Shown: piece by piece, positions 1 through 64,000 of the stretch
Layout of the letters: each line of letters begins with the position of its first letter
Numbering within the stretch: the first letter of the stretch is position 1
IMG/VR virus record: IMGVR_UViG_3300020205_005279
Span: 25,051 to 89,050 of that record
Origin: a virus
Direction: 5' to 3' (one strand)
DNA length: 64,000 nucleotides
Notes under the pieces: model-generated
What the model was told of the DNA's origin: nothing
The model's input: the letters and a program-made list of their open reading frames with translations, nothing else
Database searches by the model: none
Made by a program: the position numbers and the translations under genes

Positions 1-872
1 AGGCCCTTGCCAAGATAAAATACGGAGCAACCTTGGTCGATCTCGCCCCGCGTGCACATAGAAATCTTATTGGCATACTCACGAGTGGGAAGAGTGAGAG
101 TATTACCACCGACCGAATCAATAACTTTTTTAATTGCTTCGTCAGGAGTAACTCCTTTGAAGCGGATGCTTCGGGGCAAAAGGCGTTTCTTATCGGGTTC
201 TGAGTTTGTGTTGGCGCAAAAAGAAACAGAGTAACCCATCTCTTCGGAAATGTCTTTAAGCACTTTTTCGATCTCAGCGCCTTCATCAAAGGCCATATTG
301 ACCAAGGATTGGTTGAAGAGCACAGAGCGGGCCTCGACGCCCCTTATAGTAACCGACGGGTACCTAGAGCCGTGGGATACCGAAAACCCATCCACTCTGA
401 AGTAGAAGTCGGTGCCAAAAGACGTTCCGCCCACGTCGTACCATAGAGAGAGCATGAGTAAGGCAAAGTTACCCTGTGCATTGACAGGGTCGTTTTTGTC
501 TACGTTTAGGTCTACGTACTTAACGCATTTATCTGCAATTGGATCCTGACCCTCAGTACAGGCTGGTAGTAAAATATTATTAGATGCTGCGATGGTAGAC
601 GCTGTGTAAATGCTGGCCGCGTCGTACAGAGCAGGCCACGCCAATCCGGTTAGATACGGATCGGAGATAGTGACCTGGCATTTAGATTGGTTGAGAAAGT
701 TTGTAGCGGCAGTGGGGGTTGTTGTGGAGTCTTGGTTGAGTTGTGAGAGTCCAGGTTCCCACTTAAGATCAACTGAGAGCTCTTGAATTTGCCGCTCATC
801 AAATACAATAAGCTGTTCCGACCTAAATGGTCGGTAGCCTACACGAGCTCTACAGCGATAAAGACTTGACAC
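1..872 (-). CDS. virion or baseplate-like protein, partial (C-terminus beyond window)
   Basis: The reading frame is open from a GTG at 870-872 to the window edge, about 290 codons. The frame is closed upstream by a TAG, and an out-of-frame ATG lies two bases before the GTG. A region about 220-275 residues in, containing IRFKGVTPDEAIKKVIDSVG, resembles the short STN-type fold (secretin and TonB N-terminus) in pattern: a helix ending in GYSVSF, then strands, then a helix. The rest is beta-rich with no motif I know. It starts 12 bases after the preceding gene on the same strand and so belongs to that operon. Expression as a virion or baseplate protein is inferred from context. Coding is well supported; function is unknown. 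Confidence 0.75.
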   Translation of the reverse strand, partial: MSSLYRCRARVGYRPFRSEQLIVFDERQIQELSVDLKWEPGLSQLNQDSTTTPTAATNFLNQSKCQVTISDPYLTGLAWPALYDAASIYTASTIAASNNILLPACTEGQDPIADKCVKYVDLNVDKNDPVNAQGNFALLMLSLWYDVGGTSFGTDFYFRVDGFSVSHGSRYPSVTIRGVEARSVLFNQSLVNMAFDEGAEIEKVLKDISEEMGYSVSFCANTNSEPDKKRLLPRSIRFKGVTPDEAIKKVIDSVGGNTLTLPTREYANKISMCTRGEIDQGCSVFYLGKG

Positions 873-883
873 ATTCTACTCGA

Positions 884-1705
884 TTAGTCAGTAATAGAAG
901 TTACAGTGGCAGTTGCCGGAGTTGTCTGAGTGGCTCCGGTCTGAGGAGCAACTGTGGAGATATTAAGCTGAACAACCTGGCCATTGATAAATCCTTCGCC
1001 AGGGACGGTGATAAGAGTGATCGAATCGATTTCGCCACCAATAATTTCCGCGGTAACTTCTGCCACGGCGTAATTGGAGGGATTAGTAACAGCAGTTGAG
1101 GAGACTACAAATACCACGTCTTCGGCCGTATCGTCCGTACCATCCACGGTAAATCCAGCGCCAGGGGTGGTGAGTGTTAGGGTGGCAATAGCCCCGCTAA
1201 TTGGAGTTTGTTCAGCCACTCTAGCGATCTCTTTAGCCAACTCATAGGTAGCAACCATAAAATTAAAGTCTTCTCCGTCGCCCTCTGCAATACCAACAAA
1301 CCTGGTGGTATTTACAAGAAGAGCATTGAGTATAGTAGCATCTGCAGAATATACGTCACCGTTATTAGCAAGAGCTTCTGTGATTAGTTCAAAGGCACCA
1401 TAGGCCGCTCTTTTGGCCTCAAACCCCATTGAAGGACCACAACCAATAAATGTCTCTACAAATTCTTCACGAATACTAGGGGTATTGCCGGGTTGATTGT
1501 AGCTGAAGATAGTGGGCCAGGATAGCGCGAATAAAAGAAAAGTTTGGAGTTTAATTTTATACTCAAATTGAATGCCAATAAGACGACGCAATTGACCCGC
1601 AGTAACCTCGAGTAGAAGAGGCGCACCAACTTTAGGACTAACAACACTTTCTAGATTGTCGGTAAGTAGTCTATACCCGAATAATTGCTGAGTTGTAATT
1701 GTCAT
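884..1705 (-). CDS. putative virion protein with glycine-rich beta repeats
   Basis: A 273-residue protein. The N-terminal two thirds are mixed helical. The C-terminal third contains two copies of a short beta motif (TPGAGFTVDG and VPGEGFINGQ) of the kind that recurs in cyanophage virion proteins. The ATG overlaps the stop of the upstream HExxH gene as ATGA, so the two are probably translationally coupled. The next gene starts 12 bases after its stop. No enzymatic motif is seen. A tail or baseplate role is inferred from the motif and neighbours only. Confidence 0.7.
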   Translation of the reverse strand: MTITTQQLFGYRLLTDNLESVVSPKVGAPLLLEVTAGQLRRLIGIQFEYKIKLQTFLLFALSWPTIFSYNQPGNTPSIREEFVETFIGCGPSMGFEAKRAAYGAFELITEALANNGDVYSADATILNALLVNTTRFVGIAEGDGEDFNFMVATYELAKEIARVAEQTPISGAIATLTLTTPGAGFTVDGTDDTAEDVVFVVSSTAVTNPSNYAVAEVTAEIIGGEIDSITLITVPGEGFINGQVVQLNISTVAPQTGATQTTPATATVTSITD

Positions 1706-2649
1706 TTTAAAAATTTAGGATGGGTAATCTCCGGGACTCGGAGTATAGACTCCCCTAAAGGAGTCAATTCGGCATGTCTTTTAATCTCTGCAAAAAGAGA
1801 CTTGGAGGCATCCGAAGTTATTTCTACAATAACTTTAAACTCCTTTGAATAAGGGGTAAGAGGAGAAACCAATTCTGAAAAACAGGCTTCGATGTTCTTT
1901 GAGACAAAATAGGCGTGAATAATACCATGCATAGGCCTGGTGTCCGAACGAAAAGCCGATGAAAACCTCTCATTGTCTGGATTGGTGCATAGGATTCCGT
2001 GTTCATTGCATATCGAAAATAGGGCCATGTGACAGGCCTCATGAACAAGTTGTTCAAAAAATTTAGGAAAAGTACCCAGGACTAGAGGGTTAAGTACAGT
2101 GGCTCCCCATAAAAAGAAATATGTAGCCCCACCAAAACTCAAGTTTTTTTGTTTTGAAAGATGGCCGGGGGAGGTAATGATAATTACACGGAGCATCTCT
2201 TCTACCAATTTGTGGTATTGAGGCGAATGAGAAGAAAGAAGATCTAGACTTTTATGTAAAGAATTTCGGCAGTATTTAATAACGCCCTCAGAGGGTTGTT
2301 CTAAGTCCAGAGGAAACGCAGCCTCAGTGGATAAAGTTTGAAAAATATTGTCCCACTCATAAGGGAAAAAAGCATTGGCGCCCCACTCCAAGATGGTAGG
2401 ATGAGCCGGGCGTTTAAGTCTTATAGAGTCCGAAAGAAAGGAAGTAGTTTTATTTACAGAATTTTCGTCCTCGTTGATTAATGCCTCAACCAAGTTTTTA
2501 TATGCTAAAAAGGTTAGAGGATGTGGAACGTCCGATAAAAAGTACTTATTTGCTTCTGTAGAAAAGATCTGATTTAAAGAATTATTTAAGTCATCAATTG
2601 TTAAAAGGTTGGCCTTTTGCCATCTATTAGCGCCCTGTGTAGTTACCAT
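1702..2649 (-). CDS. HExxH-motif protein resembling peptide-modifying (alpha-ketoglutarate HExxH type) enzymes
   Basis: A 315-residue protein. Residues 203-207 read HEACH, a perfect HExxH metal site inside the hydrophobic helix FFEQLVHEACHMALF. About 30 residues later comes FRSDTRPMHGIIHAYFV (233-249), which matches in layout the S-P-x-R-x-D-x-R-P-x-x-G-x-x-H/Q block of the HExxH domain found in RiPP-associated proteins. Members of that family are now described as iron/alpha-ketoglutarate peptide beta-hydroxylases. H241 or H245 could supply a third metal ligand. There is no signal peptide and no other protease signature, so a plain metalloprotease is the main alternative. It overlaps the next gene by 4 bases (ATGA). 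No precursor-peptide gene is obvious next to it; the substrate could be a virion protein or a host protein. Confidence 0.65.
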   Translation of the reverse strand: MVTTQGANRWQKANLLTIDDLNNSLNQIFSTEANKYFLSDVPHPLTFLAYKNLVEALINEDENSVNKTTSFLSDSIRLKRPAHPTILEWGANAFFPYEWDNIFQTLSTEAAFPLDLEQPSEGVIKYCRNSLHKSLDLLSSHSPQYHKLVEEMLRVIIITSPGHLSKQKNLSFGGATYFFLWGATVLNPLVLGTFPKFFEQLVHEACHMALFSICNEHGILCTNPDNERFSSAFRSDTRPMHGIIHAYFVSKNIEACFSELVSPLTPYSKEFKVIVEITSDASKSLFAEIKRHAELTPLGESILRVPEITHPKFLK

Positions 2650-2684
2650 AGTAATTAATTTAATTTCAAAATACTAAGAAGTAA

Positions 2685-3287
2685 TTACGATGCATTTAAA
2701 CATAATAGAAGGTTTGGTGGTTCACGGTATCCTGGATCAATGATTTTATGTGGAAGTAGAGAACGGTATTTTAAGTAGTCTTCCATATAGTCGTAGTAGG
2801 CGAGGTGCTCAGCTTCCCTCATTAGGAGTTGGTTGCGAATAAAATACGGTGTGGCGGCAGGGTATTGTTCTTTGATCTCTACAACATGATGGGGGCGACT
2901 CCATTCCCAGCTCCTCTTGACAAGAAAAACATGAACCTTAGAGGCCCTAGAGGAAAAATATGACTCGGCGGCAAAGGCCCATTCTTCTGAAATATTTACA
3001 TGACGCCGAAACTTATCATAAAAGGTAACTTCTGAAAAACCACGATCACAAATTACCACCTCGGGCATTGTATCTAACACCGCATCCAAGGGCTGGGTGT
3101 ACTGCTCAATGGGGGAGTTATGATGGGGTTGGGGCCCCGCAAAGTGGAGAACAACAGCGTCTGTACCTTTGTCCGTAAGTTGGTGCAGGGTATTAGAGAC
3201 GATGGTAGATTTGCCAACTCTATCGGCTCCTAGAACCACAATAATGGCGGGTTTTGTTGACATAAACAACTTAGGTGGGGTGGGCAT
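2685..3287 (-). CDS. P-loop nucleoside monophosphate kinase-like protein
   Basis: A 200-residue protein with Walker A GADRVGKST at residues 20-28 and a CDRG motif at 80-83, as in thymidylate-kinase-like dNMP kinases, where the DR pair contacts the nucleotide phosphate. The length fits that fold. The likely role is phosphorylation of a (deoxy)nucleoside monophosphate for phage DNA synthesis, although the lid region is divergent and a polynucleotide- or sugar-kinase role is possible. A second in-frame ATG at residue 9, just before the beta strand leading to the P-loop, is a possible alternative start (3263); neither start has a clear ribosome binding site. It lies 35 bases upstream of the HExxH gene, and an AGTACT palindrome lies about 100 bases ahead of it. 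Confidence 0.7.
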   Translation of the reverse strand: MPTPPKLFMSTKPAIIVVLGADRVGKSTIVSNTLHQLTDKGTDAVVLHFAGPQPHHNSPIEQYTQPLDAVLDTMPEVVICDRGFSEVTFYDKFRRHVNISEEWAFAAESYFSSRASKVHVFLVKRSWEWSRPHHVVEIKEQYPAATPYFIRNQLLMREAEHLAYYDYMEDYLKYRSLLPHKIIDPGYREPPNLLLCLNAS

Positions 3288-3384
3288 TGATTAGTAGTAT
3301 TATATCACGGCCTTCGCCTCATGTCAAGGGTGGGCGAAGCGCTGGCGCTCTGGTGCACCGTAGCTTTTTCACTCTTACTTTTTA

Positions 3385-3398
3385 CTAAAGTACTTTAG
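3385..3398. promoter_or_regulatory. AGTACT-centred perfect palindrome (operator candidate)
   Basis: CTAAAGTACTTTAG is a perfect 14-base palindrome in the divergent intergenic region between the nucleotide kinase (minus) and the 3476 gene (plus). Similar AGTACT-centred palindromes precede the DNA polymerase and the 60582 gene. Binding by a phage or host regulator is inferred. Confidence 0.4.
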
Positions 3399-3435
3399 CT
3401 CAGTTGTAAAACTAACTATAACTAACAACTACGGA

Positions 3436-3466
3436 GTTTAAAGTATGTATATAGAAAATACTACAG
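3436..3466 (+). promoter_or_regulatory. GTTTAAAG promoter-like element
   Basis: GTTTAAAG at 3436-3443 is followed by A/T-rich sequence with TATATA and AATACT boxes. It lies about 35 bases before the ATG of the 3476 gene and is one of a family of such elements in front of gene blocks in this window. Confidence 0.45.
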
Positions 3467-3475
3467 AGCAGGAAT

Positions 3476-3817
3476 ATGCCCGCCACCCCAGAACCTCCTT
3501 TTCACAGATTTGGAATTAGATTTACATCCAACCCCACTCATAATCTGAGTTACCTTCAACTTCAACATGATGAAGATGAAGCCGCCGCGTACAGAGGCGA
3601 ACTATTCCTCAATGAAGTGCTCGATGAAATGTACTACATCGACGCCGGCGGAGACGCAAGGCGGTTTGGCGATAGGGCCTCAGTGCCATTTTCACGAATT
3701 AGTTTTACAGGGTTGAGAGAATTTGCCGATGATGCCGCCGCTGCTGCAGCTGACCCAGCCGTCCCTGTTGGTGGGATGTATCGTACAGGAAGTTTACTTA
3801 AAGTCAGGGTAGTTTAA
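3476..3817 (+). CDS. small phage protein with C-terminal AAAAA-PVGGMYRTG motif
   Basis: A 113-residue protein. It ends in an alanine run followed by PAVPVGGMYRTGSLLKVRV, a C-terminal signature common to small proteins and virion proteins of many tailed phages (a form such as GVPVGGLYRTGNVVKIR). AGGA lies 5 bases before the ATG. It stands alone between a promoter-like element and a terminator, so it is probably a separate transcription unit. Function is unknown; a structural role is suggested by the motif. Confidence 0.75.
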   Translation: MPATPEPPFHRFGIRFTSNPTHNLSYLQLQHDEDEAAAYRGELFLNEVLDEMYYIDAGGDARRFGDRASVPFSRISFTGLREFADDAAAAAADPAVPVGGMYRTGSLLKVRVV

Positions 3818-3881
3818 AGTCCATCAGGACGTGAAAACACTACATGATGTCCCAAAGACATTACATAGCTGACCTTAGGAT

Positions 3882-3919
3882 CCGGCAGAAGAACTATGTC
3901 TTCTCCGGGTCTTTTTTTA
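3882..3919 (+). terminator. rho-independent terminator
   Basis: The stem CCGGcAGAAGA / TCTTCTCCGG has a five- to six-base loop and is followed by a run of seven T. It ends the 3476 transcript just before phoH. Confidence 0.8.
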
Positions 3920-3947
3920 CGTCAAGGAAACAACGTAATTCCATCTC

Positions 3948-4688
3948 ATGGCTAGAAAATCAACACGGAAACAGCGCCAAATTCTAGACAACACCCTACT
4001 CACTGAGCAGGAAATCCCTAGTCCACGGTTTAACGAGCACAAGCCATTGCTTCCACGAAACCCGAACCAGGTAGATGCTATGAGATACCTGCGTACAAAA
4101 ACACTTACGCTCCTCTCAGGACCTCCGGGAACCGCTAAAACCCTTCTTGCTACTTACATCGCCTGCGAAAAACTCGCCAAAAGGGAAATAGATAAAATCT
4201 ATTACGTCAAACCTGTTGTGGACGTTCCTGGCGAGCAAGGTCTAGGCTTTCTTCCAGGAAACTTGGACGAGAAAGTCGCTCCGCACGTGGCCCCAATACG
4301 TGATGCTCTGGAAGTATTTATGCCAAAAGGCAAAGCTGAATACATGCTTGCTAAAAAACACGTTGAGTTCTTGCCCATAGACCATCTACGTGGTAGATCA
4401 TTGCATCGTTGTGTGGTCATTGCTGATGAAATGCAAAACGCTACCACGCATAGCCTATTGACAATTCTTACACGCCTTGGAGAAGGCTCGAGTATTGCTG
4501 TATTAGGCGACGTAGTTCAACGTGACCTTGGAAATCGGTTTGGCAAAGATGGTCTTTCCGATGCTCTTAATCGCCTTCGGTTTCTTCCAGAGGTCGGGCA
4601 CGTAGAGTTTGGCTTTGAGGACATTGAGCGGTCGCCATTTGTTCGGTCCGTCATTAAAGCCTACGCCGATCTTTACTCCTCTAAGTAA
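3948..4688 (+). CDS. phoH: PhoH-like ATPase
   Basis: A 246-residue PhoH family P-loop ATPase. Walker A GPPGTAKT is at residues 58-65, Walker B VVIADE at 156-161, and LGDVVQRD is the family's sensor region. Length and domain layout match single-domain phage PhoH. PhoH is a phosphate-starvation-inducible ATPase that is very common in marine and cyanobacterial phages; its biochemical role in infection is unsettled. The gene follows a terminator and precedes a promoter-like element, so it may be monocistronic. No strong Shine-Dalgarno is visible. Confidence 0.95.
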   Translation: MARKSTRKQRQILDNTLLTEQEIPSPRFNEHKPLLPRNPNQVDAMRYLRTKTLTLLSGPPGTAKTLLATYIACEKLAKREIDKIYYVKPVVDVPGEQGLGFLPGNLDEKVAPHVAPIRDALEVFMPKGKAEYMLAKKHVEFLPIDHLRGRSLHRCVVIADEMQNATTHSLLTILTRLGEGSSIAVLGDVVQRDLGNRFGKDGLSDALNRLRFLPEVGHVEFGFEDIERSPFVRSVIKAYADLYSSK

Positions 4689-4696
4689 TTTTGTAG

Positions 4697-4711
4697 GTTT
4701 AAAGTATAATA
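4697..4711 (+). promoter_or_regulatory. GTTTAAAG element with adjoining TATAAT
   Basis: GTTTAAAG (4697-4704) is immediately followed by TATAATATA, 20 bases before the ATG of the 4731 gene. It fits the recurring phage promoter-like element, although the spacing to the -10-like box is shorter here than elsewhere. Confidence 0.45.
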
Positions 4712-4730
4712 TACGTAGCGGTTTGAGAAA

Positions 4731-7700
4731 ATGCCTAAGTCAAAAAGTGGCGGGAGACTAAAAATATCCAGGTCCCAACCACAACTCTTTTTTCAGCGCG
4801 AAAGTGCTGAAACTGAAGTCAAGTACTTTGGCTTAGAGCGGGACAATGCGCTGAATGATCTCGAGTCCAGGGATAAGGCCCTGGCCGAGGTTCTTCGAGA
4901 CATTCAAGATCCTGCAGAGGCTTCTACTCTTGGAACTTTTAACCCTACTGACCTTCAGATTCTCGACGGAGTCGAAAGATTTGATCTAAAAAAAGAAGAC
5001 TTTGAAATTCTTGTTGGCTCTTCTATAAACGCTCAAGATGATAATGGCGTGGCATCTGCCTTAGTTAATCCTCGCCAACGTATTTCTGATCGCATTGCCC
5101 AAGCTGAGCAGTTTGCCGGGCGAGGAACAAACTACCAAGGCCAGGGCACAGTACTTTATAAGTACTATGTGCCTGAAACTCAGCCCACCTCCTCGGCAAA
5201 TAAATACTCGCACACCAACCTCCCGCCATTCTTCACCGAGGCTATAACTTCCTCGTTAGAAAATTCCCCAGATTTTATCCCGGCCAACTCAGCGCAAATT
5301 GCTAATACTCACCGGCTTGGGTACATTGAAGACGGGGTTTTTGTCCCTCAGGTGGAGAACGAGTATTGGTGGAGTGGAGAATACGATACATATTTAAATG
5401 AAGTAAGCGAGTATGGTAACGCTACTGAAACTGCACTAACAAACCCCAAATTTCCTATTGTTCGCGATGGAAATATGAAGTTTGATCAAATACTTCCAAA
5501 GGGGATTAATACTCGTTATAATTGGGGGTTAAGATTTGACGCTTGGTTTAAAAGAGACTCTGACGCTGCCATAATGAGGTGGGCAGCGCAAGTTAACGGA
5601 CATCTCCGCATTGACTACTTTGATAAGAGCGGATACAATTCCACAACAGGGGCCGTAGAAGGGACTTGGAAAACTGCTCTTAATACGGCCGATGGTTCTA
5701 CTTATTACACTCAGTTTTCAAAAGAGATCCCAGTGCCCAGCCTTCTTGGAGGAAGGTTGTACTATGTTCAAGGTGGCCCAACCACCCCATTAGGAGCTGG
5801 AGATGGTACATTACCTACACAAAGATCAGAGGTTGATGGTTCTGCGTTAGACCTAACAAAAACCTATCTTGATAAAGAAGGAAACCCAATTAAAAATTTT
5901 GATGATGACTATGTTCCTGTTATTATCAGGTTTTGGTACGGTCAACCATCAACCGATCCGGCTCAGACAAATGTGCTAACAAAGCAACCTCTGGGCCCAG
6001 CAAGTTTTTTTATCGAGCTACTGGACACAAATCTTGCACTTATCGACCTTCCAAAATGGAATGACTATTCCGCCTCTATAAAACTCGGGTGGGATACTGC
6101 CACAAGCGCGTGGGTTGTTAATACCGGTGCCGGGGAAAGCGCAATTGGCGAGGCAAACTTTACCAACTTTAATGAAAACTTTGAAATTATTGCCCACACT
6201 CCCTTAGGAGCAACACAACCTGGAGCTCTATCTGGCTACACTGTACCCTCTATTGTGATTATTGCCACTAAACTCGCACCGGTACTCGGAGTTACCAGAG
6301 CCACGTTTAACATTAGTGGAATTAACCCAACAAACGGGCAAACAATTTGGGTGGTGGCTAGAAACCGTGTATTCAGTGTCATTCCAGGTGGTTCAAGAAA
6401 CAGAGATTCTCTCTGGCAAAACTACCTATTCAACCCCAGTCCAACGGACAAATACAGAAGCGCCGACGATCTTCTAGAGGGGGTAGGTGAGAATTATAAA
6501 GACCCAAACCCCGCAAAAGCTACATTTGAAGAAAATTTAGATTTATACAAAGCTACTTTTGGAAGTCTTCCAGCCCTTAGTACGTACACCTCAACTAGGT
6601 ATGATGGCACCCTGCCAAACTCCATAACAACTGCTAGCGCGCAAAGGGACTATGACTATAACCACGCAAAACTTCTAGCAATTGGCCGGCAAAAAAAGGG
6701 AACGACAGGAGAAGTAGGTACTACGGCCCCGTATTCTGGTAAGGATTTAGCGCCAGATGAGGTTCGTAAAGCCGGAGAAAACTACACATTTTTTGAGGTG
6801 GTAGAGAATGAAGCTGGGTTTGGTGGCAATGTAATAATTAATGCGTATCCGTCTAACGATCTTGGGGTTGTTAGTACTGCCTCAACGTCAACGTATGGCA
6901 AAGCGCTTCATATGTTAGATAATACCACAACGTTTTCCAACGCACTACGGCAAAATATCTCTACTGTACAACTTAACAGATTACCATCAGACGGAGATTT
7001 TGCTCTTACGCTAAAAATCCTCTATGAAGAAGTGGATGGGCAGGGAAGATTCAGTTACGGGTCCTGGAATGGTTCTTCTTGGACTTATGACAATACCGGG
7101 GTAATTGCCCAACTTGCAATGGGAGCAACTTCTAGAAATCATTCTTCTAAATCAGGATTTGTAGCAGAGTTTACCAAAGGGGTAAATAACTACGGATTTT
7201 ATGGGTTTGTGGGGGTGCAAAGAACATCGTTCCCAAGCGCGTCACTTACAGTAAATGCGGGAGATGTGTCAATTACATCTGCAGGAGGCATTTTCACTCC
7301 GGACTCAACTGGGTCTAACAATGATCAGTATATCGGCTCAGAAATTTATTTCCCTGGAGACGCTACTGTACGGAGAGTAACGTCATATGTTGCTTCTACG
7401 GGTGTCGTAACTTTTTCCCCATCTAAGCCTGCCGGGGTATATTCCAACTGCGAGGTGTACTACAACCACCTCCAACTCGGAGGAGTGTTACCATCGAGCA
7501 TTGTAACAAGCGCCGGGGCCCAAACTGTTAGAACAAGTATTATTCCCGTTCCAGGTGCCGGAAACAAAGTTGAAAGAATTGTTCAAATTCGATTTGTATT
7601 TAACGCTGCTTACCAGTACCTAAGGGCCGATACGGGCGCTGGGCTTAACTTTGGCGAAACACTCTACGTAAAATCTGCTTTAACCCCCACTGAGTCCCGA

Positions 7701-8255
7701 CCATTTGCCCTAGATACAGAACTTCCGGCTCCTCCAGCGGATATTGTGGTTCCGTTTGGTTACGATAACTCTACGGGGTCGAGTGATCCAGGGCTAGGAG
7801 GGCTTTGCTATCCTCCTTACTCCATTCAAAATATAGGTCTTCGAAGCATAGCCCGCACTGACTCTTCTTTATACGCCACAGGTGAGGGGCAGTTTGATGT
7901 CTGGTGGGGAGGAAGAATTGGTAATGCGAGTGATATGGGGCAAAGGTATCTGTACGTTACCGATAAGTTAATGTTTGATTTTGAGGCAGCGCAACGAAAC
8001 AGTTTGCTTACGTCTCTCTCGGTGGCACAAAAACCCATCTTTACAAGCGCAACATACACTCACAAGTTGGAAGTAGAGCTTAACGTTGGGTTGCCAAGCA
8101 ATGCATTTACAGTAACAAACGCTAACATATACAACGACGTTAAACTCCACTCGAATAATAAACCGGTAAAAGACAAATATTACTTATTTATTCTTAAGCA
8201 AACTGGGGGTAATCAGCTGAACGTTCTATCAGCCAACTCCCCCTCTTGGACTTAA
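4731..8255 (+). CDS. large virion protein (tail or baseplate)
   Basis: A 1174-residue protein with a charged helical N-terminus (about 1-120) followed by long beta-rich segments. A stretch near residues 265-300 (RYNWGLRFDAWFKRD, then WAAQVNGHLRIDYFD) resembles a carbohydrate-binding or PA14-like beta sandwich, and similar wording occurs in cyanophage tail proteins. It has no enzymatic motif. It is convergent with the next block, and its stop overlaps the opposing stop. A tail or baseplate role is inferred from size, composition and position near other virion genes. Confidence 0.75.
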   Translation: MPKSKSGGRLKISRSQPQLFFQRESAETEVKYFGLERDNALNDLESRDKALAEVLRDIQDPAEASTLGTFNPTDLQILDGVERFDLKKEDFEILVGSSINAQDDNGVASALVNPRQRISDRIAQAEQFAGRGTNYQGQGTVLYKYYVPETQPTSSANKYSHTNLPPFFTEAITSSLENSPDFIPANSAQIANTHRLGYIEDGVFVPQVENEYWWSGEYDTYLNEVSEYGNATETALTNPKFPIVRDGNMKFDQILPKGINTRYNWGLRFDAWFKRDSDAAIMRWAAQVNGHLRIDYFDKSGYNSTTGAVEGTWKTALNTADGSTYYTQFSKEIPVPSLLGGRLYYVQGGPTTPLGAGDGTLPTQRSEVDGSALDLTKTYLDKEGNPIKNFDDDYVPVIIRFWYGQPSTDPAQTNVLTKQPLGPASFFIELLDTNLALIDLPKWNDYSASIKLGWDTATSAWVVNTGAGESAIGEANFTNFNENFEIIAHTPLGATQPGALSGYTVPSIVIIATKLAPVLGVTRATFNISGINPTNGQTIWVVARNRVFSVIPGGSRNRDSLWQNYLFNPSPTDKYRSADDLLEGVGENYKDPNPAKATFEENLDLYKATFGSLPALSTYTSTRYDGTLPNSITTASAQRDYDYNHAKLLAIGRQKKGTTGEVGTTAPYSGKDLAPDEVRKAGENYTFFEVVENEAGFGGNVIINAYPSNDLGVVSTASTSTYGKALHMLDNTTTFSNALRQNISTVQLNRLPSDGDFALTLKILYEEVDGQGRFSYGSWNGSSWTYDNTGVIAQLAMGATSRNHSSKSGFVAEFTKGVNNYGFYGFVGVQRTSFPSASLTVNAGDVSITSAGGIFTPDSTGSNNDQYIGSEIYFPGDATVRRVTSYVASTGVVTFSPSKPAGVYSNCEVYYNHLQLGGVLPSSIVTSAGAQTVRTSIIPVPGAGNKVERIVQIRFVFNAAYQYLRADTGAGLNFGETLYVKSALTPTESRPFALDTELPAPPADIVVPFGYDNSTGSSDPGLGGLCYPPYSIQNIGLRSIARTDSSLYATGEGQFDVWWGGRIGNASDMGQRYLYVTDKLMFDFEAAQRNSLLTSLSVAQKPIFTSATYTHKLEVELNVGLPSNAFTVTNANIYNDVKLHSNNKPVKDKYYLFILKQTGGNQLNVLSANSPSWT

Positions 8256-10624
8256 ACTGCCAAGGTAAATAGAGGAACAGCGTAAATATTAGCAGTTGCT
8301 CCGTTTCTTATTACAGGTATTGTTGTAACTGCAGGGGCGGTTGGCCGATGAAAATAGAAAGCGCCATCGCGACCATTTGTGTGAATACGCTGCGCTAATT
8401 CGGAAATTGTGGTATTATATGAATACCAACTAGTTATTGTTGGGTTTGTTTCTGTCATAGTCCCTTCGGCGCTAAGCGCTCCGAAACTTTGCCCTGTAAA
8501 ACTTACTCCACTACCACTTATTGTAGGATTGGCAATAGCATCTGCTCCTACACTATCGATAATTTGCTGAAAAAATGGCTTATCTGTAGTAGAGAAAGCC
8601 CGACGATATTCCGAGCCCACTTTAATAAACAGTCCTGGAACCCTAATTTGAAAGTTAGGATCTGAGATAATTAAGTTTAAGGTTCCGGTGCTAGAAACAG
8701 TAGAGTTTGTTGCGATAGAAAAAGACGAGGCATTAATCCTGGTTGCTGTATAATTCCCTTCAAAAAAAGCAGAACCTGTTGCTGCTACCACGCCCGACAC
8801 TTGCACTGTGTCCCCAGTTTGTACAGGATGGTCACTAAGCACTATGGTGACAACACCGGCGGTTGTAGAAGACCACTGGGCCAAAGGCCCTAAAACAAAC
8901 TCTGACACAGATGTTTTAAGCCTATTTCCTGTAATCGATTCGGCGCCAAGAGTTGTATCAGCGGGGTTGAGAATGTAGTCTTGGTCTCTAAGAACGACTC
9001 TTTGCCAAATTACAACACTCTTGCCGACAAAGGAGTTGTAGGTATAGCCCAATATGTTCTCGTTTGATGTGGCAGGAGTGGGTCGCTTTGTGTTTTGAAT
9101 AGCTAGCCTAGACCGGAGTTTTAACTCAGCGGCAGTATTGCTAATACTATTAATTGCCCCGGAAATTGAACCTTCCATTGAAAAAACAAAACTGGAATAA
9201 CTACGTAAATATATAGGAGACTGAGCAAATTTAAACTGTAAAATATTATTGACATTAACCCCATCAAACCTCTTTATTTGTATTTCTTGCCCGGGTAAGA
9301 GACCATCCGCGCTTGTGTTTTGATCAAAAAACAAATATTTCTGATTCTCTTCGTCAAATAGGAAAAACCCTTCGTTAGTAGCATTTTTAACAGTATAAGC
9401 AAAAACTTTTGTCCTTATAATTTCTGGCATTCCTTCAAAAAACTTTCCTCTTTGCTTTCTAATTTGAATTACTTGTCCAGAATTGCTATCATTAACGCTA
9501 CTTTCGATAATTTCTAAATCTTCTGGAATTACGTAATTGACCCCTTGGTCTGTAATTTCAATGGACTTAACAGAGTACCTAGAACCGGAGCCAATAGTAA
9601 AGCGAGTTAATTCGTCAACAGGGCAAACTACACAATTTTGAGAAGTATTTGCAGATCCAACCGGAAGAAGTACGCTAAAGGTGCTGGAGTTAATACGAGT
9701 AACAGAACTTACAAACCCGCTTTGAAGCGTCCCCGACACAACACGGATATAAACGCTCGTTCCTGTGCTAAGTCCGTGGTTAGCAAGAGTTATTGTAGAA
9801 CTCGCTGTGCTACCAAGTTGGGTTCCGAATGAAGTATTAGTGTATGTTGCTGGTGTTCCAGGAAGATACTCAAACCCCATTTTACTAAAAGTTACGTTAG
9901 CTCTTGCAGATGAAGTGCCACTAGTTTTCCCCCTGAGTTGGATGTTAGAAAGCCGAACATCTGAACTAGAGATAGAAAGAGTTCCGGATCCTGTAATACT
10001 TCCGGCAATATTACTAACTGTAAATGTATTTGTTGTTGTTGAGAGAACCGCATATTCACCAGAGGTAGCGTTACTACCACCACCTGAATTACCAAATCTT
10101 AGGTTAAGTCCTTGGTCTACTTCAAATCCATGGGAGTTTGCCGTTATGGTTATGATAGCACTTGCGCTAGCAGACCATGTTCCCATTGAAAATTCTAAGT
10201 CGGCAACTTCGTTTGGGGCATTAAGAAAATAAAATCCCCCGCCACCCGAAATTAACTGAATGGAGGGAACAGAACCCGACTCAGAATAGCGGGGAGCATT
10301 AGCCGCGCTATCTCCACCAACTCCCGCAAGATACTTGGTAAAATAAACCTGATTTTCGTCTGTGAAGGTGAAGTATCTGGTACTAAATTTAGTTCTTTTT
10401 AAGACCTCACCAGAGATGGTTTTAAGACTCTCTGTTGTAAGCCCAGAGATTTGTGTGTCTTTGTTGTCAATAAGACCAGAAAAGCATATAGACTCCACCG
10501 ATGATGACAAGGAACACAACTCAATGTCGTTTTCAATGCCAGGAGCGTATAACTTCTGCAACGCTGTTTTAAGATTGAGATTAGACTCGGATAGATTTTT
10601 TGATCTAGTTAAACCGATTGCCAT
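8252..10624 (-). CDS. virion protein with repeated H-G-x-x-x-G beta domains
   Basis: A 790-residue Ser/Thr/Gly-rich protein. At least three copies of a short beta domain are recognisable by NSHGFEVDQG, ANHGLSTGTSVYI and SDHPVQTGDTVQVSG, each followed by a strand ending in the N-x-x-x-F-x-V-x type. This is the repeat common in long phage tail fibres and baseplate proteins. The stop codon interlocks with that of the opposing 4731 gene in TTAA. It is the last gene of the minus block that starts upstream at 24534. Confidence 0.75.
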   Translation of the reverse strand: MAIGLTRSKNLSESNLNLKTALQKLYAPGIENDIELCSLSSSVESICFSGLIDNKDTQISGLTTESLKTISGEVLKRTKFSTRYFTFTDENQVYFTKYLAGVGGDSAANAPRYSESGSVPSIQLISGGGGFYFLNAPNEVADLEFSMGTWSASASAIITITANSHGFEVDQGLNLRFGNSGGGSNATSGEYAVLSTTTNTFTVSNIAGSITGSGTLSISSSDVRLSNIQLRGKTSGTSSARANVTFSKMGFEYLPGTPATYTNTSFGTQLGSTASSTITLANHGLSTGTSVYIRVVSGTLQSGFVSSVTRINSSTFSVLLPVGSANTSQNCVVCPVDELTRFTIGSGSRYSVKSIEITDQGVNYVIPEDLEIIESSVNDSNSGQVIQIRKQRGKFFEGMPEIIRTKVFAYTVKNATNEGFFLFDEENQKYLFFDQNTSADGLLPGQEIQIKRFDGVNVNNILQFKFAQSPIYLRSYSSFVFSMEGSISGAINSISNTAAELKLRSRLAIQNTKRPTPATSNENILGYTYNSFVGKSVVIWQRVVLRDQDYILNPADTTLGAESITGNRLKTSVSEFVLGPLAQWSSTTAGVVTIVLSDHPVQTGDTVQVSGVVAATGSAFFEGNYTATRINASSFSIATNSTVSSTGTLNLIISDPNFQIRVPGLFIKVGSEYRRAFSTTDKPFFQQIIDSVGADAIANPTISGSGVSFTGQSFGALSAEGTMTETNPTITSWYSYNTTISELAQRIHTNGRDGAFYFHRPTAPAVTTIPVIRNGATANIYAVPLFTLAV

Positions 10625-10645
10625 GTTCTAAGCGCTCCTGAATTG

Positions 10646-13600
10646 TTAAAAGAGTTGAATTGAAATACTTGAGTAAGTGTTCCCAGTCCCGAGCTGGTTA
10701 AACTTAGTTTCTAGTGGATCGGGAATTGTCACGGTCTCACCGGCTGCATTTACAGACGTAGAGGCCTGATCAAAAATTTCTGCTTTTGTCCAGTTTTGAT
10801 ACTCCTTATTAGCAGAGTCGTATTTAGTAGACAAAAGACCAACAATAAAGTTTGGCGCAATATTTCGTGCCCGGAAATAAACTGCGATATCATGAACATC
10901 ATTAATAATGTTTTTGACAGATTGTTTTGAAAGAGCGTTGCCTTCTAGGCTAAATCTTCTAAGTGGTGGAGTTAAATTAGCTCCTGTTGCAACGCCCGTA
11001 ATGTTTTTGAGGGTCCCAGATTGATAGGTTGTGAGCAGATTATTGTTTAGGTAAACAAATCTTAATGCGCGACAATTAATAAACAAGGGTATAGTACCTG
11101 TTGCCCTGGAACTTTGCAAATAAACTTGGTCGAGGACCGCATGGTTATTAAAGAACGAGGCGATGTTTTGACCCGCTCGCCGGAACTTTAGTGCCCCAGC
11201 GCTAACCGACACCGGGGCATTAACATAGATAAATTGGTTGCCTCGATCAATTTGTGTTACATGGGCAATTTCTGTAGACCCAGCAAATACAAGATCTCCG
11301 ACCATTACCTGAGAGTTAATTTGAAAACCTCCAGGATTGCTTTGGTAAAGTTTTTCCGAACTCTCACTCGAGGTGTTATTATTGTTTCTCGATGTCCAAG
11401 TTATTGCAGGAGTTGTTTCTTCAACAGATCCATTAACAAGCGGGGCAATAAGTCTTCCTCTGTCTGCTATCGAGACCCAGTTCGTGGGGTATCTTGAGGA
11501 AAGAGTTCCATCAAGGTTGACATAACTAAGAACCACATTATTGGACAACGTAGTAAAATTAGGTAACAACGATCCACCCACACCAGTGCCATTAGAAGGG
11601 CCATAAATCAACCCTACCCGACTCGTGTTTATAGATCCCAGTGCAGAAAGATCTCTAAATCTGCAGTTATGGAACCAAGTATTGAAATTAACTCCGGCAG
11701 TGTTGTTAGTACTGTAAATTGTGGGAAATTTACCTGTGAAGTAAGAATCGCCTACGTAAAAAGTAGAGATTCTTGGAAGGTTTTTTAAATCATCTTGTCT
11801 GAATTCTAGATCTCGCGTTGAACTATTAAAAAGGTAGTGTAGGTATAAAGCTTGCAGATTGCTGTATGAGGTGGCGGTGGCTTCGGCAACAAAGTTTGTA
11901 GGTAGGATATATTGCCTTCCTTCAGAGGTAAGATATCCTTCCCAGTTATTAGCACCAAAGTTAGCGATGGATAGACTTGGAGCTCCGGCAATAGAAAAAG
12001 GTTTTCCGTACCATCCTGAATACCAGGCATCAATCCTTGTCAGTTGTGAAGCTTGTAAAACATCAGTAGAAGTTTCAGTACCCGCTCCAACTGACATATT
12101 ATATCCAACTTTATTAAAAGTTTGAGCAACTCCACAATAAGTACAATTTACACTACCGAGTTTATTCCAGGTTAGGTTGTTACCAGAAGCGATTCTGAAG
12201 GCAATGTCGCGGTAATAGATGCCAAGGTATTGCGTTTCAGCCAACATTCCGCTCCAGGCCTCAGCAGCAGTTCCTGTAGTAACAAAACTGTATTTAGGCA
12301 AACCATCTATCTGTGTTGATGGCAAACTAACTCCCACCTCAGCATCGGTGGTGCAAATGCCACCCCACCAACCACCACTGCTGTCACCGTTATTGATATC
12401 AAACCCAGAAAATTTAAATTGCCCAATGAATTGCCGTTTATTACCAGCACTGAGTGCTGTGGACCAAGTTGTAGTATTTCCTAGGTACCTGATCGATCCA
12501 CTAACATTTCCAAGATGACCTCCTAAACTAAGTGACATTACTGCACTGCTATTTCTTAGTTTAGGAATCAAACCAAAAAGCACTCCTGGACTACTACCTG
12601 AGCGGCTAGAAATAAGCGTTTTAAGATTGGGGAATATGCTGGAAAAGTCCGGATTGGCAAGTCTAATTGTAGATCCTAAGTTTAACTCCTCTAATAGGGT
12701 AAAAGGCCTAAAGCCGTTGGCTACGTCAATTGTTGGAAGAGTGCCTCCGTTAATTGAGATGTTTCTCTGGTTTTTATACAACGCCCCGGCAGAATCCTGG
12801 ACGGTATTGAGTGTTCCGTCGTAAGCAGTAATAGGTCCCGAGCCAGTCCAGCCGCTATACCCAAGCACCTGGGTAAGTGTGATTAGAGGTCTACCACCAC
12901 CCGTACTGGCCCCAGTAACCCCCGCTGGTGGCTCTTGCCAATCAAAAAAGGAAACAATGCCATTGGCCCAAAACAAATTATTTGCAATATTAAGTTTTTT
13001 AAGAGTGCCGTGAAGGGTTTTTAGCCATACAGGAATGGTAGATAGACCATTACTGGATATATCAAGTTCCTCAAGCTGGTTAAATCCAACCAACCCAATA
13101 TCCTTACCGGCTTGTTCTGTGAGCCCAAGACCGGACAATTGTGCCGAGGTAACTGCACCTGGATCGAGATAGATGTAAAGCAGACTATCAACGCCATTGC
13201 AAATTGTCCCCGTAGTACTAATACTAATATTTACTGTATTAATAGCCCCAGCAGAATTTATTGTTTCGGTTCTAGCAGTTTGTAAGTCCGAAAATCTTTT
13301 CAGTTCCCAACCATATACAAACGCAGAAGAACTTGCAGTAGCATTTTTACGTGAGAAAGAAAGACTTGCCCCATTATAAATTCTTACCGGGAGGATAAGT
13401 GGAGAGTTTTTAGTAGTATAGCATTCCAAATTTACCACTGAGGGTGTGGAGTTGGCCGATGTACGCATGTATGTTGGAATCTTTAGAGTCTCGGTTGGTG
13501 ACTCTATAATCGAACCCCTCTCTACGAGAAGTTTAGGAGCCAACCGCAACTCATAGACGTGTGAGCGGCGCCTAATTCTAAAAAGACCGGGGTACGATGC

Positions 13601-14092
13601 AGAGCTATACTCCCCAGCTAGATTCTTTTCAGAGTTAAAAAGGCTCTCTCTTGATGTAGGAACTGTAGTAGTTCTTACTGTGCCATTTTCATCAAGAAAA
13701 TTATATTCAATTTTTTTGGCTGCCAAACCACCATGGAATACCACAATATTGTCGGAAAAATCCGCAGTTGTAAACGAGTGTTTACCCGGTTCGCCTATTG
13801 CCTTATCCGTGGTAATTTGACTAAAGAGGTAGTTACTTACACTGTCTAATGTCCATTCCGAAATTGCTAAAGAGTGAATAACAGACTTATTAAGCCCTCC
13901 CATAGTCCTTATGTCCTCTTTAGCCAAACCACCACTTTTTAAACCATAAATCTGGTCTAAACCATCGGGGTTGAGGAGTAGGTTTGTTAAGGCTAAACGT
14001 TCGTCAGAATCGTAAATTTCACTAAGATCAAACCTATCAACAAGGCCAACATCTGGTCTGTTTTGCTGAAGGAGTTTAAAAGATTCTGCCAT
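10646..14092 (-). CDS. leucine-rich-repeat tail protein, candidate receptor-binding protein
   Basis: A 1148-residue protein. Residues about 335-375 carry classic leucine-rich repeats (LEELDISSNGL, then LKKLNIANNLF). Further repeats occur around LEELNLGST and near the C-terminus (LRFVYLNNNLL and RRFSLEGNAL). Between them is a long Ser/Thr/Asn-rich beta region. The repeats would form a curved binding surface, so recognition of a host surface molecule is a reasonable inference. Its ATG overlaps the upstream stop as TAATG, and it sits among tail proteins. A second, smaller leucine-rich-repeat gene lies at 34410. Confidence 0.75.
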   Translation of the reverse strand: MAESFKLLQQNRPDVGLVDRFDLSEIYDSDERLALTNLLLNPDGLDQIYGLKSGGLAKEDIRTMGGLNKSVIHSLAISEWTLDSVSNYLFSQITTDKAIGEPGKHSFTTADFSDNIVVFHGGLAAKKIEYNFLDENGTVRTTTVPTSRESLFNSEKNLAGEYSSASYPGLFRIRRRSHVYELRLAPKLLVERGSIIESPTETLKIPTYMRTSANSTPSVVNLECYTTKNSPLILPVRIYNGASLSFSRKNATASSSAFVYGWELKRFSDLQTARTETINSAGAINTVNISISTTGTICNGVDSLLYIYLDPGAVTSAQLSGLGLTEQAGKDIGLVGFNQLEELDISSNGLSTIPVWLKTLHGTLKKLNIANNLFWANGIVSFFDWQEPPAGVTGASTGGGRPLITLTQVLGYSGWTGSGPITAYDGTLNTVQDSAGALYKNQRNISINGGTLPTIDVANGFRPFTLLEELNLGSTIRLANPDFSSIFPNLKTLISSRSGSSPGVLFGLIPKLRNSSAVMSLSLGGHLGNVSGSIRYLGNTTTWSTALSAGNKRQFIGQFKFSGFDINNGDSSGGWWGGICTTDAEVGVSLPSTQIDGLPKYSFVTTGTAAEAWSGMLAETQYLGIYYRDIAFRIASGNNLTWNKLGSVNCTYCGVAQTFNKVGYNMSVGAGTETSTDVLQASQLTRIDAWYSGWYGKPFSIAGAPSLSIANFGANNWEGYLTSEGRQYILPTNFVAEATATSYSNLQALYLHYLFNSSTRDLEFRQDDLKNLPRISTFYVGDSYFTGKFPTIYSTNNTAGVNFNTWFHNCRFRDLSALGSINTSRVGLIYGPSNGTGVGGSLLPNFTTLSNNVVLSYVNLDGTLSSRYPTNWVSIADRGRLIAPLVNGSVEETTPAITWTSRNNNNTSSESSEKLYQSNPGGFQINSQVMVGDLVFAGSTEIAHVTQIDRGNQFIYVNAPVSVSAGALKFRRAGQNIASFFNNHAVLDQVYLQSSRATGTIPLFINCRALRFVYLNNNLLTTYQSGTLKNITGVATGANLTPPLRRFSLEGNALSKQSVKNIINDVHDIAVYFRARNIAPNFIVGLLSTKYDSANKEYQNWTKAEIFDQASTSVNAAGETVTIPDPLETKFNQLGTGNTYSSISIQLF

Positions 14093-17000
14093 TACTGTTC
14101 CTTGTAGTTAAGCGTTACGAACATTGTTCCATTTACCCCTGTAGAAAGATTTCTAGCGATCATAAAGAGCGCTTTATTGCTCCAAAAACTAGGGCCTATA
14201 GACTCAGTGTTAATGTTAAATATATCCGAGAGGTCTATTTCGGTAGGTTTGTTTGCCGAGATAAAGAAAGACGCTATTGGGTCCCCAGAGTCTTTAAACT
14301 CCAACCAGCGAATGGGATAGTCACCCGTCCCAGAAAATCCCGCTCCTGAAAGAAGCGTATTGCTAACAAAACTCGGGCATTTTTTTGTGCGATCAACAGC
14401 ATTTGAGCCGCTTACATCGTAGTAAGAATACTCCGCTGATGTAAGAGTTTCGGGATGGTTATAAGCCACCATGGCTTTTTTTGCCGAAGTAAGTTCATCA
14501 GATGCTCCTCCGTCGTGAAGGTCTCCGTTGCCCCCTATATTATTTACGCTAAGTGTGCATCCGTGTGGAGTAAATGGCGACTGAATTATTCCATTCGGTG
14601 TTACTTGGCCAACTGACATACCGCCAATTTTTGCGCCCTCTCTCATGCGTATAAAAAATCTAATCGGAAAAAGATTTTGGCCTACAATTTTTTGAGAAAT
14701 AAGACGGGCATCTGGACGAAGTAAGTCTGGGGTGTAGAGAGCAATAGCCCTGTATTTTGCAATGACCTCGGTATCGTTGCTAAACGCCGATCCGCTTACC
14801 ACCACCACGGGAAGGAGGAATAGACTAACACTTGTGCCGGCGGGAGTGTAAACTTGCTGAGCAGCTCCAGTCGTAGTTCTAACTGTAATGCCCGCTCCAT
14901 CAGAATCCCTCTCTACAAACACTGAGTTAGACGCCGACCACAAATCTTGAGGCCACGACGAGGTTCTAGAGAGATAGTAAGTTCCTCCGCCGGGCACACC
15001 GTCGATTCCAACGTTGGTAAACGTGGATACTTCTTTAACCTCTCCAGCTTTGCCGTAGATCGCATGGCAACTACCACCTTCTGTCCCAGGAACGCCAGGA
15101 AGTTGGCCATCAATTAACCCAAATGACTGCCATAGTCCCTCCCCAACCTCCAACCCACCATCACCCACATCGAGCCACGCTGCTTGATTAACTGTAAGTA
15201 CATTGTTTTTAATTTCCTCAGAATCAAAGTTAACTGGAAGACCTTCATAGTATCTGTAATCGGCGCTATTAGGAACGGTTTTATCAACAACGTAGTAGTT
15301 GCCGGCGTCCTCAAGAACCCGAACATCAAAACTATTGTCAGCAAGACCAGTCTGATCGCTAGGGTTTTTAGGATTAATAATTCCGAACCCAGGACCCACT
15401 CGCGCTCTAGAAACTACGGAGTTGGGATACGTATAAGTGCCTGGATTTTCCTGAGGCCAAATAATGCCAATTTGCATTTCGCCAAAATGGTTGCCATCAC
15501 AACCAAAGTCTGCATCACTCTCACCACAAGTTAGTGTATATGAGTCTGCTGATTGCGGAGTAATTCGAGTAAAGAGAAGATAAAATTCATCAGTAGTTAT
15601 ATCTACTGTTGAGAGAAGCGTTGTATCTTTACGGTATCTAGATAGTTTTAAAGACACATTTTCCTTAAACCTAAACAGCAACTCAGCATCGGACCAAGGC
15701 CGGGCCTTAGTCTGGCCAATATACGACCCGGCTGTAAAATCGCGTTGAAGCACAGTTTCCGGACCACTGATACCCGAAGGAGACGTTGAGTACTCTTGAC
15801 TTGGGTTGACGTAAGACGCGTAAACTTTTTCGCCAATTAAATGAGCGCCTAGTAACGACTTTTCGTAAGCATCCCAGCCAATAAACGTTCCGCCACTTTG
15901 AAGGTTGGCCGAAGCACTCACAAATGCCGCATCGGGCCCAACGTACGTCAAAGTCGGTACGGGGGATTCTTTGCTTCTTCCTAAGTCTGTGAGAATAGCC
16001 TCATCTTTTTGCAACCTATTAATACTAAAAATACCACGAAGTCTTTGCTCTTCCGGCAAAATGCAAATATATCCTTCTTGGAATGTAAACGCATTTTCCC
16101 GGCAGCCAAATTGGTTGATAAATTTTACCTCAGTATCGGTAGTTGTGGTAATTGACGCAGAGATGGGAAACACTTCCTTCTTGTTAAAGAAAGAATTTCC
16201 TTCGGTATTTACGACGTACTGCTTGGGTTTAAGACCGAGAACACTCGCCCAATCATATATTGGCACCTCAACGGTGTCAGACGAAATTGCAGATATTACA
16301 CGGTTGGTAGCTTTGCCACTAGAGAGGGATACGGTACCTTCGTCGCCTCCATCAATGTAATAGGACGCGCCATATTTTTCAATGAACTGAGGAAGACGAA
16401 TGCGACTTGGGCTATCAACGTACGCTCTATACTTGAAGAAGAAGAAGGGGTCTTCAAGGCACGGTTGCCCGAGTTGGTTTTCAATAACCAAAGTGTGAAC
16501 TGTTACCCACCTGGAGCTTCCGTTGCCAGTAGGAATATACATGTAGAACCGGGCTCCGATGGCGCCATACCACCCAAACTCAATTTTGTACATTGTTACG
16601 GTATCGGGATTGAAGATATAACCACTATCACCTTGGCCATTAAGGCCGTCGCCATTCATTTTGTTTTGTTGAATGGCTGTTTCATAAACTTTTGTTACTT
16701 GGTTTTTTCTAACTTGCTGCTCTAGGATAAGAACTTCTGAGTCAGTGAGCAATTCTTTATAACTGACAACTCCGGTAAGTTGGGAGATGTACGCTTCTCG
16801 TTCGTTGTATTTGGCCTCAACAAACAGATCAGTCTGTCCTAGAGGGATGGTGGATCTTCTTACGACAGAAAAGTCAGTTCCGTCTTGGAGTCTGAAAAAA
16901 TAACCATCAGTAAAATTTTCTACTCCCCACTCTAAAAGCGAACCGGGGCCGGCACCTTCCTCGGAAATTCTAACACCGTATGTAAATCCACTAATTCTGC

Positions 17001-18321
17001 CAGGTTGATAGCGAAATGCTCTGATGGATGTCAGAGTGATAACGGCGTAGCCGGACTCACTACCTCCTATCAAATTGCCCTCAGCAAGGTTTTCTGAAAT
17101 TTGTGGAATTGTTACATCTGAAAAGCTCTGTGGCCAACTCTGACCAAAGATTAGCGAGGTTGATGGGGTTGTAGAAGTAATAAGGAAGTAGGGAAGTTTA
17201 TAATCTTTTACGTACTGTGGAACTTCGTCTTCTGATTCATATACCTGAAACTCCCAGTTTTTAAAATCATTAGGCAAAGACCCGTAATCTATGCCCCAGT
17301 ACTCCAACCACAGTTCTGGGTTGTTGTTTGTTGCTAAACGATAATGCCCCTGGTCTGGTTCTCTCCACGTGTACCTTGTAGAGGCAAAGAAAAATTTATT
17401 AAAATTAACAGAAACATTAGCTTCTTCTGCGGGCAAATCAGCCCCAAAAAGATCCACGAGATTTATCGTTTCTTCTGAGGTGTCTGGGGCAAAATTGACA
17501 AGAGTGCCTTGAGGAGTTATAGGTATGTTCTGCTCCGATTCAAATCTACCTTGACTAATATCAAGCCAAATTTGATCCCAGTAAAGCCGATTGAATTTAC
17601 CATCGGGGGTTTTAGGATATTTTCTTTCAAGAAAATTAAGGTTAAAGGCGTTCTTTTGAGCCGGTGTAAAATTATTAACCATGTACTCAATAACGTACAT
17701 AGCGATAAGGGACTGAATGTATCTACCCCAACCTGGTCCTGGATTGCCCGATATTCCCATAATTTTGTTAGAGACAGGAGGGTTGCCTGGATCAGAGTAG
17801 GGAACAGGGTAAGAATCCATTACAACTGATGATCCGATGGAATAATCGCGATCTCTAACCGCGATATGAGGACCGGCTGGTGAGTTTTTGCTATCCCACA
17901 ACACGCTACTTTTAAAATAATCTTGCCACGCTGCATAAACGACCCAGTCTTTGCGATCAAGTCCATAGGAACTTACGTCGTCAAAAATGCCTTGCTGGGT
18001 TTCGGCTCTATCAATTCCTAGAAGAGAGCGACTCACTTCGCTTTCTATGGCGAACTGCTCTACAATAGGCAGGGCGGCGGGCCGGCCCTTACTGTATATA
18101 TTTTGAGTAGATAGTCCGTTCTTCTTATATGACTTGGGGTCTATAACTATCGCCACACTCTCCTTAGAAAGGAAATCAGGCGGATAATAAACATCTTTGT
18201 TTGAAATTAGTGTATTTCCTTCATCGGAGAAAAGCGCACTTCCCCGATAGCTGATCATCTGTAATTCTTTTTTGTAAGTCCTAGCGCCGGTCTTTTGAGC
18301 TTTAATTCGGTATTGGGCCAT
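14092..18321 (-). CDS. very large virion protein, paralogue of the 18328 gene product
   Basis: A 1409-residue protein with no signal peptide. The segment SEVSRSLLGIDRAETQQGIF near residue 95 and the later MYKIEFGWYGAIGARFYMYI and KYGASYYIDGGDEGTV segments match corresponding segments of the neighbouring 1029-residue protein, so the two are paralogues. The W-K-I-E-F-x-W-Y-G-A-x-G-A motif is familiar from cyanophage structural proteins. It is one of the longest genes in the window and probably forms a tail-fibre or baseplate component. Its stop overlaps the start of the leucine-rich-repeat gene by one base. Confidence 0.8.
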   Translation of the reverse strand: MAQYRIKAQKTGARTYKKELQMISYRGSALFSDEGNTLISNKDVYYPPDFLSKESVAIVIDPKSYKKNGLSTQNIYSKGRPAALPIVEQFAIESEVSRSLLGIDRAETQQGIFDDVSSYGLDRKDWVVYAAWQDYFKSSVLWDSKNSPAGPHIAVRDRDYSIGSSVVMDSYPVPYSDPGNPPVSNKIMGISGNPGPGWGRYIQSLIAMYVIEYMVNNFTPAQKNAFNLNFLERKYPKTPDGKFNRLYWDQIWLDISQGRFESEQNIPITPQGTLVNFAPDTSEETINLVDLFGADLPAEEANVSVNFNKFFFASTRYTWREPDQGHYRLATNNNPELWLEYWGIDYGSLPNDFKNWEFQVYESEDEVPQYVKDYKLPYFLITSTTPSTSLIFGQSWPQSFSDVTIPQISENLAEGNLIGGSESGYAVITLTSIRAFRYQPGRISGFTYGVRISEEGAGPGSLLEWGVENFTDGYFFRLQDGTDFSVVRRSTIPLGQTDLFVEAKYNEREAYISQLTGVVSYKELLTDSEVLILEQQVRKNQVTKVYETAIQQNKMNGDGLNGQGDSGYIFNPDTVTMYKIEFGWYGAIGARFYMYIPTGNGSSRWVTVHTLVIENQLGQPCLEDPFFFFKYRAYVDSPSRIRLPQFIEKYGASYYIDGGDEGTVSLSSGKATNRVISAISSDTVEVPIYDWASVLGLKPKQYVVNTEGNSFFNKKEVFPISASITTTTDTEVKFINQFGCRENAFTFQEGYICILPEEQRLRGIFSINRLQKDEAILTDLGRSKESPVPTLTYVGPDAAFVSASANLQSGGTFIGWDAYEKSLLGAHLIGEKVYASYVNPSQEYSTSPSGISGPETVLQRDFTAGSYIGQTKARPWSDAELLFRFKENVSLKLSRYRKDTTLLSTVDITTDEFYLLFTRITPQSADSYTLTCGESDADFGCDGNHFGEMQIGIIWPQENPGTYTYPNSVVSRARVGPGFGIINPKNPSDQTGLADNSFDVRVLEDAGNYYVVDKTVPNSADYRYYEGLPVNFDSEEIKNNVLTVNQAAWLDVGDGGLEVGEGLWQSFGLIDGQLPGVPGTEGGSCHAIYGKAGEVKEVSTFTNVGIDGVPGGGTYYLSRTSSWPQDLWSASNSVFVERDSDGAGITVRTTTGAAQQVYTPAGTSVSLFLLPVVVVSGSAFSNDTEVIAKYRAIALYTPDLLRPDARLISQKIVGQNLFPIRFFIRMREGAKIGGMSVGQVTPNGIIQSPFTPHGCTLSVNNIGGNGDLHDGGASDELTSAKKAMVAYNHPETLTSAEYSYYDVSGSNAVDRTKKCPSFVSNTLLSGAGFSGTGDYPIRWLEFKDSGDPIASFFISANKPTEIDLSDIFNINTESIGPSFWSNKALFMIARNLSTGVNGTMFVTLNYKEQ

Positions 18322-18327
18322 GAGTTA

Positions 18328-21300
18328 TCACTGCTCCTCCCAGGTAAGAGCATTATTAACTTTGAAAGGCGCGGTACCTGGAGTAGCAGAACCTAATGCT
18401 TGAACCGAAATATCGTAGTGGCCTTGAATGTTGATAATATCCACCTCGTCTGTAAGAGGGAATGAAAGGTACTCCTTGTTGTAGGCAAAGTAATCCTGAA
18501 GGTCAAATTGGTACCCTCCAGAGTTTGCGTAGTAGGAGAGAATTTCATTGCCGGTTTCAGCAATCGGCGTAAGTCCAAAGTCCTGGGCTATCTGCACTCC
18601 AGAAAGTCTAGTAATATCCTCCCATGCAGCTAAACCGTCTTCTTGTAGTCTATTCCACTTTGTTTGATCGGTGGAGGCGGATGAGCCAAGAATACCACCA
18701 CCGGCATTCAAAGTCAACTCAGAGAAGACTCCGGCAGAGTTTATTGTGAGATGCCTTTCAGGAATAAATAGACCAACAATATAAATGTCTTCTGGGTAGG
18801 AAAAGAACTTTTCAAAAAAGTATCCGGTCGAGGTTCTTGAAAGTTTACCTAGTACCGGAGTATATGCAGATGGTGATGTACTTCCAACTGTCCAACCCGT
18901 AGAAGCTGTGGATTGGGAAGTTGTGCCAAGAAAATATCCGAAGCGATATTTGCCTATACCGATGTCTGGTGGAGTAGCAAATCCAATTTGTGTTGGAAGA
19001 GTGGAATTTTTTGTATTTACGTATTGTTCTGTTGTAGTGATAGGATTTCTAACAACAGTAGCGCCGCCAGTATAAGCAACTGAAGTGCCAAGAGTGGTAT
19101 TTGTATTAGTTACAATAAACAGCGGATTTTTAACGGCTCTAAGTGTAAGAAGTTCTCCAGATGTTCCTCCGGTCACTCCGGCACCAAACTTGATAGGGTA
19201 GATTTGCAGACGATTACGAACTGGTTTACCATCTCTGTTGTAGATAAAGTCCTTGGCGCGAACTGTGAGCAGGGAGCGTTGAGCTCTTGGCACAATTAAT
19301 CTAACCCCCGTGCCATTTGTGCCAGGGAGCGATGAGTTGGTAAAGTGAAGAGTAATATTGTTTCCACTTTGCGTTATCCATTTAACCTTGGCCGTAGAAT
19401 CGGCCGCCAGATACGCCCCCATAAGCCCTACCGCTACCTCACCATCCACATCGGGATGGGTAGTGACCGAGTAGGTCAGTTCTGAAGAGGACGTTCTTGT
19501 CCAGTTATTAGCGGTAAAATCATAGAAGCCTTTGGGAACTTCGCGGGGGAAATCGGAAGCCTTGGAGAGCAAGCGAACCGTGCCCTTGTCTCCGCCATCG
19601 ATGTAGTAGGAAGCACCATACTTGACAAGGGTGTTGCCAATGTCCGTGGATTCCAAACCGCTCTCAGCACCTCCGTGAGTGAGATAGGTGATGGGGAGGG
19701 TGGCGTTGCCAAGAGAAGCAACTGAGTGTTGGTTTGAAGCGCGGATGTGGTGGACGCGTACCCATCTGGCCTCGTTGTTGCCAACAGGGACGTAGCAGAG
19801 GAAGATTGCACCAACGGCCCCGTACCATGAAAATTCAATCTTCCACATTGTTACCTTTGTGAAATCGATGTCATAGGCGGAGACTGTGATCAGGTCTTCA
19901 TTGTCCGCAGTTTTAATTTTTTGGCCGGGGAGGTTGATTACCGATCCACCTCCAACTGTACTGTCTTCCGCAGAGGTGTTCACGTCACTCCATCGTACCA
20001 CGGACGTAACACCATTAAGCTTGTCGCCAGAGAACATTGCCCTTACCGGCCTCCACTCGTACACCATGCGATAAGGCTTGGGAACGCAGAGATTAAACCA
20101 CTCCTTGAGGGTTACGTTGCCATTGGTGACAGAACGTGCCTTGACGTTTGCGGGAAGATTAGGAGAGGCGGTATGTTGAGCGTCCGTAATTCTGTACCCA
20201 GCCGCCGTGCCTTGAGTATTTACCAAAAGATGCCAAACTTTTTTCTCAGTATTTGCTGTGGAAGGAGCCGTGTCCCAGGTATTGGCAACAATCGTAGCAT
20301 CATATGAGTTAATCGAGCCTCCCGCCATGCCCCACTCCGAGGCTTCTAAAGAACTCTTAGCCGCCGGAAAAGTATTATATGAAGCTTTACGGTTTAGGTT
20401 GGAGATAATTTGGAAAAAATTACAGTGAGCATCCATGCGAATATATCCGCGCTCCAACGATGTGTTCTCGGGGCTTAGGGATATGGTTTTTGATTGGTCG
20501 AAAGGAAACTGAAATTTACGATCGGTCATCACCTCTGACCAAGCACTTCCATTATAAGTTGCCAATCTAACCGCGTACCCCGGATCAGGTACATAGTTCT
20601 TAAGAGCGCCCGACGGATCCCCTGAACCGTCAATGGCCGCAATGCTCTCAGGAGAATAAACAAGCGAAGGATCGTAGATTGCAGCGGCCGTGTACACGAG
20701 ACCGTCTCTGATGATTACCGGGTCGGTTCCAGCAACGCCAAAGTTGGTAGCGGTATTGAAGGTATTATCGTCGCCATTTTGGAACCAACTTAGCGCACCT
20801 GCGTAACCCGGAGGTTCTGAGGCTATGATGGCCTGGGTACGGCGAACACAGCGAAAATCGTTGCCTTTTCCGGCATTAGCAATTTCAAAATAATAACCGT
20901 CAAACTTGTCAAAGATACCCCACTTCTTCAACGATGGGGCCCCTTTCATCTTGGCTTGTATGGCGGAAGTCTGTTCCTCTGGGTCGCGGGTGATGTTCAT
21001 CTTCACACCCATGGTGGAGGCCGAAACGCGCCCAGGCTGATAGCGGAAGAATCGCTTAGAGGTTAGTACTGTTGTTTTTACATCGGGGGCAACAAGACGG
21101 GCACCGGCCTCATCAGGAAGGTGCTCGACCCCGTAGTCAATTCCTTCTCCGCTAGAGTCGGGGGTGTTTTCTAGCGGAAAGGTGGCCCATTCACTCGGGT
21201 TAACGTCGTAGGTGTTAACGTCGGCAAAGATACCAAGTGCAACTTCGGCTCTGGGGATGCCAAGTAAACTCAGCGCCACCTCAGACTGAATTTTATTTTG

Positions 21301-21417
21301 TTCCTCGACGGGGATTGGTGCCTGATCTTCAGCAAACACAACCGGAAGTGAGTTGGCCGCAGGTTGTTGACCTAGAGGTACCGGGGATGTTTTTCCAACG
21401 CTAACTTTTGATGCCAT
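18328..21417 (-). CDS. large virion protein, paralogue of the 14092 gene product
   Basis: A 1029-residue protein. Shared blocks with the 1409-residue neighbour include SEVALSLLGIPRAEVALGIF in the N-terminal part, MWKIEFSWYGAVGAIFLCYV and KYGASYYIDGGDKGTV. The C-terminal parts differ. The family signature is that of cyanophage virion structural proteins. It is the first gene after a GTTTAAAG element at 21445. The downstream gene starts 7 bases after the stop, and the stop region carries that gene's ribosome binding site (GGAGGAG). Confidence 0.8.
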   Translation of the reverse strand: MASKVSVGKTSPVPLGQQPAANSLPVVFAEDQAPIPVEEQNKIQSEVALSLLGIPRAEVALGIFADVNTYDVNPSEWATFPLENTPDSSGEGIDYGVEHLPDEAGARLVAPDVKTTVLTSKRFFRYQPGRVSASTMGVKMNITRDPEEQTSAIQAKMKGAPSLKKWGIFDKFDGYYFEIANAGKGNDFRCVRRTQAIIASEPPGYAGALSWFQNGDDNTFNTATNFGVAGTDPVIIRDGLVYTAAAIYDPSLVYSPESIAAIDGSGDPSGALKNYVPDPGYAVRLATYNGSAWSEVMTDRKFQFPFDQSKTISLSPENTSLERGYIRMDAHCNFFQIISNLNRKASYNTFPAAKSSLEASEWGMAGGSINSYDATIVANTWDTAPSTANTEKKVWHLLVNTQGTAAGYRITDAQHTASPNLPANVKARSVTNGNVTLKEWFNLCVPKPYRMVYEWRPVRAMFSGDKLNGVTSVVRWSDVNTSAEDSTVGGGSVINLPGQKIKTADNEDLITVSAYDIDFTKVTMWKIEFSWYGAVGAIFLCYVPVGNNEARWVRVHHIRASNQHSVASLGNATLPITYLTHGGAESGLESTDIGNTLVKYGASYYIDGGDKGTVRLLSKASDFPREVPKGFYDFTANNWTRTSSSELTYSVTTHPDVDGEVAVGLMGAYLAADSTAKVKWITQSGNNITLHFTNSSLPGTNGTGVRLIVPRAQRSLLTVRAKDFIYNRDGKPVRNRLQIYPIKFGAGVTGGTSGELLTLRAVKNPLFIVTNTNTTLGTSVAYTGGATVVRNPITTTEQYVNTKNSTLPTQIGFATPPDIGIGKYRFGYFLGTTSQSTASTGWTVGSTSPSAYTPVLGKLSRTSTGYFFEKFFSYPEDIYIVGLFIPERHLTINSAGVFSELTLNAGGGILGSSASTDQTKWNRLQEDGLAAWEDITRLSGVQIAQDFGLTPIAETGNEILSYYANSGGYQFDLQDYFAYNKEYLSFPLTDEVDIINIQGHYDISVQALGSATPGTAPFKVNNALTWEEQ

Positions 21418-21423
21418 TGTAAA

Positions 21424-21452
21424 CGCATGCTCTATATGTATTTACTTTAAAC
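21424..21452 (-). promoter_or_regulatory. GTTTAAAG promoter-like element
   Basis: Read on the minus strand, GTTTAAAG is followed after 8 bases by TATAGAG and then, 18 bases on, by the ATG of the 21417 gene. Orientation agrees with the gene direction. Confidence 0.5.
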
Positions 21453-21471
21453 AACTTAGAGACACTGCAGT

Positions 21472-21496
21472 AAAAAAGAGCGATTTAAAACTCTTT
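21472..21496 (-). terminator. rho-independent terminator after the tailspike gene
   Basis: On the minus strand AAAGAG / CTCTTT forms a six-base stem with a ten-base loop and ends in six T. It lies about 20 bases after the stop of the 21518 gene. Confidence 0.6.
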
Positions 21497-21517
21497 AAGC
21501 CAAATTAAAGTACTATT

Positions 21518-23857
21518 TTATTCGGAAACGTAAATGTTACCGTCGGCAATAAAGTAGTTATTTTTAACAAGTCCGAGATAACCCGTAGGAGTTGAATATA
21601 TGTCAGAACTTGAGGTAAATCTGGCCGCCACCGTAGAAGGTGTTGCAATTACAATTGCTGAATTACTAGTGTCCACGTCTAGGATTGTTAAAGTCGTGGC
21701 ATCTGGCCAAGCAAAAAGCTCGGCTCCAGTAACGCCAATCCCACTTGTCTTAATTGAGTCGTTGGAAGGGTTACCACCAGCAAAGAACAACAATGATAGA
21801 ATGTCCGATGAGTTACGGAAGTAAACTTTAACTGTAGAAGCCGAGGCATATGCAACACGTTCAACCGCGTATCTACCAAGAGTTACAGTAGAAGTGATTC
21901 TATAACCGTAACCGTAATTAGCACTACCAGATCCGTCGGGGTTGAGCAAACTATAACTATCTGTTCCTCCAATCGCCCGTCCTTGATTAGATCCACCAAC
22001 GCCAGTAACAGAGGTTACTGGAGCGGTGACTGCAAAAATTCCCGCCTCAAGTTGCGGGCGATTTTCCACTATCTGAAGGTACGTGGGGACGGGACCAGTA
22101 TTATACTGATACGAGGAATTAAGAGGATACACTCTGGCAACTACGGAACCCGGCGAGATAGCTACTGGGAACCCACCGTCGGTAACGGTAAAGTAGATAG
22201 GAGTCATAGCCACTCCACGCTTTACATCCATACTGACCCTGCTGTATTCGTTCTGATATAAATCTATGCTACGAATAATCGATCCCGACTCGTTAAAGGT
22301 TAAATTGCCTTGAGCGTTCCATGTGTCGGAAGCATTGAGTTGAATCCCAGTTTCACCACAATTATCGATAATATTGTTATTAACGAGAGAGGCATCAATG
22401 CCAGTAAATTGTACAACACCGGAGCAGTTTTGGAAAAGATTGCCTTGGGCAATAATTCGGCTTGACTCACGAATTTTAAGTGGCGAGATGTTAAGCTCGT
22501 AGGGCTTGGAAAGTTCAAATACTCTGTTGTTTGTAAAATTAATCTTGTCAGAGTCAAGGGCGTAAAGCGCCGCACCCGCACCATTATAGAAAGAACACTC
22601 TGTAATACGAATGCCATCAACATATTCTAGGGCAAGAGAGTCGTTATATTTATCCCCTACTCCATACACGTCGTTTTCTGGAAGGTTGATAGGAAAAGTT
22701 TCAGTTTTATTTCCGTCAAATGCCAGGTTGCGTATTGTGACCCCCTCGATTCGATTTGTTACTCCCGAACCCAGCATGCCGATAAAGCCAAATTCTCCTT
22801 CGGGATTTGTGTGAGTAGGCATACGCTTGAGCACCGAAGAATCCCCGGCGCCTCTAATCACCATGTTACTGTACTGACTGGCGGGAATTGCTGAACTGTA
22901 AAGTGCTAAGTTACGCACTGAATAGGTACCAGTAGGTACAAATACGTCCTTGACTTGGTTACTTGCGGCAAAATTCAGAGCTTCTTGAAAAGGTTTAGTA
23001 TCATCAAACCGAAACTTAACCCTAATCGAGGTGCTATTTAGATCGATAAAAGTTCCTGTGTTTGATTCGGCATCAGAGCACTCTAAAATGCCAGAAATGC
23101 CTCTACTTATGATCTTAAGTCGCCTCTTAATAATAATTGTTTTTGCGGAAATAACACCGGAGGATGTAGAAATAATACCGTTTAATAGTTCTGGACCGAA
23201 TGTCCCGCCATTAATCCGAGCCTCATCCCACGATGGGATTTGGGTCGATCCTCGGTCATTGAAGGTAATTGTTGTGTTACCACCAAAGATATTATTGCTG
23301 GGTATTCCCAAAAACTTAATCGAGTTGGTTCCCCATTGTCTATAGATTACCGGGACCCACTCTGGAGTCGCTCTATTTAAAGTGAATCGGACGTAGTTCT
23401 CTTCATCAAACTGTGTTTGTGGATCACGATAAACGTCCGGAAGAGTGAACGTTTTAACGTATGGAGAAAACTTGCCGGTAACCACATTAAAAGCGTAAAC
23501 GTAGTACCTTAAAACTTTGCTTGTAGATGCACCGGCCTGGACAACAGTACCTACTCCTTCAGGAGCTCCAATGCCGGTAAAAATGCCGTCATAATCTCCT
23601 ATAGGTGGAACAGACGTATCTAGATAGAAAAACGCATAGAGTTCTTGTCCTACCTTAAAGTAATCTGTTTCAAACTGTGAGTAGTTTGGAATGTCCCCAA
23701 CGCTAATAACCCCACCATTACCATTGAGGCCACGTACCCGTCCCTCAAAATACCCGTCCAGTCCTGCTGCTCCAAAAGACTTAACATTAACGTAAGAGTT
23801 TCTATCAGTGTCAATTTGAACTAATGTAGATGTTTGTGTGCGACCAATGTATCTCAT
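21518..23857 (-). CDS. tailspike-like protein with parallel beta-helix
   Basis: A 779-residue protein. The central region (about 285-540) has the rung pattern of a right-handed parallel beta-helix: AFDGNKTETF, ITECSFYNGAGAAL, INFTNNRVFEL, IIAQGNLFQNCSG and LVNNNIIDNCGETGIQL. This is the pectate-lyase-like fold of phage tailspikes. It follows a typical entry segment, NFAASNQVKDVFVPTGTYSV. Such proteins bind and often cleave host polysaccharide; catalytic residues cannot be assigned by eye. The N-terminal 280 residues are probably the virion-anchoring part. Confidence 0.8.
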   Translation of the reverse strand: MRYIGRTQTSTLVQIDTDRNSYVNVKSFGAAGLDGYFEGRVRGLNGNGGVISVGDIPNYSQFETDYFKVGQELYAFFYLDTSVPPIGDYDGIFTGIGAPEGVGTVVQAGASTSKVLRYYVYAFNVVTGKFSPYVKTFTLPDVYRDPQTQFDEENYVRFTLNRATPEWVPVIYRQWGTNSIKFLGIPSNNIFGGNTTITFNDRGSTQIPSWDEARINGGTFGPELLNGIISTSSGVISAKTIIIKRRLKIISRGISGILECSDAESNTGTFIDLNSTSIRVKFRFDDTKPFQEALNFAASNQVKDVFVPTGTYSVRNLALYSSAIPASQYSNMVIRGAGDSSVLKRMPTHTNPEGEFGFIGMLGSGVTNRIEGVTIRNLAFDGNKTETFPINLPENDVYGVGDKYNDSLALEYVDGIRITECSFYNGAGAALYALDSDKINFTNNRVFELSKPYELNISPLKIRESSRIIAQGNLFQNCSGVVQFTGIDASLVNNNIIDNCGETGIQLNASDTWNAQGNLTFNESGSIIRSIDLYQNEYSRVSMDVKRGVAMTPIYFTVTDGGFPVAISPGSVVARVYPLNSSYQYNTGPVPTYLQIVENRPQLEAGIFAVTAPVTSVTGVGGSNQGRAIGGTDSYSLLNPDGSGSANYGYGYRITSTVTLGRYAVERVAYASASTVKVYFRNSSDILSLLFFAGGNPSNDSIKTSGIGVTGAELFAWPDATTLTILDVDTSNSAIVIATPSTVAARFTSSSDIYSTPTGYLGLVKNNYFIADGNIYVSE

Positions 23858-23869
23858 GTTGTTTTATTC

Positions 23870-24241
23870 TCAACTAACGGGAGTGTAGATAACGTACGAA
23901 ATTACCATATCAACGGTATTAGCGCCGCCGGAATCAACCCAAGCCTTTAGAGAATCTCCACGCTGAAGCACAAACTTATTACCATCCACAACCTCAAAGG
24001 AGGTTTGCGAGGGCACTGCCACATCATAGAGAAGGTGGGCAGCAGACGCGGAACCAGACTTTTGCAAAGTAAGGTTAAGCCCGCGGGTTGTTTGCGACTT
24101 ATTGGCCGCCACGATTGAAAGAATCATTGCGTATCCATTAGTCGGAATAAGAGAAGTGTCAAATACAGCAGTTGAAGAACCAGCATTAGCTGAGACATTC
24201 GTGTAAGTAGACGAGTAAAAATTATTTACTGGAAAGGTCAT
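23870..24241 (-). CDS. small virion-like beta protein
   Basis: A 123-residue Ser/Thr/Val-rich protein, probably a single beta sandwich, with no signal peptide or catalytic motif. It lies between the tailspike gene (12 bases downstream) and the 24244 gene (2 bases upstream) and so belongs to the same operon. Its size and composition resemble small fibre-associated or decoration proteins. The specific role is unknown. Confidence 0.65.
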   Translation of the reverse strand: MTFPVNNFYSSTYTNVSANAGSSTAVFDTSLIPTNGYAMILSIVAANKSQTTRGLNLTLQKSGSASAAHLLYDVAVPSQTSFEVVDGNKFVLQRGDSLKAWVDSGGANTVDMVISYVIYTPVS

Positions 24242-24243
24242 GA

Positions 24244-24534
24244 TCAGCCGAGGATTAGGGAGGCGGTCTGGAAGTAGGTGATGCCCTCAAGAATCTCCTG
24301 CTTGCGAATGAGGGATTGAGGGGTTTGCGGAATTGCTGTGGATTCTACAGCGGATCTGGAGACGTAGAGAGGGGCGGAGTTTCCCAGGCCGTCCTGGAGT
24401 TGTCCCTGTGTTCTGCGAGCAGTTGTGCTTAGATCGTAGGGAATTCCATCCGTATCTGGTTGGGTATCGATGTTTGAGAGCAAAACGTTTGCGAACGTTT
24501 TTGAGATCTCGAAGTCTTTGATATTCGAGGCCAT
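24244..24534 (-). CDS. small virion-like protein, unknown
   Basis: A 96-residue protein containing GQLQDGLGNSAPLYVSRSAV, a phrase of the type found in short phage structural proteins that precede tail-fibre genes. It is the first gene of the minus block and lies just behind a GTTTAAAG element with TATAAAC. The function is not recognised. Confidence 0.65.
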   Translation of the reverse strand: MASNIKDFEISKTFANVLLSNIDTQPDTDGIPYDLSTTARRTQGQLQDGLGNSAPLYVSRSAVESTAIPQTPQSLIRKQEILEGITYFQTASLILG

Positions 24535-24557
24535 GAGGCGATAAACTCCGGTGTTTC

Positions 24558-24586
24558 AGTTTATAGAACTATGTTGGTCTTTAAAC
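24558..24586 (-). promoter_or_regulatory. GTTTAAAG promoter-like element
   Basis: On the minus strand GTTTAAAG is followed after 13 bases by TATAAAC, 24 bases before the ATG of the 24534 gene. This is one of the best-spaced copies of the element. Confidence 0.55.
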
Positions 24587-24605
24587 AATTTTACAAGAAA
24601 AGAAA

Positions 24606-24845
24606 ATGATGACTAAGTCCGAACTTGCACAGCTTATTGATGCTTACGCCGACTCCAAAGCTTCTGGTAATAAGTACCTTGTGGCTAAAATGATTGAGGA
24701 ACTAGAGATGGCACTCACAGAGGTCTGTGATGGTGGAGATATGCCACCCGCAGAGATTCCTCAACCGCCTCATAACCTTCCGCCACTAACCCCGCCCTCC
24801 TTCCCGGTCCCTGCCCTGGCCGAATTGGCCGAAGTAGGCGCCTAG
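24606..24845 (+). CDS. small protein with proline-rich tail, unknown
   Basis: A 79-residue protein. The N-terminal 45 residues look helical (KSELAQLIDAYADSK), and the C-terminus is proline-rich (IPQPPHNLPPLTPP). ATGATG gives two possible starts three bases apart. It lies divergently from the 24534 gene and 18 bases ahead of the 24864 gene. I do not recognise it. Confidence 0.6.
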   Translation: MMTKSELAQLIDAYADSKASGNKYLVAKMIEELEMALTEVCDGGDMPPAEIPQPPHNLPPLTPPSFPVPALAELAEVGA

Positions 24846-24863
24846 TATAATAATACAACTTAT

Positions 24864-25208
24864 ATGAAAATCACAAGGCTACGGGGGGGCAACGCCCAAT
24901 TTCCTGAAGAAAAGGAAATAGGCGACGTTGTAATGCTCGCTCTAGGGGATATTTTTTGCTGGGATGGGGGCATCTGGCATCTCGTTGGAGGGAGGTTTTT
25001 ACCTCGTGCAATGAGAGAAATATTCTTAGAATATGTGAGCACGGGGTGGCCAGACGAGGCCAGCGCTAAATTCGATTTGGCCTCGCTCCTCGACCTAAGC
25101 GTTTTTGTAGATTATGGGGCCGATGACTTGGTGCCAGGAGACCCAAAAATGGTACAAAAGTTTATTGAAAGAGTGGTTCAGGTCGCAGAAAAATGCGATA
25201 AGCAATAA
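24864..25208 (+). CDS. hypothetical protein
   Basis: A 114-residue acidic protein. A TATAAT lies 12 bases before the ATG, possibly a short-leader promoter inside the spacer. The N-terminal part is beta-like, with FCWDGGIWHLVGGRFLP, and the C-terminal part is helical. It ends at a bidirectional terminator. No family is recognised. Confidence 0.6.
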   Translation: MKITRLRGGNAQFPEEKEIGDVVMLALGDIFCWDGGIWHLVGGRFLPRAMREIFLEYVSTGWPDEASAKFDLASLLDLSVFVDYGADDLVPGDPKMVQKFIERVVQVAEKCDKQ

Positions 25209-25251
25209 AAAAGCGGGTGGGGGCTTGTGTACCTTTCCCGCTAGTTTTTTT
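25207..25251. terminator. bidirectional rho-independent terminator
   Basis: The stem AGCGGG / CCCGCT is flanked by AAAAAA on the left and TTTTTTT on the right, so it can terminate both converging units (the 24864 gene on plus and the 25256 gene on minus). Confidence 0.7.
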
Positions 25252-25255
25252 CTTC

Positions 25256-26374
25256 TTAAACATTTTGGTCAGGGAGGGTATTATTCAAATTATCGATTTC
25301 TTCAGAACTAAGTACCTTCCTAGGAATTTCTTGTACCAACTCATCAAGGGTTCTTACTGGCGGTGAAAGTTTATAAGGAATAGGTTTTTCTACATAGTGC
25401 CCCTTAGAACCTATGGGGATAACGTCGTATCCTAACACGGGATCTTTAGTACGTTGATATTCTAAACATTTATTTTGACCTGTAGAAACACAATAAAATT
25501 TTTGCCAATAAGACGCTTGAGGTTGAAATTTTTGATATATTTCTAGGTTTTCTTCACTAGCTGAGAGATCTTGAGTAACTATATAGAGGCATAAGGTATC
25601 TTCACAAGGACCATATGTTACAAACATATCTCCTTCCTTGTAAAAAAACTCTCTTCTAAGCCTTGCCTCATCCCACTCGTCACTGGACCCTGACTTAGAG
25701 CAATTTTCAAATTCTGTGGATGGATTTTGAAGATATTGATTTAGTTCAGATAAAGTCAAGCCGGGTGGAAGACATCCCACCAACGTGGTTTCTTTTAACG
25801 GAGTTTGCCACTGTTCTGTATATTGTTCCCATTTACGATCAAAAAGTCTAAGTTCATAAAAATCAAACCTTTCTATTAATTCCTGTAAGGATGGAATACC
25901 GGCAGGTATAGTTGTGTCAATATGACAAATTTTATCCCACTTGGTATAATCAAAAGCCCAACTCATTGCCAAGATATTTTGGTTTGCCTCATAAAGACTA
26001 ATACGAAACCCGTCCTCTTCGACGTACAGAACTCTTGTTCCCTCGGGATAAGCGACTATTGCCCTATAACTGGATACTCTCCACTTATCATTTGTTTGAG
26101 ATGTTAATAAATTCGGGGTGAGATTTCCGATCTCCCAAGGAAATTCTATATCTCCCCATGATTTGTATAAACCCTTTTGAGGGTTGTATATTGGATAGGT
26201 ATCAAAAAGCTCCTCAATGCTAATCCCGCATGTATTTATGTCTTCTCTTGAGCAACTTTTATCTACTACACTGCCACTATCCTCATCATCACCCAGTACA
26301 GACCTTAATGCCTCTTTTTGAAGTGTAGAGGGCTGTTCAAAACAACGTCTAAAATAGAGGTTGGAGAGGCTCAT
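25256..26374 (-). CDS. unknown virion-like protein with Cys-containing repeats
   Basis: A 372-residue acidic protein. Two related segments are visible, around FRISLYEANQNILAMSWAFD and around LCLYIVTQDLSASEENLEIY. Each is followed by an aromatic/cysteine ending (WDKIC, and WQKFYC), which suggests two carbohydrate-binding-like modules. It follows the tail-tube candidate in the same direction. I do not recognise a named family; a tail or fibre role is inferred. Confidence 0.65.
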   Translation of the reverse strand: MSLSNLYFRRCFEQPSTLQKEALRSVLGDDEDSGSVVDKSCSREDINTCGISIEELFDTYPIYNPQKGLYKSWGDIEFPWEIGNLTPNLLTSQTNDKWRVSSYRAIVAYPEGTRVLYVEEDGFRISLYEANQNILAMSWAFDYTKWDKICHIDTTIPAGIPSLQELIERFDFYELRLFDRKWEQYTEQWQTPLKETTLVGCLPPGLTLSELNQYLQNPSTEFENCSKSGSSDEWDEARLRREFFYKEGDMFVTYGPCEDTLCLYIVTQDLSASEENLEIYQKFQPQASYWQKFYCVSTGQNKCLEYQRTKDPVLGYDVIPIGSKGHYVEKPIPYKLSPPVRTLDELVQEIPRKVLSSEEIDNLNNTLPDQNV

Positions 26375-26398
26375 ACTTCAACCCCCAAAAAGGGACTA

Positions 26399-26827
26399 TT
26401 AGTTATAGGTAAAAGTATCCAGCACGAACGTAAGTTCAATGGTGGAAGGATTGGCAGAAGTACGATCAGCTTGACCAAAGTTTAGACTGGTTACCTGAGC
26501 ATCAGGAATTGTGATTGTACGTTGGCCAAGGGGCTGTGGATCTTCACCACAAGTCACTGGAGTCACAGTCACGGTAACAAATTCGCATCCATATGCCTTC
26601 CAAAAGTCAACGATGTCGGCGTGCTTAACGGGATCAAATGGCGTGGAAATAGTAACCTCAGAGAGGGTCCGTGGGCCCTTTAGGTTGAAAATACGACCGC
26701 GGACTCCGTCAGCGTATTGGGAAGTACCTGCGGTATCACGAATACCACTGAAGTTTGTGAAGTAGTGGGAAAAAGGCGAGGCCTGAATCCAAAACTGACT
26801 TTGAGCGGAGATTTTATAGTTGAGCAT
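26399..26827 (-). CDS. tail tube protein candidate
   Basis: A 142-residue protein. Its length and beta-rich pattern, with a central helix (PVKHADIVDFWKAYG) and a closing strand LTFVLDTFTYN, fit the tail tube fold of contractile phages. It has its own GTTTAAAG element at 26861 and lies directly after the portal gene. The assignment rests on fold-like pattern and context, not on a diagnostic motif. In most myoviruses the tube follows the sheath, which here is 18 kb away. Confidence 0.5.
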   Translation of the reverse strand: MLNYKISAQSQFWIQASPFSHYFTNFSGIRDTAGTSQYADGVRGRIFNLKGPRTLSEVTISTPFDPVKHADIVDFWKAYGCEFVTVTVTPVTCGEDPQPLGQRTITIPDAQVTSLNFGQADRTSANPSTIELTFVLDTFTYN

Positions 26828-26843
26828 GGCGGGACGGCTTATG

Positions 26844-26868
26844 CGTTATATCTAATTAGTATTTAAAC
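26844..26868 (-). promoter_or_regulatory. GTTTAAAT promoter-like element
   Basis: On the minus strand GTTTAAAT is followed after 10 bases by TATAACG, 17 bases before the ATG of the tube candidate. It lies just after the portal stop. Confidence 0.5.
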
Positions 26869-26884
26869 AAAGCGCCTATCGCCA

Positions 26885-28813
26885 TTACATAAAGTACGGA
26901 GCGAAGGAGGCCCAATATCCAGCTTTTTTACGATCCACCACAACGCACTCATTGTGAATAACTTTGCGATTTAGTCTGTAGGTTTTTTTATAAAGCTCGA
27001 GAAGTTTCTCTACCATTTCGCAGTTTACGTCATCGACTCTAATCGATCCCTCAATTGTGGCCAGGGCCTGCTCCAGTTCTGTTTTAACAAAGTTGTCTTC
27101 TACGTCAATGTACGCAACTTTCTTAATCTCCTCTATAAGTCGCCTTGTGCCAAACGCAATTTCTCCTGGCGAGGTATACTCATCAAGGCGAATTTTAGCA
27201 ACTGAGGCCTCTGAGAGTCCTGTATCCGCAATAATCCGCTCATATCCAACATCGTCGAGCGGTCCGTCAAACTTCGCCGCAATAAGCTGAGAAATTTTAT
27301 TCTTCTTGGTTTTGTCGGTAAGGTCGTTGTCTTCGTCAAATTCAGAGAAGTCAAAGAGAGTGAGAAGGTCTGACTGATCGGCTCCAAAGGCACCCATTGC
27401 TCCATTGAAACTATCGGCCATTTGCTCTGTGGTTTTTGGTTCGGACATTGGAGCCGCACCACCTGCCGCGCCTGGTGCTCCACCCATCATCGCGCTCATG
27501 TCCACTTTTGCCAGAGACGGAATCTCAAGTTTATCACGCACCCAATCAAGATCTTTGACCTCATAACCAACTGCTTGGAGTTGGGTGAGCATTTGAACAA
27601 TTTTGATGGGATCTTCGCGTTGCTCTAGGTCGTCAAAGTTGCGACGAAGTCTGGGCACTGGGGCCCCGGGGTAGTTGAGTTCTACAATCCAGCGAATAAG
27701 CGTAGAGTTAATCGTCTCGTCTAACTCCTCTGAGAAGGCTTTGGCTTTGCGCATGCGCACGGAATCGGAAACCTGATCGCGAGCATAAGATCCTACGTTG
27801 CCAGTTTCTTGCCCTACTGTATTCTCTCCATTTATAATAAAACTAATCTGCTGGTCAACATACTCGATAAGTTTTTCATATACTTCCGAACGTCCTTGAC
27901 TCTCAAGCCACTCAATCTCCATCTCGTTGGGTATGACAATCGCGGTCTCTTGGCCCAAGCGCTGAAGCGCTGTAAATAGTGAATCAACCTCCTCATCAGG
28001 AGTGCCGAGAGAGAACTTACCCACAGCCGTAGGAGTTGTATGCTTATCTGCATACTGCAACCAAAAAGACAAAAGAGTTCTTCTAAATTCTACCAAACTG
28101 TATAAATGACGGCCTAACCCTGTGCCGTATGGGTCCATAAAATTACTATAGGCCCAGTGGCGGTGGATGACCGCAGAGCGGAGGGGCAGGGTGATTCCCT
28201 CTACGGGCGAACTTACAGTCATCAAACGTGGGCCAATTGTTCCGTCTTCGTTGAGAACAAAAATAAACCGACGTGGGTCACGAATTTTAATTTCCGAGGG
28301 AACGATGTAATTTCCCTGCCTCATCCAACAAATCTCACCGATGCTAATGCCAAGGATCAGAGATTCGCATAATCCTCTTATAAATGTGTCAAACGCTGAA
28401 TTTGAAGACACAAGCATTTCTTTGCCATAGGCCTGCCGGGTATTAGTGCCCATGCGATAGAGTACTTGGCGGACAAACTCAGCAACTTCTTCATCGCGGT
28501 CAGATGCACTTGCCGGATCAACCTGCCATTTTCGTTGTATAATTTCTCCCGTAAGTTTTTCCCATGCAGAAATAACTTGGCTGTCGTTAAACAACCGCAT
28601 GTATTTCTCAATTGCTCTAGGGCCACCACCACCCTCCTCGATGAGAATATCATCTCTGCGTGGGAGAATAAGTCCTGATGCTAAATACGAAGTTCCAGTA
28701 TAGGCGTATGGATCGCCTTTGTAACCTGCTAAGCTGCCTTGGCCTACTCCAAGGCTAAAGTAGCGATCAAAGTGCCCAGTTTTTGGTTTTGCACCAGGAC
28801 GTTTCTCGGCCAT
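26885..28813 (-). CDS. portal protein, Mu gp29 (DUF935) type
   Basis: A 642-residue protein. The core (about 90-420) follows the Mu gp29 portal pattern: an N-terminal helical wing, the block HRHWAYSNFMDPYGTGLGRHLY, then a helix (FRRTLLSFWLQYADKHTTP), GKF, a stretch ending AIVIPNEMEIEWLES, and a long helix starting YEKLIEYVDQQIS. It is longer than Mu gp29 because of a C-terminal extension with a methionine/glycine/alanine linker (near 445-465) and two helical segments. The portal forms the dodecameric DNA gate of the capsid. No terminase gene is adjacent. Confidence 0.85.
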   Translation of the reverse strand: MAEKRPGAKPKTGHFDRYFSLGVGQGSLAGYKGDPYAYTGTSYLASGLILPRRDDILIEEGGGGPRAIEKYMRLFNDSQVISAWEKLTGEIIQRKWQVDPASASDRDEEVAEFVRQVLYRMGTNTRQAYGKEMLVSSNSAFDTFIRGLCESLILGISIGEICWMRQGNYIVPSEIKIRDPRRFIFVLNEDGTIGPRLMTVSSPVEGITLPLRSAVIHRHWAYSNFMDPYGTGLGRHLYSLVEFRRTLLSFWLQYADKHTTPTAVGKFSLGTPDEEVDSLFTALQRLGQETAIVIPNEMEIEWLESQGRSEVYEKLIEYVDQQISFIINGENTVGQETGNVGSYARDQVSDSVRMRKAKAFSEELDETINSTLIRWIVELNYPGAPVPRLRRNFDDLEQREDPIKIVQMLTQLQAVGYEVKDLDWVRDKLEIPSLAKVDMSAMMGGAPGAAGGAAPMSEPKTTEQMADSFNGAMGAFGADQSDLLTLFDFSEFDEDNDLTDKTKKNKISQLIAAKFDGPLDDVGYERIIADTGLSEASVAKIRLDEYTSPGEIAFGTRRLIEEIKKVAYIDVEDNFVKTELEQALATIEGSIRVDDVNCEMVEKLLELYKKTYRLNRKVIHNECVVVDRKKAGYWASFAPYFM

Positions 28814-28820
28814 TGATTAC

Positions 28821-29030
28821 CTATTCTGATTCGCCTATGTCTTTAGTATCTTTAAACTGGGAAGAGGCGGACCGATCTATATAAACAACTTCGGCATCGA
28901 GTATTTTTGCATATAGTTCTTTCGCTGTCATTTTACCAGTGTTGTAGTCTTCGATAAATTTATCGGCTCCATCAACAATAATTGGTTGTGAGTTGGTAAG
29001 GATGTTAATGCCGGTTTGTTCTGTGTTCAT
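28821..29030 (-). CDS. small hypothetical protein
   Basis: A 69-residue protein with a helical middle (KFIEDYNTGKMTAKELYAKI). Its ATG overlaps the stop of the 29027 gene as ATGA, and the portal gene starts 7 bases after its stop, so it is a link in a coupled operon. No family is recognised. Confidence 0.6.
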   Translation of the reverse strand: MNTEQTGINILTNSQPIIVDGADKFIEDYNTGKMTAKELYAKILDAEVVYIDRSASSQFKDTKDIGESE

Positions 29031-30010
29031 TGCTTAGACCATTCTATTTGTAATTTTTCTGTTTCCCTTACAAGTTCTTTAATCATTTCTGGCCACTTTT
29101 GTTCATAGGAAGCTAAGTAAATATGCCATTTTTTTGGCCATTCTGCCGGAGTGAATTTGTGATCTAGTTCAGGAGGCGGGGTTGAAGTGAAAATCTTGCG
29201 TAATGCCCCTACCCCCGCGGCAACAAAATTATACCGATTTTTTGTGTAATATTTTTCTAAGACTACGAGAGGAACGTGAGGGAACTTTTCTCCAAAGGCC
29301 TCAAAAAGTGGAGAGTTTTTAATATCTACACGTTCTTCCTGAACGGCTTTTTGATTTACATATTCATACGCCTCGTCTAGTTGTTCTGCAATGAGTGTTA
29401 CATTAAACGGGCATTGCTCGTAGTCATTTATTTCTTTCCAGAATACTTTTAATGAGTCATAAGCTGCAACAATGCTATGCTTAGAAAACTTTGATAGTCT
29501 ATCACCGAGGTCTTTTTTAAGACTTTCTATTAGGTGAATGTCTGTAGCCTCTGGCCATTTTGTCGCCCGGTGAGAGCACCCACTTGCCCACAAAAACGCC
29601 AGTAGGAGAGTTTTGATTCGGCCTTCTCTTAAGTCTTTGAGTGGGAGAAGATTGTTGTTTTGAATATACGTATACCACTGCTCAAAGAGCTTAGAAGCGC
29701 GTTCATTTGCCCCTTCCCATACTTTGGTTTTTGATATTAGGCCTAGGTGTTTATCATTACAGGCTCCGTATGAACTTAGTTCATTAAACTCTCGGTCTTC
29801 TTCTGTAACTCCTTCTGGTATCTCAAGAGCTTTTCCTGGGGCCGAATGTCCCTTTCTTAGGGCGCTTCTCACACCCTCCAGTTTTATTTCGTGCGCAAAT
29901 GTCGCTTCTGTTTTCCAGCGATCATGCGCTAGGATCATCTCCAGATACTGCAGCCCCTGTTCTTTTTGCGGGAGAGCTGAGATTGTTTGCAGTGTCTGAA
30001 GAAGTTCCAA
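29027..30010 (-). CDS. hypothetical protein, all-alpha
   Basis: Up to 327 residues, predominantly helical, acidic and basic mixed, with no recognised motif. The longest form starts at TTG 30010 and overlaps the upstream gene by 89 bases. An in-frame ATG at residue 25 (about 29938) is an alternative, but its GGAG abuts the ATG. It is upstream of the portal gene, where a terminase subunit or portal-associated factor would be expected, but no Walker motifs are present, so it is not a large terminase. Confidence 0.65.
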   Translation of the reverse strand: MELLQTLQTISALPQKEQGLQYLEMILAHDRWKTEATFAHEIKLEGVRSALRKGHSAPGKALEIPEGVTEEDREFNELSSYGACNDKHLGLISKTKVWEGANERASKLFEQWYTYIQNNNLLPLKDLREGRIKTLLLAFLWASGCSHRATKWPEATDIHLIESLKKDLGDRLSKFSKHSIVAAYDSLKVFWKEINDYEQCPFNVTLIAEQLDEAYEYVNQKAVQEERVDIKNSPLFEAFGEKFPHVPLVVLEKYYTKNRYNFVAAGVGALRKIFTSTPPPELDHKFTPAEWPKKWHIYLASYEQKWPEMIKELVRETEKLQIEWSKQ

Positions 30011-30437
30011 GACGACGAAGAGCTACGTTGATATACCCTATTATATCATTGTGGGACCACGTGTCAATGACTTTGTTAAAAAGTTTAGGATCAATACGTC
30101 TGACGTCGACCCCAGCTCTGATAATATAATCGATGTGGCTTTGAATGGATTGCCCCGGTTCATCATAAAGGAACAAAGTTGGTCCTTCGTTGGGCTCACA
30201 CGTTTCTACAACACTCATTGCCTTAAATAGCTCGGATAGGAGAGTTGTGTCATAGCCACAAAAAATAATAAAGTCTGTTTTGCGGATTGTAGGTTCTGTC
30301 AAACTCTGGCGAACTTTTAGATCCACCCCATCTTTCTCGGTTAGCATTTGTTCTAAATGCACCGCCATCTTGTTGATGTCGGACTCGGCGTTTACATTTT
30401 GCCCCTTGAGCAATACCACTGAGAGCTTCAATTGCAT
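29922..30437 (-). CDS. Rossmann-like hypothetical protein
   Basis: A 171-residue protein. Alternating strands and helices, with TDFIIFCGYDTTLLSELF and NEGPTLFLYDEPG, resemble a nucleotide- or nucleoside-binding Rossmann fold. A LOG-like or TIR-like fold is possible but not demonstrable. The C-terminal 30 residues are low-complexity (Ser/Ala/Gly) and lie in the overlap with the next gene. It is the first gene of this minus block. Confidence 0.6.
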   Translation of the reverse strand: MQLKLSVVLLKGQNVNAESDINKMAVHLEQMLTEKDGVDLKVRQSLTEPTIRKTDFIIFCGYDTTLLSELFKAMSVVETCEPNEGPTLFLYDEPGQSIQSHIDYIIRAGVDVRRIDPKLFNKVIDTWSHNDIIGYINVALRRLGTSSDTANNLSSPAKRTGAAVSGDDPSA

Positions 30438-30440
30438 AAA

Positions 30441-30500
30441 CTTTAAATTCTTGTCATAACTTTAACCTTGAAGTTTAAAGTTTAGAAAAGCATTATACTA
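30441..30500. promoter_or_regulatory. divergent promoter region with two GTTTAAAG-type elements
   Basis: Plus strand: GTTTAAAG at 30473-30480, then 13 bases, then TATACTA, then the ATG at 30505, an unusually short leader. Minus strand: GTTTAAAT-type sequences (ATTTAAAG at 30441-30448 read on minus, and GGTTAAAG further upstream) precede the 30437 gene. Confidence 0.5.
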
Positions 30501-30504
30501 GGAT

Positions 30505-33500
30505 ATGAACTCGGCACTGATCGAGAGACTAAAAATTGCCGGGGAACGCACTGTTGCCGATGGGGTCGCTCAGTATGAGCGCGAGTTTGGTAGGTTTCTT
30601 GTCAGTTTAATAAAAACAAACTTAAAAATTGCATTTTTTGAATTACTAATTGCAATTTTAGATCGGCTTGAAACAGACGAAGAAATAACAATCTTGCCCC
30701 TTAAGCAAATTTTACTTCAAGTAATATTTGAATTAGAACTCGATTCGGCAAGAGCGACTCAAGTCTCAGATGAGGTTTTTGCAGCACTTTACAAAAAAAT
30801 TGAATCAGAGCCTAATTACGACGCTGAATTTGTCGGAAAACTTAAACTATACCAAACTCTCGTCTCTGAGGCGTTTAATGACTTAGAGTTTTTTAGTTCC
30901 TCGTCGTCCCAAGATATTCTTAGGGAGATTGTAGAATACCAATACTCAGATAAAAAGTACTCATTCATTCCTAGGGAAATAGACGAAAATCGTAAGGTAT
31001 TTACTCTGTTTTCCAAAGAACGTTATTGGGAAACATTTGCCACTCTTACTGATACTACCTCGTATTCTCCATTGGGGTATAATAGATCAGCAACTTTCCT
31101 GGGACTTCCTCAATACAGAGTGTCTATCTCCTACGAAGATCTCATTATATACGACGGTGTTCTTTATAAACTCAATCCCGCGGTCTCTTCTCCCAACCGT
31201 GAGCAGTTTGTGCCGGAACAGTGGGTAGAGTACAATTCTCGGAGATTTGACCGTTCAAAATCTTTTTCTTCGACGCATAAATCTCTTGTAAGAACGCTTT
31301 ATACTACATTTTTAGAGCAGGGATTTGACATCAACGAGATTATCTCTGATTCTAAAATTGAAAAATTTGATCAGACGCAAAGCGTAGATTCCGAGCTCCT
31401 TCCACTGACTTTCGGTGGACAAGGAAAGCAAATTTATGACTCTGTCAAAGAACTTGGGATAACATCAGAAGCTTTTGGGGGATATGAAGGTTCGCCTATA
31501 GGTGGAATTGAATATGCTACTCAGTACATAGAGTATTTGTTGGCTTCTGCATTTGGCCGTAAGATCGGAGAAACATTTAACATTTTGTTAGGAGCAGAGG
31601 ACTTTGGTAAATTTAACGTTGTTTTTTCCTCAAAACTTTCCCAGGATAGCATTCCCGGGCTAAGCTTTTTAAACAAATTTGGAAAGCTTCGTTCCTTCAC
31701 CCACGGACAAATTTTACCAAAATACGTAGATATCTCTAAGCCTAAAATTATATACAATCCGACTTACGTTCAATTCTACACGGGGTTGGATGATAGGTAC
31801 TCAAGTGCAACGGTTCCAAATACATACTCAGAACCACCAAGAGTAGATCTTTTACTCTACGGAATAGAAACTTTGTACAGGAGATGCTTGGCCATTGGAG
31901 ACAATGTAAATGCAATTTTGAACTTAACCGGAGATGGCGGAAAACTTCCGGGGTATGAAGGACTCGGTTCCATCGAAACGCAAATGACAGAATTGCAAAA
32001 TGTATTTCCTCCTACGTCATATTTTCTAGAGTCACAAACAAAAATAGGAGCAGGACTTACAGGCGTAACTAAGTACCTCTTAGACTCATACTCTAGGCTT
32101 TCGATGGCGCTGGTGTACCCAGAGTTGCCCGGAAAAGCCCTTAGTTTTTTCCCTAAGTGGATAGAGTTGATTAACAATCAACTAGAGGAGCTTATTGATC
32201 TTTTTAAGAACATTGGCATAGGTTCTAAAAATTACATTCCCAACCTTTCTTTCAGACAATTTGATGTTAAAGACACAAAACTTGTTCAATTTTTATCTTC
32301 TTTGGGATTTAGAGACTCAGAAATTAGCCAGTTACTCGACATACAATCTTTCGATCAGCTAATTACCAACTTTGCTCCGTTGTCTGACTCTTCGGATCTT
32401 AAGTCGTTTTTCAAAGCGTACGAGTTATCCCAACTCATATATGAGTTTGGCGGGGATAGTGGTATTTCCACGTATCTTTCGTTTCTATATTCTAAGTCTC
32501 CAATAGATTCGTTGTTAAATATTTTATCTTTGTCGCAAAAAGATCGTTCTAGTATTACAAGTCTGCAAATTAGTAAGTATCCCAAACTTATTGGACTGCT
32601 AATCGGGTTGACCTATGCAATCGATCCTACCCAACTTGTCAGGTTTAATAGAATTTTAGGGGAAAATAACCTCACTCTTTTAGAATCGATTGAATTTTTG
32701 TACCAAAAAGGAGAGAGCACTTTAATAAAGTCGGAACAAGACATAAGTCTTCTAGGACCTGTAATAGAACAGATCATCCAAGGTAATTATGCGGATCCAT
32801 TTGCGTCACCAGATCTCAATTATTCGCAAACAAATACCACAGTGCCTATTGCCCTTAGGCAGTGGACTCAACTCATAGGAGATAACTTAGGCCAATTATC
32901 TTCACCGGAGGCAATTAGGCATCTTTATGACAAATCCATTGGACTTACACCCAAGGAACTTATTTCGATTTTAAACAATCCGACCTCTCCGACTCCATTT
33001 GGGGAATTGATCGACGGATTTTCTGGTGGAGAGTTTACGCAGTTTATTAAGTACGCTAATATTTCCGGCCTGGCCATAAAACTAAGTTACTATAAAAATT
33101 CCTATCAAGTAGACAACTTTCCTGTCGATATAGAAGCAACCTACTTTACTTTGCCGATACTTCTGCAGAATCTAGAGGAGGCAAAAACTGCCATTTTGTT
33201 GGTTGGGACAATTTTTGAAGGGAAGTTGGACTTTAGATTTAGTGAGGAAGGAAATATTCAAGAGATAATTAACCCGCTGGTGTTTTCACAAAACAAATCA
33301 TTCGGAGTCTTTCCGGAGATTATTAGGGCAATTGCTCCAATAGAATCTGCAGGTTTTACTACAAGTTTAACACAAAACTCCAGTAGTTTTTCTAATATAG
33401 CCGGAGATGCCCCTATCATAGAATCGCCAGGCATAGGAAATTCTCGTTTGCCTAACAGAATACCGACCCTCAATTCTATTACTCCAGAGCAGTTCGAGGC

Positions 33501-34413
33501 TCTATTTGGAGCACTGATTCAGCCACAAAGTGCTCAGAGTGTAGTTCGAGATGTAGTTAATCCCGGCCTTATTAACAATTTTATCAAATTTTCGGATGGA
33601 AACAAACTTATTAACGGCATAAATCAAGTCGATGAGGCCCGATCATATGAAACTACACGTTCAAAACCTGCCTTATATTCACCAGCAACTCGCTATGAAA
33701 TAGAGCGAAGGGTCGAGGTTTCTGCCACCATCTCATATTTTGTTCCTCAAATTTATGTAGATTCAAATCTAAGGCCTTCAGATTTTTCCGGAGCTTCTAA
33801 TGTAAAGTTTATCTCTTTAAAAGATCAAAATTTAACCTCTCCGTTACAAAAAACATTCAATCCTATAGAATCATGTAGGAGATTTGGTGGGACAAATTGC
33901 GATTCTATTTTTGAAGGAGTTGCCGATCTTTGTGTATTTGGGTATAACAAGTCACTCTTTCCAGAGGAACCTACTCAAAGGGCGGGGGTTCCCGACAACG
34001 TGGTGCTGATCGATCGCCCGCTGGGAACGTTTGCAGACTACAAACCGAATCAGTCATTGCTTCCTACATCATCTTTTAAATCCCCTCCGTCGTACTATTC
34101 GCTTATTAGCGAAAACATTATTCCGGGTCGCTGGGGAGAACCTATTGCACCGTTTATTAAACCCGCCCCTGTTGTCTATGATTCCGGAAACGGAGCGCTA
34201 AGCGAGTATGGAAACTCTGAATATGGCATTGTAGAGTTTATTAAAGCAAAACTTGAAAAAAATACAGAGTTTAATTGCGCAACGCTAGATTCTCCTTTCA
34301 ATTATCAGATTTGCATGAACATCATGAAGTGCAAAAAATTCGTTCCCACAGAACAAGGTGAATATTACCTCAAGTTCTGTCCTAAAACTCTTTCTGGAGG
34401 TAGGTTAAAATGA
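30505..34413 (+). CDS. very large hypothetical virion protein
   Basis: A 1302-residue protein, largely helical with many short Leu/Ile/Ser-rich helices. The C-terminal 80 residues contain a cluster of cysteines (CATLDSPFNYQIC, then MNIMKCKKF, then YYLKFCPKTLSGG) that could bind a metal. Long helical content and size would suit a tape measure or a baseplate component. However, there are no clear coiled-coil heptads or membrane segments typical of a tape measure, and it is far from the chaperone candidates. A promoter-like element lies immediately upstream. It overlaps the leucine-rich-repeat gene by 4 bases (ATGA). Confidence 0.75.
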   Translation: MNSALIERLKIAGERTVADGVAQYEREFGRFLVSLIKTNLKIAFFELLIAILDRLETDEEITILPLKQILLQVIFELELDSARATQVSDEVFAALYKKIESEPNYDAEFVGKLKLYQTLVSEAFNDLEFFSSSSSQDILREIVEYQYSDKKYSFIPREIDENRKVFTLFSKERYWETFATLTDTTSYSPLGYNRSATFLGLPQYRVSISYEDLIIYDGVLYKLNPAVSSPNREQFVPEQWVEYNSRRFDRSKSFSSTHKSLVRTLYTTFLEQGFDINEIISDSKIEKFDQTQSVDSELLPLTFGGQGKQIYDSVKELGITSEAFGGYEGSPIGGIEYATQYIEYLLASAFGRKIGETFNILLGAEDFGKFNVVFSSKLSQDSIPGLSFLNKFGKLRSFTHGQILPKYVDISKPKIIYNPTYVQFYTGLDDRYSSATVPNTYSEPPRVDLLLYGIETLYRRCLAIGDNVNAILNLTGDGGKLPGYEGLGSIETQMTELQNVFPPTSYFLESQTKIGAGLTGVTKYLLDSYSRLSMALVYPELPGKALSFFPKWIELINNQLEELIDLFKNIGIGSKNYIPNLSFRQFDVKDTKLVQFLSSLGFRDSEISQLLDIQSFDQLITNFAPLSDSSDLKSFFKAYELSQLIYEFGGDSGISTYLSFLYSKSPIDSLLNILSLSQKDRSSITSLQISKYPKLIGLLIGLTYAIDPTQLVRFNRILGENNLTLLESIEFLYQKGESTLIKSEQDISLLGPVIEQIIQGNYADPFASPDLNYSQTNTTVPIALRQWTQLIGDNLGQLSSPEAIRHLYDKSIGLTPKELISILNNPTSPTPFGELIDGFSGGEFTQFIKYANISGLAIKLSYYKNSYQVDNFPVDIEATYFTLPILLQNLEEAKTAILLVGTIFEGKLDFRFSEEGNIQEIINPLVFSQNKSFGVFPEIIRAIAPIESAGFTTSLTQNSSSFSNIAGDAPIIESPGIGNSRLPNRIPTLNSITPEQFEALFGALIQPQSAQSVVRDVVNPGLINNFIKFSDGNKLINGINQVDEARSYETTRSKPALYSPATRYEIERRVEVSATISYFVPQIYVDSNLRPSDFSGASNVKFISLKDQNLTSPLQKTFNPIESCRRFGGTNCDSIFEGVADLCVFGYNKSLFPEEPTQRAGVPDNVVLIDRPLGTFADYKPNQSLLPTSSFKSPPSYYSLISENIIPGRWGEPIAPFIKPAPVVYDSGNGALSEYGNSEYGIVEFIKAKLEKNTEFNCATLDSPFNYQICMNIMKCKKFVPTEQGEYYLKFCPKTLSGGRLK

Positions 34414-35228
34414 CGCAAAAACTTCATTCTTTCTTTAAGGTGACCAAAGAGTCTAAGCAGATGTCTTTTGGGAGAAAAACGCCACATAATTTTAACTATG
34501 TAGATTTTCTAGATCCAGAAAATATTTATCTTGGCAATAACGCACTTTTGCACAAGCAAATGAACGATTCTTATTTGCTGGAGATTGATCTCGATGACAA
34601 ATACAAATCTAACATACAGGAATTTAAATTTACAAACCAAAATGTTCTCACCTGGGAGGATTATTGGATCGATGCTAAAACTAACACCTTAATAGATCCA
34701 CGTATTGAACGAATTAACTTACAAAAAAATCAACTTATACACGCCAATTTTAACCTATCTAGACAATTTCTTACACACGTAAATCTTGAGGGGAACTTAA
34801 ATTTGCGTGGTGTGTTTCTTTACGATTCCCCTAATCTCGAGGTGCTTAATTTGTCTAATTGCCCCGCGCTTGATGTAGTTAATCTAGGGAATAATAGATC
34901 TCTCAAAGCATTGTTGGCCAGAAACTGCGCTCTAACCCCGGCGGCGCAAGAATTTTTACTTAGAGATTTTTGCCCAATTACCACCTCATCTAGCAATAGG
35001 CCATTTGAGATGTTTCGTAAATCCTATGAAACTTTAGTGGATTTGAGAGGGAGTCAAATTGACTGGGGTAACAGAAAAATTGCTTCTAAAATTAGACTAT
35101 TGCTTTGCAATAATTGGTTGGTTTTGTGGGACAACCCCCCACCAACTTCTATTGTCCCCCCTCAAATGTACGCGTTTTTTTCGACTAATTTATCTGATTC
35201 TCTGATTAAAGATTATTACTATGGCTGA
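34410..35228 (+). CDS. leucine-rich-repeat protein
   Basis: A 272-residue protein. Four or five leucine-rich repeats lie in the middle (about 105-180): IERINLQKNQL, LTHVNLEGNLNLRG, LEVLNLSNCPALDV, VNLGNNRSLKALL. They are capped by a helical segment. Like the 10646 gene product it probably presents a ligand-binding surface on the virion. It is translationally coupled at both ends (ATGA with the 1302-residue gene, 8-base overlap with the 35221 gene). No signal peptide is present, so secretion as an effector is unlikely. Confidence 0.75.
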   Translation: MTQKLHSFFKVTKESKQMSFGRKTPHNFNYVDFLDPENIYLGNNALLHKQMNDSYLLEIDLDDKYKSNIQEFKFTNQNVLTWEDYWIDAKTNTLIDPRIERINLQKNQLIHANFNLSRQFLTHVNLEGNLNLRGVFLYDSPNLEVLNLSNCPALDVVNLGNNRSLKALLARNCALTPAAQEFLLRDFCPITTSSSNRPFEMFRKSYETLVDLRGSQIDWGNRKIASKIRLLLCNNWLVLWDNPPPTSIVPPQMYAFFSTNLSDSLIKDYYYG

Positions 35229-36081
35229 TTTACGTAAACGTTTTATCGAGGACTATGCTGGTGGCCTATTGAATGTGGCGCGGCAAGAACTCTCCACTAC
35301 CGGCGAAGTCTTGGCACAAGATGGACTTACGTCCGAAAACACTTTATTTGTAGAAGATGGCACCGGAACAAAGTCCGGTCTCAAACTAGGTGTAAGTTTG
35401 GCCGAGGCAGTAGACCCAACAACCGAAACCGGGTTGGTTAATGTGCGATTTGCCGATCGTACCTACGCAAAACTCAGAGACTTTAAGATCTTCTCCACGG
35501 CAATTGCGTCCGCCCAAGCGGCTCTTTCAGAAGCCGCAACTATTTCCATCTCTAATTTAGAGACAACTCTTCAGCTTCTTGAAGACGACATCTCCACCGT
35601 AGAACAAAATTTTCAACAAAATCTGGTTACTAACCAAGAACAACTTCAAAATTTAACTCTTACCCAGAGAGATTTAGAACAAAAATCTTCTGAAACTAGC
35701 GTAGAGATTACCCAACTAGGCTCTAGGGTAACTAAACTTGAGTCCCCCATTGAATCTCCCCAAGAACTAAGTCTTCTTGAAGAGAACATAAATCAATTTT
35801 ATTTCACCGGGACTATAGAAGTTGCTAATAGCGTGGTTACTGGAACCAACACAGTATTTACGGATTTAAATGTCGGAGATATATTTGTAGCAACGACCTC
35901 AGCGGGTGAGGACGTAGAATTTAAGATTACTGACATTACCAACAATACACAACTTAACGTCACCCCGACAAATAAAACCGTTACTGCAGGTTCTAGATTT
36001 CGGCAACCTCGTGAACTTCAACTTGCTAAAAAAATTAACGATATTCTCAAAATTATGAGAAGTCTAGAGTTCATTATATAA
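35221..36081 (+). CDS. coiled-coil fibre protein with beta module
   Basis: A 286-residue protein. Residues about 90-185 form a long Glu/Gln/Leu-rich coiled coil (for example LQNLTLTQRDLEQKSSETSV). Residues about 195-260 form a small beta module, GTIEVANSVVTGTNTVFTDL, followed by VGDIFV. A closely similar module is inserted in the tail sheath (GGVVSGTGTAFNTELSSGD). A short helix closes the chain. The trimeric coiled coil and module suggest a fibre or whisker. Its stop lies 18 bases inside the opposing 36064 gene. Confidence 0.7.
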   Translation: MADLRKRFIEDYAGGLLNVARQELSTTGEVLAQDGLTSENTLFVEDGTGTKSGLKLGVSLAEAVDPTTETGLVNVRFADRTYAKLRDFKIFSTAIASAQAALSEAATISISNLETTLQLLEDDISTVEQNFQQNLVTNQEQLQNLTLTQRDLEQKSSETSVEITQLGSRVTKLESPIESPQELSLLEENINQFYFTGTIEVANSVVTGTNTVFTDLNVGDIFVATTSAGEDVEFKITDITNNTQLNVTPTNKTVTAGSRFRQPRELQLAKKINDILKIMRSLEFII

Positions 36082-36426
36082 ATCGTTAATAATCTCATCT
36101 ATAAGCTCGATATCTACTCGAACTGAGTATAAGGGACCCACCTTTTTAAGAATAAAAAATACAATGCCTATAGATTTTTCTTCTTCGGTGGGAAAAAGAC
36201 TTTCCCATATTTTATCATAGGAGTCTTTTCCGCCTATCATCTGATACACGGTGTCAGGATCAAAAACCCAAAGACAATCAGACTGATCCGCCGTTGCTAC
36301 ATATAGAGCAAAGGGAGTTCTGTGAGCTAATACAAATTCTAGGCACTCGACCATTTCCGAAAGGTCTTTTGTATTTCTTAGGGAGTTTTTGAGAGTTTCT
36401 TTTTCTTGTTCTGAGTTAATACTCAT
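36064..36426 (-). CDS. hypothetical protein
   Basis: A 120-residue protein, acidic, with alternating helix and strand (SIGIVFFILKKVGPLYSVRV). The ATG overlaps the dCMP deaminase stop by 4 bases, so it is coupled to that gene. It converges with the 35221 gene. No family is recognised. Confidence 0.6.
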   Translation of the reverse strand: MSINSEQEKETLKNSLRNTKDLSEMVECLEFVLAHRTPFALYVATADQSDCLWVFDPDTVYQMIGGKDSYDKIWESLFPTEEEKSIGIVFFILKKVGPLYSVRVDIELIDEIINDLYNEL

Positions 36427-36833
36427 GGGACTTTTTGTATAGATACACCAAGTTGATTTAAAACATCTAGTCCTTCAGTTATTCTATAGGCGTGCTTGTA
36501 ATATACTTTTTTAACTCCGCTCTGTGCAAGAAGTTTTGAGCATTCTGGGCAAGGAGAGTGGGTGCAGAACAGTTCAGCGCCTTCAATGGATTCTGTAGAT
36601 TTTGCCATTTTGACGAGGACGTTTTGCTCGGCATGCAATACAAAAGGCGACGTGTTTCCATTTTCCTCCTCGCAGCAGTTGGTTTTGTAACCGCTAGGGG
36701 TGCCGTTCCAACCATGGGCAAGAATGCTTCCGTTTTTTACAATTATGGCGCCCACCTTCAGCCTATTGCACTCAGATACCAGAGCGAATCTTTCCGCAAT
36801 GTCCATATATGCGTTGATTAGTTCGGGTTTCAT
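36423..36833 (-). CDS. dCMP deaminase
   Basis: A 136-residue zinc-dependent cytidine/deoxycytidylate deaminase. It has HAE at residues 67-69 (zinc ligand and catalytic glutamate) and PCPEC at 94-98 (two cysteine ligands). The N-terminal block VGAIIVKNGSILAHGWNG, with a further cysteine pair and histidine, is typical of phage and bacterial dCMP deaminases. It converts dCMP to dUMP to feed dTMP synthesis during phage replication. It forms a two-gene unit with the 36064 gene. Confidence 0.92.
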   Translation of the reverse strand: MKPELINAYMDIAERFALVSECNRLKVGAIIVKNGSILAHGWNGTPSGYKTNCCEEENGNTSPFVLHAEQNVLVKMAKSTESIEGAELFCTHSPCPECSKLLAQSGVKKVYYKHAYRITEGLDVLNQLGVSIQKVP

Positions 36834-36860
36834 AAGTTAGTGGCTCCTTGTACCATTCTA

Positions 36861-37163
36861 TCAGACTTTGAAGGATCTGGTGCTTGTAAGCCCTAACTTC
36901 TTAATAATATGACTATTGAATTTTTTGAGGAGTCTCCGGTCCTCCTCTCCAAGGAATATGCTTAAAGTCTTAGGGACTTTTACTGGCTCCTCCTTCACCA
37001 ACTCTTCAATTAGTTCTTCTACTAGTTCCTCTTTCTCCTTTTCTGCTTCTACCTGAGGTTCAGCAATTTCAGCAATAGATACAAGGAAGTTCTCCTGCCC
37101 TGGTGCCTCCGGTGCCTCCGGAGCTGTGAAGTTAGGTTCTTTTTTTGTTTTTCTGGTTGTCAT
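36861..37163 (-). CDS. hypothetical Glu/Lys-rich protein
   Basis: I chose the start MTTRKTKKEP because AGGAG lies 7 bases upstream. A longer frame from 37187 is possible but lacks a binding site. The protein is about 100 residues, with a very acidic middle (EKEKEELVEELIEELVKEEP) and a basic end (RRLLKKFNSHIIKKLG). It overlaps the 37160 gene by 4 bases. Function is unknown. Confidence 0.55.
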   Translation of the reverse strand: MTTRKTKKEPNFTAPEAPEAPGQENFLVSIAEIAEPQVEAEKEKEELVEELIEELVKEEPVKVPKTLSIFLGEEDRRLLKKFNSHIIKKLGLTSTRSFKV

Positions 37164-37372
37164 CTGATTCTCCTGCATGAGGAACATCCGCTTTGTCTGT
37201 AGGGGGAGGGGAGGGGAAGATTGGTGGGGTACACCGGGCCTTCCGTCAGGCCTGGCGCCAAGCCTGACTGATTTCTCGCTTTAGGGGTGTTATTTAAACT
37301 TGCCCACTTCCTTAGGCTATTAAGTTCCGAGGACGAAATTTGGCTAGGGTTGGATCGGTTACTATTTGCCAT
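37160..37372 (-). CDS. small hypothetical protein
   Basis: A 70-residue Ser/Asn/Pro-rich protein ending in CSSCRRIR. A GTTTAAAT sequence lies just upstream (37380-37387), only 8 bases from the ATG, so its link to a promoter is doubtful here. The stop overlaps the next ATG. No family is recognised; coding is plausible but weakly supported. Confidence 0.45.
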   Translation of the reverse strand: MANSNRSNPSQISSSELNSLRKWASLNNTPKARNQSGLAPGLTEGPVYPTNLPLPSPYRQSGCSSCRRIR

Positions 37373-37438
37373 ATATTCAATTTAAACTCTTATGCGTCAG
37401 ATTGCGAGGCGGGTGTGGTTATGTTGCAAAGGCGTTGA

Positions 37439-38398
37439 CTACCAAGAATATATTAGCACTAAACCTGGACCGCCGTTACCTCCCGCACCACCGCCACCCG
37501 TGGTTCCGCCAGCGCCCCCGCCGCCCCCGCCAGATCCAAAACCGCCATTGCCACCTCGACCGCCAGCAGTAGTTCCAGTTTCTGATGAGCCGCCGCCAGA
37601 GCCACCACAAGACAGCAGAGGCTTAGAAAGTGCTACTCCAGCAGATCCAGGACCACCCGGGCCAGGATCTCCTCCGATACCTCCTGGTACTGCGCTAAAT
37701 AAATTCAAAACGGCTGTTTGTGATAGAGGCGCCGCGACCCCGCCCCCAGCTCGACGATCACCGCCACCACCACCAGCACCACCAGAAAGTAGAAGCCCTG
37801 CGGGAAGCCCTGTGGCTGGGTAAGTAATCGAGTTTCCGACGTTATTGTTACCACCTGTTGCACCTCCTTGGCCGATACGCGAAGTAAGTAGTCCTTGCCC
37901 AGCCATCAATACGTTAGCTACTGCTGTTGCTGCTGCGGCAGTACCAGCGGAGCCCCCAGCCGGAGCCCCCGTGCCCCCGCCGCCACCCCCGCCGTTTAGG
38001 GCAGCACAAATCGTGTAAATAGCTACGTTACTTTGGGCAATAGAGACATAAGATGCAATACCGCTGACTCCAGGATTGCTGACAGTGGTTGAAGAGGCGC
38101 CACCGCCCCCGCCACGACCTGACGAGACGTATAGTATATCAGGTAGTAAAGAAGCTGGGATTGATACTTTTGTAAGAGTGCTACTGCCACCTCCGCCGCC
38201 CCCGCCACGAGCCTCTATATCTGTGTTAGGAAAGCCACTACCACCGCCTCCACCACCGCCAATGCAGATAATGTTAATCTTAGTAATACCGGCGGGCTTC
38301 TCCCAAGCCACCCATTGTCCGCCGTTGCTGGTACTAAAACCGGGAAATACGCTGACAAAACCATTTTGTGGTTTTGGGATGTCGAATACGTTAAGCAT
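37439..38398 (-). CDS. polyglycine-rich tail fibre adhesin, copy 1
   Basis: A 319-residue protein. A conserved N-terminus (MLNVFDIPKPQNGFVSVFPG) and a beta strand region are followed by many glycine runs of 5-8 residues separated by short variable loops. It ends in a final Gly-rich segment and VLIYSW. This is the layout of polyglycine adhesin tips such as those of T4-like gp38 proteins, where Gly runs pack and the loops bind receptor. It is a tandem paralogue of the next gene upstream, 7 bases apart. Confidence 0.75.
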   Translation of the reverse strand: MLNVFDIPKPQNGFVSVFPGFSTSNGGQWVAWEKPAGITKINIICIGGGGGGGSGFPNTDIEARGGGGGGGSSTLTKVSIPASLLPDILYVSSGRGGGGGASSTTVSNPGVSGIASYVSIAQSNVAIYTICAALNGGGGGGGTGAPAGGSAGTAAAATAVANVLMAGQGLLTSRIGQGGATGGNNNVGNSITYPATGLPAGLLLSGGAGGGGGDRRAGGGVAAPLSQTAVLNLFSAVPGGIGGDPGPGGPGSAGVALSKPLLSCGGSGGGSSETGTTAGGRGGNGGFGSGGGGGGAGGTTGGGGAGGNGGPGLVLIYSW

Positions 38399-38404
38399 CA
38401 GTGA

Positions 38405-39340
38405 TTACCATGACCGAATTATCACTAAACCTTGGCCGCCGTTACCTCCCGCACCACCGCCACCTGTAGTGCCTCCTGCACCACCACCACCACCACCCGA
38501 GCCGAATCCCCCGTTACCTCCGAAGCCCCCAAGTGCGTTGCCGCTGTTGCACCCACCGCCCGAGCCTCCAGTGGAAAGCAGTGGAGTCCGAAGCGCAACA
38601 CCAGCAGAGCCGATGCCAGCAGTTGCACCAGCGGCACCACCGACTAGGGTTGCAAAAAGGCTTAGTACGGCTGTCTGCGAGGCAGGGGCTGTGATGTTGC
38701 CTCCTACTCCAGTTGAGCCACTTCCACCTCCCGCACCACCAGATAACAGCAATCCAGTTGCGGGGTATGTTATTGCACCGCCTGGACCGTTAGCAACGGC
38801 GCCACCAGCAGCGCCAGCCACCCCAGCAAAAGCAACAAAAGTACCTAATCCAGCAAGTAGAGAGCCAGCGACTGTTGCGGCAGCCACCGAAGCACCACCG
38901 GTACCGACAAGTGTAGACGAAGGTGCAGCACCCGTGTTGCCTCCGGGGGCAAGGCATACGCTGTAAATAACTGCTGTAGATTGAGCAATCGAAACAGCAG
39001 AGCGAAAACCGGCGGTTCCGGCATTGCCGACCGTAGTGGAAGAAGCGCCACCGTTACCGCCACGACCTGACGAGACGTATAGTATATCAGGCAATAAATT
39101 GGCAGGGATTTCCACTGTTGTGAAGCCGGCGCTGCCACCACCGCCACCTCCACCACGGTTCCCTGTGGCTGCTGGAAAACCACTAGAACCGCCTCCGCCG
39201 CCGCCAATGCAGATAATGTTAATCATGATTATGTTGCTTGGTTTTTCCCAAGTAACCCATTCCGAACCGCTGCTGGCAAAGCCAGGGAATACGCTGACAA
39301 AACCATTTTGTGGTTTTGGGATGTCAAATAGGTTAAGCAT
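38405..39340 (-). CDS. polyglycine-rich tail fibre adhesin, copy 2
   Basis: I place the start at MLNLFDIPKPQNGF, matching copy 1; the longer frame to 39373 would add 11 unrelated residues. The ATG overlaps the upstream TAA (TAATG). The organisation is the same as copy 1, with the same N-terminus, ILYVSSGRG in the middle and a Gly-rich end, but the loops between Gly runs differ, as expected for diverged receptor-binding tips. Nucleotide stretches of more than 30 bases are nearly identical between the two copies (around 38110 and 39060). Confidence 0.75.
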   Translation of the reverse strand: MLNLFDIPKPQNGFVSVFPGFASSGSEWVTWEKPSNIIMINIICIGGGGGGSSGFPAATGNRGGGGGGGSAGFTTVEIPANLLPDILYVSSGRGGNGGASSTTVGNAGTAGFRSAVSIAQSTAVIYSVCLAPGGNTGAAPSSTLVGTGGASVAAATVAGSLLAGLGTFVAFAGVAGAAGGAVANGPGGAITYPATGLLLSGGAGGGSGSTGVGGNITAPASQTAVLSLFATLVGGAAGATAGIGSAGVALRTPLLSTGGSGGGCNSGNALGGFGGNGGFGSGGGGGGAGGTTGGGGAGGNGGQGLVIIRSW

Positions 39341-39807
39341 TAGTAGTCGCCTCCGATAACGGATGCCATCCACCCTGAGTTGGCAGTTTGAGCCACAGAT
39401 TGTGAGACCAGGATATAACGCGAAGCTGGAATGGCGAAGTTGAGAGGAATTTCAATTACGTAAGGAGCAGTAGCGACAGTAAAGGTCTGCGCTGCTGCCT
39501 GAACTCCGATATGATATGTTGTGTTAACAATATTTAGAGCGTTCCCAGCGGTGTTAACGGTAGAAATGTAAACTTGTAGAACAGTTGCGACAGAAGAAAT
39601 AACGCTAGTTGTGGAAGTGAACTGAAAACGAATCTTTTGCAGGTACGACCCATTCACTCCTGAAGAGAAAGTCAGGACGGTTCCCGCTGCTACTCCTGAA
39701 TCAATGGCGCCGGGGTTTTGAGTGTTTACGTTCGCAGTAACGTTTGGAATTAGAGCCCAGTTAACATCTGGTGTAAGTGTCCAAATAGGTGAAGTGTTTG
39801 CTGCCAT
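39340..39807 (-). CDS. virion-associated beta protein in fibre cluster
   Basis: A 155-residue Ala/Thr/Val-rich protein, probably a jelly-roll or lectin-like sandwich (LQKIRFQFTSTTSVIS, then RYILVSQSVAQT). It precedes the polyglycine adhesins and is coupled to copy 2 by a TAATG overlap. It may be a fibre-tip partner or chaperone. No named family is recognised. Confidence 0.65.
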   Translation of the reverse strand: MAANTSPIWTLTPDVNWALIPNVTANVNTQNPGAIDSGVAAGTVLTFSSGVNGSYLQKIRFQFTSTTSVISSVATVLQVYISTVNTAGNALNIVNTTYHIGVQAAAQTFTVATAPYVIEIPLNFAIPASRYILVSQSVAQTANSGWMASVIGGDY

Positions 39808-39839
39808 TTTAGTAAATTAGAGAATTGTTTAAGAGAAAT

Positions 39840-40148
39840 TTAGGGCATTGCTGCGCCGTATTGAACAGCAAGTAATCGGCCATATCTGGGGTTAGCGGAA
39901 GCATCACTGTCAATAGTCCATGTGCTACCAGAACCTGACACGATAATGTCGCCCTTGTCGCCATCGGTGACGCCCCCGCCACCACCACCACCAGCCCCAA
40001 TCTCAACGATGGATGCTGTGCCGTTGTCCTTCTTGATAAACAGCTTTCCGTCAAACGTGTTGACCGCCAGCTCACCCAGCGCAAGTTGCCCCGTGGTCGG
40101 GACTGCTGAAGCAACGGCGCTACGCCGTATTTTAATTGTGTTTGCCAT
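39840..40148 (-). CDS. short tail fibre protein
   Basis: A 102-residue protein. The N-terminus MANTIKIRRSAVASAVPTTG and the following ALGELAVNTFDGKLFIKKDN are the attachment motif of many phage fibres (major tropism determinant N-terminal type). It is followed by a Gly run and a short tail. It is probably a short fibre or an adaptor for the following fibre genes. The same attachment motif starts the 812-residue fibre upstream. Confidence 0.75.
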   Translation of the reverse strand: MANTIKIRRSAVASAVPTTGQLALGELAVNTFDGKLFIKKDNGTASIVEIGAGGGGGGGVTDGDKGDIIVSGSGSTWTIDSDASANPRYGRLLAVQYGAAMP

Positions 40149-40183
40149 TTGGCTACCTGTTAATTTCTATGTAGAAGGGTTAA

Positions 40184-40201
40184 GCCCCGTATATACGGGG
40201 C
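40184..40201. terminator. 18-base perfect palindrome, terminator-like hairpin
   Basis: GCCCCGTATATACGGGGC is a perfect palindrome in the 62-base gap after the long fibre gene. It has no T run, so it may act as a weak terminator, an RNA-processing site or a pausing site. Confidence 0.45.
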
Positions 40202-40210
40202 AATTTAGTC

Positions 40211-42649
40211 TTAGAAAGTTCCGCCGTCGATATCAAAGCCTGATGCAGCTTCATTCTCTAGGAAAGTTACCAAGTCACTAAGCGCAACTTGTACCATTGT
40301 ACCAGCATCATTTATGACCATGCGGTCAGCCGCCGCCAGTGTCGTCGCGGTTGCAGTAGTCGAACCGTCAATTACTGCCGCCTCGGTTGAAGTTAGAGCA
40401 GCAAGTGAGGTGGCAGTGGCCGATGCCATGCCGGAAAGGGTATCCAACTCAGCATCCCAGGCCTGAACGTTGGTACCGATCGCCAGTCCAAGTGATGTCC
40501 GTGCGCCTGATGCCGATGTTGCATTAGTACCACCGTTTGCTAGGCCAAGGGTACCGGCCAGGGTGATTGCCCCCGTAGTACCGGTGCTAGGGGTGAGCCC
40601 CGTAGTCCCTGCAGAGAACGAGGTCACGCCCGCATTGGCATTTGTCAGGTTAAAAGTACTGTACCATTGCGCTCCAGAGGACGCAAAGAACAGCAACATT
40701 GCATTTACCGGAAGGCTGATTGCGGTGTTCGATCCCAGGGCATCGATTGTTGCGCCGGTTGCTGGGAAGACGCCGACGGGATTAGTGCCCCGGTTAACAA
40801 CTAAAATCCTCCGGCCAGTGGTGGCGGTGGGTAGAGTAACACCACTTGGGTTAGCGACTGTGACCGTGACAATGTTATGGTCGTTGGTCAGAGCGCCCTG
40901 ACCCTGAGCACTAGTGCCGGCGGTGATGTTTACAGCAGTACTGAATGTCTCACCAGACAGGGATGGTGTGGTTAGCGACGGAGACGTACCGAATACCAAA
41001 GCTCCCGAACCCGTCTCATCGGAGATCGCGGCAGCGAGGTTAGCGGACGTGTCAGAGATGCTATAACCCGAGAATGTCGTCGGGGCAGTTCCAGCAGTAA
41101 CTCGACCGTAGGTATCGACGGTGACGGAACGATATGTCCCAGCCGTTGCAATACCCGAAGTCAGGTTGATTGAGTCGGCGATAACCGTCAGGGACCCACC
41201 GCCAGTAGATGCAACGTCAAGGGTATTACCGCTCTTAGTAAGACCCGCCCCAGCGAGAATCTGACCTGCGCCCGAAAACTGGGTGAAGAGAAGGGCGTCT
41301 CCCGTAAATGTCGTATAGCCAGCACCCGACTTGCCCATTCTGGTGGGAGGACTAGAAGTCTGAATAAAGCCATTGCCACCGTTAGTGGTACCACTAGCAA
41401 CAAAGACGTAGTCACCAGAAGTGATTTCGCCCGTTGGGCCGTTATCAAAGTCAACCGCCCTCGTCCACACGCCGTTAGCGCCAGTGCCAACAGTTGTTAC
41501 ATTATATGAACCGTTGTAGGCAGCGGTTGTGTGATCTTTGACAAGAATGCGCTGGCCAAGAACCAAAGTAGCCCCAGAATCAACGCTATTTGGAGTTCCA
41601 CTAAGTGTTGCGCCAACACCGGGATCGCCAGTAACGCCAATACTGAGACCAGTTCCGTTGGTCAGAGTTGCATTTGTTCCGCCAAAAACCGCGGACAGTT
41701 TGACCTGATTAAGCGTCGGTTCGGCAGTTACATAATAAGTAGTGTTGGCAGTTAGCCCAGTGCCAGTTACGGTGTCTCCTGTACGAATCTGGGAATTAAT
41801 ATGTAACCCATGTTCAGCACTGAACGTAATCGTATCAGTGCCAGTAATTGTGGCAACAGTTAAAGCAGTACCGCCGGAAGTGTAAGTGTATGAAACAGAC
41901 GCATTGGTGGCGAAGTCGGCAGCACCGTGGACGTTCAGGCTTTGCGCGATTGCGTCGGCATACGCTTTGTTGGCGGCATCGGTCGGGAGCTGCGGTGATG
42001 CAACATCCAGAATCCGCTGGTTGTTGAAGCTGACAGTAGCCGTAGGCGCTGCCATCTGATCCAGACGGCTGGTGCGGACCTGAGTATCGAAGTCACTGAC
42101 CTTGGCAGCAGTCAGCGTTGGAATATCTGCTGCTAGTAGGGCACGGAAGGTGGGGGCGCCTGTAGCACCGTTAGGAGCGATGAAGACGGTGTTTGCTGTT
42201 TGGTCAGCCAGAGTGCCAGTTAACGTCCCGGTGCCAGTTACCGGCGAGTTGCTAACAGTAATAAATGAAGGCAGACTAAGACCAACACTAGTAACGGTGC
42301 CAGTACCATAACCAAGAGACTTGACAAACGCTGTGGTGGCGAGACGAGTGCTATTATCACCGGTGCTCTGCGTAACACCGACCGCACTACTGGTCCCGGT
42401 GCCACTAAGATTTACAACACCAGTAAATTCTTTGTTACCAGTGACAGTTTGCGTACCAGCGAGGGCGAGAAACGCACCTATACCGCCGATTGCCGGGATT
42501 GTTGTAGCTGTACCACCGGCCCCTCCCGTACCTTTACCGTAGTACAGGATGTCATCGACTTCGTTAAAGGCCAACTCCGCGTTAGCCAAACTTGTTGGCG
42601 ACCCGGAGTTACCGCTGGCGCGACGTTTGATCCTTAAAATATTAGCCAT
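40211..42649 (-). CDS. long tail fibre protein
   Basis: An 812-residue protein. It has the N-terminal virion-attachment motif (MANILRIKRRASGNSGSPTS, then LANAELAFNEVDDILYYG). This is followed by repeats of the phage fibre type (STRLATTAFVKSLGYGT and GTVTSVGLSLPSFITVSNSP), the block DAANKAYADAIAQSLNVHGA and a Thr/Ser/Gly-rich shaft. It ends in FDIDGGTF. The gene reads visibly richer in G and C than the neighbouring fibre genes, which suggests separate acquisition. It presumably carries host-range determinants. Confidence 0.85.
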   Translation of the reverse strand: MANILRIKRRASGNSGSPTSLANAELAFNEVDDILYYGKGTGGAGGTATTIPAIGGIGAFLALAGTQTVTGNKEFTGVVNLSGTGTSSAVGVTQSTGDNSTRLATTAFVKSLGYGTGTVTSVGLSLPSFITVSNSPVTGTGTLTGTLADQTANTVFIAPNGATGAPTFRALLAADIPTLTAAKVSDFDTQVRTSRLDQMAAPTATVSFNNQRILDVASPQLPTDAANKAYADAIAQSLNVHGAADFATNASVSYTYTSGGTALTVATITGTDTITFSAEHGLHINSQIRTGDTVTGTGLTANTTYYVTAEPTLNQVKLSAVFGGTNATLTNGTGLSIGVTGDPGVGATLSGTPNSVDSGATLVLGQRILVKDHTTAAYNGSYNVTTVGTGANGVWTRAVDFDNGPTGEITSGDYVFVASGTTNGGNGFIQTSSPPTRMGKSGAGYTTFTGDALLFTQFSGAGQILAGAGLTKSGNTLDVASTGGGSLTVIADSINLTSGIATAGTYRSVTVDTYGRVTAGTAPTTFSGYSISDTSANLAAAISDETGSGALVFGTSPSLTTPSLSGETFSTAVNITAGTSAQGQGALTNDHNIVTVTVANPSGVTLPTATTGRRILVVNRGTNPVGVFPATGATIDALGSNTAISLPVNAMLLFFASSGAQWYSTFNLTNANAGVTSFSAGTTGLTPSTGTTGAITLAGTLGLANGGTNATSASGARTSLGLAIGTNVQAWDAELDTLSGMASATATSLAALTSTEAAVIDGSTTATATTLAAADRMVINDAGTMVQVALSDLVTFLENEAASGFDIDGGTF

Positions 42650-42651
42650 GG

Positions 42652-42900
42652 TTAGAAATTGCCTCCATCAGTTAGAGTGGATTTTGTATTATCAGAGTTG
42701 GATAAAAATTTGCCCGCTCCTGCGTTGTAAACGGGCACACTCCCATCAACAGCAAACGCATTATCAAAAATTTCCACTCTATCTTCTAAAGCTTTCAACA
42801 TACCGAAAGTTACGGGTTCAGAGTCCTCCACCGGCTCAGGTAGATTGAGAATTCTACTGGCACCTTTAAAATCGTGATTTACATAAATTTCTCTGCTCAT
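42652..42900 (-). CDS. short fibre-like protein
   Basis: An 82-residue protein. It starts with SREIYVNHDFKGASRILNLP (an R-I-x-N-L-P-x-P type phage fibre motif) and ends in TLTDGGNF, echoing the DGGTF end of the long fibre next to it. It overlaps the upstream stop by one base and lies 2 bases from the long fibre gene. It is perhaps a detached fibre domain or an assembly partner. Confidence 0.65.
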   Translation of the reverse strand: MSREIYVNHDFKGASRILNLPEPVEDSEPVTFGMLKALEDRVEIFDNAFAVDGSVPVYNAGAGKFLSNSDNTKSTLTDGGNF

Positions 42901-43490
42901 TATATTAACCTAGCGTAACCACTAATTGGTAGGGTAAATTTTATTCTTACAGAATTTTTGGTCAGGTGGATAATCTCCGCGTCGATTTCTTCCCATGCAC
43001 TATTAAACACCTCTACAGAAGGTCGGTACCCGAGATTGTGAGTAATTGTCCAGGTTGCACGAGGATCAGTTTGACTATACTGTACAGCTCTTACATTATT
43101 TCGGACAGTTGAGACACTGGATGGCAACTCTGGAACCACGGGTTCGGGCGGAACGTAAGCATCTATCTGGTTCAGATCCAGGATAGTATTCTGTTCCAAT
43201 AGGTTGTCGGATACAGTGGACTGAGAGAACAGATTCCTCTCGTCAGCCCACGATTGCCAACCCCAAAGATCCTCGTTCCATGTATCGTGCGCTAACTGAT
43301 CGGCTAAGTCGGCCTGGGTAGCGCGATGATTGCGCATTGGTCCCGGATTAACTCTGTTTGATGAGGTAAGATACTCAGACTGGGATAGTTGTTGGCGAAC
43401 TAAAGACGTTACCTGAGTATCGGTAGATCTGTAATCAGAAACCTCTTGTGACTGCCCCCACTTTCTGTAGGGATTGGTGTTAACAGCCAT
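42900..43490 (-). CDS. tail fibre protein with C-terminal HNLG receptor domain
   Basis: A 196-residue protein. The C-terminal 70 residues carry the common fibre-tip signature: TWTITHNLGYRPSVEVF, then RIKFTLPISGYARLI. The N-terminal 120 residues are polar and helical and probably attach to the virion. It is the first gene of the minus fibre block and is preceded by a GTTTAAAT element. Confidence 0.75.
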   Translation of the reverse strand: MAVNTNPYRKWGQSQEVSDYRSTDTQVTSLVRQQLSQSEYLTSSNRVNPGPMRNHRATQADLADQLAHDTWNEDLWGWQSWADERNLFSQSTVSDNLLEQNTILDLNQIDAYVPPEPVVPELPSSVSTVRNNVRAVQYSQTDPRATWTITHNLGYRPSVEVFNSAWEEIDAEIIHLTKNSVRIKFTLPISGYARLI

Positions 43491-43507
43491 GTTATTTGCA
43501 CCTTCTT

Positions 43508-43553
43508 TATCTATATTTAAACAAAAAAAGGTTTAAAGAAAGACACCGTTATA
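43508..43553. promoter_or_regulatory. back-to-back GTTTAAAG/T elements between divergent blocks
   Basis: Minus: GTTTAAAT (43515-43522 read on minus), then TATAGAT, for the fibre block. Plus: GTTTAAAG (43531-43538), then 11 bases, then TATAAACA, then ATG at 43560, for the morphogenesis operon. Each copy points along its own gene, which strongly supports a promoter role. Confidence 0.6.
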
Positions 43554-43559
43554 AACACT

Positions 43560-43937
43560 ATGGCAACAAGCAAAATGACTCGAGAGTCATCAGGCCCGGC
43601 GATTACCTCTACAGATATTGACGATGATCTCTTTAACTTCGGAGAGGCAGAAATTATTACCGTTGAGGTTGCCCCTGGTAAATATCTTTGTCTAAAAGAA
43701 CCCACCGCTAGCGACTTGATTGAAATTAGTAAAATTTCCGATAATAAAAACATTTCAGAGGTGGAAGCAACGCTACAAACCATTTGTATTCTTCACGCCC
43801 CTGACCCCGGTGAACGGCGCTTATCCCTGAAAGACGCTAAGCGACTGCGCCCTAGGCAGTTGAGAAAACTCGGAGAGGCGATTAATACCCTGCTTGGTAT
43901 GGATGACGTAGAAGCCGGTGACGCAGAAGAAACTTGA
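43560..43937 (+). CDS. tail assembly chaperone candidate (upstream ORF)
   Basis: A 125-residue acidic protein. The central block KYLCLKEPTASDLIEISKIS and the charged C-terminus (LRKLGEAINTLLGMDD) resemble the tail assembly chaperone (gpG or E type) proteins that handle the tape measure. The downstream ORF overlaps it by 20 bases in the +1 frame, the genetic arrangement expected for the chaperone pair. No slippery sequence is obvious. Confidence 0.5.
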   Translation: MATSKMTRESSGPAITSTDIDDDLFNFGEAEIITVEVAPGKYLCLKEPTASDLIEISKISDNKNISEVEATLQTICILHAPDPGERRLSLKDAKRLRPRQLRKLGEAINTLLGMDDVEAGDAEET

Positions 43938-44370
43938 ACAACTCAAGGTAATTCGTAATCCTAATTACACGATCAGTGTAGTTGATAGAGCGGGTAAAAT
44001 TTTTATTTTCTCTGATATTTGCGGTAGTAACCTGGAGTTTTTGGAAAGTGTTTTAAATCCTGAGGCCTTAAAGAACGGAGAGCCTATCTCGCTAGGCATG
44101 GAGGCAATAATTGCTATTCTCAACCTTCTTAATACACAAAACTTTGATTTTATTTGTCTTCCACGTAGAATCATTTTTAAGATTTTTTCTGCGGTTAATG
44201 AGCATATACTTTGCAACTACGTCCCAAAGACAGATTGGTTAAAAATTTGTTACGGAATACAAAACGGATCTTTTTGTAATGTTTTAGCAATGGAATCTGT
44301 TCCAATGAGTAAATTTATGACCATGCATCAAATTCACAAAGAAGCCATTGCCACCTCGGATAGCACTTGA
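43918..44370 (+). CDS. tail assembly chaperone candidate (downstream, overlapping ORF)
   Basis: A 150-residue reading frame from a GTG at 43918. The frame is closed by TAG at 43909-43911, so any frameshift from the upstream ORF must fall within 43912-43937. The protein is mixed alpha/beta (KIFIFSDICGSNLEFLESVL, then CLPRRIIFKIF). It could be made by reinitiation at GTG or as a fusion to the upstream protein by a +1 or -2 shift. It is followed by an overlapping 80-residue gene. Confidence 0.55.
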   Translation: MTQKKLEQLKVIRNPNYTISVVDRAGKIFIFSDICGSNLEFLESVLNPEALKNGEPISLGMEAIIAILNLLNTQNFDFICLPRRIIFKIFSAVNEHILCNYVPKTDWLKICYGIQNGSFCNVLAMESVPMSKFMTMHQIHKEAIATSDST

Positions 44371-44612
44371 TGACCGATTCTGAAAAACTTAAACTTATTC
44401 TTATCTTGTGCTCAATTTGCATGAAGCAAGATGTAGTAGAACTAAAGGCTTTTGTTAAAGTTAATGCGCGGTATGTTGATACAAATGACTTTAATAAGAT
44501 CTTGCGCAAATCCATGAAGTTAATGGAAAATAAGCGCTGTGGAACTGCTTCTTGCCCAGATTGGCTTATGAATGAATTATTTTGCTTCTATAAACTTGAT
44601 TTTGTCAGCTAA
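44370..44612 (+). CDS. small hypothetical protein in tail operon
   Basis: The ATG overlaps the preceding stop (TGATG), which I prefer to the TTG three bases earlier. The product has 80 residues, mostly helical, with six cysteines (for example LCSICMKQ and KRCGTASCPDW), perhaps a small zinc-binding protein. It lies between the chaperone candidates and the sheath. It is not a known family to me. Confidence 0.6.
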   Translation: MTDSEKLKLILILCSICMKQDVVELKAFVKVNARYVDTNDFNKILRKSMKLMENKRCGTASCPDWLMNELFCFYKLDFVS

Positions 44613-44632
44613 ACAGTTTTAAATCAATGGTT

Positions 44633-44662
44633 GTTTAAAGATAAAAGTGAAAGATATAGCGT
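44633..44662 (+). promoter_or_regulatory. GTTTAAAG promoter-like element before the sheath gene
   Basis: GTTTAAAG (44633-44640), 14 bases, then TATAGCG; the sheath ATG is at 44675. Confidence 0.5.
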
Positions 44663-44674
44663 CTTCAATTCCCT

Positions 44675-47600
44675 ATGGCCAATCCAATTAGAATCAATGC
44701 AGCGACATTGAATAGGCCGGGTGTCTTTGTAACTCAAACTTCAACAGGCTCCCTTCCAGAACCCATCGCTACACACGCTGTAGGATACTTATTCGGTACT
44801 ACTCCGACTGAGGACTACTATGGCGAAGATGCTATTAACGCTTATTCCGTTTTTGAACCCTATAAACCAACTCAGGTCGGCTCGGTAGCCGATTACCTGG
44901 AAAAAGTTGGCGGAGAAATTCCCTCTACAAATAGAGGAGCCCTGGCATCTTACGATGCAGTAAATTCTTTCTTTGAAAACGTCGGCGTTAATGGCATTTT
45001 ATATTTTACTCGCGTATCACCTACTCCAGAAACAGTAATCGATCTGGGAGCTTCTAGCGCCGGTGCCGGGTACAATGCGTTTGCTATCAAAGTCAATGGC
45101 CGTTATTTTGGTACTCCGATTGGAGTAGAGGATAATGATGGTGATGTAATTCGTGTAATCACCACCACGGCTCTTGACCAAGTCGATAACGCTCGCGATT
45201 TATACGAGTTCCTTGCCGATAATGGCGATGGATTTGCCGATTTTTATCGCATTGAGCAAAGTGCCGAAGAGGCCGTAGCTGGTCAATTTAGGATTTTTTC
45301 TCGCGATACTAAAAATCTTCCGGTTGTTAATAGATTTGTAGCGTATCAGTTCAGTGATACAAATTACACCGTACCACTCAATTTAAATAACCCTGTAGTG
45401 GTCAAGTTTTATACCTCGGTAAAGGAGGTGAACTTTAGGTGTGTGTCTCGTGACCAGGCCACTGGAGAACCAGTTCTGTTTCTTTCGGGAAGTCAACTCA
45501 GTGCTTATTTGAAAGCAACATCGACGGAGTATGACGCTCCGGTTGCCGGATTTGATGACGTAACTGGCACAATTGAGCTTTCTAGTTCAGTTGGATTGAG
45601 CGTCGGTAATCGAGTGGCCCTTGAGGGGACAAATATTGGAACCTTGAGCCTTGATTTTAATACAATTTACTTTGTAAAAACCAAAACCACAAATACGATT
45701 GAACTCTCGACCACGTCAGGTGGCCCAGCTCTTTCATTCACAGGTGCGCCAGGTGCTAGTGTAGTGGTTCGTAAACTGGCCTACAATCAGGCCACTCAAC
45801 AGTCGGAAATCATCAAAGCTTTCCTTGTTGATCAAGACGTTTATGCTTCTTCTCTTACAATTCCCAATGCTAAGATCTTAGGTATTTCCAAAGATCTGAC
45901 TTCAGGAGCTTTTGCTCAGACAAAGTGGGATGATGCAAACGCTTTGTACTGGCAATATGATCTATCCGGAGAAACTTTTTCGGAGATTCAAAATGGCGGT
46001 GTAAATGTAGTTCCCAGCGGAGAAATTGCTACTACTGGAGGAGTGACTACAAGAAGTGGTTATTTACCCGACTCAGTTCAAGTCTTCTACATCAACGTAG
46101 CCGGTGAGAATCGGGCCGTAATCGTCAATGGCGCAAAGCCCGACGATTTGGCCGGGGAACTTGCCACGCAAATTCGGGCAATTTTTGCAGAAAAAGAACT
46201 CGATGGCTACTATACTGTTGAAGTTGTTGCCTCCGGAAGCAATGTAACTGGAGATGTTCATGTGCCCAATAATGGTCACAAAGTTTCTCGGTTGGTTTCA
46301 GAAGCCGGTGCTCCGTACATTCGTCCAGAAACCGACGACATTTCTCTATCTGGGACTGTGGCAATTTCAGGTGGTGTTGTTAGTGGAACAGGTACGGCGT
46401 TCAATACTGAACTTTCATCCGGGGATATTTTTGTTGCTCGTGGTGTAAGATTTGTAGTTGGCACAATTACTGATGCCGATACCATGAGCGTAACTCCGAA
46501 CAATGTAACTATTGCTCCCGGAGCTACTATCTCTCTTGATAAGTCTCTTCCTAACGGATTCTTCTCTTTTGACTACGTTCTTCGGATTAAAATTACCTCT
46601 AACAATGGGGTTTCTTCACCAGTAAATCCAGGACAAAATAGATTTGGAATTACTGACCCGAACGTAATTAAACTTGTTTCATCGAGCCAAAATGCTGACT
46701 ACGATGGATATAAGTTAACTCAAATTGCCAAGGCAAATGACTTTGTATATGCAATTGAGCAGGGAGTGAATTCTAAAGTTCTTTCCCCGGGCTTCCTTTT
46801 TGCCCCAGAAGCCTATACGGTTCTTGACTATAATGCGGATGGCGGATTAACCGATGATCTCCAGAGCAAGGGCGAAGCCCGCAGAGAAAGACTAAAAATT
46901 ACCCAAGCGCTTCTAAGAGCTGCTGAAGGTAAACTTGGCGTAACAGATGGTATTGTTGGAACCCAACATATTGCCCTCATCGACTGCGGCGCTGATGAAG
47001 CCTCTCTGACTCAAGTCCAAGACGAATTGGACTTAATTAAGTCGACTGTCGGAGTGCCATTTGGCCACGCTGCTTACTACGCTCCATACATCAAGAACTC
47101 CCAAGATCGCTACGTAGCTCCTTCGAGCTTCATAGCCGGTATTGCTTGTTCAAGATATATCAACGAAGGCTTCCAACAGCCTCCAGCCGGCGCCCGTTAT
47201 CCACTACGCGGAGCCATTGGGCTTAAGTTTGACATTTCGGCCCAACAGCAAGAAGTTACCTACGCCCTCGGACTCAATCCGATCCGCTCTCTGCCCAACC
47301 GTGGCATTGTAGCATGGGGTGCTAGAACACTGTCCTCTAATCAACTCTTTAAGTTTGTTAACACCCGCGCGATTCTTAACGTTCTTATTGACGTTATGAG
47401 CCGGAGCTTTGATGACATTCTTTTTGAACAAATCGATTCGGCCGGAACAGTTTATGCCCGGGTTAAGTCCATTGCTTCTCAAGTTCTTGGTCAGTTCTTC
47501 CGCCAAGGAGCCCTATTCGGCTCTAGGCCTGAGCAGGCTTATCTGGTTGTTTGCTCTTCGGCAAATAACAGTAACTTAGATCTTGAAAATGGAACCGTAA

Positions 47601-47755
47601 GACTCGACGTATATGTGGCTACAAGCCCAACACTCGAGCGTCTCTTGGTAACTATTGTTAGAACACCCGCGGGACAAGTTGCTCAACTAAGCGACTCATT
47701 CTCAAGAAACGAGGAGCGGTTTAGTTACTTACTTAACACTACAAACGTCTTCTAA
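44675..47755 (+). CDS. tail sheath protein
   Basis: A 1026-residue protein, about twice the usual sheath length. The N-terminus (LNRPGVFVTQTSTGSLPEP) and the C-terminal third are diagnostic: FVNTRAILNVLIDVMSRSFD, followed by LFEQIDSAGTVYARVKSIAS and FFRQGALFGSRPEQAYLVV, form the conserved sheath core that contracts. The middle (about 280-620) holds inserted beta domains. One of them, VVSGTGTAFNTELSSGDIFV, also occurs in the 35221 protein. Such insertions would decorate the outside of the tail. It is 3 bases from the protease gene. Confidence 0.93.
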   Translation: MANPIRINAATLNRPGVFVTQTSTGSLPEPIATHAVGYLFGTTPTEDYYGEDAINAYSVFEPYKPTQVGSVADYLEKVGGEIPSTNRGALASYDAVNSFFENVGVNGILYFTRVSPTPETVIDLGASSAGAGYNAFAIKVNGRYFGTPIGVEDNDGDVIRVITTTALDQVDNARDLYEFLADNGDGFADFYRIEQSAEEAVAGQFRIFSRDTKNLPVVNRFVAYQFSDTNYTVPLNLNNPVVVKFYTSVKEVNFRCVSRDQATGEPVLFLSGSQLSAYLKATSTEYDAPVAGFDDVTGTIELSSSVGLSVGNRVALEGTNIGTLSLDFNTIYFVKTKTTNTIELSTTSGGPALSFTGAPGASVVVRKLAYNQATQQSEIIKAFLVDQDVYASSLTIPNAKILGISKDLTSGAFAQTKWDDANALYWQYDLSGETFSEIQNGGVNVVPSGEIATTGGVTTRSGYLPDSVQVFYINVAGENRAVIVNGAKPDDLAGELATQIRAIFAEKELDGYYTVEVVASGSNVTGDVHVPNNGHKVSRLVSEAGAPYIRPETDDISLSGTVAISGGVVSGTGTAFNTELSSGDIFVARGVRFVVGTITDADTMSVTPNNVTIAPGATISLDKSLPNGFFSFDYVLRIKITSNNGVSSPVNPGQNRFGITDPNVIKLVSSSQNADYDGYKLTQIAKANDFVYAIEQGVNSKVLSPGFLFAPEAYTVLDYNADGGLTDDLQSKGEARRERLKITQALLRAAEGKLGVTDGIVGTQHIALIDCGADEASLTQVQDELDLIKSTVGVPFGHAAYYAPYIKNSQDRYVAPSSFIAGIACSRYINEGFQQPPAGARYPLRGAIGLKFDISAQQQEVTYALGLNPIRSLPNRGIVAWGARTLSSNQLFKFVNTRAILNVLIDVMSRSFDDILFEQIDSAGTVYARVKSIASQVLGQFFRQGALFGSRPEQAYLVVCSSANNSNLDLENGTVRLDVYVATSPTLERLLVTIVRTPAGQVAQLSDSFSRNEERFSYLLNTTNVF

Positions 47756-47758
47756 TAG

Positions 47759-49690
47759 ATGAAAGAGCACGTACTCAACGGAGAAAAACCACTTTCAACT
47801 CAACAGCCCAAAAAGGTTGTCTTTGTTGAAATGTTTAGAGCTGGTCCACAAATCTCTTCTACTGGTCAAAAACTTGTTTTTACAGAGAATGATTTGGACC
47901 AGGTTGTGGGGTCCTACGACCCCATTCATCACGAAGCCCCTCTTATTATCGGTCACGATCAAGAAGATGGAACTCCTGCTCTAGGTTGGGTACAAAAAGT
48001 TTGGAGAAAGGGTAAAGAACTTTGGGGTAAAGTCGAACTTACCCCCAAGGCAGAACAACTCATCAAAGATGGGGTGTTTAAAAAAGTAAGTAGTTCATTT
48101 TATCTGCCCGAGGCTGAAACGAATCCTACCCCTGGGAAATTATCCCTACGTCATCTTGGTTTAGTTTCTATCCCGGCTGTAAAAGGACTCACTGCTTTTT
48201 CGGAGCAATCCGAAGAACAAAAAACGATAACAATAACCCCTTCCGAGGGGGAGTCTTCTATTTCGTTTAAAGAACATTTAGGAAAAAATCTAATTATGGC
48301 TAGGAAAAAAACCAAAACAGAAACTCCTGCTTCGGTGGAATCTACTACTATCGATCACGGCGAAGGGGGTATGACTGTCAATATTAATATTGGCGGGGGG
48401 GCCGGAGGCGGAGCGTCTAAGGCCAACGTTTATGATGATAGCGGCAACAAAATTTCAGAAACCGGCGCACCAGCCGATTATGATATGGATTATGCTATGG
48501 AAGCAGACGCTTCTATGGACGCCGAGCCTATGCCCTCGATGGAAGAGGACATGGAAGGTTCTTCAGATGACTTAGGTCTTGAAGACGACGGGGAAGGCGG
48601 AGAAATGCCCGACGACGGTGCTGAGATGCCCGACGAGGGTGGAGAAATGCCCGATGAGGGTGGAGAGATCCCCGAGGAAGGTGGGGAGGGCGAGATGCCT
48701 TCTGAGCCCACCGAAGATGAAGGTGGGATGGAAACCGATGACATTTCCGGAGAGATGGAAGGTGCCGATGAAAAAATTGCTCAACTCGCCTCAGAATATG
48801 AGATCGAAGAGCTAATTAAGGCCCTAGCCCTCAAAACAGATGCTACTTCCATGATGGAAGGACAAGGAAAAATGTCTTATGGCGAAATGCCTGAAGGCTT
48901 AAAAAAAGCGATTGAAGCCAAAAAAGGAGAAAAATCCGATGAAGAGGACGAGGAAAAGGACTCTGAGGATATGGGCGAGGCAGTGAAGGAAGGTGAAGCG
49001 CCTTCTGGAGCAGAAAAGCCTAGCGCTAAGGAAGTAGGTGGAGCCGAGGAGCCCAAGGGCGAGCAGGTATATGCCGAAGAGGAAACCAACGAAGAGAAAG
49101 AAGAAGAAGAGAGCGCTGAGCATGCCGAAGGCTGCAAAAGCTATGAAGAGGACGAGGACGAAGAGAAGAAAAAAGAAGGTAAAGTAACTTCAGAGGCTAC
49201 AGGAACTCTGGATCATAGCGAAAGTGCTATGGGAGTTCAGGGACAGAAGAATCTTCAGACCCGGGTAGCCGAATTGGAAGAGGAGCTTGCCAAACAGAAA
49301 AAACTAATGAGAGAAAAGGAAATCTCTGATTTCACTGAAACTCTCTACAACGAGGGCAAATTAACCCAACAGATTGTCGCTAAGACCGATCTTGTAAGGT
49401 TCATGGAAACCCTTAACAACAAAAACTCGGTGAATTTCTCCGAGACGGGCAAAGCTTCTCAATTTGATTTCTTCAAAGGCGTACTGGAAAACCTACCTTC
49501 CATGGTAAGCTTTGAAGAATTTGCTACCCCAGCTTCGGCTCCTAAGGCGCCCAAGCAACCTGTCCCCTCAGCCGATGGGTATGTCTACGATCCTACCACA
49601 GCAAATCTTCACGCCCAGGCGTTGGAGTACTCTGAACAAAAGGGCGTTGAATACACCATTGCCTTGAAGGCAATTTTATCTGACTCATAA
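47759..49690 (+). CDS. prohead protease fused to scaffold protein (Mu gpI/Z type)
   Basis: A 643-residue protein. Residues about 20-150 match the Mu I protease pattern: FVEMFRAGPQISSTGQ, APLIIGHDQEDGTPALGWV, then FKKVSSSFYLPEA with the candidate catalytic serine, and LGLVSIPAVKGL. Residues about 215-500 are an extremely acidic low-complexity region with repeated EMPDEGG units. The C-terminal 140 residues are helical and scaffold-like. In Mu the scaffold is also made from an internal in-frame start. An internal ATG at 48297 (MARKKTKTE) is a candidate here, but its spacing to AGGA is long. It lies just ahead of the decoration and capsid genes. Confidence 0.85.
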   Translation: MKEHVLNGEKPLSTQQPKKVVFVEMFRAGPQISSTGQKLVFTENDLDQVVGSYDPIHHEAPLIIGHDQEDGTPALGWVQKVWRKGKELWGKVELTPKAEQLIKDGVFKKVSSSFYLPEAETNPTPGKLSLRHLGLVSIPAVKGLTAFSEQSEEQKTITITPSEGESSISFKEHLGKNLIMARKKTKTETPASVESTTIDHGEGGMTVNINIGGGAGGGASKANVYDDSGNKISETGAPADYDMDYAMEADASMDAEPMPSMEEDMEGSSDDLGLEDDGEGGEMPDDGAEMPDEGGEMPDEGGEIPEEGGEGEMPSEPTEDEGGMETDDISGEMEGADEKIAQLASEYEIEELIKALALKTDATSMMEGQGKMSYGEMPEGLKKAIEAKKGEKSDEEDEEKDSEDMGEAVKEGEAPSGAEKPSAKEVGGAEEPKGEQVYAEEETNEEKEEEESAEHAEGCKSYEEDEDEEKKKEGKVTSEATGTLDHSESAMGVQGQKNLQTRVAELEEELAKQKKLMREKEISDFTETLYNEGKLTQQIVAKTDLVRFMETLNNKNSVNFSETGKASQFDFFKGVLENLPSMVSFEEFATPASAPKAPKQPVPSADGYVYDPTTANLHAQALEYSEQKGVEYTIALKAILSDS

Positions 49691-49704
49691 GGAGTAAATT
49701 AAAC

Positions 49705-50208
49705 ATGGCAACCGATCCACGTTATATGTCCTTTGACCACCAATATGTAGAGACCGTAACCGTCACCGACGCTACGGCTCTCACTAATGGTCTCGAAGCA
49801 CATCGTTTCATTAAGCGCAATGGCGCTTACCCATCAGCCGGCGGTTTTGCCGCCGGTGTCAATGTATACCGCATCTATGGCCAAGGCGAACTAACCGCCA
49901 AAGGCTACCAAGTAGATGATGGTTCAACTCTGGTCTATGAAGGCCAGCTCAATCCTTCAAACACCCCGCTTAAGCCCGGTGTATTTCCTTATCAGGGTCT
50001 TGCCTCCGTGGTAACCACTGGTATCGTAATTGTTGAAGTTGATTCCACCGCTACTTTCGCTGTAGACGACGCTGTTGTAGCTAACGCTACCGGCCAAGCT
50101 AACGATGGTGGTGCCGGTGTGGTCCTAGGTCGTGCCCTTGACGCTGTTACTGTTGCCGGAGCCGGCCAGTATATTCGCGTTAAGCTCGGTAACGAAGCTG
50201 GTGCTTGA
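49705..50208 (+). CDS. capsid decoration protein (DUF2190-like)
   Basis: A 167-residue protein, mostly beta with many Val/Ala/Gly: RFIKRNGAYPSAGGFAAGV, AKGYQVDDGSTLVYEG, and VLGRALDAVTVAGAGQYIRV near the end. This matches small head decoration or cement proteins located between protease/scaffold and major capsid genes in Mu- and lambda-like phages. A good ribosome binding site (AAGGAG) lies 10 bases before the ATG. High expression is expected. Confidence 0.75.
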   Translation: MATDPRYMSFDHQYVETVTVTDATALTNGLEAHRFIKRNGAYPSAGGFAAGVNVYRIYGQGELTAKGYQVDDGSTLVYEGQLNPSNTPLKPGVFPYQGLASVVTTGIVIVEVDSTATFAVDDAVVANATGQANDGGAGVVLGRALDAVTVAGAGQYIRVKLGNEAGA

Positions 50209-50233
50209 TAGATATTAAAGGAGAAAAACTATC

Positions 50234-51220
50234 ATGATGAATCTTGATCAAGTAAGAATTATTGATCCAATTCTTACGCAACTCGCCCAAGGTTACAAAA
50301 ACTCAGAAGGCGTAGCTACATTCTTCGCTCCTTCGGTATCTATGAATACCAGAGCAGGCCGCACGTTAGTCTTCGGCAAAGAAGCCTTTGCTGCTCAGAG
50401 CTTCCTAAGAAGCCCTGGAACTAACATTCAGAAAGTCCAAAATCAATTCGGAACTCGTTCATTCGCCCTCCGTCAGGAAGCAATTAGCTGGGAGATTGCC
50501 GAAGAGATCGCGGCTGAGGCCAAAAATGGCGCTGCTCAGATTGACCTTCGTCAATTTGCTGCTAAAGACGCCGCTAATCGCCTCATGCAGTCCTGGGAAG
50601 TCCAAGTTGCTGAAAAAGTAACCGACGACACTCAGTACGAAACCGGTAACGTTCTTGACCTCTCCGTCTATAACGGAGGCGCAGACCAATTCAACTCGCC
50701 AACCGCCGACGTTGAAGTTCTGATGGACGATGCCAAAGAACAAGTCCGCTCGCAGATTGGTATCTATCCCAACAAGATGGTGATTTCACCTGACGCCTTT
50801 AACGCCCTCAAGCGTAACAAGCGTATTCGTGATTTCATGCAGCGTGGCGTTTTGGTAGATGAGAAGACCTTGGCTCAAATCTTTGGTCTCGATGAGATTC
50901 GCGTTGCTCGTAGACTCAAACTCAACCAGGCAACTGGGGATCTTGAGAACATCTACAATAACATCGCAGTTCTTTTCTACCATCCTTCAGGTTCCACAGA
51001 CGGCTTTATGCCTGCTTTGGATGCCAACTATGGTAATCCTGCCTTTGCCTACACTTATACTCTTACCGGGTATCCTATCGCTACTCCTGAGCGCTTCAAC
51101 ATTGAGCGCAGAGTATTCAGCGGAGACATTCTTGTTGAGCGTAGCTTTGAGCTCGTCGGCATGGGTGAGAACGGAAAGTGTGGTTCAGGGTTTATCTTCA
51201 ACAACCCAGTTGCTGTTTGA
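50234..51220 (+). CDS. major capsid protein
   Basis: A 328-residue protein of the HK97-fold capsid type found after protease/scaffold and decoration genes. Features include FFAPSVSMNTRAGRTLVFGK, SWEIAEEIAAEAKNGA, NKMVISPDAFNALKRNKRI and the beta end ERFNIERRVFSGDILVERSF. An AAAGGAG ribosome binding site precedes ATGATG. A strong terminator follows 24 bases after the stop. Position, length and expression signals support the assignment even though no single motif is diagnostic. Confidence 0.88.
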   Translation: MMNLDQVRIIDPILTQLAQGYKNSEGVATFFAPSVSMNTRAGRTLVFGKEAFAAQSFLRSPGTNIQKVQNQFGTRSFALRQEAISWEIAEEIAAEAKNGAAQIDLRQFAAKDAANRLMQSWEVQVAEKVTDDTQYETGNVLDLSVYNGGADQFNSPTADVEVLMDDAKEQVRSQIGIYPNKMVISPDAFNALKRNKRIRDFMQRGVLVDEKTLAQIFGLDEIRVARRLKLNQATGDLENIYNNIAVLFYHPSGSTDGFMPALDANYGNPAFAYTYTLTGYPIATPERFNIERRVFSGDILVERSFELVGMGENGKCGSGFIFNNPVAV

Positions 51221-51227
51221 GTTTAAC

Positions 51228-51554
51228 TCACTCGGTAATCAATGGAGGCCTTCGGGCCTCTTTTTTATTACGTATTGCCCCAAGTAACTTGGTCCCTATT
51301 TCTAGGTTGATGGAAAAAAATTGACTTGTTATTTCCTGTCCAAATAAACTCTCGAGTTGGTACTCCATTGTTCCTTCGTCGGTAAAGATGTCCTTTTCCA
51401 CGAGAAGTTTTTCCATGGCTTCTAGGTCTTTAATACTAAAATAATCCGCCTCCAGCATTGATATAATGGCCTGTACTGTTCTCCTAAAAACAAATCTTTC
51501 TTTCTTCAAGTCTCTATCTAGGGCGTAGGCTAAAGATTTTAAAGTTTTTTCCAC
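51228..51554 (-). CDS. hypothetical protein, antisense to capsid terminator
   Basis: A 108-residue helical protein (DRDLKKERFVFRRTVQAIIS, then FSIKDLEAMEKLLVEKDIF), the only minus gene within the morphogenesis block. Its last codons overlap the terminator of the capsid gene, so the hairpin is both terminator and coding sequence (residues KKEARRPP). No recognised family. Its own promoter would lie in 51555-51600. Confidence 0.6.
   Translation of the reverse strand: MEKTLKSLAYALDRDLKKERFVFRRTVQAIISMLEADYFSIKDLEAMEKLLVEKDIFTDEGTMEYQLESLFGQEITSQFFSINLEIGTKLLGAIRNKKEARRPPLITE
51245..51268 (+). terminator. strong rho-independent terminator after the capsid gene
   Basis: GAGGCC-TTCG-GGCCTC stem with UUCG tetraloop followed by six T. 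Confidence 0.92.
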
Positions 51555-51597
51555 GAGTGTTTTATGTAATTATACCATAAGATAACATCAAGGTTTA

Positions 51598-51621
51598 GTT
51601 TAAAGTCTATTGTAATAGAAG
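51598..51621 (+). promoter_or_regulatory. GTTTAAAG promoter-like element
   Basis: GTTTAAAG (51598-51605), then TAATAGA 7 bases later, 33 bases ahead of the ATG at 51631. It would restart transcription after the capsid terminator. Confidence 0.5.
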
Positions 51622-51630
51622 ACCTGTATT

Positions 51631-52425
51631 ATGCCTCAGGCACCATACCCCGATAATTTTGGAGTAGCAGACAACTGCAATCCGGCCACGGTCGATTACT
51701 TTGTAGAAATTTTTGGTTACCAAGAGGCCGTAGAGTTATCGAACATCGACTCTCCGACCGGGAACCAAATAGACGTAGATAAGATTCAAATTGCTCTCAA
51801 CGACGCTGCAACTCTTATCAACAACTACATCATCACCGCGCCACCGCAGGGCAAGATTCTTATTGCCGGGTCATATCGTCGCACTCAAGCCACAATTGCC
51901 CGCTGGTATCTAGATATACTTCGTCCTCGCCAACAAGTCATAGATGCCGCAGAAAAAGCCCTTGAGCAACTTGAGTTGTGGGCCTCTAAAGCTTCCCCGT
52001 CCTCCGGGTTAAAATGGCAAGAAGCATACCGCTACTGGAATAGTAGTTGCTCTATGACAAAGAGCGCGTATAGGAGAGGGCGTAGTTTTACCGAACCGTC
52101 TCTCAATCGTTGGGTGCTCAACGAAGGTGGGAACAATCGCTGGTGGCAGTTCCCCCGCAAGGAGGCTATTAGCACCCCACGGATCCATGCCCAGGGACTT
52201 TCTGATGCGACCCTTGATATTAGAACTGGGGCCGCCGAATCCACCGTTGAAATCAATCAACTATTCGATGCGCTAGAAACCACAAGGGACCTTGGGTCAT
52301 TTACAAACACCGCGGATGTTATTAATGCAGAAAACGGAGATATGATAGTAGCCACTAACACAACCGAGTCCGAAAACGGAGAATTTGACAACTTCAATGG
52401 CCTGAAAGAAGGCGATACGTTCTAA
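51631..52425 (+). CDS. head-tail connector candidate (Mu gp36/DUF1320-like)
   Basis: A 264-residue protein. Residues about 45-120 have the helical pattern of DUF1320 connectors: IQIALNDAATLINNYI, then YRRTQATIARWYLDILRPRQ and VIDAAEKALEQLELWA. The C-terminal half is longer than in Mu and polar. It follows the capsid gene and precedes a gp37-like gene, the order expected for Mu-type head completion proteins. Confidence 0.65.
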   Translation: MPQAPYPDNFGVADNCNPATVDYFVEIFGYQEAVELSNIDSPTGNQIDVDKIQIALNDAATLINNYIITAPPQGKILIAGSYRRTQATIARWYLDILRPRQQVIDAAEKALEQLELWASKASPSSGLKWQEAYRYWNSSCSMTKSAYRRGRSFTEPSLNRWVLNEGGNNRWWQFPRKEAISTPRIHAQGLSDATLDIRTGAAESTVEINQLFDALETTRDLGSFTNTADVINAENGDMIVATNTTESENGEFDNFNGLKEGDTF

Positions 52426-52451
52426 CCCCACCCCACTCCTACTCTATTACC

Positions 52452-52793
52452 ATGAGCAATCAACCGTATGGCTATGACCCATTTAACCCTGGCCCCGCGG
52501 ATGGCCAGGCCTTCCTCCTCATCCAAGACGGGCCTTCTGGCGGTTGTTATTATTTGGGCGGAGCCTATGGCCGTTTAGGTGGGAGAGTGGGAGTATTCCC
52601 CGATAGTACGGAATATAAGCAATCCGCCGAAGAACTTCGCCAATACATACTTAGTCTTGAAAGTTCTAGGAGGATCCAAGATCTTTCCAACGTAAACTTT
52701 GTTCGCAACGTAAAACCTGGCGACGCCCTACTCTATAACTTTACAACCGGCAACTGGGAGCTTCAAAACTTCATTAGTGGCGGGGAGTGGTAA
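52452..52793 (+). CDS. small structural-like protein
   Basis: A 113-residue protein, Gly-rich N-terminal half (YYLGGAYGRLGGRVGVFPD), then a helix (SAEELRQYILSLESSRRI) and beta end. Upstream of the ATG is a C-rich spacer without a Shine-Dalgarno. It sits between connector candidates and may be a neck or stopper protein. No family is recognised. Its end carries the GGGGAG that probably serves the next gene. Confidence 0.6.
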   Translation: MSNQPYGYDPFNPGPADGQAFLLIQDGPSGGCYYLGGAYGRLGGRVGVFPDSTEYKQSAEELRQYILSLESSRRIQDLSNVNFVRNVKPGDALLYNFTTGNWELQNFISGGEW

Positions 52794-52796
52794 ACT

Positions 52797-53732
52797 GTGC
52801 TTCTTGAAATAGAAAATCAACTCCATAGGAGAGTGCATAAGACGCTCGGTCAGAGCGCCGTGGTTCTTCGCCTTGCAGAAGAACTAGATGAGTCGGGAAG
52901 AGTATCTGAACAAACAATGATTATCGTTAGTTATGCTAACGAGAATACTAATAATCCAAACAAAGGAGCCTATATTCCCACAATTAGAAATAGATCTCTT
53001 AGCTACTCGATTACAATCGTTCAAAAACAAGTCCAGCGAGAAGGGCATAGTTTCGCGCTTCCGCTTATGGATCTGATTTATGACGCCGTTTCTGGATGGG
53101 TGCCAGAAATACCCGGATTAGAATTTCAGACAGGATTTGAGCCAGGCCCCGGGCGTTTTGTCCAAGTCACCGAGGCCTCTCAATTTATCTATGAAATGAA
53201 CTTTACCATTGAGGTATTGCTTTCAGACGGAAGGTTCTATTCTCAACCTTGTGCCGCTTTTGATTCTATTTCTATCGAAGATTTTTTACCACAGCGTAGT
53301 TGTCTTCTTACGGAAGACAGAAAGAACACGGGCTTGGCAGTTTGGAGAAGAAAAGTAGACGTAGATACGACCGAGGAGTATGTTGTTGAAGACTTACGAT
53401 GCAAAAGAGAAATTAGTGATGCGCTTATCTTAATCTGCTCAGAAGAACTTAATGGCGACGCCACTTACCAATTTATCCCCAGAGATGCATTATCATTCAA
53501 TTCCACGGGAGATAGGGTAATAGACCAGTCAAAAACAACCTCTGGAACACTGCAAAAATGTTGGAAGTGTTACAAAGACCAAACAGAACCTTACCCACCT
53601 TGGTTTAAGTTAAACATAGACGCCGGATTATGGAGAAATATAGCAGGAACTGTTCCAAACTCCAACCCTCTTACTTCTTCTCGTCAAGACTTTTATCTTT
53701 CTACAAATTCAGCATACGGTGAATCAACATGA
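52797..53732 (+). CDS. tail terminator or neck protein candidate (Mu gp37-like)
   Basis: A 311-residue protein from a GTG start. The N-terminal 150 residues fit the Mu gp37/DUF1834 pattern: LEIENQLHRRVHKTLGQSAV, SYSITIVQKQVQREGHSFAL, LMDLIYDAVSGWVPEIPGLE and a strand FIYEMNFTIEVLL. The C-terminal half contains four cysteines and is extra to the family. The stop overlaps the Dps ATG (ATGA). Confidence 0.6.
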   Translation: MLLEIENQLHRRVHKTLGQSAVVLRLAEELDESGRVSEQTMIIVSYANENTNNPNKGAYIPTIRNRSLSYSITIVQKQVQREGHSFALPLMDLIYDAVSGWVPEIPGLEFQTGFEPGPGRFVQVTEASQFIYEMNFTIEVLLSDGRFYSQPCAAFDSISIEDFLPQRSCLLTEDRKNTGLAVWRRKVDVDTTEEYVVEDLRCKREISDALILICSEELNGDATYQFIPRDALSFNSTGDRVIDQSKTTSGTLQKCWKCYKDQTEPYPPWFKLNIDAGLWRNIAGTVPNSNPLTSSRQDFYLSTNSAYGEST

Positions 53733-54142
53733 ACCCCATATACACTCAAGTACTAGAGCTTCAACATAATCTTATCGAGGCGGCTCATTTAGCGCACTGG
53801 AATGTCACTGGCATTGACTTCTATCACTTCCACCTGCTTTTTGAGAAGGTATATGAGACTTTTGCGGAAAAGTTTGATCCTATGGCCGAGCAGATTAGAA
53901 GTTTGGGAATTGAAATCCCGGCATCTATCATGAACTCAGTACCTGAGTTAGAATGGACCACACCGGCAGAACTATGCAAAGAACTGTGTAATTTGGTCAA
54001 GGAGCTGGACGAGGGATTAAAGAGAGCCCGTGAAGAAGCCGAAGGTGATAAAAACTATGGTCTCATTGCTGCCATTGAGGACATGTTGATGAGTTGCAAT
54101 GCCACCTGCTACCTTCTAGAATCCGTTAATGCTGAAATCTGA
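53729..54142 (+). CDS. Dps/ferritin-like protein
   Basis: A 137-residue four-helix protein. All five Dps ferroxidase positions are present with exact family spacing: H23 in AHWN, H35, E39 (Asp in E. coli Dps), D50 and E54 in FDPMAEQIRSLG. It is shorter at both ends than bacterial Dps and lacks a Lys-rich tail, so DNA binding is uncertain. Dps proteins oxidise and store iron and detoxify peroxide. It is translationally coupled (ATGA) to the neck gene and is the last gene of the morphogenesis operon, so late expression or packaging in the virion is possible. Confidence 0.88.
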   Translation: MNPIYTQVLELQHNLIEAAHLAHWNVTGIDFYHFHLLFEKVYETFAEKFDPMAEQIRSLGIEIPASIMNSVPELEWTTPAELCKELCNLVKELDEGLKRAREEAEGDKNYGLIAAIEDMLMSCNATCYLLESVNAEI

Positions 54143-54151
54143 ACAAAATAA

Positions 54152-54178
54152 AGCCCCGGCGCAAACCAGGGCTCCCTT
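54152..54178 (+). terminator. weak terminator-like hairpin
   Basis: AGCCC / GGGCT stem with a 12-base loop followed by CCCTTT, just after the Dps stop and before the opposing RlpA-like gene. The T run is short. Confidence 0.4.
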
Positions 54179-54205
54179 TGATATTCGGTTGTAGTTGGTG
54201 TCCTT

Positions 54206-54574
54206 CTACCAGGAAATACAGACGTTCTGTACTCCTCTAGATAGAGGTGCTAGATCGCTAAAGGATTTAGCAGATAGGTCTATGACTCGCCCGCCGACAA
54301 AAGGTCCGCGGTCCGTAATCTTGACTTTAGTGCTTTGGCCGTTAGCAGTCACCGTAACAACCGTTCCAAATGGTAGCCACTTATGCGCTGCTTGATTCGA
54401 CCAGGTGTCAAACCGCTTACCTGAAGCAGTAATTCCACCCTGATATCCGTCTCCTAGTCCGTAATAACTTGCTCCTCCGCACTGTTTCCTTGATGATGCA
54501 TTTACTGCCTCACCAGGCAGAAAAGAAATGGTGGCGGCGGCAAGGGCGGCCAAGGTGATAATAGTTTTTTTCAT
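54206..54574 (-). CDS. secreted RlpA-like double-psi beta-barrel protein
   Basis: I place the start at MKKTIITLAA because GGAG lies 5 bases upstream; the 7 extra residues from 54595 have no binding site. The product has 122 residues: a signal peptide (about 1-24), then GGASYYGLGDGYQGG, a TASG segment, AAHKWLPFGT (62-71), TDRGPF (87-92) and IDLS (98-101). This is the RlpA/barwin-like fold seen in septal lytic transglycosylases. The likely role is peptidoglycan modification or binding from the periplasmic side during lysis. It stands apart from the next minus gene by about 157 bases. Confidence 0.85.
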   Translation of the reverse strand: MKKTIITLAALAAATISFLPGEAVNASSRKQCGGASYYGLGDGYQGGITASGKRFDTWSNQAAHKWLPFGTVVTVTANGQSTKVKITDRGPFVGGRVIDLSAKSFSDLAPLSRGVQNVCISW

Positions 54575-54714
54575 AAGCTCCGAGATAAAGGACATAGCAT
54601 TCCAGGGTCATCTTTGCAATCTGCAATTGTTTATTGATGAGATAGAGGTGCTATGACAGTCGCCCGGCAAGCATAAAACTAGGTTTCAGGGGCTTGACAA
54701 GCGACTGAATTTAA

Positions 54715-54722
54715 CTTTAAAC
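54715..54722 (-). promoter_or_regulatory. GTTTAAAG element upstream of the RlpA-like gene
   Basis: GTTTAAAG read on the minus strand, about 140 bases ahead of the RlpA-like start. A TTGTCA / TTTATG pair with 17-base spacing lies between, so either could be the promoter. Confidence 0.3.
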
Positions 54723-54731
54723 TGATTTGGG

Positions 54732-55013
54732 CTATTGCAGCTTCAAATACAGCGACCGATTTTCTTTAATGTTTGAGAAAAGGGTCGAGAGGGATATCAG
54801 TCTGTGCCCTCCATTATTAATTATACCATGGGATTTGGGATATTTGGTCGGCGGGTAGCCAGTTCGGCGAAGTAGCACGATATCTGGCGAATTGGCCCCT
54901 ACCCACTGAGAGGGGCGTTTATGCCTGGACATGAGCGTCGGCTCTTCGCGGAGGAATAGCGAAAATCCGTAGGTGGCTCTGAAGAAGTCGTTGAGGTCGT
55001 CGAAGGTCGTCAT
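54732..55013 (-). CDS. hypothetical protein
   Basis: A 93-residue basic protein (LMSRHKRPSQWVGANSPDIV). Last gene of a run of six overlapping small genes downstream of the DNA polymerase. Its ATG overlaps the upstream stop (ATGA). No family is recognised. Confidence 0.6.
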   Translation of the reverse strand: MTTFDDLNDFFRATYGFSLFLREEPTLMSRHKRPSQWVGANSPDIVLLRRTGYPPTKYPKSHGIINNGGHRLISLSTLFSNIKENRSLYLKLQ

Positions 55014-55216
55014 GGCAAATTTTCAAGCTCCAGTGATAGGGCAATTAAATCATTTTTATCTAATACTGCTAAGTTGTTCAGTTTGGATGCTGTTAGGGTT
55101 TTAACGTGTTCCATTGCTTTACGAACAATAACTGCAACCAATCTTTGCTCAGTATTTGCCCAGGTGTTTCGTTCATGCCACACCTGTTCCATTAACTTTT
55201 GCGCTCTTTCAGTCAT
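55010..55216 (-). CDS. small hypothetical protein
   Basis: A 68-residue helical protein (QRLVAVIVRKAMEHVKTLTA). It overlaps both neighbours by 4 bases (ATGA on each side), so coupling supports it as a real gene. Function is unknown. Confidence 0.6.
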   Translation of the reverse strand: MTERAQKLMEQVWHERNTWANTEQRLVAVIVRKAMEHVKTLTASKLNNLAVLDKNDLIALSLELENLP

Positions 55217-55446
55217 TTGTTACTACAATCAAGAAAATACCTGTACTCGGCAAGCATATCATCATGCCATCTAACTACGTCACAACCTTTATACTCTGAC
55301 ACAATCGTAAAAGTACCTAGAGACTTTGGTGCCTCTTTTGGTTTCCAGTCCTCTGCTGGAATTAAAAACACAAGGAATAGAGTAAGAAAACCCGCACCAA
55401 TAACTACACCAAATAGCACGGCGCGATAATAATCATTGCTGCTCAT
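55213..55446 (-). CDS. small membrane protein
   Basis: A 77-residue protein with one transmembrane helix at about residues 9-29 (AVLFGVVIGAGFLTLFLVFL) and a C-terminal polar domain with two cysteines (YKGCDVVRW and FLDCSNK). It overlaps neighbours by 4 bases. It could be a membrane-bound host-takeover factor; the size also allows a spanin-like role, but no spanin signature is seen. Confidence 0.6.
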   Translation of the reverse strand: MSSNDYYRAVLFGVVIGAGFLTLFLVFLIPAEDWKPKEAPKSLGTFTIVSEYKGCDVVRWHDDMLAEYRYFLDCSNK

Positions 55447-55739
55447 TTTAAAATCTCCTCTGCTTTTAATTCGCCATAGTCTTCCTCATCGAGCATTTCC
55501 ATCACAAACCCTTCGAGGTCAGTGGCATCACGTTCATAAACGCAGTGCCCCCCTTCAAAGTCGCTTTCGGTGTAATTGCCAAAGTAGTCGTTGAAGGCCA
55601 AAAAAATTGCCATAGTGCGGGCTCTGTCATGGTCGGTAATAACAGTGTGTGGATGTGCTACAATCCGTGCCACACAATCAAACAATTCTTCTCTGGTATA
55701 TGAGAAGGCTATTGCAGCTTCATTTAGACTGTAAGTCAT
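55443..55739 (-). CDS. hypothetical protein
   Basis: A 98-residue acidic protein (SESDFEGGHCVYERD replaced here by TESDFEGGHCVYERD at about residues 58-72; C-terminus EEDYGELKAEEIL). Overlaps the 55213 start by 4 bases and the 55720 end by 20. No known family. Confidence 0.6.
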   Translation of the reverse strand: MTYSLNEAAIAFSYTREELFDCVARIVAHPHTVITDHDRARTMAIFLAFNDYFGNYTESDFEGGHCVYERDATDLEGFVMEMLDEEDYGELKAEEILK

Positions 55740-55944
55740 CCCAAGTGGTACTCCTTTTTAAAAGTTGTTTTAGTGATTCGATTGTTTTTGGGTCTGTAGG
55801 TTTGCTGATTTGTCTTGCCAACTCATCATAGTCCCTACGAGAGAGATAAATTGTTTCTGGTTTTGCTCCAAAGTACTTAAGGCATCTGCGCTCGTACCTC
55901 CAGTGCTTATAATCATACCACAAAGATAGAAAAAAGTTTTTCAT
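55720..55944 (-). CDS. hypothetical protein
   Basis: A 74-residue protein, aromatic-rich basic N-terminus (FFLSLWYDYKHWRYERRC), then a polar helix. Overlaps its neighbours (ATGA upstream, 20 bases downstream). Function is unknown. Confidence 0.55.
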   Translation of the reverse strand: MKNFFLSLWYDYKHWRYERRCLKYFGAKPETIYLSRRDYDELARQISKPTDPKTIESLKQLLKRSTTWDDLQSK

Positions 55945-56204
55945 AGTTCTCTGGTGTGTGAAAGATCGGATGGAAGCCGGTAAGGGATAAGGGCCAAACT
56001 GAATGAAAAAGACCAGGCCCTAAAATCTATGCTAAATAGTGCGCCAGCTAATACCCCAAAGGCAAAGCGAATATCCGGTTCCCAAGACCAATATTCAGTT
56101 GTGTGAAACTCCCCATCAAGGATGTTGAAGTTCTTAAATTGGCCCACGATGAGGTAGATGTCGTGGCCAAAATCGTAGTCCCTATAATAGTCAAAGAGTT
56201 TCAT
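55941..56204 (-). CDS. hypothetical protein with hydrophobic segment
   Basis: An 87-residue protein. A hydrophobic stretch (RFAFGVLAGALFSIDFRAWS) may be a membrane segment. It overlaps the small upstream gene by 14 bases and the next gene by 4. Not recognised. Confidence 0.55.
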   Translation of the reverse strand: MKLFDYYRDYDFGHDIYLIVGQFKNFNILDGEFHTTEYWSWEPDIRFAFGVLAGALFSIDFRAWSFSFSLALIPYRLPSDLSHTREL

Positions 56205-56370
56205 CGTTAAAGGTGAAGTATTCGTGAATTTCAGCCATCACAGCCTCGTCAATGTGCTGCATAATAGCACTCGGCAAGGGGTTCTCTACGTGCTTGTGAG
56301 CACGTCCCCAGCCCCGACGCACACCCGCCTCAATTGCCATTTCTAAAATCACAAGAGTTTTAGGTTTCAT
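56191..56370 (-). CDS. small hypothetical protein next to DNA polymerase
   Basis: A 59-residue protein read directly from the sequence: MKPKTLVILEMAIEAGVRRG at the start, then WGRAHKHVENPLP and a helical acidic end. Its ATG overlaps the polymerase stop (ATGA), the arrangement seen down this whole operon, which supports it as real. No family is known. Confidence 0.6.
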   Translation of the reverse strand: MKPKTLVILEMAIEAGVRRGWGRAHKHVENPLPSAIMQHIDEAVMAEIHEYFTFNDETL

Positions 56371-59066
56371 TTTGTTTCTCCGAACATAGAATTAAACACT
56401 GGAACTAGGTCTTGGATGGTGACTGATTTGCCATCACCTTCGGTTTTTTGTTGTGAGACGGTCTTAGTATTAGAGTCGGCTGACTTTCTAAAGATTTTGT
56501 CAATTTCAATAGATGAGAGCCAGGCATTAGCCACAGGAAGTTCGTACATCTCATAATTATACCTCATCCAGGCCCAACACCACACGTGAGCAACCTGGAA
56601 AAGAGTAGCAACTTTCTTGGCTTGGGCCTCAGGGCAGAGATACAAGATGCTATCATGGACACTCATGCAAAACTCTGCATCTAGCTCGTACTCCTTAATC
56701 AACCACTCCATAGCGGTCATAAAGGCGTGGAGCATAGCACTTCCGGTGGATTGAATACACCAGTTATTACGCATTGTCCAGAAGTCAGTTCCTACAGTCG
56801 AAGGACGGAAAGAGGTGGACATCTTAGTCCCGCTCAGAGGATTGATAGGGCAGGGTAGGTTTGCCACCCGGGCCATTTCATTATAGGCGTATGAGTCGGA
56901 TCCGCCGATGAGCGTTTGTGAGAGCCTCGAGGCCTTCTCGCCTTTCTTGATTTTAATGAGTTTTTTGCCCATGACCATGGCATCTTTCATCGGGATGGTT
57001 TTATTTCCCTTGCGAATAGTATTGGCCAGGGTCTTCGCCCCACACCCATAGAGCATACCATAGTTACATCCTTTGGCCACAGCTCTAGAGATCCCAATGG
57101 CACTGGCGGTCATGGAGTGCATGTCCGTGCCATCGTCTTTAGACCCTGCAAGGATCGAGTGGGAAAACTGTGTACTCCCGGCAACTTTGTGATAGGAGTC
57201 GGCAAAAATCGAAGCAACCACGGCCTCTTGGGCGTCAAAGTCCGACTCGACAAATACATAACCCTCGGGGGCTTGGACACGGGTCTTGATTTCGCTGCCA
57301 ATTTTATCGTACTTGGGGTCGGGGACAGTAAGCCAGAGGTTTTCTCCTGCTCGATTGGTAGAGGTGTTGTGGGGTACTGAGGCCGGAACAATTAGATTGA
57401 ATTGTTTGCCATCAGGGGTTTTGACCGGCTCAATGTTTTGTTCTCGCACCCGTGAGCGAACAGAGGTCCAGTAGGCGACATTGATTGCAAGGCCGATGAG
57501 TTCCCGGGCTTCTGTAAGGTCAGAGGTGAGAACACCAGACTCAAAATCTTCTACGTAATCTTTAGTAAGAACATTGCCTACATTGACCCCTTCTCCGTCT
57601 TTGTGAGGAAGGCGCAAATACAAACCACTATCCTGGTCCATATAACACCAGCCTTTGTCCGTGAAGAAGTGGATGGGCTGATCGTCCCACTTGAGGCGAA
57701 GGAGCAGGTGAGAGAGACGGTTCTTTGTAGAAATTCCCTCCACGGTAGGTTTGCCATCGACAAGGTCTTTTGCAGAAACACTCCTCACCCACTTGGGGAC
57801 CCCGTACCACTTTGAGCTAGGTTTACCGGCCTTGGTGAGTTTAAAGTTCGCCTCCCAGTCAAGTTGTGAGAGCCAAGGATCGGCCTTAATATCCTCATCG
57901 GTAATTTCGCCCTCGTTCCAAGACTCATAGAGCTCCTTAGCCATTTGGCTTAGAGTTTTTTCTTGTTTGGCAATGGAAGAATGCCAGGCCTTTTCACACG
58001 ACTCAAACCACCCCATCCAGTCCGAAACGACCGGGAGCTTTGCTCCGGCAACACCGAAGTGCCCCGCCAATGTGGTCAGTGAGGGGTTATTTTGGAGATA
58101 CTTTAGTACGAGAATAGAGTACAACTCAAAGGTAATTTTGACGTCATTGACAGCATATTGAATAAGATTATCGCGGTCAAGGACAAAGTCTTCCATTGAG
58201 GTAGCATCCACAAAAGTATTTCTAATCTTCTTATCTTCCTGCTCGAGGGGGATGGCCGGACGGCAATGGAAGTTGTAACAATCAATGAGGTTATTCATTG
58301 CGCCTTGATCGGCCCAAATCGGATCGGCTTTGTACGAGGATTTTTTGGATTGCTTTTGCACATACCACCATCGCTGCCCCGATGCTAGCCCGGAGACATT
58401 GATATGCGCGCTCATCGTATCAAACCACGAGTTGGTTTTTCCGAGGACGTAGGCTTCCTGCGTCCGAGGGCGGTCATAGGCTACGTTATGGGCGATAAAG
58501 AGGCCATCCTTTTGCCCCAATGGCACGAGCATCGGCTCATAGGGGATTTTTGAATTTACAAAACTTGGATGCATCCAGATATAATAAGCCTTATTCGTCA
58601 CTGCAGTGGCAAGGATTGGGTGGGCAAAGTCACTTCCCTGCACAAAAGTTTCGCAGTCAAAAACCCCGATGGTTTCTTCAATGCCATCGACAACTTCCGG
58701 AGAACCGTCAAATGGATACTTGACCCAGCCTGCGTACATAAAGTATTTGGTTTTGTCAGGGGGTTCTGGGATTTCTACGTAGGCAAAATCTTTCATCAAC
58801 TTTACACGATCTTTGCAGACTTCTTTGGATATGACATCAAAGTGAGTTTTGATCGAGTTGGCTTTAAGCTCCGGAAGAGCAAAGTCGTCAATGAAAAAGT
58901 TTGGGGGATTTTTTATCGGAAACTCCACGCCAAAATTCTCCATCTCTTCTTTGATTGAGGAGATGGCTTTTTTCTCTGGTGTTTTGACAACAACCCCCTC
59001 GCCGAACACTTTGGCATTCATGGAGTCGGAAAGGACTACATACCCGAGGGAGTTGAGCTTTGACAT
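56367..59066 (-). CDS. family A DNA polymerase, mitochondrial gamma type
   Basis: An 899-residue replicative polymerase. Exonuclease: Exo I D137/E139 (VFDCET), Exo II H193-N194 and D198 (IAHNVAYDR), Exo III Y304/D308 (YAVNDV). Polymerase: motif A D609 (FVESDFDAQE), motif B R661-K665-Y669 (GISRAVAKGCNYG), motif C H804-D805-S806. The blocks GTDMHSMTASAIGISR and HDSILYLCPEA, and the C-terminal SSIEIDKIFRK, follow human POLG closely rather than E. coli Pol I or T7 polymerase. A spacer of about 280 residues separates the two domains. Unusually, the motif C glutamate is replaced by serine. An AGTACT palindrome lies 13 bases before the ATG. Confidence 0.95.
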   Translation of the reverse strand: MSKLNSLGYVVLSDSMNAKVFGEGVVVKTPEKKAISSIKEEMENFGVEFPIKNPPNFFIDDFALPELKANSIKTHFDVISKEVCKDRVKLMKDFAYVEIPEPPDKTKYFMYAGWVKYPFDGSPEVVDGIEETIGVFDCETFVQGSDFAHPILATAVTNKAYYIWMHPSFVNSKIPYEPMLVPLGQKDGLFIAHNVAYDRPRTQEAYVLGKTNSWFDTMSAHINVSGLASGQRWWYVQKQSKKSSYKADPIWADQGAMNNLIDCYNFHCRPAIPLEQEDKKIRNTFVDATSMEDFVLDRDNLIQYAVNDVKITFELYSILVLKYLQNNPSLTTLAGHFGVAGAKLPVVSDWMGWFESCEKAWHSSIAKQEKTLSQMAKELYESWNEGEITDEDIKADPWLSQLDWEANFKLTKAGKPSSKWYGVPKWVRSVSAKDLVDGKPTVEGISTKNRLSHLLLRLKWDDQPIHFFTDKGWCYMDQDSGLYLRLPHKDGEGVNVGNVLTKDYVEDFESGVLTSDLTEARELIGLAINVAYWTSVRSRVREQNIEPVKTPDGKQFNLIVPASVPHNTSTNRAGENLWLTVPDPKYDKIGSEIKTRVQAPEGYVFVESDFDAQEAVVASIFADSYHKVAGSTQFSHSILAGSKDDGTDMHSMTASAIGISRAVAKGCNYGMLYGCGAKTLANTIRKGNKTIPMKDAMVMGKKLIKIKKGEKASRLSQTLIGGSDSYAYNEMARVANLPCPINPLSGTKMSTSFRPSTVGTDFWTMRNNWCIQSTGSAMLHAFMTAMEWLIKEYELDAEFCMSVHDSILYLCPEAQAKKVATLFQVAHVWCWAWMRYNYEMYELPVANAWLSSIEIDKIFRKSADSNTKTVSQQKTEGDGKSVTIQDLVPVFNSMFGETK

Positions 59067-59078
59067 ACATTTTTGAGC

Positions 59079-59092
59079 AGATAGTACTATCT
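59079..59092. promoter_or_regulatory. AGTACT-centred perfect palindrome before DNA polymerase
   Basis: AGATAGTACTATCT, a perfect 14-base palindrome ending 13 bases before the polymerase ATG. It shares its TAGTACTA core with the 60601 palindrome. Confidence 0.45.
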
Positions 59093-59232
59093 TATCACAC
59101 CATAGGACCCTTGGTCAAGAGCTTTAGCCACTTCTTCAGGTGTCCTATTGTGGGATTAAGTTCAACATAACTGCAATTAGCCAACACAACGTAAGTGTAT
59201 GAAAAGAATTTACAAAATTTAATTTAGTCAGG

Positions 59233-59361
59233 TCAGTCATTACAGGATTTAGATAGAGTGCAATAAAGAAAAGTAAGGTCTCTTTTGATATAATGGAGAC
59301 CATTTATAAAACCAGGAAACATAGCAATAGCAATACCAACAATCAGTAGTTTACTTTTCAT
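59233..59361 (-). CDS. possible small membrane protein
   Basis: A 42-residue frame starting 8 bases after the phosphatase stop: MKSKLLIVGIAIAMFPGFIN then HYIKRD and a short tail. The first 20 residues form one hydrophobic helix. No ribosome binding site is clear. The remaining gap to the polymerase (59093-59232) shows no gene, only A/T-rich sequence. Low support. Confidence 0.35.
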   Translation of the reverse strand: MKSKLLIVGIAIAMFPGFINGLHYIKRDLTFLYCTLSKSCND

Positions 59362-59369
59362 CAGGTGGT

Positions 59370-60017
59370 TTAGTAGTAGATAAAAAACTCTTCCCGATCT
59401 GTGTAATATACCCCCACTCCTTCAAAATTGGTGGCGTCTATGATGCGAAGGTTCTGGCGGAAATAAGGATAGCCATAGTGACCAAAAAAATACTCAAAAC
59501 CAGGACAAATATGATCTTCTAGGCTGTCTTGTCTGAACCACGGATACCCGGTGCCTGATAGGACGCGATTGCGTGTTTCAGAGGTGTAGTTGGAATCGTA
59601 GTAGGCATGAGCGCAACGGTATTTGTGGCCATGGGACTCAAACTCGAGTGTCAATGGCGAGGTATTTAACCAACTCAGGAGGGATAAACGTTGTTCCAGT
59701 TCCAAGTCCTTGAGACATTGCAAAGTATGTCTTACTTCTTTTTGTTTAATTTGTGCCTTGGGCAATACGAGGTTCTTTAGTATGTAGTTTTCGTTATTGC
59801 CGATGATGAGGGTTGCCATATCCCCATCCACCAACTCTTTGACCTTAAGAAGCATGTTAATTGGCGAACAACGCTTAGAGCGCCGGAAGAATGGCTTGTG
59901 GTGGATAATGTCTCCCAGGAAAATGTAGTGGTAGCCCTCTGACCGCCCCAGGATCTTCTCAAGTGTTTCTACACGGCCGTGAAGATCTCCAATTATACAA
60001 TACTTTTTTTCAGACAT
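59370..60017 (-). CDS. PPP-family metallophosphatase
   Basis: I start at MSEKKYCIIG, which overlaps the upstream stop by 8 bases; the longer frame to 60113 only reads through the neighbour. 215 residues. The metal-binding motifs of the serine/threonine and diadenosine-tetraphosphate phosphatases are recognisable: GDLHGR (10-15), GDIIHH (35-40, usually GDxVDR), GNNEN (73-77, usually GNHE) and later histidines. The substitutions in the second and third motifs are shared with divergent phage phosphatases. The substrate could be phosphoprotein, nucleotide or RNA ends. Confidence 0.8.
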   Translation of the reverse strand: MSEKKYCIIGDLHGRVETLEKILGRSEGYHYIFLGDIIHHKPFFRRSKRCSPINMLLKVKELVDGDMATLIIGNNENYILKNLVLPKAQIKQKEVRHTLQCLKDLELEQRLSLLSWLNTSPLTLEFESHGHKYRCAHAYYDSNYTSETRNRVLSGTGYPWFRQDSLEDHICPGFEYFFGHYGYPYFRQNLRIIDATNFEGVGVYYTDREEFFIYY

Positions 60018-60582
60018 GTTTCCCAAGTAGTTCGATATAAGCCGCACCATGAATAAAACTCTGCGGCGCCCACCATGGTGGCGGAGTTCCTCCGGCTCTG
60101 TCCCATGAGGCAAATTTCCATTTCTCGTGGTTGTAGTAACTGCGGTAAGCAGTAACAGGATCCGCCTCGTTTTTGCAATAGGTAGGCATTGCTTGGGCGG
60201 GCACAGTATATCCTAAATGTGGGTAGATACTTTGTTCCAGTAAATCACTAACTACATTGTCACTTACTAAACCCACTAAACTGGTGAGCCCGGCGTGCTT
60301 TTTACCAAATCTTTGCTCAAATTCAACGCAGAGATACCTGGTCATTGAGAACAACCACATAAAATTCCCCGATGACTCCTTTACCCACTTGGTACATGGG
60401 TGGTTTTTATAAGCCCGGGTTGAGTAGTAGTTTCCGTCTTTTTTCTTAGCAGGAGGATAGCCATAGTGGGCCAGAGCCACGCTCATCATTTGGAGATGCT
60501 CGATAATCATCTTGTTAACGTGCTTATCGCAGTGATACGCAGCACATTTTTTATAATCGAAATCTAGATAGAAAATGTTCAC
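60010..60582 (-). CDS. conserved phage protein of unknown function
   Basis: A 190-residue protein. The N-terminus MNIFYLDFDYKKCAAYHCDK continues HVNKMIIEHLQMMS, a signature (LD-D-x-x-x-CA-x-x-H-x-DKHVxKM) that I know from many cyanophage and other phage proteins without an assigned function. Conserved His/Cys/Asp suggest a metal or nucleic-acid-binding site, and later HPCTKWVKES and WKFASWDRAGGTPPPWW look conserved too. It is the first gene of the operon with the phosphatase and follows a palindrome at 60601. Confidence 0.7.
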   Translation of the reverse strand: MNIFYLDFDYKKCAAYHCDKHVNKMIIEHLQMMSVALAHYGYPPAKKKDGNYYSTRAYKNHPCTKWVKESSGNFMWLFSMTRYLCVEFEQRFGKKHAGLTSLVGLVSDNVVSDLLEQSIYPHLGYTVPAQAMPTYCKNEADPVTAYRSYYNHEKWKFASWDRAGGTPPPWWAPQSFIHGAAYIELLGKHV

Positions 60583-60600
60583 GGGTTGAAGTGGCCTCTA

Positions 60601-60612
60601 TATAGTACTATA
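60601..60612. promoter_or_regulatory. AGTACT-centred palindrome within promoter-like A/T region
   Basis: TATAGTACTATA, perfect 12-base palindrome 18 bases before the 60582 ATG. A TATTAT -10-like box on the minus strand overlaps it, so binding of a regulator could block transcription. Confidence 0.45.
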
Positions 60613-60650
60613 ATACAAAATAGGCAGAGGCCCAGGGCGCAGTGGACAGT

Positions 60651-60803
60651 TTACACGTCGTACTCCAAACACTCGTGGCGTTCTGGGTAACGCTTACAAT
60701 ACTCCTCAAAGGATAGTGCGGTTACGTCTGGTATTTCACTAAATACGACTTCGTTAGAGTCGTCGGTTGATTTAACTGAGTCTGAAAATGTAATAGTTTC
60801 CAT
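60651..60803 (-). CDS. small hypothetical protein
   Basis: A 50-residue acidic protein read from the sequence: METITFSDSVKSTDDSNEVV at the start and CKRYPERHECLEYDV at the end. It lies between the tRNA array and the 60010 gene and is in the direction of the array. No Shine-Dalgarno is seen, so support rests on codon-like composition and position. Confidence 0.45.
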   Translation of the reverse strand: METITFSDSVKSTDDSNEVVFSEIPDVTALSFEEYCKRYPERHECLEYDV

Positions 60804-60827
60804 AATGTGTGTTTTTTTATTAAATAA

Positions 60828-60899
60828 TGGGCGATACTGGACTCGAACCAGTGACTTACCACTTGTAAGGAGGCCACTCTACCGCTGAGTTAATCGCCC
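60828..60899 (-). tRNA. tRNA-Val (UAC)
   Basis: Acceptor GGGCGAT/ATCGCCC, D stem ACTC/GAGT, T arm ACTGG-TTCGAGT-CCAGT. Anticodon loop CTTACAA; one U-U mismatch in the anticodon stem. No encoded CCA. Confidence 0.9.
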
Positions 60900-60908
60900 G
60901 GGGGATAA

Positions 60909-60916
60909 CTTTAAAC
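60909..60916 (-). promoter_or_regulatory. GTTTAAAG element between tRNA-Leu and tRNA-Val
   Basis: GTTTAAAG read on the minus strand, ahead of tRNA-Val and the 60803 gene. No good -10 box follows; weak. Confidence 0.3.
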
Positions 60917-60921
60917 TTGAA

Positions 60922-61002
60922 TGCACGGAAGAGGACTTGAACCTCCATGCTGTTAAGCGGTAGCTTCTAAGGCTACTGTGTCTACCTTTCCACCACCCGT
61001 GC
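60922..61002 (-). tRNA. tRNA-Leu (UAG)
   Basis: Class II tRNA with long variable arm. Anticodon arm GTAGC-CTTAGAA-GCTAC, T arm GGAGG-TTCAAGT-CCTCT. Its 5' end overlaps the last 21 bases of the HNH endonuclease gene. Confidence 0.92.
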
Positions 61003-61455
61003 TAGAGGTGTTCTATTAGAGAACGTGGGCGTTTGAGAGTGGCAATTAGGGCATAAAAGCCTTAAATTGTCAACAGTGTTATTATAACATTGACCATCTA
61101 TATGGTCAACTTGTAGTCTTAAAAATTTACCGTTCCACTCGGAAGAAATGCCGCACTGTTCGCATTGTTCCCCGCTCTCTTGAACAAGAAGCCTATAAAT
61201 AACGCTTCTTTTACAGTTTTTACCTTTAGTTAGAACGTACTCTTGTAATGTAGGCCATTTGTTTCTCCCACCAAAATTTCTTATTTTGGCAGTATAATCA
61301 GGTCTATAGTTCGGAATCCACTTAGAAGTTCTGCGTCTAAGAGTGTCTGGTCGGCAATTTAACTCTAGACATAATTCTGTAGGAGTTTTGCTTCCAGATA
61401 GCAGACTATTTATTATATAGTCTTTTTTGTTGTCAATGTCCTTTCGCACTCTCAT
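60982..61455 (-). CDS. HNH homing-type endonuclease
   Basis: A 157-residue protein. The N-terminal half (about 10-90) is basic and helix-turn-helix-like (TELCLELNCRPDTLRRRTSK). The C-terminal half is an HNH nuclease with a zinc-like pair C98-C101, VDHIDG (116-121), N130 and CPNCH (135-139). It lies inside the tRNA array, and its last seven codons are the first 21 bases of tRNA-Leu. Free-standing HNH genes of this kind spread by cutting cognate sites in related phages. An inverted repeat lies 5 bases ahead of the start. Confidence 0.92.
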   Translation of the reverse strand: MRVRKDIDNKKDYIINSLLSGSKTPTELCLELNCRPDTLRRRTSKWIPNYRPDYTAKIRNFGGRNKWPTLQEYVLTKGKNCKRSVIYRLLVQESGEQCEQCGISSEWNGKFLRLQVDHIDGQCYNNTVDNLRLLCPNCHSQTPTFSNRTPLARVVER

Positions 61456-61460
61456 AATGG

Positions 61461-61476
61461 TAGACTTTATAGTCTA
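61461..61476. promoter_or_regulatory. inverted repeat before HNH gene
   Basis: TAGACT-ttat-AGTCTA six bases upstream of the HNH ATG; could be an operator or could sequester the start. Confidence 0.35.
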
Positions 61477-61512
61477 TAAACTATTTAGTTACCAATTCCG
61501 CCATTTGCGCAT

Positions 61513-61587
61513 ATGCTCCTTGTGAGGATCGAACTCACCTCACACGAATTATGAGTTCGTTGCATTCACCAGATTGCTAAAAGAGCA
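61513..61587 (-). tRNA. tRNA with CAU anticodon (Met or Ile2), copy 1
   Basis: Acceptor TGCTCTT/AGGAGCA (one G-U), anticodon arm ACGAA-CTCATAA-TTCGT, T arm TGAGG/CCTCA. Elongator Met versus lysidine-modified Ile cannot be told from sequence alone. Confidence 0.85.
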
Positions 61588-61589
61588 TA

Positions 61590-61763
61590 ACGATGGACTT
61601 ATCCGTATGCTATGTGGGCGCTACACCCAGTATACTGACAGTTTCCAACGGAGTAGGACGCAGTACCACCGCGAACATCCAAAGGGGGCTGATTCCAAAC
61701 TATGTGGTTTCAGTATATCTGAACCGTTTGGCACCTTTGCCTGGAACGTCTCAAGTTCCTAAT
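61590..61763 (-). ncRNA. candidate structured leader RNA of the tRNA array
   Basis: No gene is convincing here on either strand. Read on the minus strand, it contains a chain of hairpins: GGAAC/GTTCC, GGCA/TGCC, an extended arm CCAAAC/GTTTGG enclosing GGTTCAG/CTGAAACC, GGATG/CGTCC, and TGGGTG/CGCCCA with a 3-base loop. It sits between a TATAAT box and the first tRNA, so it would be transcribed as a 5' leader of about 175 bases. Confidence 0.5.
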
Positions 61764-61769
61764 ACAACT

Positions 61770-61791
61770 ATTATACTCCCTAAATGGCCTA
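61770..61791 (-). promoter_or_regulatory. sigma70-like promoter of the tRNA array segment
   Basis: GGAGTATAATAG on the minus strand with a perfect TATAAT (61770-61775); a TACATT lies 16 bases upstream as a poor -35. It could drive the leader RNA and downstream tRNAs. Confidence 0.5.
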
Positions 61792-61827
61792 AATGTACAC
61801 AATGTCTTTAGAGGACTTTTTGCCCTC

Positions 61828-62271
61828 TCATCGGCCCCGGGTGTTTCCTGGGATCTGCGGTGCGGGGTGGTGGGTTGGTGAGAAAAACTGACTAATGGGC
61901 CTTGCTTCGCCTATAATAAACCCGGCCGCTAATATAACCCCTGCAACAAGCCATCTCAATCGCGATAGTTCTCCGATGCGCTTGTCGTGGTCCTTGAGCA
62001 CCTCCTCAATCTCCTTAATTGAGTCGGCGTTTTGTTTTTTCATTTCATCAAGGAGCTTAATTATAGCAACGTCGGATTGTATGGCTTGTTCTAAACGTTC
62101 GTCGTGGCGGACGAGTATTTTTGAGATGTTTTGATTTGCTTCCGATATTTTATCTACAGCCAACTCAAGCTTTAAAAGCATTTCTTTTGTGAGTTCTTCA
62201 TAGACCATGAGTTTTTCTCCCAACACGGCCACTTGTATGTCCGGGCTTTGGGGGGTAAAAGGATTAGTCAT
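61828..62271 (-). CDS. coiled-coil membrane protein (XhlA/holin-accessory-like)
   Basis: A 147-residue protein: long amphipathic coiled coil (about 20-100, for example VDKISEANQNISKILVRHDE), then one transmembrane helix (about 106-121, RWLVAGVILAAGFIIGE) and a short Pro/His tail. This layout is that of XhlA-type hemolysin/holin accessory proteins. A lysis-related role at the inner membrane is inferred. It lies inside the tRNA array between tRNA-CAU copy 1 with its leader, and tRNA-Thr. Confidence 0.6.
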   Translation of the reverse strand: MTNPFTPQSPDIQVAVLGEKLMVYEELTKEMLLKLELAVDKISEANQNISKILVRHDERLEQAIQSDVAIIKLLDEMKKQNADSIKEIEEVLKDHDKRIGELSRLRWLVAGVILAAGFIIGEARPISQFFSPTHHPAPQIPGNTRGR

Positions 62272-62312
62272 TTGGTAATTAGTAATGCTCTTTATGGATG
62301 TCTTTCAACTAA

Positions 62313-62386
62313 AGCCTCCTGTCGGACTCGAACCGACGACCTACGGTTTACAAAACCGTTGCTCTATCCAGCTGAGCTAAGGAGGC
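62313..62386 (-). tRNA. tRNA-Thr (UGU)
   Basis: Acceptor GCCTCCT/AGGAGGC, D stem GCTC/GAGC, anticodon arm ACGGT-TTTGTAA-ACCGT, T arm GTCGG/CCGAC. Confidence 0.95.
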
Positions 62387-62388
62387 GG

Positions 62389-62461
62389 GGTGTACGAGCG
62401 GACTTGAACCGCCATAAACCAGTTCCACAAACTGGTGCATTAACCATTATGCTACGTACAC
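62389..62461 (-). tRNA. tRNA-His (GUG)
   Basis: Acceptor GTGTACG/CGTACAC, anticodon arm CCAGT-TTGTGGA-ACTGG, discriminator C as usual for His. G-1 is not encoded. Confidence 0.93.
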
Positions 62462-62462
62462 A

Positions 62463-62534
62463 TGGCAGTAATGAGATTTGAACTCATAATTCCGTCGTTA
62501 TGAATGACGGGCTTTACCATTAAGCTATACTGCC
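62463..62534 (-). tRNA. tRNA with CAU anticodon (Met or Ile2), copy 2
   Basis: Acceptor GGCAGTA/TACTGCC, D stem GCTT/AAGC, anticodon loop TTCATAA with four paired stem bases plus an A-C mismatch, T arm ATGAG/CTCAT. Differs throughout from copy 1, so the two probably read different codons. Confidence 0.88.
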
Positions 62535-62537
62535 GAG

Positions 62538-62627
62538 CGGAAGTGGTTGGATTTGAACCAACGGTGCCGGGATAACCGACACGGAATCTTAGCAGGATTC
62601 TGCGATAAACCACTCTGCCACACTTCC
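62538..62627 (-). tRNA. tRNA-Ser (GCU)
   Basis: Class II tRNA: acceptor GGAAGTG/CACTTCC, anticodon arm GAATC-CTGCTAA-GATTC, long variable arm, T arm GTTGG/CCAAC, discriminator G. Confidence 0.95.
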
Positions 62628-62630
62628 ATT

Positions 62631-62644
62631 TTGCCTTTCGGCAA
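62631..62644. repeat. tRNA spacer hairpin, copy 1
   Basis: TTGCC-TTTC-GGCAA between tRNA-Ser and tRNA-Arg. Related hairpins occupy the next spacers at 62723-62736, 62817-62831 and 62909-62922. Confidence 0.7.
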
Positions 62645-62645
62645 G

Positions 62646-62719
62646 CGCTCTCTGAGAGATTTGAACTCCCGACACCCTGGTCCGTAGCCAGGTGCTCTAG
62701 TCCGCTGAGCTAAGAGAGC
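62646..62719 (-). tRNA. tRNA-Arg (ACG)
   Basis: Acceptor GCTCTCT/AGAGAGC, anticodon arm CCTGG-CTACGGA-CCAGG, T arm GGGAG/CTCTC. The ACG anticodon would need A34 deamination by host TadA. Confidence 0.94.
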
Positions 62720-62722
62720 AAT

Positions 62723-62736
62723 TTGCCCGAAGGCAA
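62723..62736. repeat. tRNA spacer hairpin, copy 2
   Basis: TTGCC-CGAA-GGCAA between tRNA-Arg and tRNA-Glu. Confidence 0.7.
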
Positions 62737-62808
62737 TAGTCCATACGGGATTTGAACCCGTGCTGCCACCTTGAAAGGGTGGTGACCTGCCCGCTAGTCG
62801 AATGGACC
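62737..62808 (-). tRNA. tRNA-Glu (UUC)
   Basis: Acceptor GGTCCAT/ATGGACT (first pair G-U), D stem GAC/GTC as in bacterial Glu, anticodon arm CCACC-CTTTCAA-GGTGG, T arm ACGGG/CCCGT. Confidence 0.92.
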
Positions 62809-62816
62809 GTTATGGT

Positions 62817-62831
62817 TTGCCCTTTGGGCAA
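62817..62831. repeat. tRNA spacer hairpin, copy 3
   Basis: TTGCCC-TTT-GGGCAA between tRNA-Glu and tRNA-Gln. Confidence 0.7.
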
Positions 62832-62902
62832 TTCCGAGACTAGGACTCGAACCTAGGATAGCGGGACCAAAACCCGCTGCCTTACCACTTGGCTATCTCG
62901 GA
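62832..62902 (-). tRNA. tRNA-Gln (UUG)
   Basis: Acceptor TCCGAGA/TCTCGGA, anticodon arm GCGGG-TTTTGGT-CCCGC, T arm CTAGG/CCTAG. Confidence 0.94.
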
Positions 62903-62908
62903 AAAAAT

Positions 62909-62922
62909 GCCTCTGATGAGGC
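62909..62922. repeat. tRNA spacer hairpin, copy 4 (different stem sequence)
   Basis: GCCTC-TGAT-GAGGC between tRNA-Gln and tRNA-Ile; same size as the other spacer hairpins. Confidence 0.6.
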
Positions 62923-62925
62923 GAT

Positions 62926-62996
62926 TGGAACGACGAGACTTGAACTCGTGACCGCACGGTTATCAGCCGTGTGCTCTACCAACTGAGCTACGTTCC
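62926..62996 (-). tRNA. tRNA-Ile (GAU)
   Basis: Acceptor GGAACG/CGTTCC, D stem GCTC/GAGC, anticodon arm CACGG-CTGATAA-CCGTG, T arm ACGAG/CTCGT. Confidence 0.94.
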
Positions 62997-63001
62997 AGAG
63001 G

Positions 63002-63074
63002 TGGGAACAGTCGGAATCGAACCGACAACACCACGATCTTCAATCGTGTGCTCTACCGTTGGAGCTATGTTCCC
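63002..63074 (-). tRNA. tRNA-Phe (GAA)
   Basis: Acceptor GGGAACA/TGTTCCC, anticodon arm CACGA-TTGAAGA-TCGTG, T arm GTCGG/CCGAC. Confidence 0.94.
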
Positions 63075-63077
63075 TGG

Positions 63078-63150
<73 letters not shown>

Positions 63151-63153
63151 ATA

Positions 63154-63245
63154 TACGCCGTGCCGGAATCGAACCGACTATCTTACGGATTACGTGGTAA
63201 TCCAGCTCCATTGTCTGGGTGTCCTTACCAATAGACTACCGGCGC
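63154..63245 (-). tRNA. tRNA-like element with long variable arm, anticodon unclear
   Basis: Acceptor GCGCCGG/ACGGCGT (six pairs, one wobble), D stem GTCT/GGAC, T arm GTCGG-TTCGATT-CCGGC. The anticodon arm is CCAG/CTGG with a nine-base loop ACAATGGAG and no U at the usual position 33. A seven-pair variable arm GGATTAC/GTAATCC follows. A degenerate tRNA-Ser (GGA) is one reading; the alternative arm GGATT-ACCACGT-AATCC would show CAC. Confidence 0.55.
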
Positions 63246-63457
63246 GGGCGAGGGTATCCACCTACAATGTGCGAGTTACTTGGCATTTTGTTTAAATCCA
63301 GACAACTTAGTTGAACTGAATCTAAACTCCATTATCTAAGCACTTTCGCCATTCTATGATGTGGTTTAGGGGACCCTTCGTTTAAGCCCCCGTTCCTTGG
63401 AGGACCCTTGGTGGCCACCGGCACTCCAGATTATCAGCTCTGGCGCAAAGTGGCAAG
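63246..63457 (-). ncRNA. possible structured non-coding stretch between tRNA-like element and tRNA-Pro
   Basis: No convincing gene. Minus-strand hairpins include CCAGA/TCTGG, the palindrome GGTGGCCACC (63410-63419) and GGGG/CCCC. An eight-base direct repeat GGACCCTT occurs at 63371 and 63402 (plus strand). It may be part of a larger RNA with 63530-63913 that has tRNA-Pro embedded, but that is only an inference. Confidence 0.35.
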
Positions 63458-63529
63458 TCGGGGTGGGAGGGATCGAACCTCCGACATCCTGCTCCCAAAG
63501 CAGGCGCGCTACCGCTGCGCTACACCCCG
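63458..63529 (-). tRNA. tRNA-Pro (UGG)
   Basis: Acceptor CGGGGTG/CACCCCG, D stem GCGC/GCGC, anticodon arm CCTGC-TTTGGGA-GCAGG, T arm GGAGG/CCTCC. Confidence 0.95.
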
Positions 63530-63913
63530 AGATGCCCCGATTTTACACGTGAAACGTCTCAAGGACGGACAGAGGTGGGGGCTTGCTTTCAGCAGGGCCT
63601 GCATATTGGCCGGTAAGAGCGTTCGCTCCAGCAACACCAATGGCAAAACAGCCCTCAAGAAAGCACCACATATTAACGCCTGTGTTCGTGGCCGTGGCGG
63701 GAACTTAACGACGTATTCCATACGACTCCGGAGTCTAGAACGGAGAGTTTGTGGTGAGGCAACAGTTAAAGACTGCTGACAACCTTGACTCTATTAAAGC
63801 CAAGGGCCTCTCACAATATGCCAGGTTTCAATTTTTATCACCCAGGATTATGGAAACCTGTAAGACGGCATCCTGGGATTTTGGGTTTAGGAGTTAAGAA
63901 CTCCGCACCCCAC
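63530..63913 (-). ncRNA. candidate structured RNA with H-type pseudoknot
   Basis: A 384-base stretch without a supportable gene. Read on the minus strand, it begins with hairpin GGAGTT-CTT-AACTCC (63890-63904). Next is an H-type pseudoknot: stem 1 CCCAGGAT (63870-63877) with ATCCTGGG (63841-63848), stem 2 CAGGTTTC (63853-63860) with GAAACCTG (63822-63829), all eight pairs perfect in both. Then GAGGC/GCCTC encloses two hairpins (CCTTG/CAAGG and CAGCAGT/ACTGTTG). Further on are CGTAT-GGA-ATACG, the palindrome GACTCCGGAGTC (63724-63735), GAGC/GCTC and GGCC/GGCC hairpins. It lies between tRNA-Asn and tRNA-Pro, both on the same strand, so it is probably co-transcribed. Confidence 0.6.
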
Positions 63914-63983
63914 TGGCCCGGCAGGGATCGAACCTGCGACAACTTGATTAACAGTCAAGCGTTCTACCGCTGAACTACAGGCC
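63914..63983 (-). tRNA. tRNA-Asn (GUU)
   Basis: D stem GTTC/GAAC, anticodon arm CTTGA-CTGTTAA-TCAAG, T arm GCAGG/CCTGC. The acceptor stem has five good pairs and two weak ones. Confidence 0.92.
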
Positions 63984-63991
63984 ATTGAATA

Positions 63992-64000
63992 GGGGGGGGG
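63992..64000. other. G homopolymer at the window edge
   Basis: Nine G in a row run up to the last base. It may continue beyond the window or be an assembly or sequencing end artefact. Confidence 0.5.

Follow-up and report, generated by a model that had tools for sequence, protein, structure and literature searches.

An intact gene for a gamma-type DNA polymerase in an S-TIM5-like phage, with serine in place of glutamate in motif C

Background

Mitochondrial DNA is copied by DNA polymerase gamma (POLG). The bacteria searched here yielded no such enzyme, whereas some cyanophages possess one, so that each phage POLG helps to trace the origin of the enzyme. POLG genes of such cyanophages have been published since 2011 (Chan 2011 and Sabehi 2012, as cited in PMC4928673 and PMC7156551), in agreement with the initial annotation of the sequence analyzed here, which had named a polymerase of this kind as a trait of S-TIM5-like cyanophages; the present gene therefore adds a good example to a known kind and is not a discovery. 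The Mic1 paper proposed a shared ancestry with mitochondrial POLG, using neighbor joining, and already remarked on a Tyr/Phe difference among isolate phages at the position of human Y951 (PMC7156551). With regard to the catalytic carboxylates, human POLG has been described as having an essential triad that includes Glu1136 of motif C, and the E1136K mutation as pathogenic (PMC8238196); the polymerase of Thermus phage Tt72 naturally contains Ser at this site, and its S616A mutant keeps 76% of the activity, compared with 4% for D384A and D615A (PMC9324360). What is new here is the sequence itself and its relatives on other contigs, the motif C serine found throughout the S-TIM5-type clade, and the observation that this clade is not, among the phage lineages sampled, the nearest to mitochondria.

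Integrity and family assignment of the polymerase gene

The stretch of DNA analyzed (hereafter the window, 64,000 nucleotides) spans 25051-89050 of a contig of 89 kb in IMG/VR. Its minus strand carries, at 56367-59066, an uninterrupted open reading frame for a protein of 899 amino acids (915 codons from stop to stop). The protein contains the mitochondrial-type 3'-5' exonuclease domain DNApol_Exo (PF18136; residues 61-320, 58107-58886 on the minus strand; E = 4.2e-52, 177.5 bits with a curated cut-off of 26.7), which had no match in 14 control genomes, and the family A palm/fingers domain DNA_pol_A (PF00476; residues 587-824, 56595-57308 on the minus strand; E = 6.6e-14). It matches PHROG 22619 with an E-value of 0 and PHROG 17 weakly. 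Among solved structures, the best match by sequence is yeast Mip1 (E = 1.1e-119), a similarity that far exceeds chance, followed by mammalian POLG (about 1e-90), with no Pol I scoring better than 4e-4. An HMM built from phage POLGs alone scored Mip1 with 752 bits, mouse POLG with 715 bits and E. coli Pol I with 29 bits. The AlphaFold2 model, generated from an alignment of 34 sequences comprising the window polymerase and our collection (pLDDT 82, pTM 0.83), is predicted to have the POLG fold: its top 36 PDB matches are all Mip1/POLG chains (TMq 0.71-0.85), with T7 and Pol I following at 0.32-0.40, and the best viral structure match is G0KYA6, over the full length (TMq 0.84). Purifying selection on the gene is strong in comparison with four relatives (dN 0.11-0.21, with saturation at synonymous sites). 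The window gene is confirmed as an intact, conserved DNA polymerase gamma of the POLG/Mip1 type within family A.

A frame of 129 codons on the opposite strand of the gene (58569-58958, plus strand) matches an antisense frame in S-TIM5 and most likely results from conservation of the coding strand opposite.

Active-site motifs and the serine of motif C

The motifs that the initial annotation had singled out as following POLG (Exo I-III, the GTDMHSMTASAIGISR block, motif B RAVAKGCNYGMLYG and the C-terminal SSIEIDKIFRK) are all found in the protein, in column-by-column alignment with Mip1 and mammalian POLG. The residues of a DEDDy proofreader are contributed by Exo I FDCET (D137 and E139; 58650-58658), Exo II HNVAYD (D198; 58473-58490) and Exo III YAVND (Y304 and D308; 58143-58157). 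The polymerase part contains motif A DFDAQE, with catalytic D609 and steric-gate E614 (57225-57242), motif B RAVAKGCNYGMLY, with R661, K665, Y669 and Y673 (57048-57086), the two tyrosines being equivalent to human Y951 and Y955, and motif C HDS, with H804, catalytic D805 and S806 (56649-56657); all these motifs were located on the minus strand by alignment with POLG. The N-terminal exonuclease would remove mispairs through D137, E139, D198, D308 and Y304, and the C-terminal hand would extend the primer by a two-metal mechanism via D609 and D805, with R661, K665, Y669 and Y673 probably handling the incoming dNTP and E614 excluding ribonucleotides. At the Y951 position, Tyr is found in the window polymerase, Mic1 and mitochondria, and Phe in the S-CBWM1-type and A-HIS enzymes. 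F762 of Pol I, Y526 of T7 and Y951 of POLG are the basis for linking Tyr at this position to dideoxynucleotide use; Y669 therefore predicts that the window polymerase would use dideoxynucleotides readily.

Motif C (SVHDSILY in the window), which was not among the motifs named in the initial annotation, has Ser at the position of a Glu that POLG has in common with most family A enzymes (human Glu1136). The window polymerase and all 62 readable S-TIM5-type sequences contain HDS, and all 64 readable S-CBWM1-type sequences contain HDE (an additional row with poor alignment has WDE), as do, in the alignment, A-HIS, Mic1, mitochondria, T7, Syn5 and Pol I. In the S-TIM5-type sequences readable at the respective columns, D137/E139, D609/E614, R661/K665/Y669/Y673 and D805 are invariant. 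The second carboxylate of motif C, absent from the window polymerase, is conserved but not defining for POLG, because active family A enzymes lack it and the published S-TIM5 POLG lacks it too. The idea that HDS is unique to the S-TIM5-type clade was ruled out: the Pol I-like phage enzyme of Pikmin has HDS independently, and the Tt72 polymerase has Ser at the equivalent position (PMC9324360). Given that the Tt72 enzyme naturally carries Ser and is active even with Ala, the replacement of Glu by Ser is unlikely to inactivate the protein, and the phage POLG would be expected to be active. We see an even chance that the S-TIM5-type POLGs are a natural lineage in which the motif C Glu is replaced by Ser throughout, so that catalysis would rely on two carboxylates and not three; if so, they would provide a natural test of the role of Glu1136 in POLG, and their metal use or fidelity may differ. 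The clade-wide change in motif C provides a naturally occurring variant at a position that is altered in human disease. We found no published mention of it in the literature covered, outside of which lies the original S-TIM5 paper, and no biochemistry on polymerases of the S-TIM5-type clade.

Genome context of the window polymerase

About 89 kb of the contig is collinear with S-TIM5: approximately 50 open reading frames have their orthologs there in matching order, on a path that leads from about 133 kb down to 35 kb of that genome. In both phages, the polymerase gene is flanked on one side by a pyrimidine dimer DNA glycosylase-like gene (60010-60582, minus strand, in the window; upstream of the polymerase in S-TIM5 too) together with a phosphoesterase, and on the other side by head genes. 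The major head protein, a lineage marker (50234-51220, plus strand), is 83% identical to its S-TIM5 ortholog, and the portal protein (26885-28813, minus strand) is 60-75% identical in two segments. This collinearity, along with 71% identity of the polymerase to those of S-TIM5, S-TIM61 and S-TIM66, bears out the S-TIM5-like placement proposed initially. The contig stops before the S-TIM5 region with photosynthesis-related genes; judging from the relatives, the host is probably a cyanobacterium. In S-TIM5, an annotated primase and a 5'-3' exonuclease-like gene are located at 141-146 kb, and the corresponding module lies beyond the end of the window contig; by extrapolation from S-TIM5, the partners of the polymerase are probably a primase and a 5'-3' exonuclease encoded by the phage itself.

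The interval of the window that separates the head genes from the polymerase encodes a ferritin/Dps-like protein and a small lytic transglycolase-like protein with a double-psi beta-barrel (53729-54142 and 54206-54595). A cluster of 16 predicted tRNA genes occupies 60828-63984 on the minus strand and includes an odd 92-base predicted tRNA-His with the anticodon ATG (63154-63245).

Phylogeny and the relationship to mitochondrial POLG

The phylogeny of family A polymerases that the initial annotation had suggested as a check was constructed from 461 columns shared with the outgroups T7 gp5, Syn5, E. coli Pol I and Pikmin. All POLGs, phage and mitochondrial, form one group (100/100) apart from these outgroups, and the window polymerase falls inside it, outside T7 and Pol I, pairing with the polymerase of contig L031 and then with S-TIM5/S-TIM54 (100/99). 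The POLG group shows three long branches, namely the S-TIM5 and S-CBWM1 types, A-HIS, and Mic1 with mitochondrial POLG (98/99); Mic1 and the two eukaryotic sequences split off again (100/100) in the tree of 871 columns without outgroup. Eukaryotic POLG is represented in these trees by two sequences only, pieced together from printed alignments. A grouping of the eukaryotes with A-HIS was rejected (p-AU 1.6e-5). The Mic1 POLG (contig L004, 6001-8977) is 39-41% identical to mitochondrial POLG, compared with about 32% to other phages. Of the phage enzymes sampled, that of Mic1 has the closest relationship to mitochondrial POLG (support 98-100), ahead of the S-TIM5 clade, and S-TIM5 was accordingly dropped for Mic1 as the nearest kin.

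The topology with all phages as a single clade had a p-AU of 0.236, so that phage monophyly is not rejected, and a nesting of eukaryotic POLG inside the phages could not be established. The data are compatible with either direction of transfer between phage and mitochondrion, the outgroups being too distant to decide it and the two reconstructed eukaryotic sequences too few to tell donor from recipient. With respect to the viral origin of the mitochondrial enzyme, on which the initial annotation had expected this gene to bear, the family is indeed shared with mitochondria, but the sampled phage lineage nearest to them is that of Mic1, and the transfer may have run either way. Since Mic1 is the sampled phage closest to mitochondria, the donor or recipient should be looked for in its lineage and not in the S-TIM5 type.

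Alternative interpretations

An ordinary Pol I-like or T7-like phage polymerase, with the resemblance to POLG confined to a few motifs, would be consistent with the genuine family A membership of the protein and its weak matches to PF00476 and PHROG 17. The POLG-specific exonuclease domain, the E-values, the fold ranking and the 100/100 split from T7, Syn5, Pol I and Pikmin reduce the probability of this interpretation to a negligible level; assignment to Pol I or T7 is ruled out by sequence, fold and tree, and the same evidence upholds the gamma-type assignment made initially. The motif C serine could also be taken to mean that the activity was lost or redirected, the protein being an exonuclease or an accessory protein in a phage that is replicated by another enzyme. 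The place of Glu1136 in the essential triad, the pathogenicity of E1136K (PMC8238196) and the fixation of the change across the S-TIM5-type clade point in this direction, but all other catalytic residues are invariant where readable, the Tt72 enzyme tolerates even Ala at this site and neither Asp mutation (PMC9324360), and Pikmin has HDS as well. Furthermore, the S-TIM5 annotation showed no other family A polymerase over the portion at about 16.6-158.8 kb; S-TIM5 gp075, which is labelled a polymerase, shows a weak match to a 5'-3' exonuclease domain. We consider such a loss or redirection very unlikely.

A donor role of S-TIM5-type phages, or of their direct ancestors, in the origin of mitochondrial POLG would agree with the shared family and with the proposals of a phage origin in the literature (PMC4928673). 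However, the tree is compatible with more than one root and either direction of transfer, the unrooted split obtained here argues against such donors, and mitochondrial POLG groups with Mic1 rather than with the S-TIM5 clade (98/99 to 100/100), making this scenario highly improbable. The interpretation that we favor, with a probability of about 0.96, is that the window gene encodes the replicative proofreading polymerase of an S-TIM5-like (Aurunvirus-related) cyanophage and is a true member of the POLG branch of family A. Homology, intact motifs, predicted fold, phylogeny, synteny and purifying selection are the observed basis; the polymerase activity, the role as main replicase and the partner proteins are what we infer.

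Other phage POLGs and their insertions

Two alignment-based scans of viral contigs yielded roughly 130 further POLG loci; together with the window, these contigs show that the S-TIM5 and S-CBWM1 types are two large, widespread clades. No POLG was detected in 84,980 bacterial and archaeal genomes, scanned twice with seeding by short peptide patterns that could miss divergent copies, or among plasmids searched with the Mic1 query. No closer phage kin were found for A-HIS2, and only near-identical Mic1 contigs for Mic1. The S-CBWM1-type POLG is also encoded on the very large contigs L138, L140 and L141 (190, 277 and 201 kb), which are possibly jumbo phages.

Some phage POLG genes are interrupted at catalytic motifs by candidate group I introns, located at 7815-8087 of L004 (Mic1; motif A, E = 1.8e-10) and at 9795-10016 and 10935-11141 of L069 (motif A, E = 1.7e-7, and, more weakly, motif B, E = 0.0095), all scoring under the Rfam gathering score; the window polymerase gene is without such an insert. 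Another group I intron of L069 (17700-18013, minus strand) is above the gathering score at 72 bits. Further insertions are present in the POLG genes of L137 (about 10017-10925), L142 (about 7248-7962) and L075 (about 3129-3419); those of L137 and L142 gave no clear Rfam intron match, and that of L142 contains an open HNH-like frame.

Comparison with known polymerases

The closest described enzyme is the S-TIM5 polymerase (PHROG 22619), which shares with the window polymerase 71% identity over 99% of the sequence, the same motifs including HDS and the same genomic neighborhood; the window polymerase nevertheless belongs to a separate lineage within the clade, together with that of contig L031 (79%), and is about 83-86% identical to those of further uncultured contigs. 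The S-CBWM1-type, A-HIS1/2 and Mic1 polymerases have the same two-domain POLG architecture at 31-36% identity but differ in having HDE in motif C; in the comparison that gave 71% for S-TIM5, the identity was 34% for S-CBWM1 and about 30-33% for Mic1 and A-HIS1/2. Yeast Mip1 and mammalian POLG, at 30-32% identity, share the exonuclease and polymerase motifs, the colinear domains and the predicted fold, whereas the mitochondrial enzymes have about 1240 amino acids, compared with 899 in the window, and HDE instead of HDS. The polymerase of Thermus phage vB_Tt72 is not described as a POLG but as a type-A family enzyme with less than 30% identity to most others; like the window polymerase, it contains Ser at the position of E. 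coli Pol I Glu883, and it is active (PMC9324360).

Follow-up and report, generated by a model that had tools for sequence, protein, structure and literature searches.

Small structured RNA modules, among them an H-type pseudoknot, between the tRNA genes of a cyanophage-like virus

What occupies a gap of 383 nt between two tRNA genes of a virus, if not a protein-coding gene? The gap lies in the window, i.e. the whole 64-kb stretch of DNA analysed here, which represents the final 64 kb of an IMG/VR record of 89 kb. The DNA polymerase encoded in the window is 71% identical to its homologue from cyanophage S-TIM5, so a cyanobacterial host is likely. Between 60.8 kb and the end of the contig, ARAGORN identified 16 tRNA genes, all on the minus strand, and the region 63530-63912 fills exactly the gap between tRNA-Asn and tRNA-Pro, both on the minus strand, in agreement with the first-pass annotation, which had placed the RNA on the strand of its flanking tRNAs. 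The features of this part of the array are as follows, in 5' to 3' order; other loci are designated by L numbers.

63913..63984, minus strand: tRNA-Asn(GUU), which borders the RNA region upstream (ARAGORN and Rfam)
63883..63912, minus strand: 5' leader with a GGAGUU/AACUCC hairpin, directly after tRNA-Asn (fold)
63822..63877, minus strand: module alpha, an H-type pseudoknot (chance test and 13 distinct copies with covariation)
63748..63817, minus strand: branched stem UUGUGAGAGGC/GCCUCACCACAA with two hairpins, a three-way arrangement (MFE fold)
63585..63747, minus strand: module beta (10 IMG/VR loci plus the window)
63532..63584, minus strand: module gamma (18 loci)
63457..63529, minus strand: tRNA-Pro(UGG), immediately downstream of gamma (ARAGORN and Rfam)
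63414..63455, minus strand: module zeta with the stem GCCACUUUGCGCC..GGUGGC (14 loci and alignment)
63246..63407, minus strand: module kappa, a new RNA family (blast, pattern scans, alignment and covariation)
63154..63245, minus strand: doubtful tRNA-like gene of 92 nt, called tRNA-His(atg) by ARAGORN, directly after kappa

The last of these genes is absent from the Rfam tRNA list; it has a long variable arm and may represent a wrong call or an uncommon RNA resembling a tRNA, and similar His(atg) calls were obtained in L017, L014 and L068. Also inside the tRNA array, an ORF of 157 aa (60982-61455, minus strand) has the look of an HNH endonuclease (CEQCG..DHIDG..LCPNCH).

Structured RNA modules in the tRNA-Asn/tRNA-Pro gap

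In the window copy of the 383-nt region, every one of the six frames is broken by 4-8 stops, and among related copies there are indels, for example of 1 nt and 10 nt, whose length is not divisible by three. A reading frame is therefore not credible, as the first-pass annotation had stated, and the search for a conserved frame that it had proposed as a counter-check did not speak against an RNA. Rfam cmscan gave no tRNA match inside 63530-63912. The minimum free energy of the region was only moderately low and about equal on both strands (z = -1.96 for the tRNA strand and -1.93 for its complement), so that fold stability alone is no proof and the case rests on homologues. As a blastn search of phages and plasmids with the 383 nt yielded no real match, these were traced through module kappa. 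Nearly full-length homology was found in L007, and beta together with gamma is carried by L010, L020, L054, L066, L069, L070, L016, L068 and L079. Further candidates (L003, L004, L006, L011, L076 and L077) proved to be chance pattern matches and were discarded.

Module alpha reads CCCAGGAU-(9)-CAGGUUUC-(4)-AUCCUGGG-(11)-GAAACCUG on the minus strand from 63877 to 63822, its third loop being A-rich. The two perfect, interlocking stems of eight pairs with loops of 9, 4 and 11 nt are present exactly as first described: stem 1 joins 63870-63877 with 63841-63848, and stem 2 joins 63853-63860 with 63822-63829. When both strands of the 64-kb window were searched for 8/8 stems with loops of up to 15/8/20, alpha was the sole H-type pseudoknot, its own mirror excepted, and 20,000 dinucleotide shuffles of the 383-nt region produced an 8/8 pseudoknot in 2 cases. 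Compensating changes among homologues had been suggested as a check, and both stems are kept by such changes. In 13 distinct copies stem 1 is paired in 91/91 cells, with CG, GC, AU and UA all present at one pair position; another position has U.G in 12 of 13 rows. Stem 2 is paired in 65/72 cells despite changing bases; permutation of its strands among the sequences equalled the observed pairing in 2/5000 trials, a figure which is no true probability as the homologues are akin. These cells were counted by a script on stems located via anchor motifs, since in a subgroup MAFFT places stem 2 one column out of line. Its clearest compensation is the perfect helix UGGAGGUUUGC/GCAAACCUCCA of L016 versus CAGGUUUC/GAAACCUG in the window. 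Alpha is present once in the window and twice in L007, where the copies lie about 490 nt apart, and it occurs elsewhere in the arrays of L015, L019, L068 and others.

The remaining parts of the region differ in how well homologues inform on them. For the 5' leader no homologue was found. The three-way arrangement noted earlier reappears in the MFE fold as the branched stem with two hairpins; it is kept only in L007, with changes mostly in loops, and is thus weakly tested. Module beta consists of a near-invariant core, CUCCGUUCUAGAC..GUCGUUAAGUUCCCG..ACAGGCGUUAA, and a variable hairpin domain (about 63585-63668); one helix alternates between CC/GG, AC/GU and AA/UU, with two double-sided pairs in 7 sequences. 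Module gamma, which was found without beta in some loci, follows the scheme GCCCCCAC..hairpin with CUUGA loop..GUGURAAA..GGGGC and contains an invariant CACCUC segment; 100% of its counted cells are paired and 3 pairs changed on both sides. Taken together, the RNA structure of the region is near certain, while we infer its function.

Modules beyond tRNA-Pro and their shuffling among phage arrays

Zeta and kappa are situated just beyond tRNA-Pro, outside the stretch to which the first-pass annotation had drawn attention. Zeta occurs elsewhere between other tRNAs. Kappa was first recognised when blast significantly matched it to DNA of Synechococcus phage DSL-LC03 that lies between two tRNAs and carries no annotation, and IMG/VR pattern scans built from this match revealed the family. 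It is now represented by 63 loci, including the window and S-CREM1, with 38 distinct sequences. It is composed of a hairpin with an almost invariant purine loop AAGGAAC, a helix AGRGU/ACYCU, a helix CCRC/GYGG with a variable hairpin insert, and a tail CGCCC. Ten of its 19 pairs change on both sides (104 two-sided cells), and the covariation score of 0.414 compares with 0.143 after shuffling and at most 0.155 after sliding. The 5' GGG has two possible partners, GUCCC, with which it would form a pseudoknot, and the CGCCC of the 3' tail; covariation favours neither. A group I intron-like helix order was considered and dropped, an intron match being absent. The median distance from kappa to the nearest tRNA is 3 nt (≤15 nt in 47/54); many copies start about 2 nt after the upstream tRNA, and some have no upstream tRNA. 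Among 84,980 genomes of bacteria and archaea, the kappa pattern was found on one MAG contig only. This sole cellular match (L072 2846-2873) is located on a 12-kb contig assigned to Microbacteriaceae which may be a mis-binned phage.

In total, 15 recurrent modules were profiled. Their order and combination differ between arrays:

Window: Asn-alpha-beta-gamma-Pro-zeta-kappa
L010: Asn-pi-alpha-mu-delta-eta-epsilon-beta-gamma-Pro-Ala-kappa
L015: zeta-Asp-epsilon-alpha-gamma-Arg
L019: gamma-Pro-Asp-theta-epsilon-alpha-lambda-Asn-Tyr-kappa

Across related phage arrays, alpha, gamma, zeta and kappa occur apart and reordered. The 383 nt are a mosaic of small modules (alpha, branched stem, beta and gamma) and not the one large ornate RNA that had been envisaged. 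All 167 of the 167 testable module matches lie on the strand of the neighbouring tRNAs, and kappa, gamma, zeta, abiF (see below) and pi are separated from the nearest tRNA by a median of 1-6 nt. Between the window and L066, the beta-gamma segment shows about 86% nucleotide identity, whereas the DNA polymerases are 38% identical at the protein level. Either the RNA cassettes move or they are kept far better than protein genes; judged from these identities, the comparison points to cassette exchange, for which the HNH-like ORF of 157 aa is a candidate agent. An apparent in-frame TAG in the DNA polymerase genes of two relatives proved to be the terminal stop.

Two further observations concern individual modules. 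In L071 (2965-3283, oriented coordinates), eta, lambda, gamma and abiF stand in a row and a tRNA gene was not detected in the locus, which suggests that RNA cassettes can exist without tRNAs. Module pi (L016 6640-6687, L017 9711-9761, L007 566-613) looks by eye like a second H-type pseudoknot, with helices CCCUCGUC/GACGAGGG interlocked with GCCUAC/GUAGGC, and UGCUCAGC/GCUGAGCA with GCCUAU/AUAGGC.

Comparison with known RNA families

The first-pass annotation had proposed kinship with GOLLD or ROOL, and tmRNA as a further model to be compared. Rfam cmscan of 63246-63912 up to E=10 revealed no GOLLD, ROOL, tmRNA, SAM-II or HDV-type match, GOLLD and ROOL were not matched from 55 to 64 kb up to E=5, and neither ARAGORN nor Rfam detected tmRNA or its tRNA-like domain. 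The same held for related loci, where Rfam returned only tRNAs and chance matches in L002 (E up to 10) and L016 (up to 5). GOLLD and ROOL share with the present RNAs their location in phage tRNA arrays and multiple pseudoknots, and tRNAs are sometimes found inside GOLLD, but each is one long RNA of fixed domain order, whereas small modules are found here, of which alpha, gamma, zeta and kappa stand alone and reordered. Of the first-pass proposal, the real pseudoknotted RNA thus stands, and its relation to the GOLLD/ROOL kind is not supported.

Other RNAs of phage tRNA clusters offer partial parallels. The T4 RNAs C and D are likewise stable RNAs directly beside tRNAs on the strand of the tRNA cluster, but RNA C has a tRNA-like T arm (GGUUCGAAUCC), and the comparison with RNA C and RNA D gave only chance matches of 7-14 nt. 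The cyanophage RNAs manA and wcaG (RF01745, RF01761) are structured and found in the same arrays, but they are separate families and cis-regulatory according to Rfam. In two arrays (L009 10212-10419 and S-CREM1, L063, 5170-5384), manA occupies precisely the space from one tRNA gene to the next, a position that speaks for a processed RNA acting in trans there and not for a 5' UTR element. Phage contigs with such arrays also contain tmRNA matches above gathering score (L062 3947-4204, plus strand, and L064 2078-2261, minus strand; of permuted and cyanobacterial type) and tRNA-Sec matches above gathering score in phage tRNA genes (L002 4436-4521, L055 11822-11905 on the minus strand, and L015 6518-6605), of which that in L002 is a tRNA-Ser(tga) according to ARAGORN.

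One module, iota, is a known RNA. It is the abiF RNA (RF03085) of Rfam, which reached gathering score in four arrays, each time standing alone:

L033 2874-2910, minus strand: abiF RNA
L063 (S-CREM1) 5486-5522, plus strand: abiF RNA
L064 2356-2407, minus strand: abiF RNA
L067 310-347, minus strand: abiF RNA

In L033 it lies about 12 nt after kappa. The abiF, manA and wcaG RNAs of S-CREM1 were already reported by the authors of that genome, who did not propose a role in defence (PMC9964418). AbiF RNA acts as a type III-like antitoxin which neutralises its toxin in trans by direct binding, the structure of its stem being important and the stem sequence not (PMC12373285). An Abi_2/AbiF protein was not found in nine records, most of them fragments, including the complete genomes of S-CREM1 and DSL-LC03; this search gave no more than a sub-threshold signal in the control genomes, so its sensitivity is not proven. 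Like the new modules, the abiF RNA is small, structured and flush with tRNAs in the same arrays and on the same strand, but it forms a hairpin family of its own, which alpha, beta, gamma and kappa do not match, and cmscan found no RF03085 match in the window. Alpha resembles the type III antitoxin ToxI in being an H-type pseudoknot RNA. ToxI, however, comprises 36 nt in tandem repeats, whereas alpha measures about 56 nt, occurs in single or isolated copies and has another sequence, and its region is flanked by tRNAs instead of an adjacent endoribonuclease toxin gene. As it is neither repeated in tandem nor placed beside a toxin gene, we do not file alpha as a type III antitoxin; by analogy it may nevertheless work like one, and the missing toxin gene is compatible with a stand-alone decoy, which would not need one.

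Possible role of the modules

How might such RNAs act? The region 63530-63912 would be transcribed on the minus strand within a tRNA polycistron, and host tRNA-processing enzymes would cut the RNA out of the tRNA precursor, as suggested by tRNA-Asn ending where the RNA starts and tRNA-Pro beginning where it ends. The modules would represent mobile cassettes common to cyanophage-like viruses, each of which, once folded, may bind a host protein in trans. By analogy to abiF RNA and AbiF, the most plausible role would be that of an RNA antitoxin or decoy neutralising abortive-infection RNases; a phage expressing pseudoknot mimics of ToxI is known to escape the type III toxin ToxIN (PMC3475682). 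We consider this sequence of events, from polycistronic transcript to antitoxin-like decoy, possible rather than probable. It is our best single guess because the new pseudoknot RNAs share their location and orientation with an antitoxin that is found without its toxin. On the other side, one known antitoxin stands among about 15 modules, the window has no abiF copy, and alpha is not arranged in tandem repeats as ToxI is and lacks similarity to any Rfam family. The high sequence conservation of the modules could be explained just as well if they bound ribosomes or other host factors.

Such binding leads to the strongest competitor, which we nonetheless regard as rather unlikely, namely stable RNAs acting on translation or RNA metabolism during infection via the ribosome, the anti-Shine-Dalgarno sequence or tRNA-modifying factors. 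The T4 rnaC/rnaD precedent, likewise directly beside a tRNA, the almost invariant AAGGAAC loop of kappa, the invariant CACCUC of gamma and ribosome binding of GOLLD reported from pull-downs (PMC12286853) are in its favour, but homology to rnaC/rnaD is absent and the SD-like and anti-SD-like strings are short. A single large, multimer-forming RNA like GOLLD or ROOL, one of whose linkers would hold tRNA-Pro, would suit the setting in a phage tRNA array, the joint location of alpha, beta, gamma, zeta and kappa around this tRNA in a single stretch, and the tRNAs sometimes seen inside GOLLD linkers (PMC12286853); the absence of any GOLLD/ROOL match, the separate and reordered occurrence of alpha, gamma, zeta and kappa, and the many loci where kappa alone was found, about 80-110 nt long and without the other modules, render it improbable. 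Recombination cassettes that fold as DNA, either attC-like or homing targets, would explain the obvious shuffling of modules and the HNH-like ORF in the same array. Yet the bias to the tRNA strand (167/167) and the retention of G.U pairs, which are mismatches in DNA, speak for RNA rather than DNA as the molecule under selection, and loops are conserved as well; we give this explanation little credit.

Even less can be said for a cis-regulatory element or riboswitch. An H-type pseudoknot with A-rich third loop recalls SAM-II, and cyanophage manA and wcaG are classed as cis-regulatory (PMC2864571), but SAM-II was not matched in Rfam, the next gene is tRNA-Pro and no reading frame follows, a regulated downstream gene is largely absent across the homologue maps, and in L009 and S-CREM1 manA itself directly adjoins a tRNA on either side. 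Self-cleaving ribozymes processing tRNA ends, like the HDV-like theta ribozymes, would account for the start of kappa about 2 nt past the upstream tRNA in many loci, but an Rfam ribozyme match is absent and kappa also occurs without an upstream tRNA. Its helix order, moreover, differs from that of HDV. We deem this reading very unlikely too, and marginally more so than cis-regulation, even though theta ribozymes do adjoin phage tRNAs (PMC10879173). Chance folding, remnants of tRNA genes or an overlooked coding sequence would agree with a whole-region z of only about -2 on both strands; covariation in four modules, the lack of a tRNA match in 63530-63912, stops in all frames and non-triplet indels make this possibility negligible, and the homologues already refute it.

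Extending the decoy reading, one can speculate that tRNA arrays of cyanophage-like viruses are combinatorial counter-defence islands of about 15 exchangeable RNA cassettes, many of them pseudoknotted, which form a shared pool and are kept and processed among the tRNAs; every cassette would neutralise another host defence protein that cleaves or binds RNA. This wider proposal is doubtful; if true, the orphan abiF antitoxin would be the first recognised counter-defence cassette and the alpha pseudoknot another. A description of kappa, alpha, beta or gamma was not found in the literature searched, outside which most subscription journals lie, and their novelty is not proven.

The analysis adds several covarying structured RNA families which are absent from Rfam 15, and kappa is present in two cultivated Synechococcus phages (S-CREM1 and DSL-LC03) and in dozens of uncultivated ones. 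The gaps between these phage tRNA genes constitute a shuffled RNA library and not spacer. Since S-CREM1 and DSL-LC03 can be grown, the role of non-coding RNAs in tRNA arrays becomes testable for phages, and the abiF RNA provides a concrete first hypothesis for this role: the RNA islands of tRNA arrays may serve as reserves of RNA decoys directed at bacterial defence.
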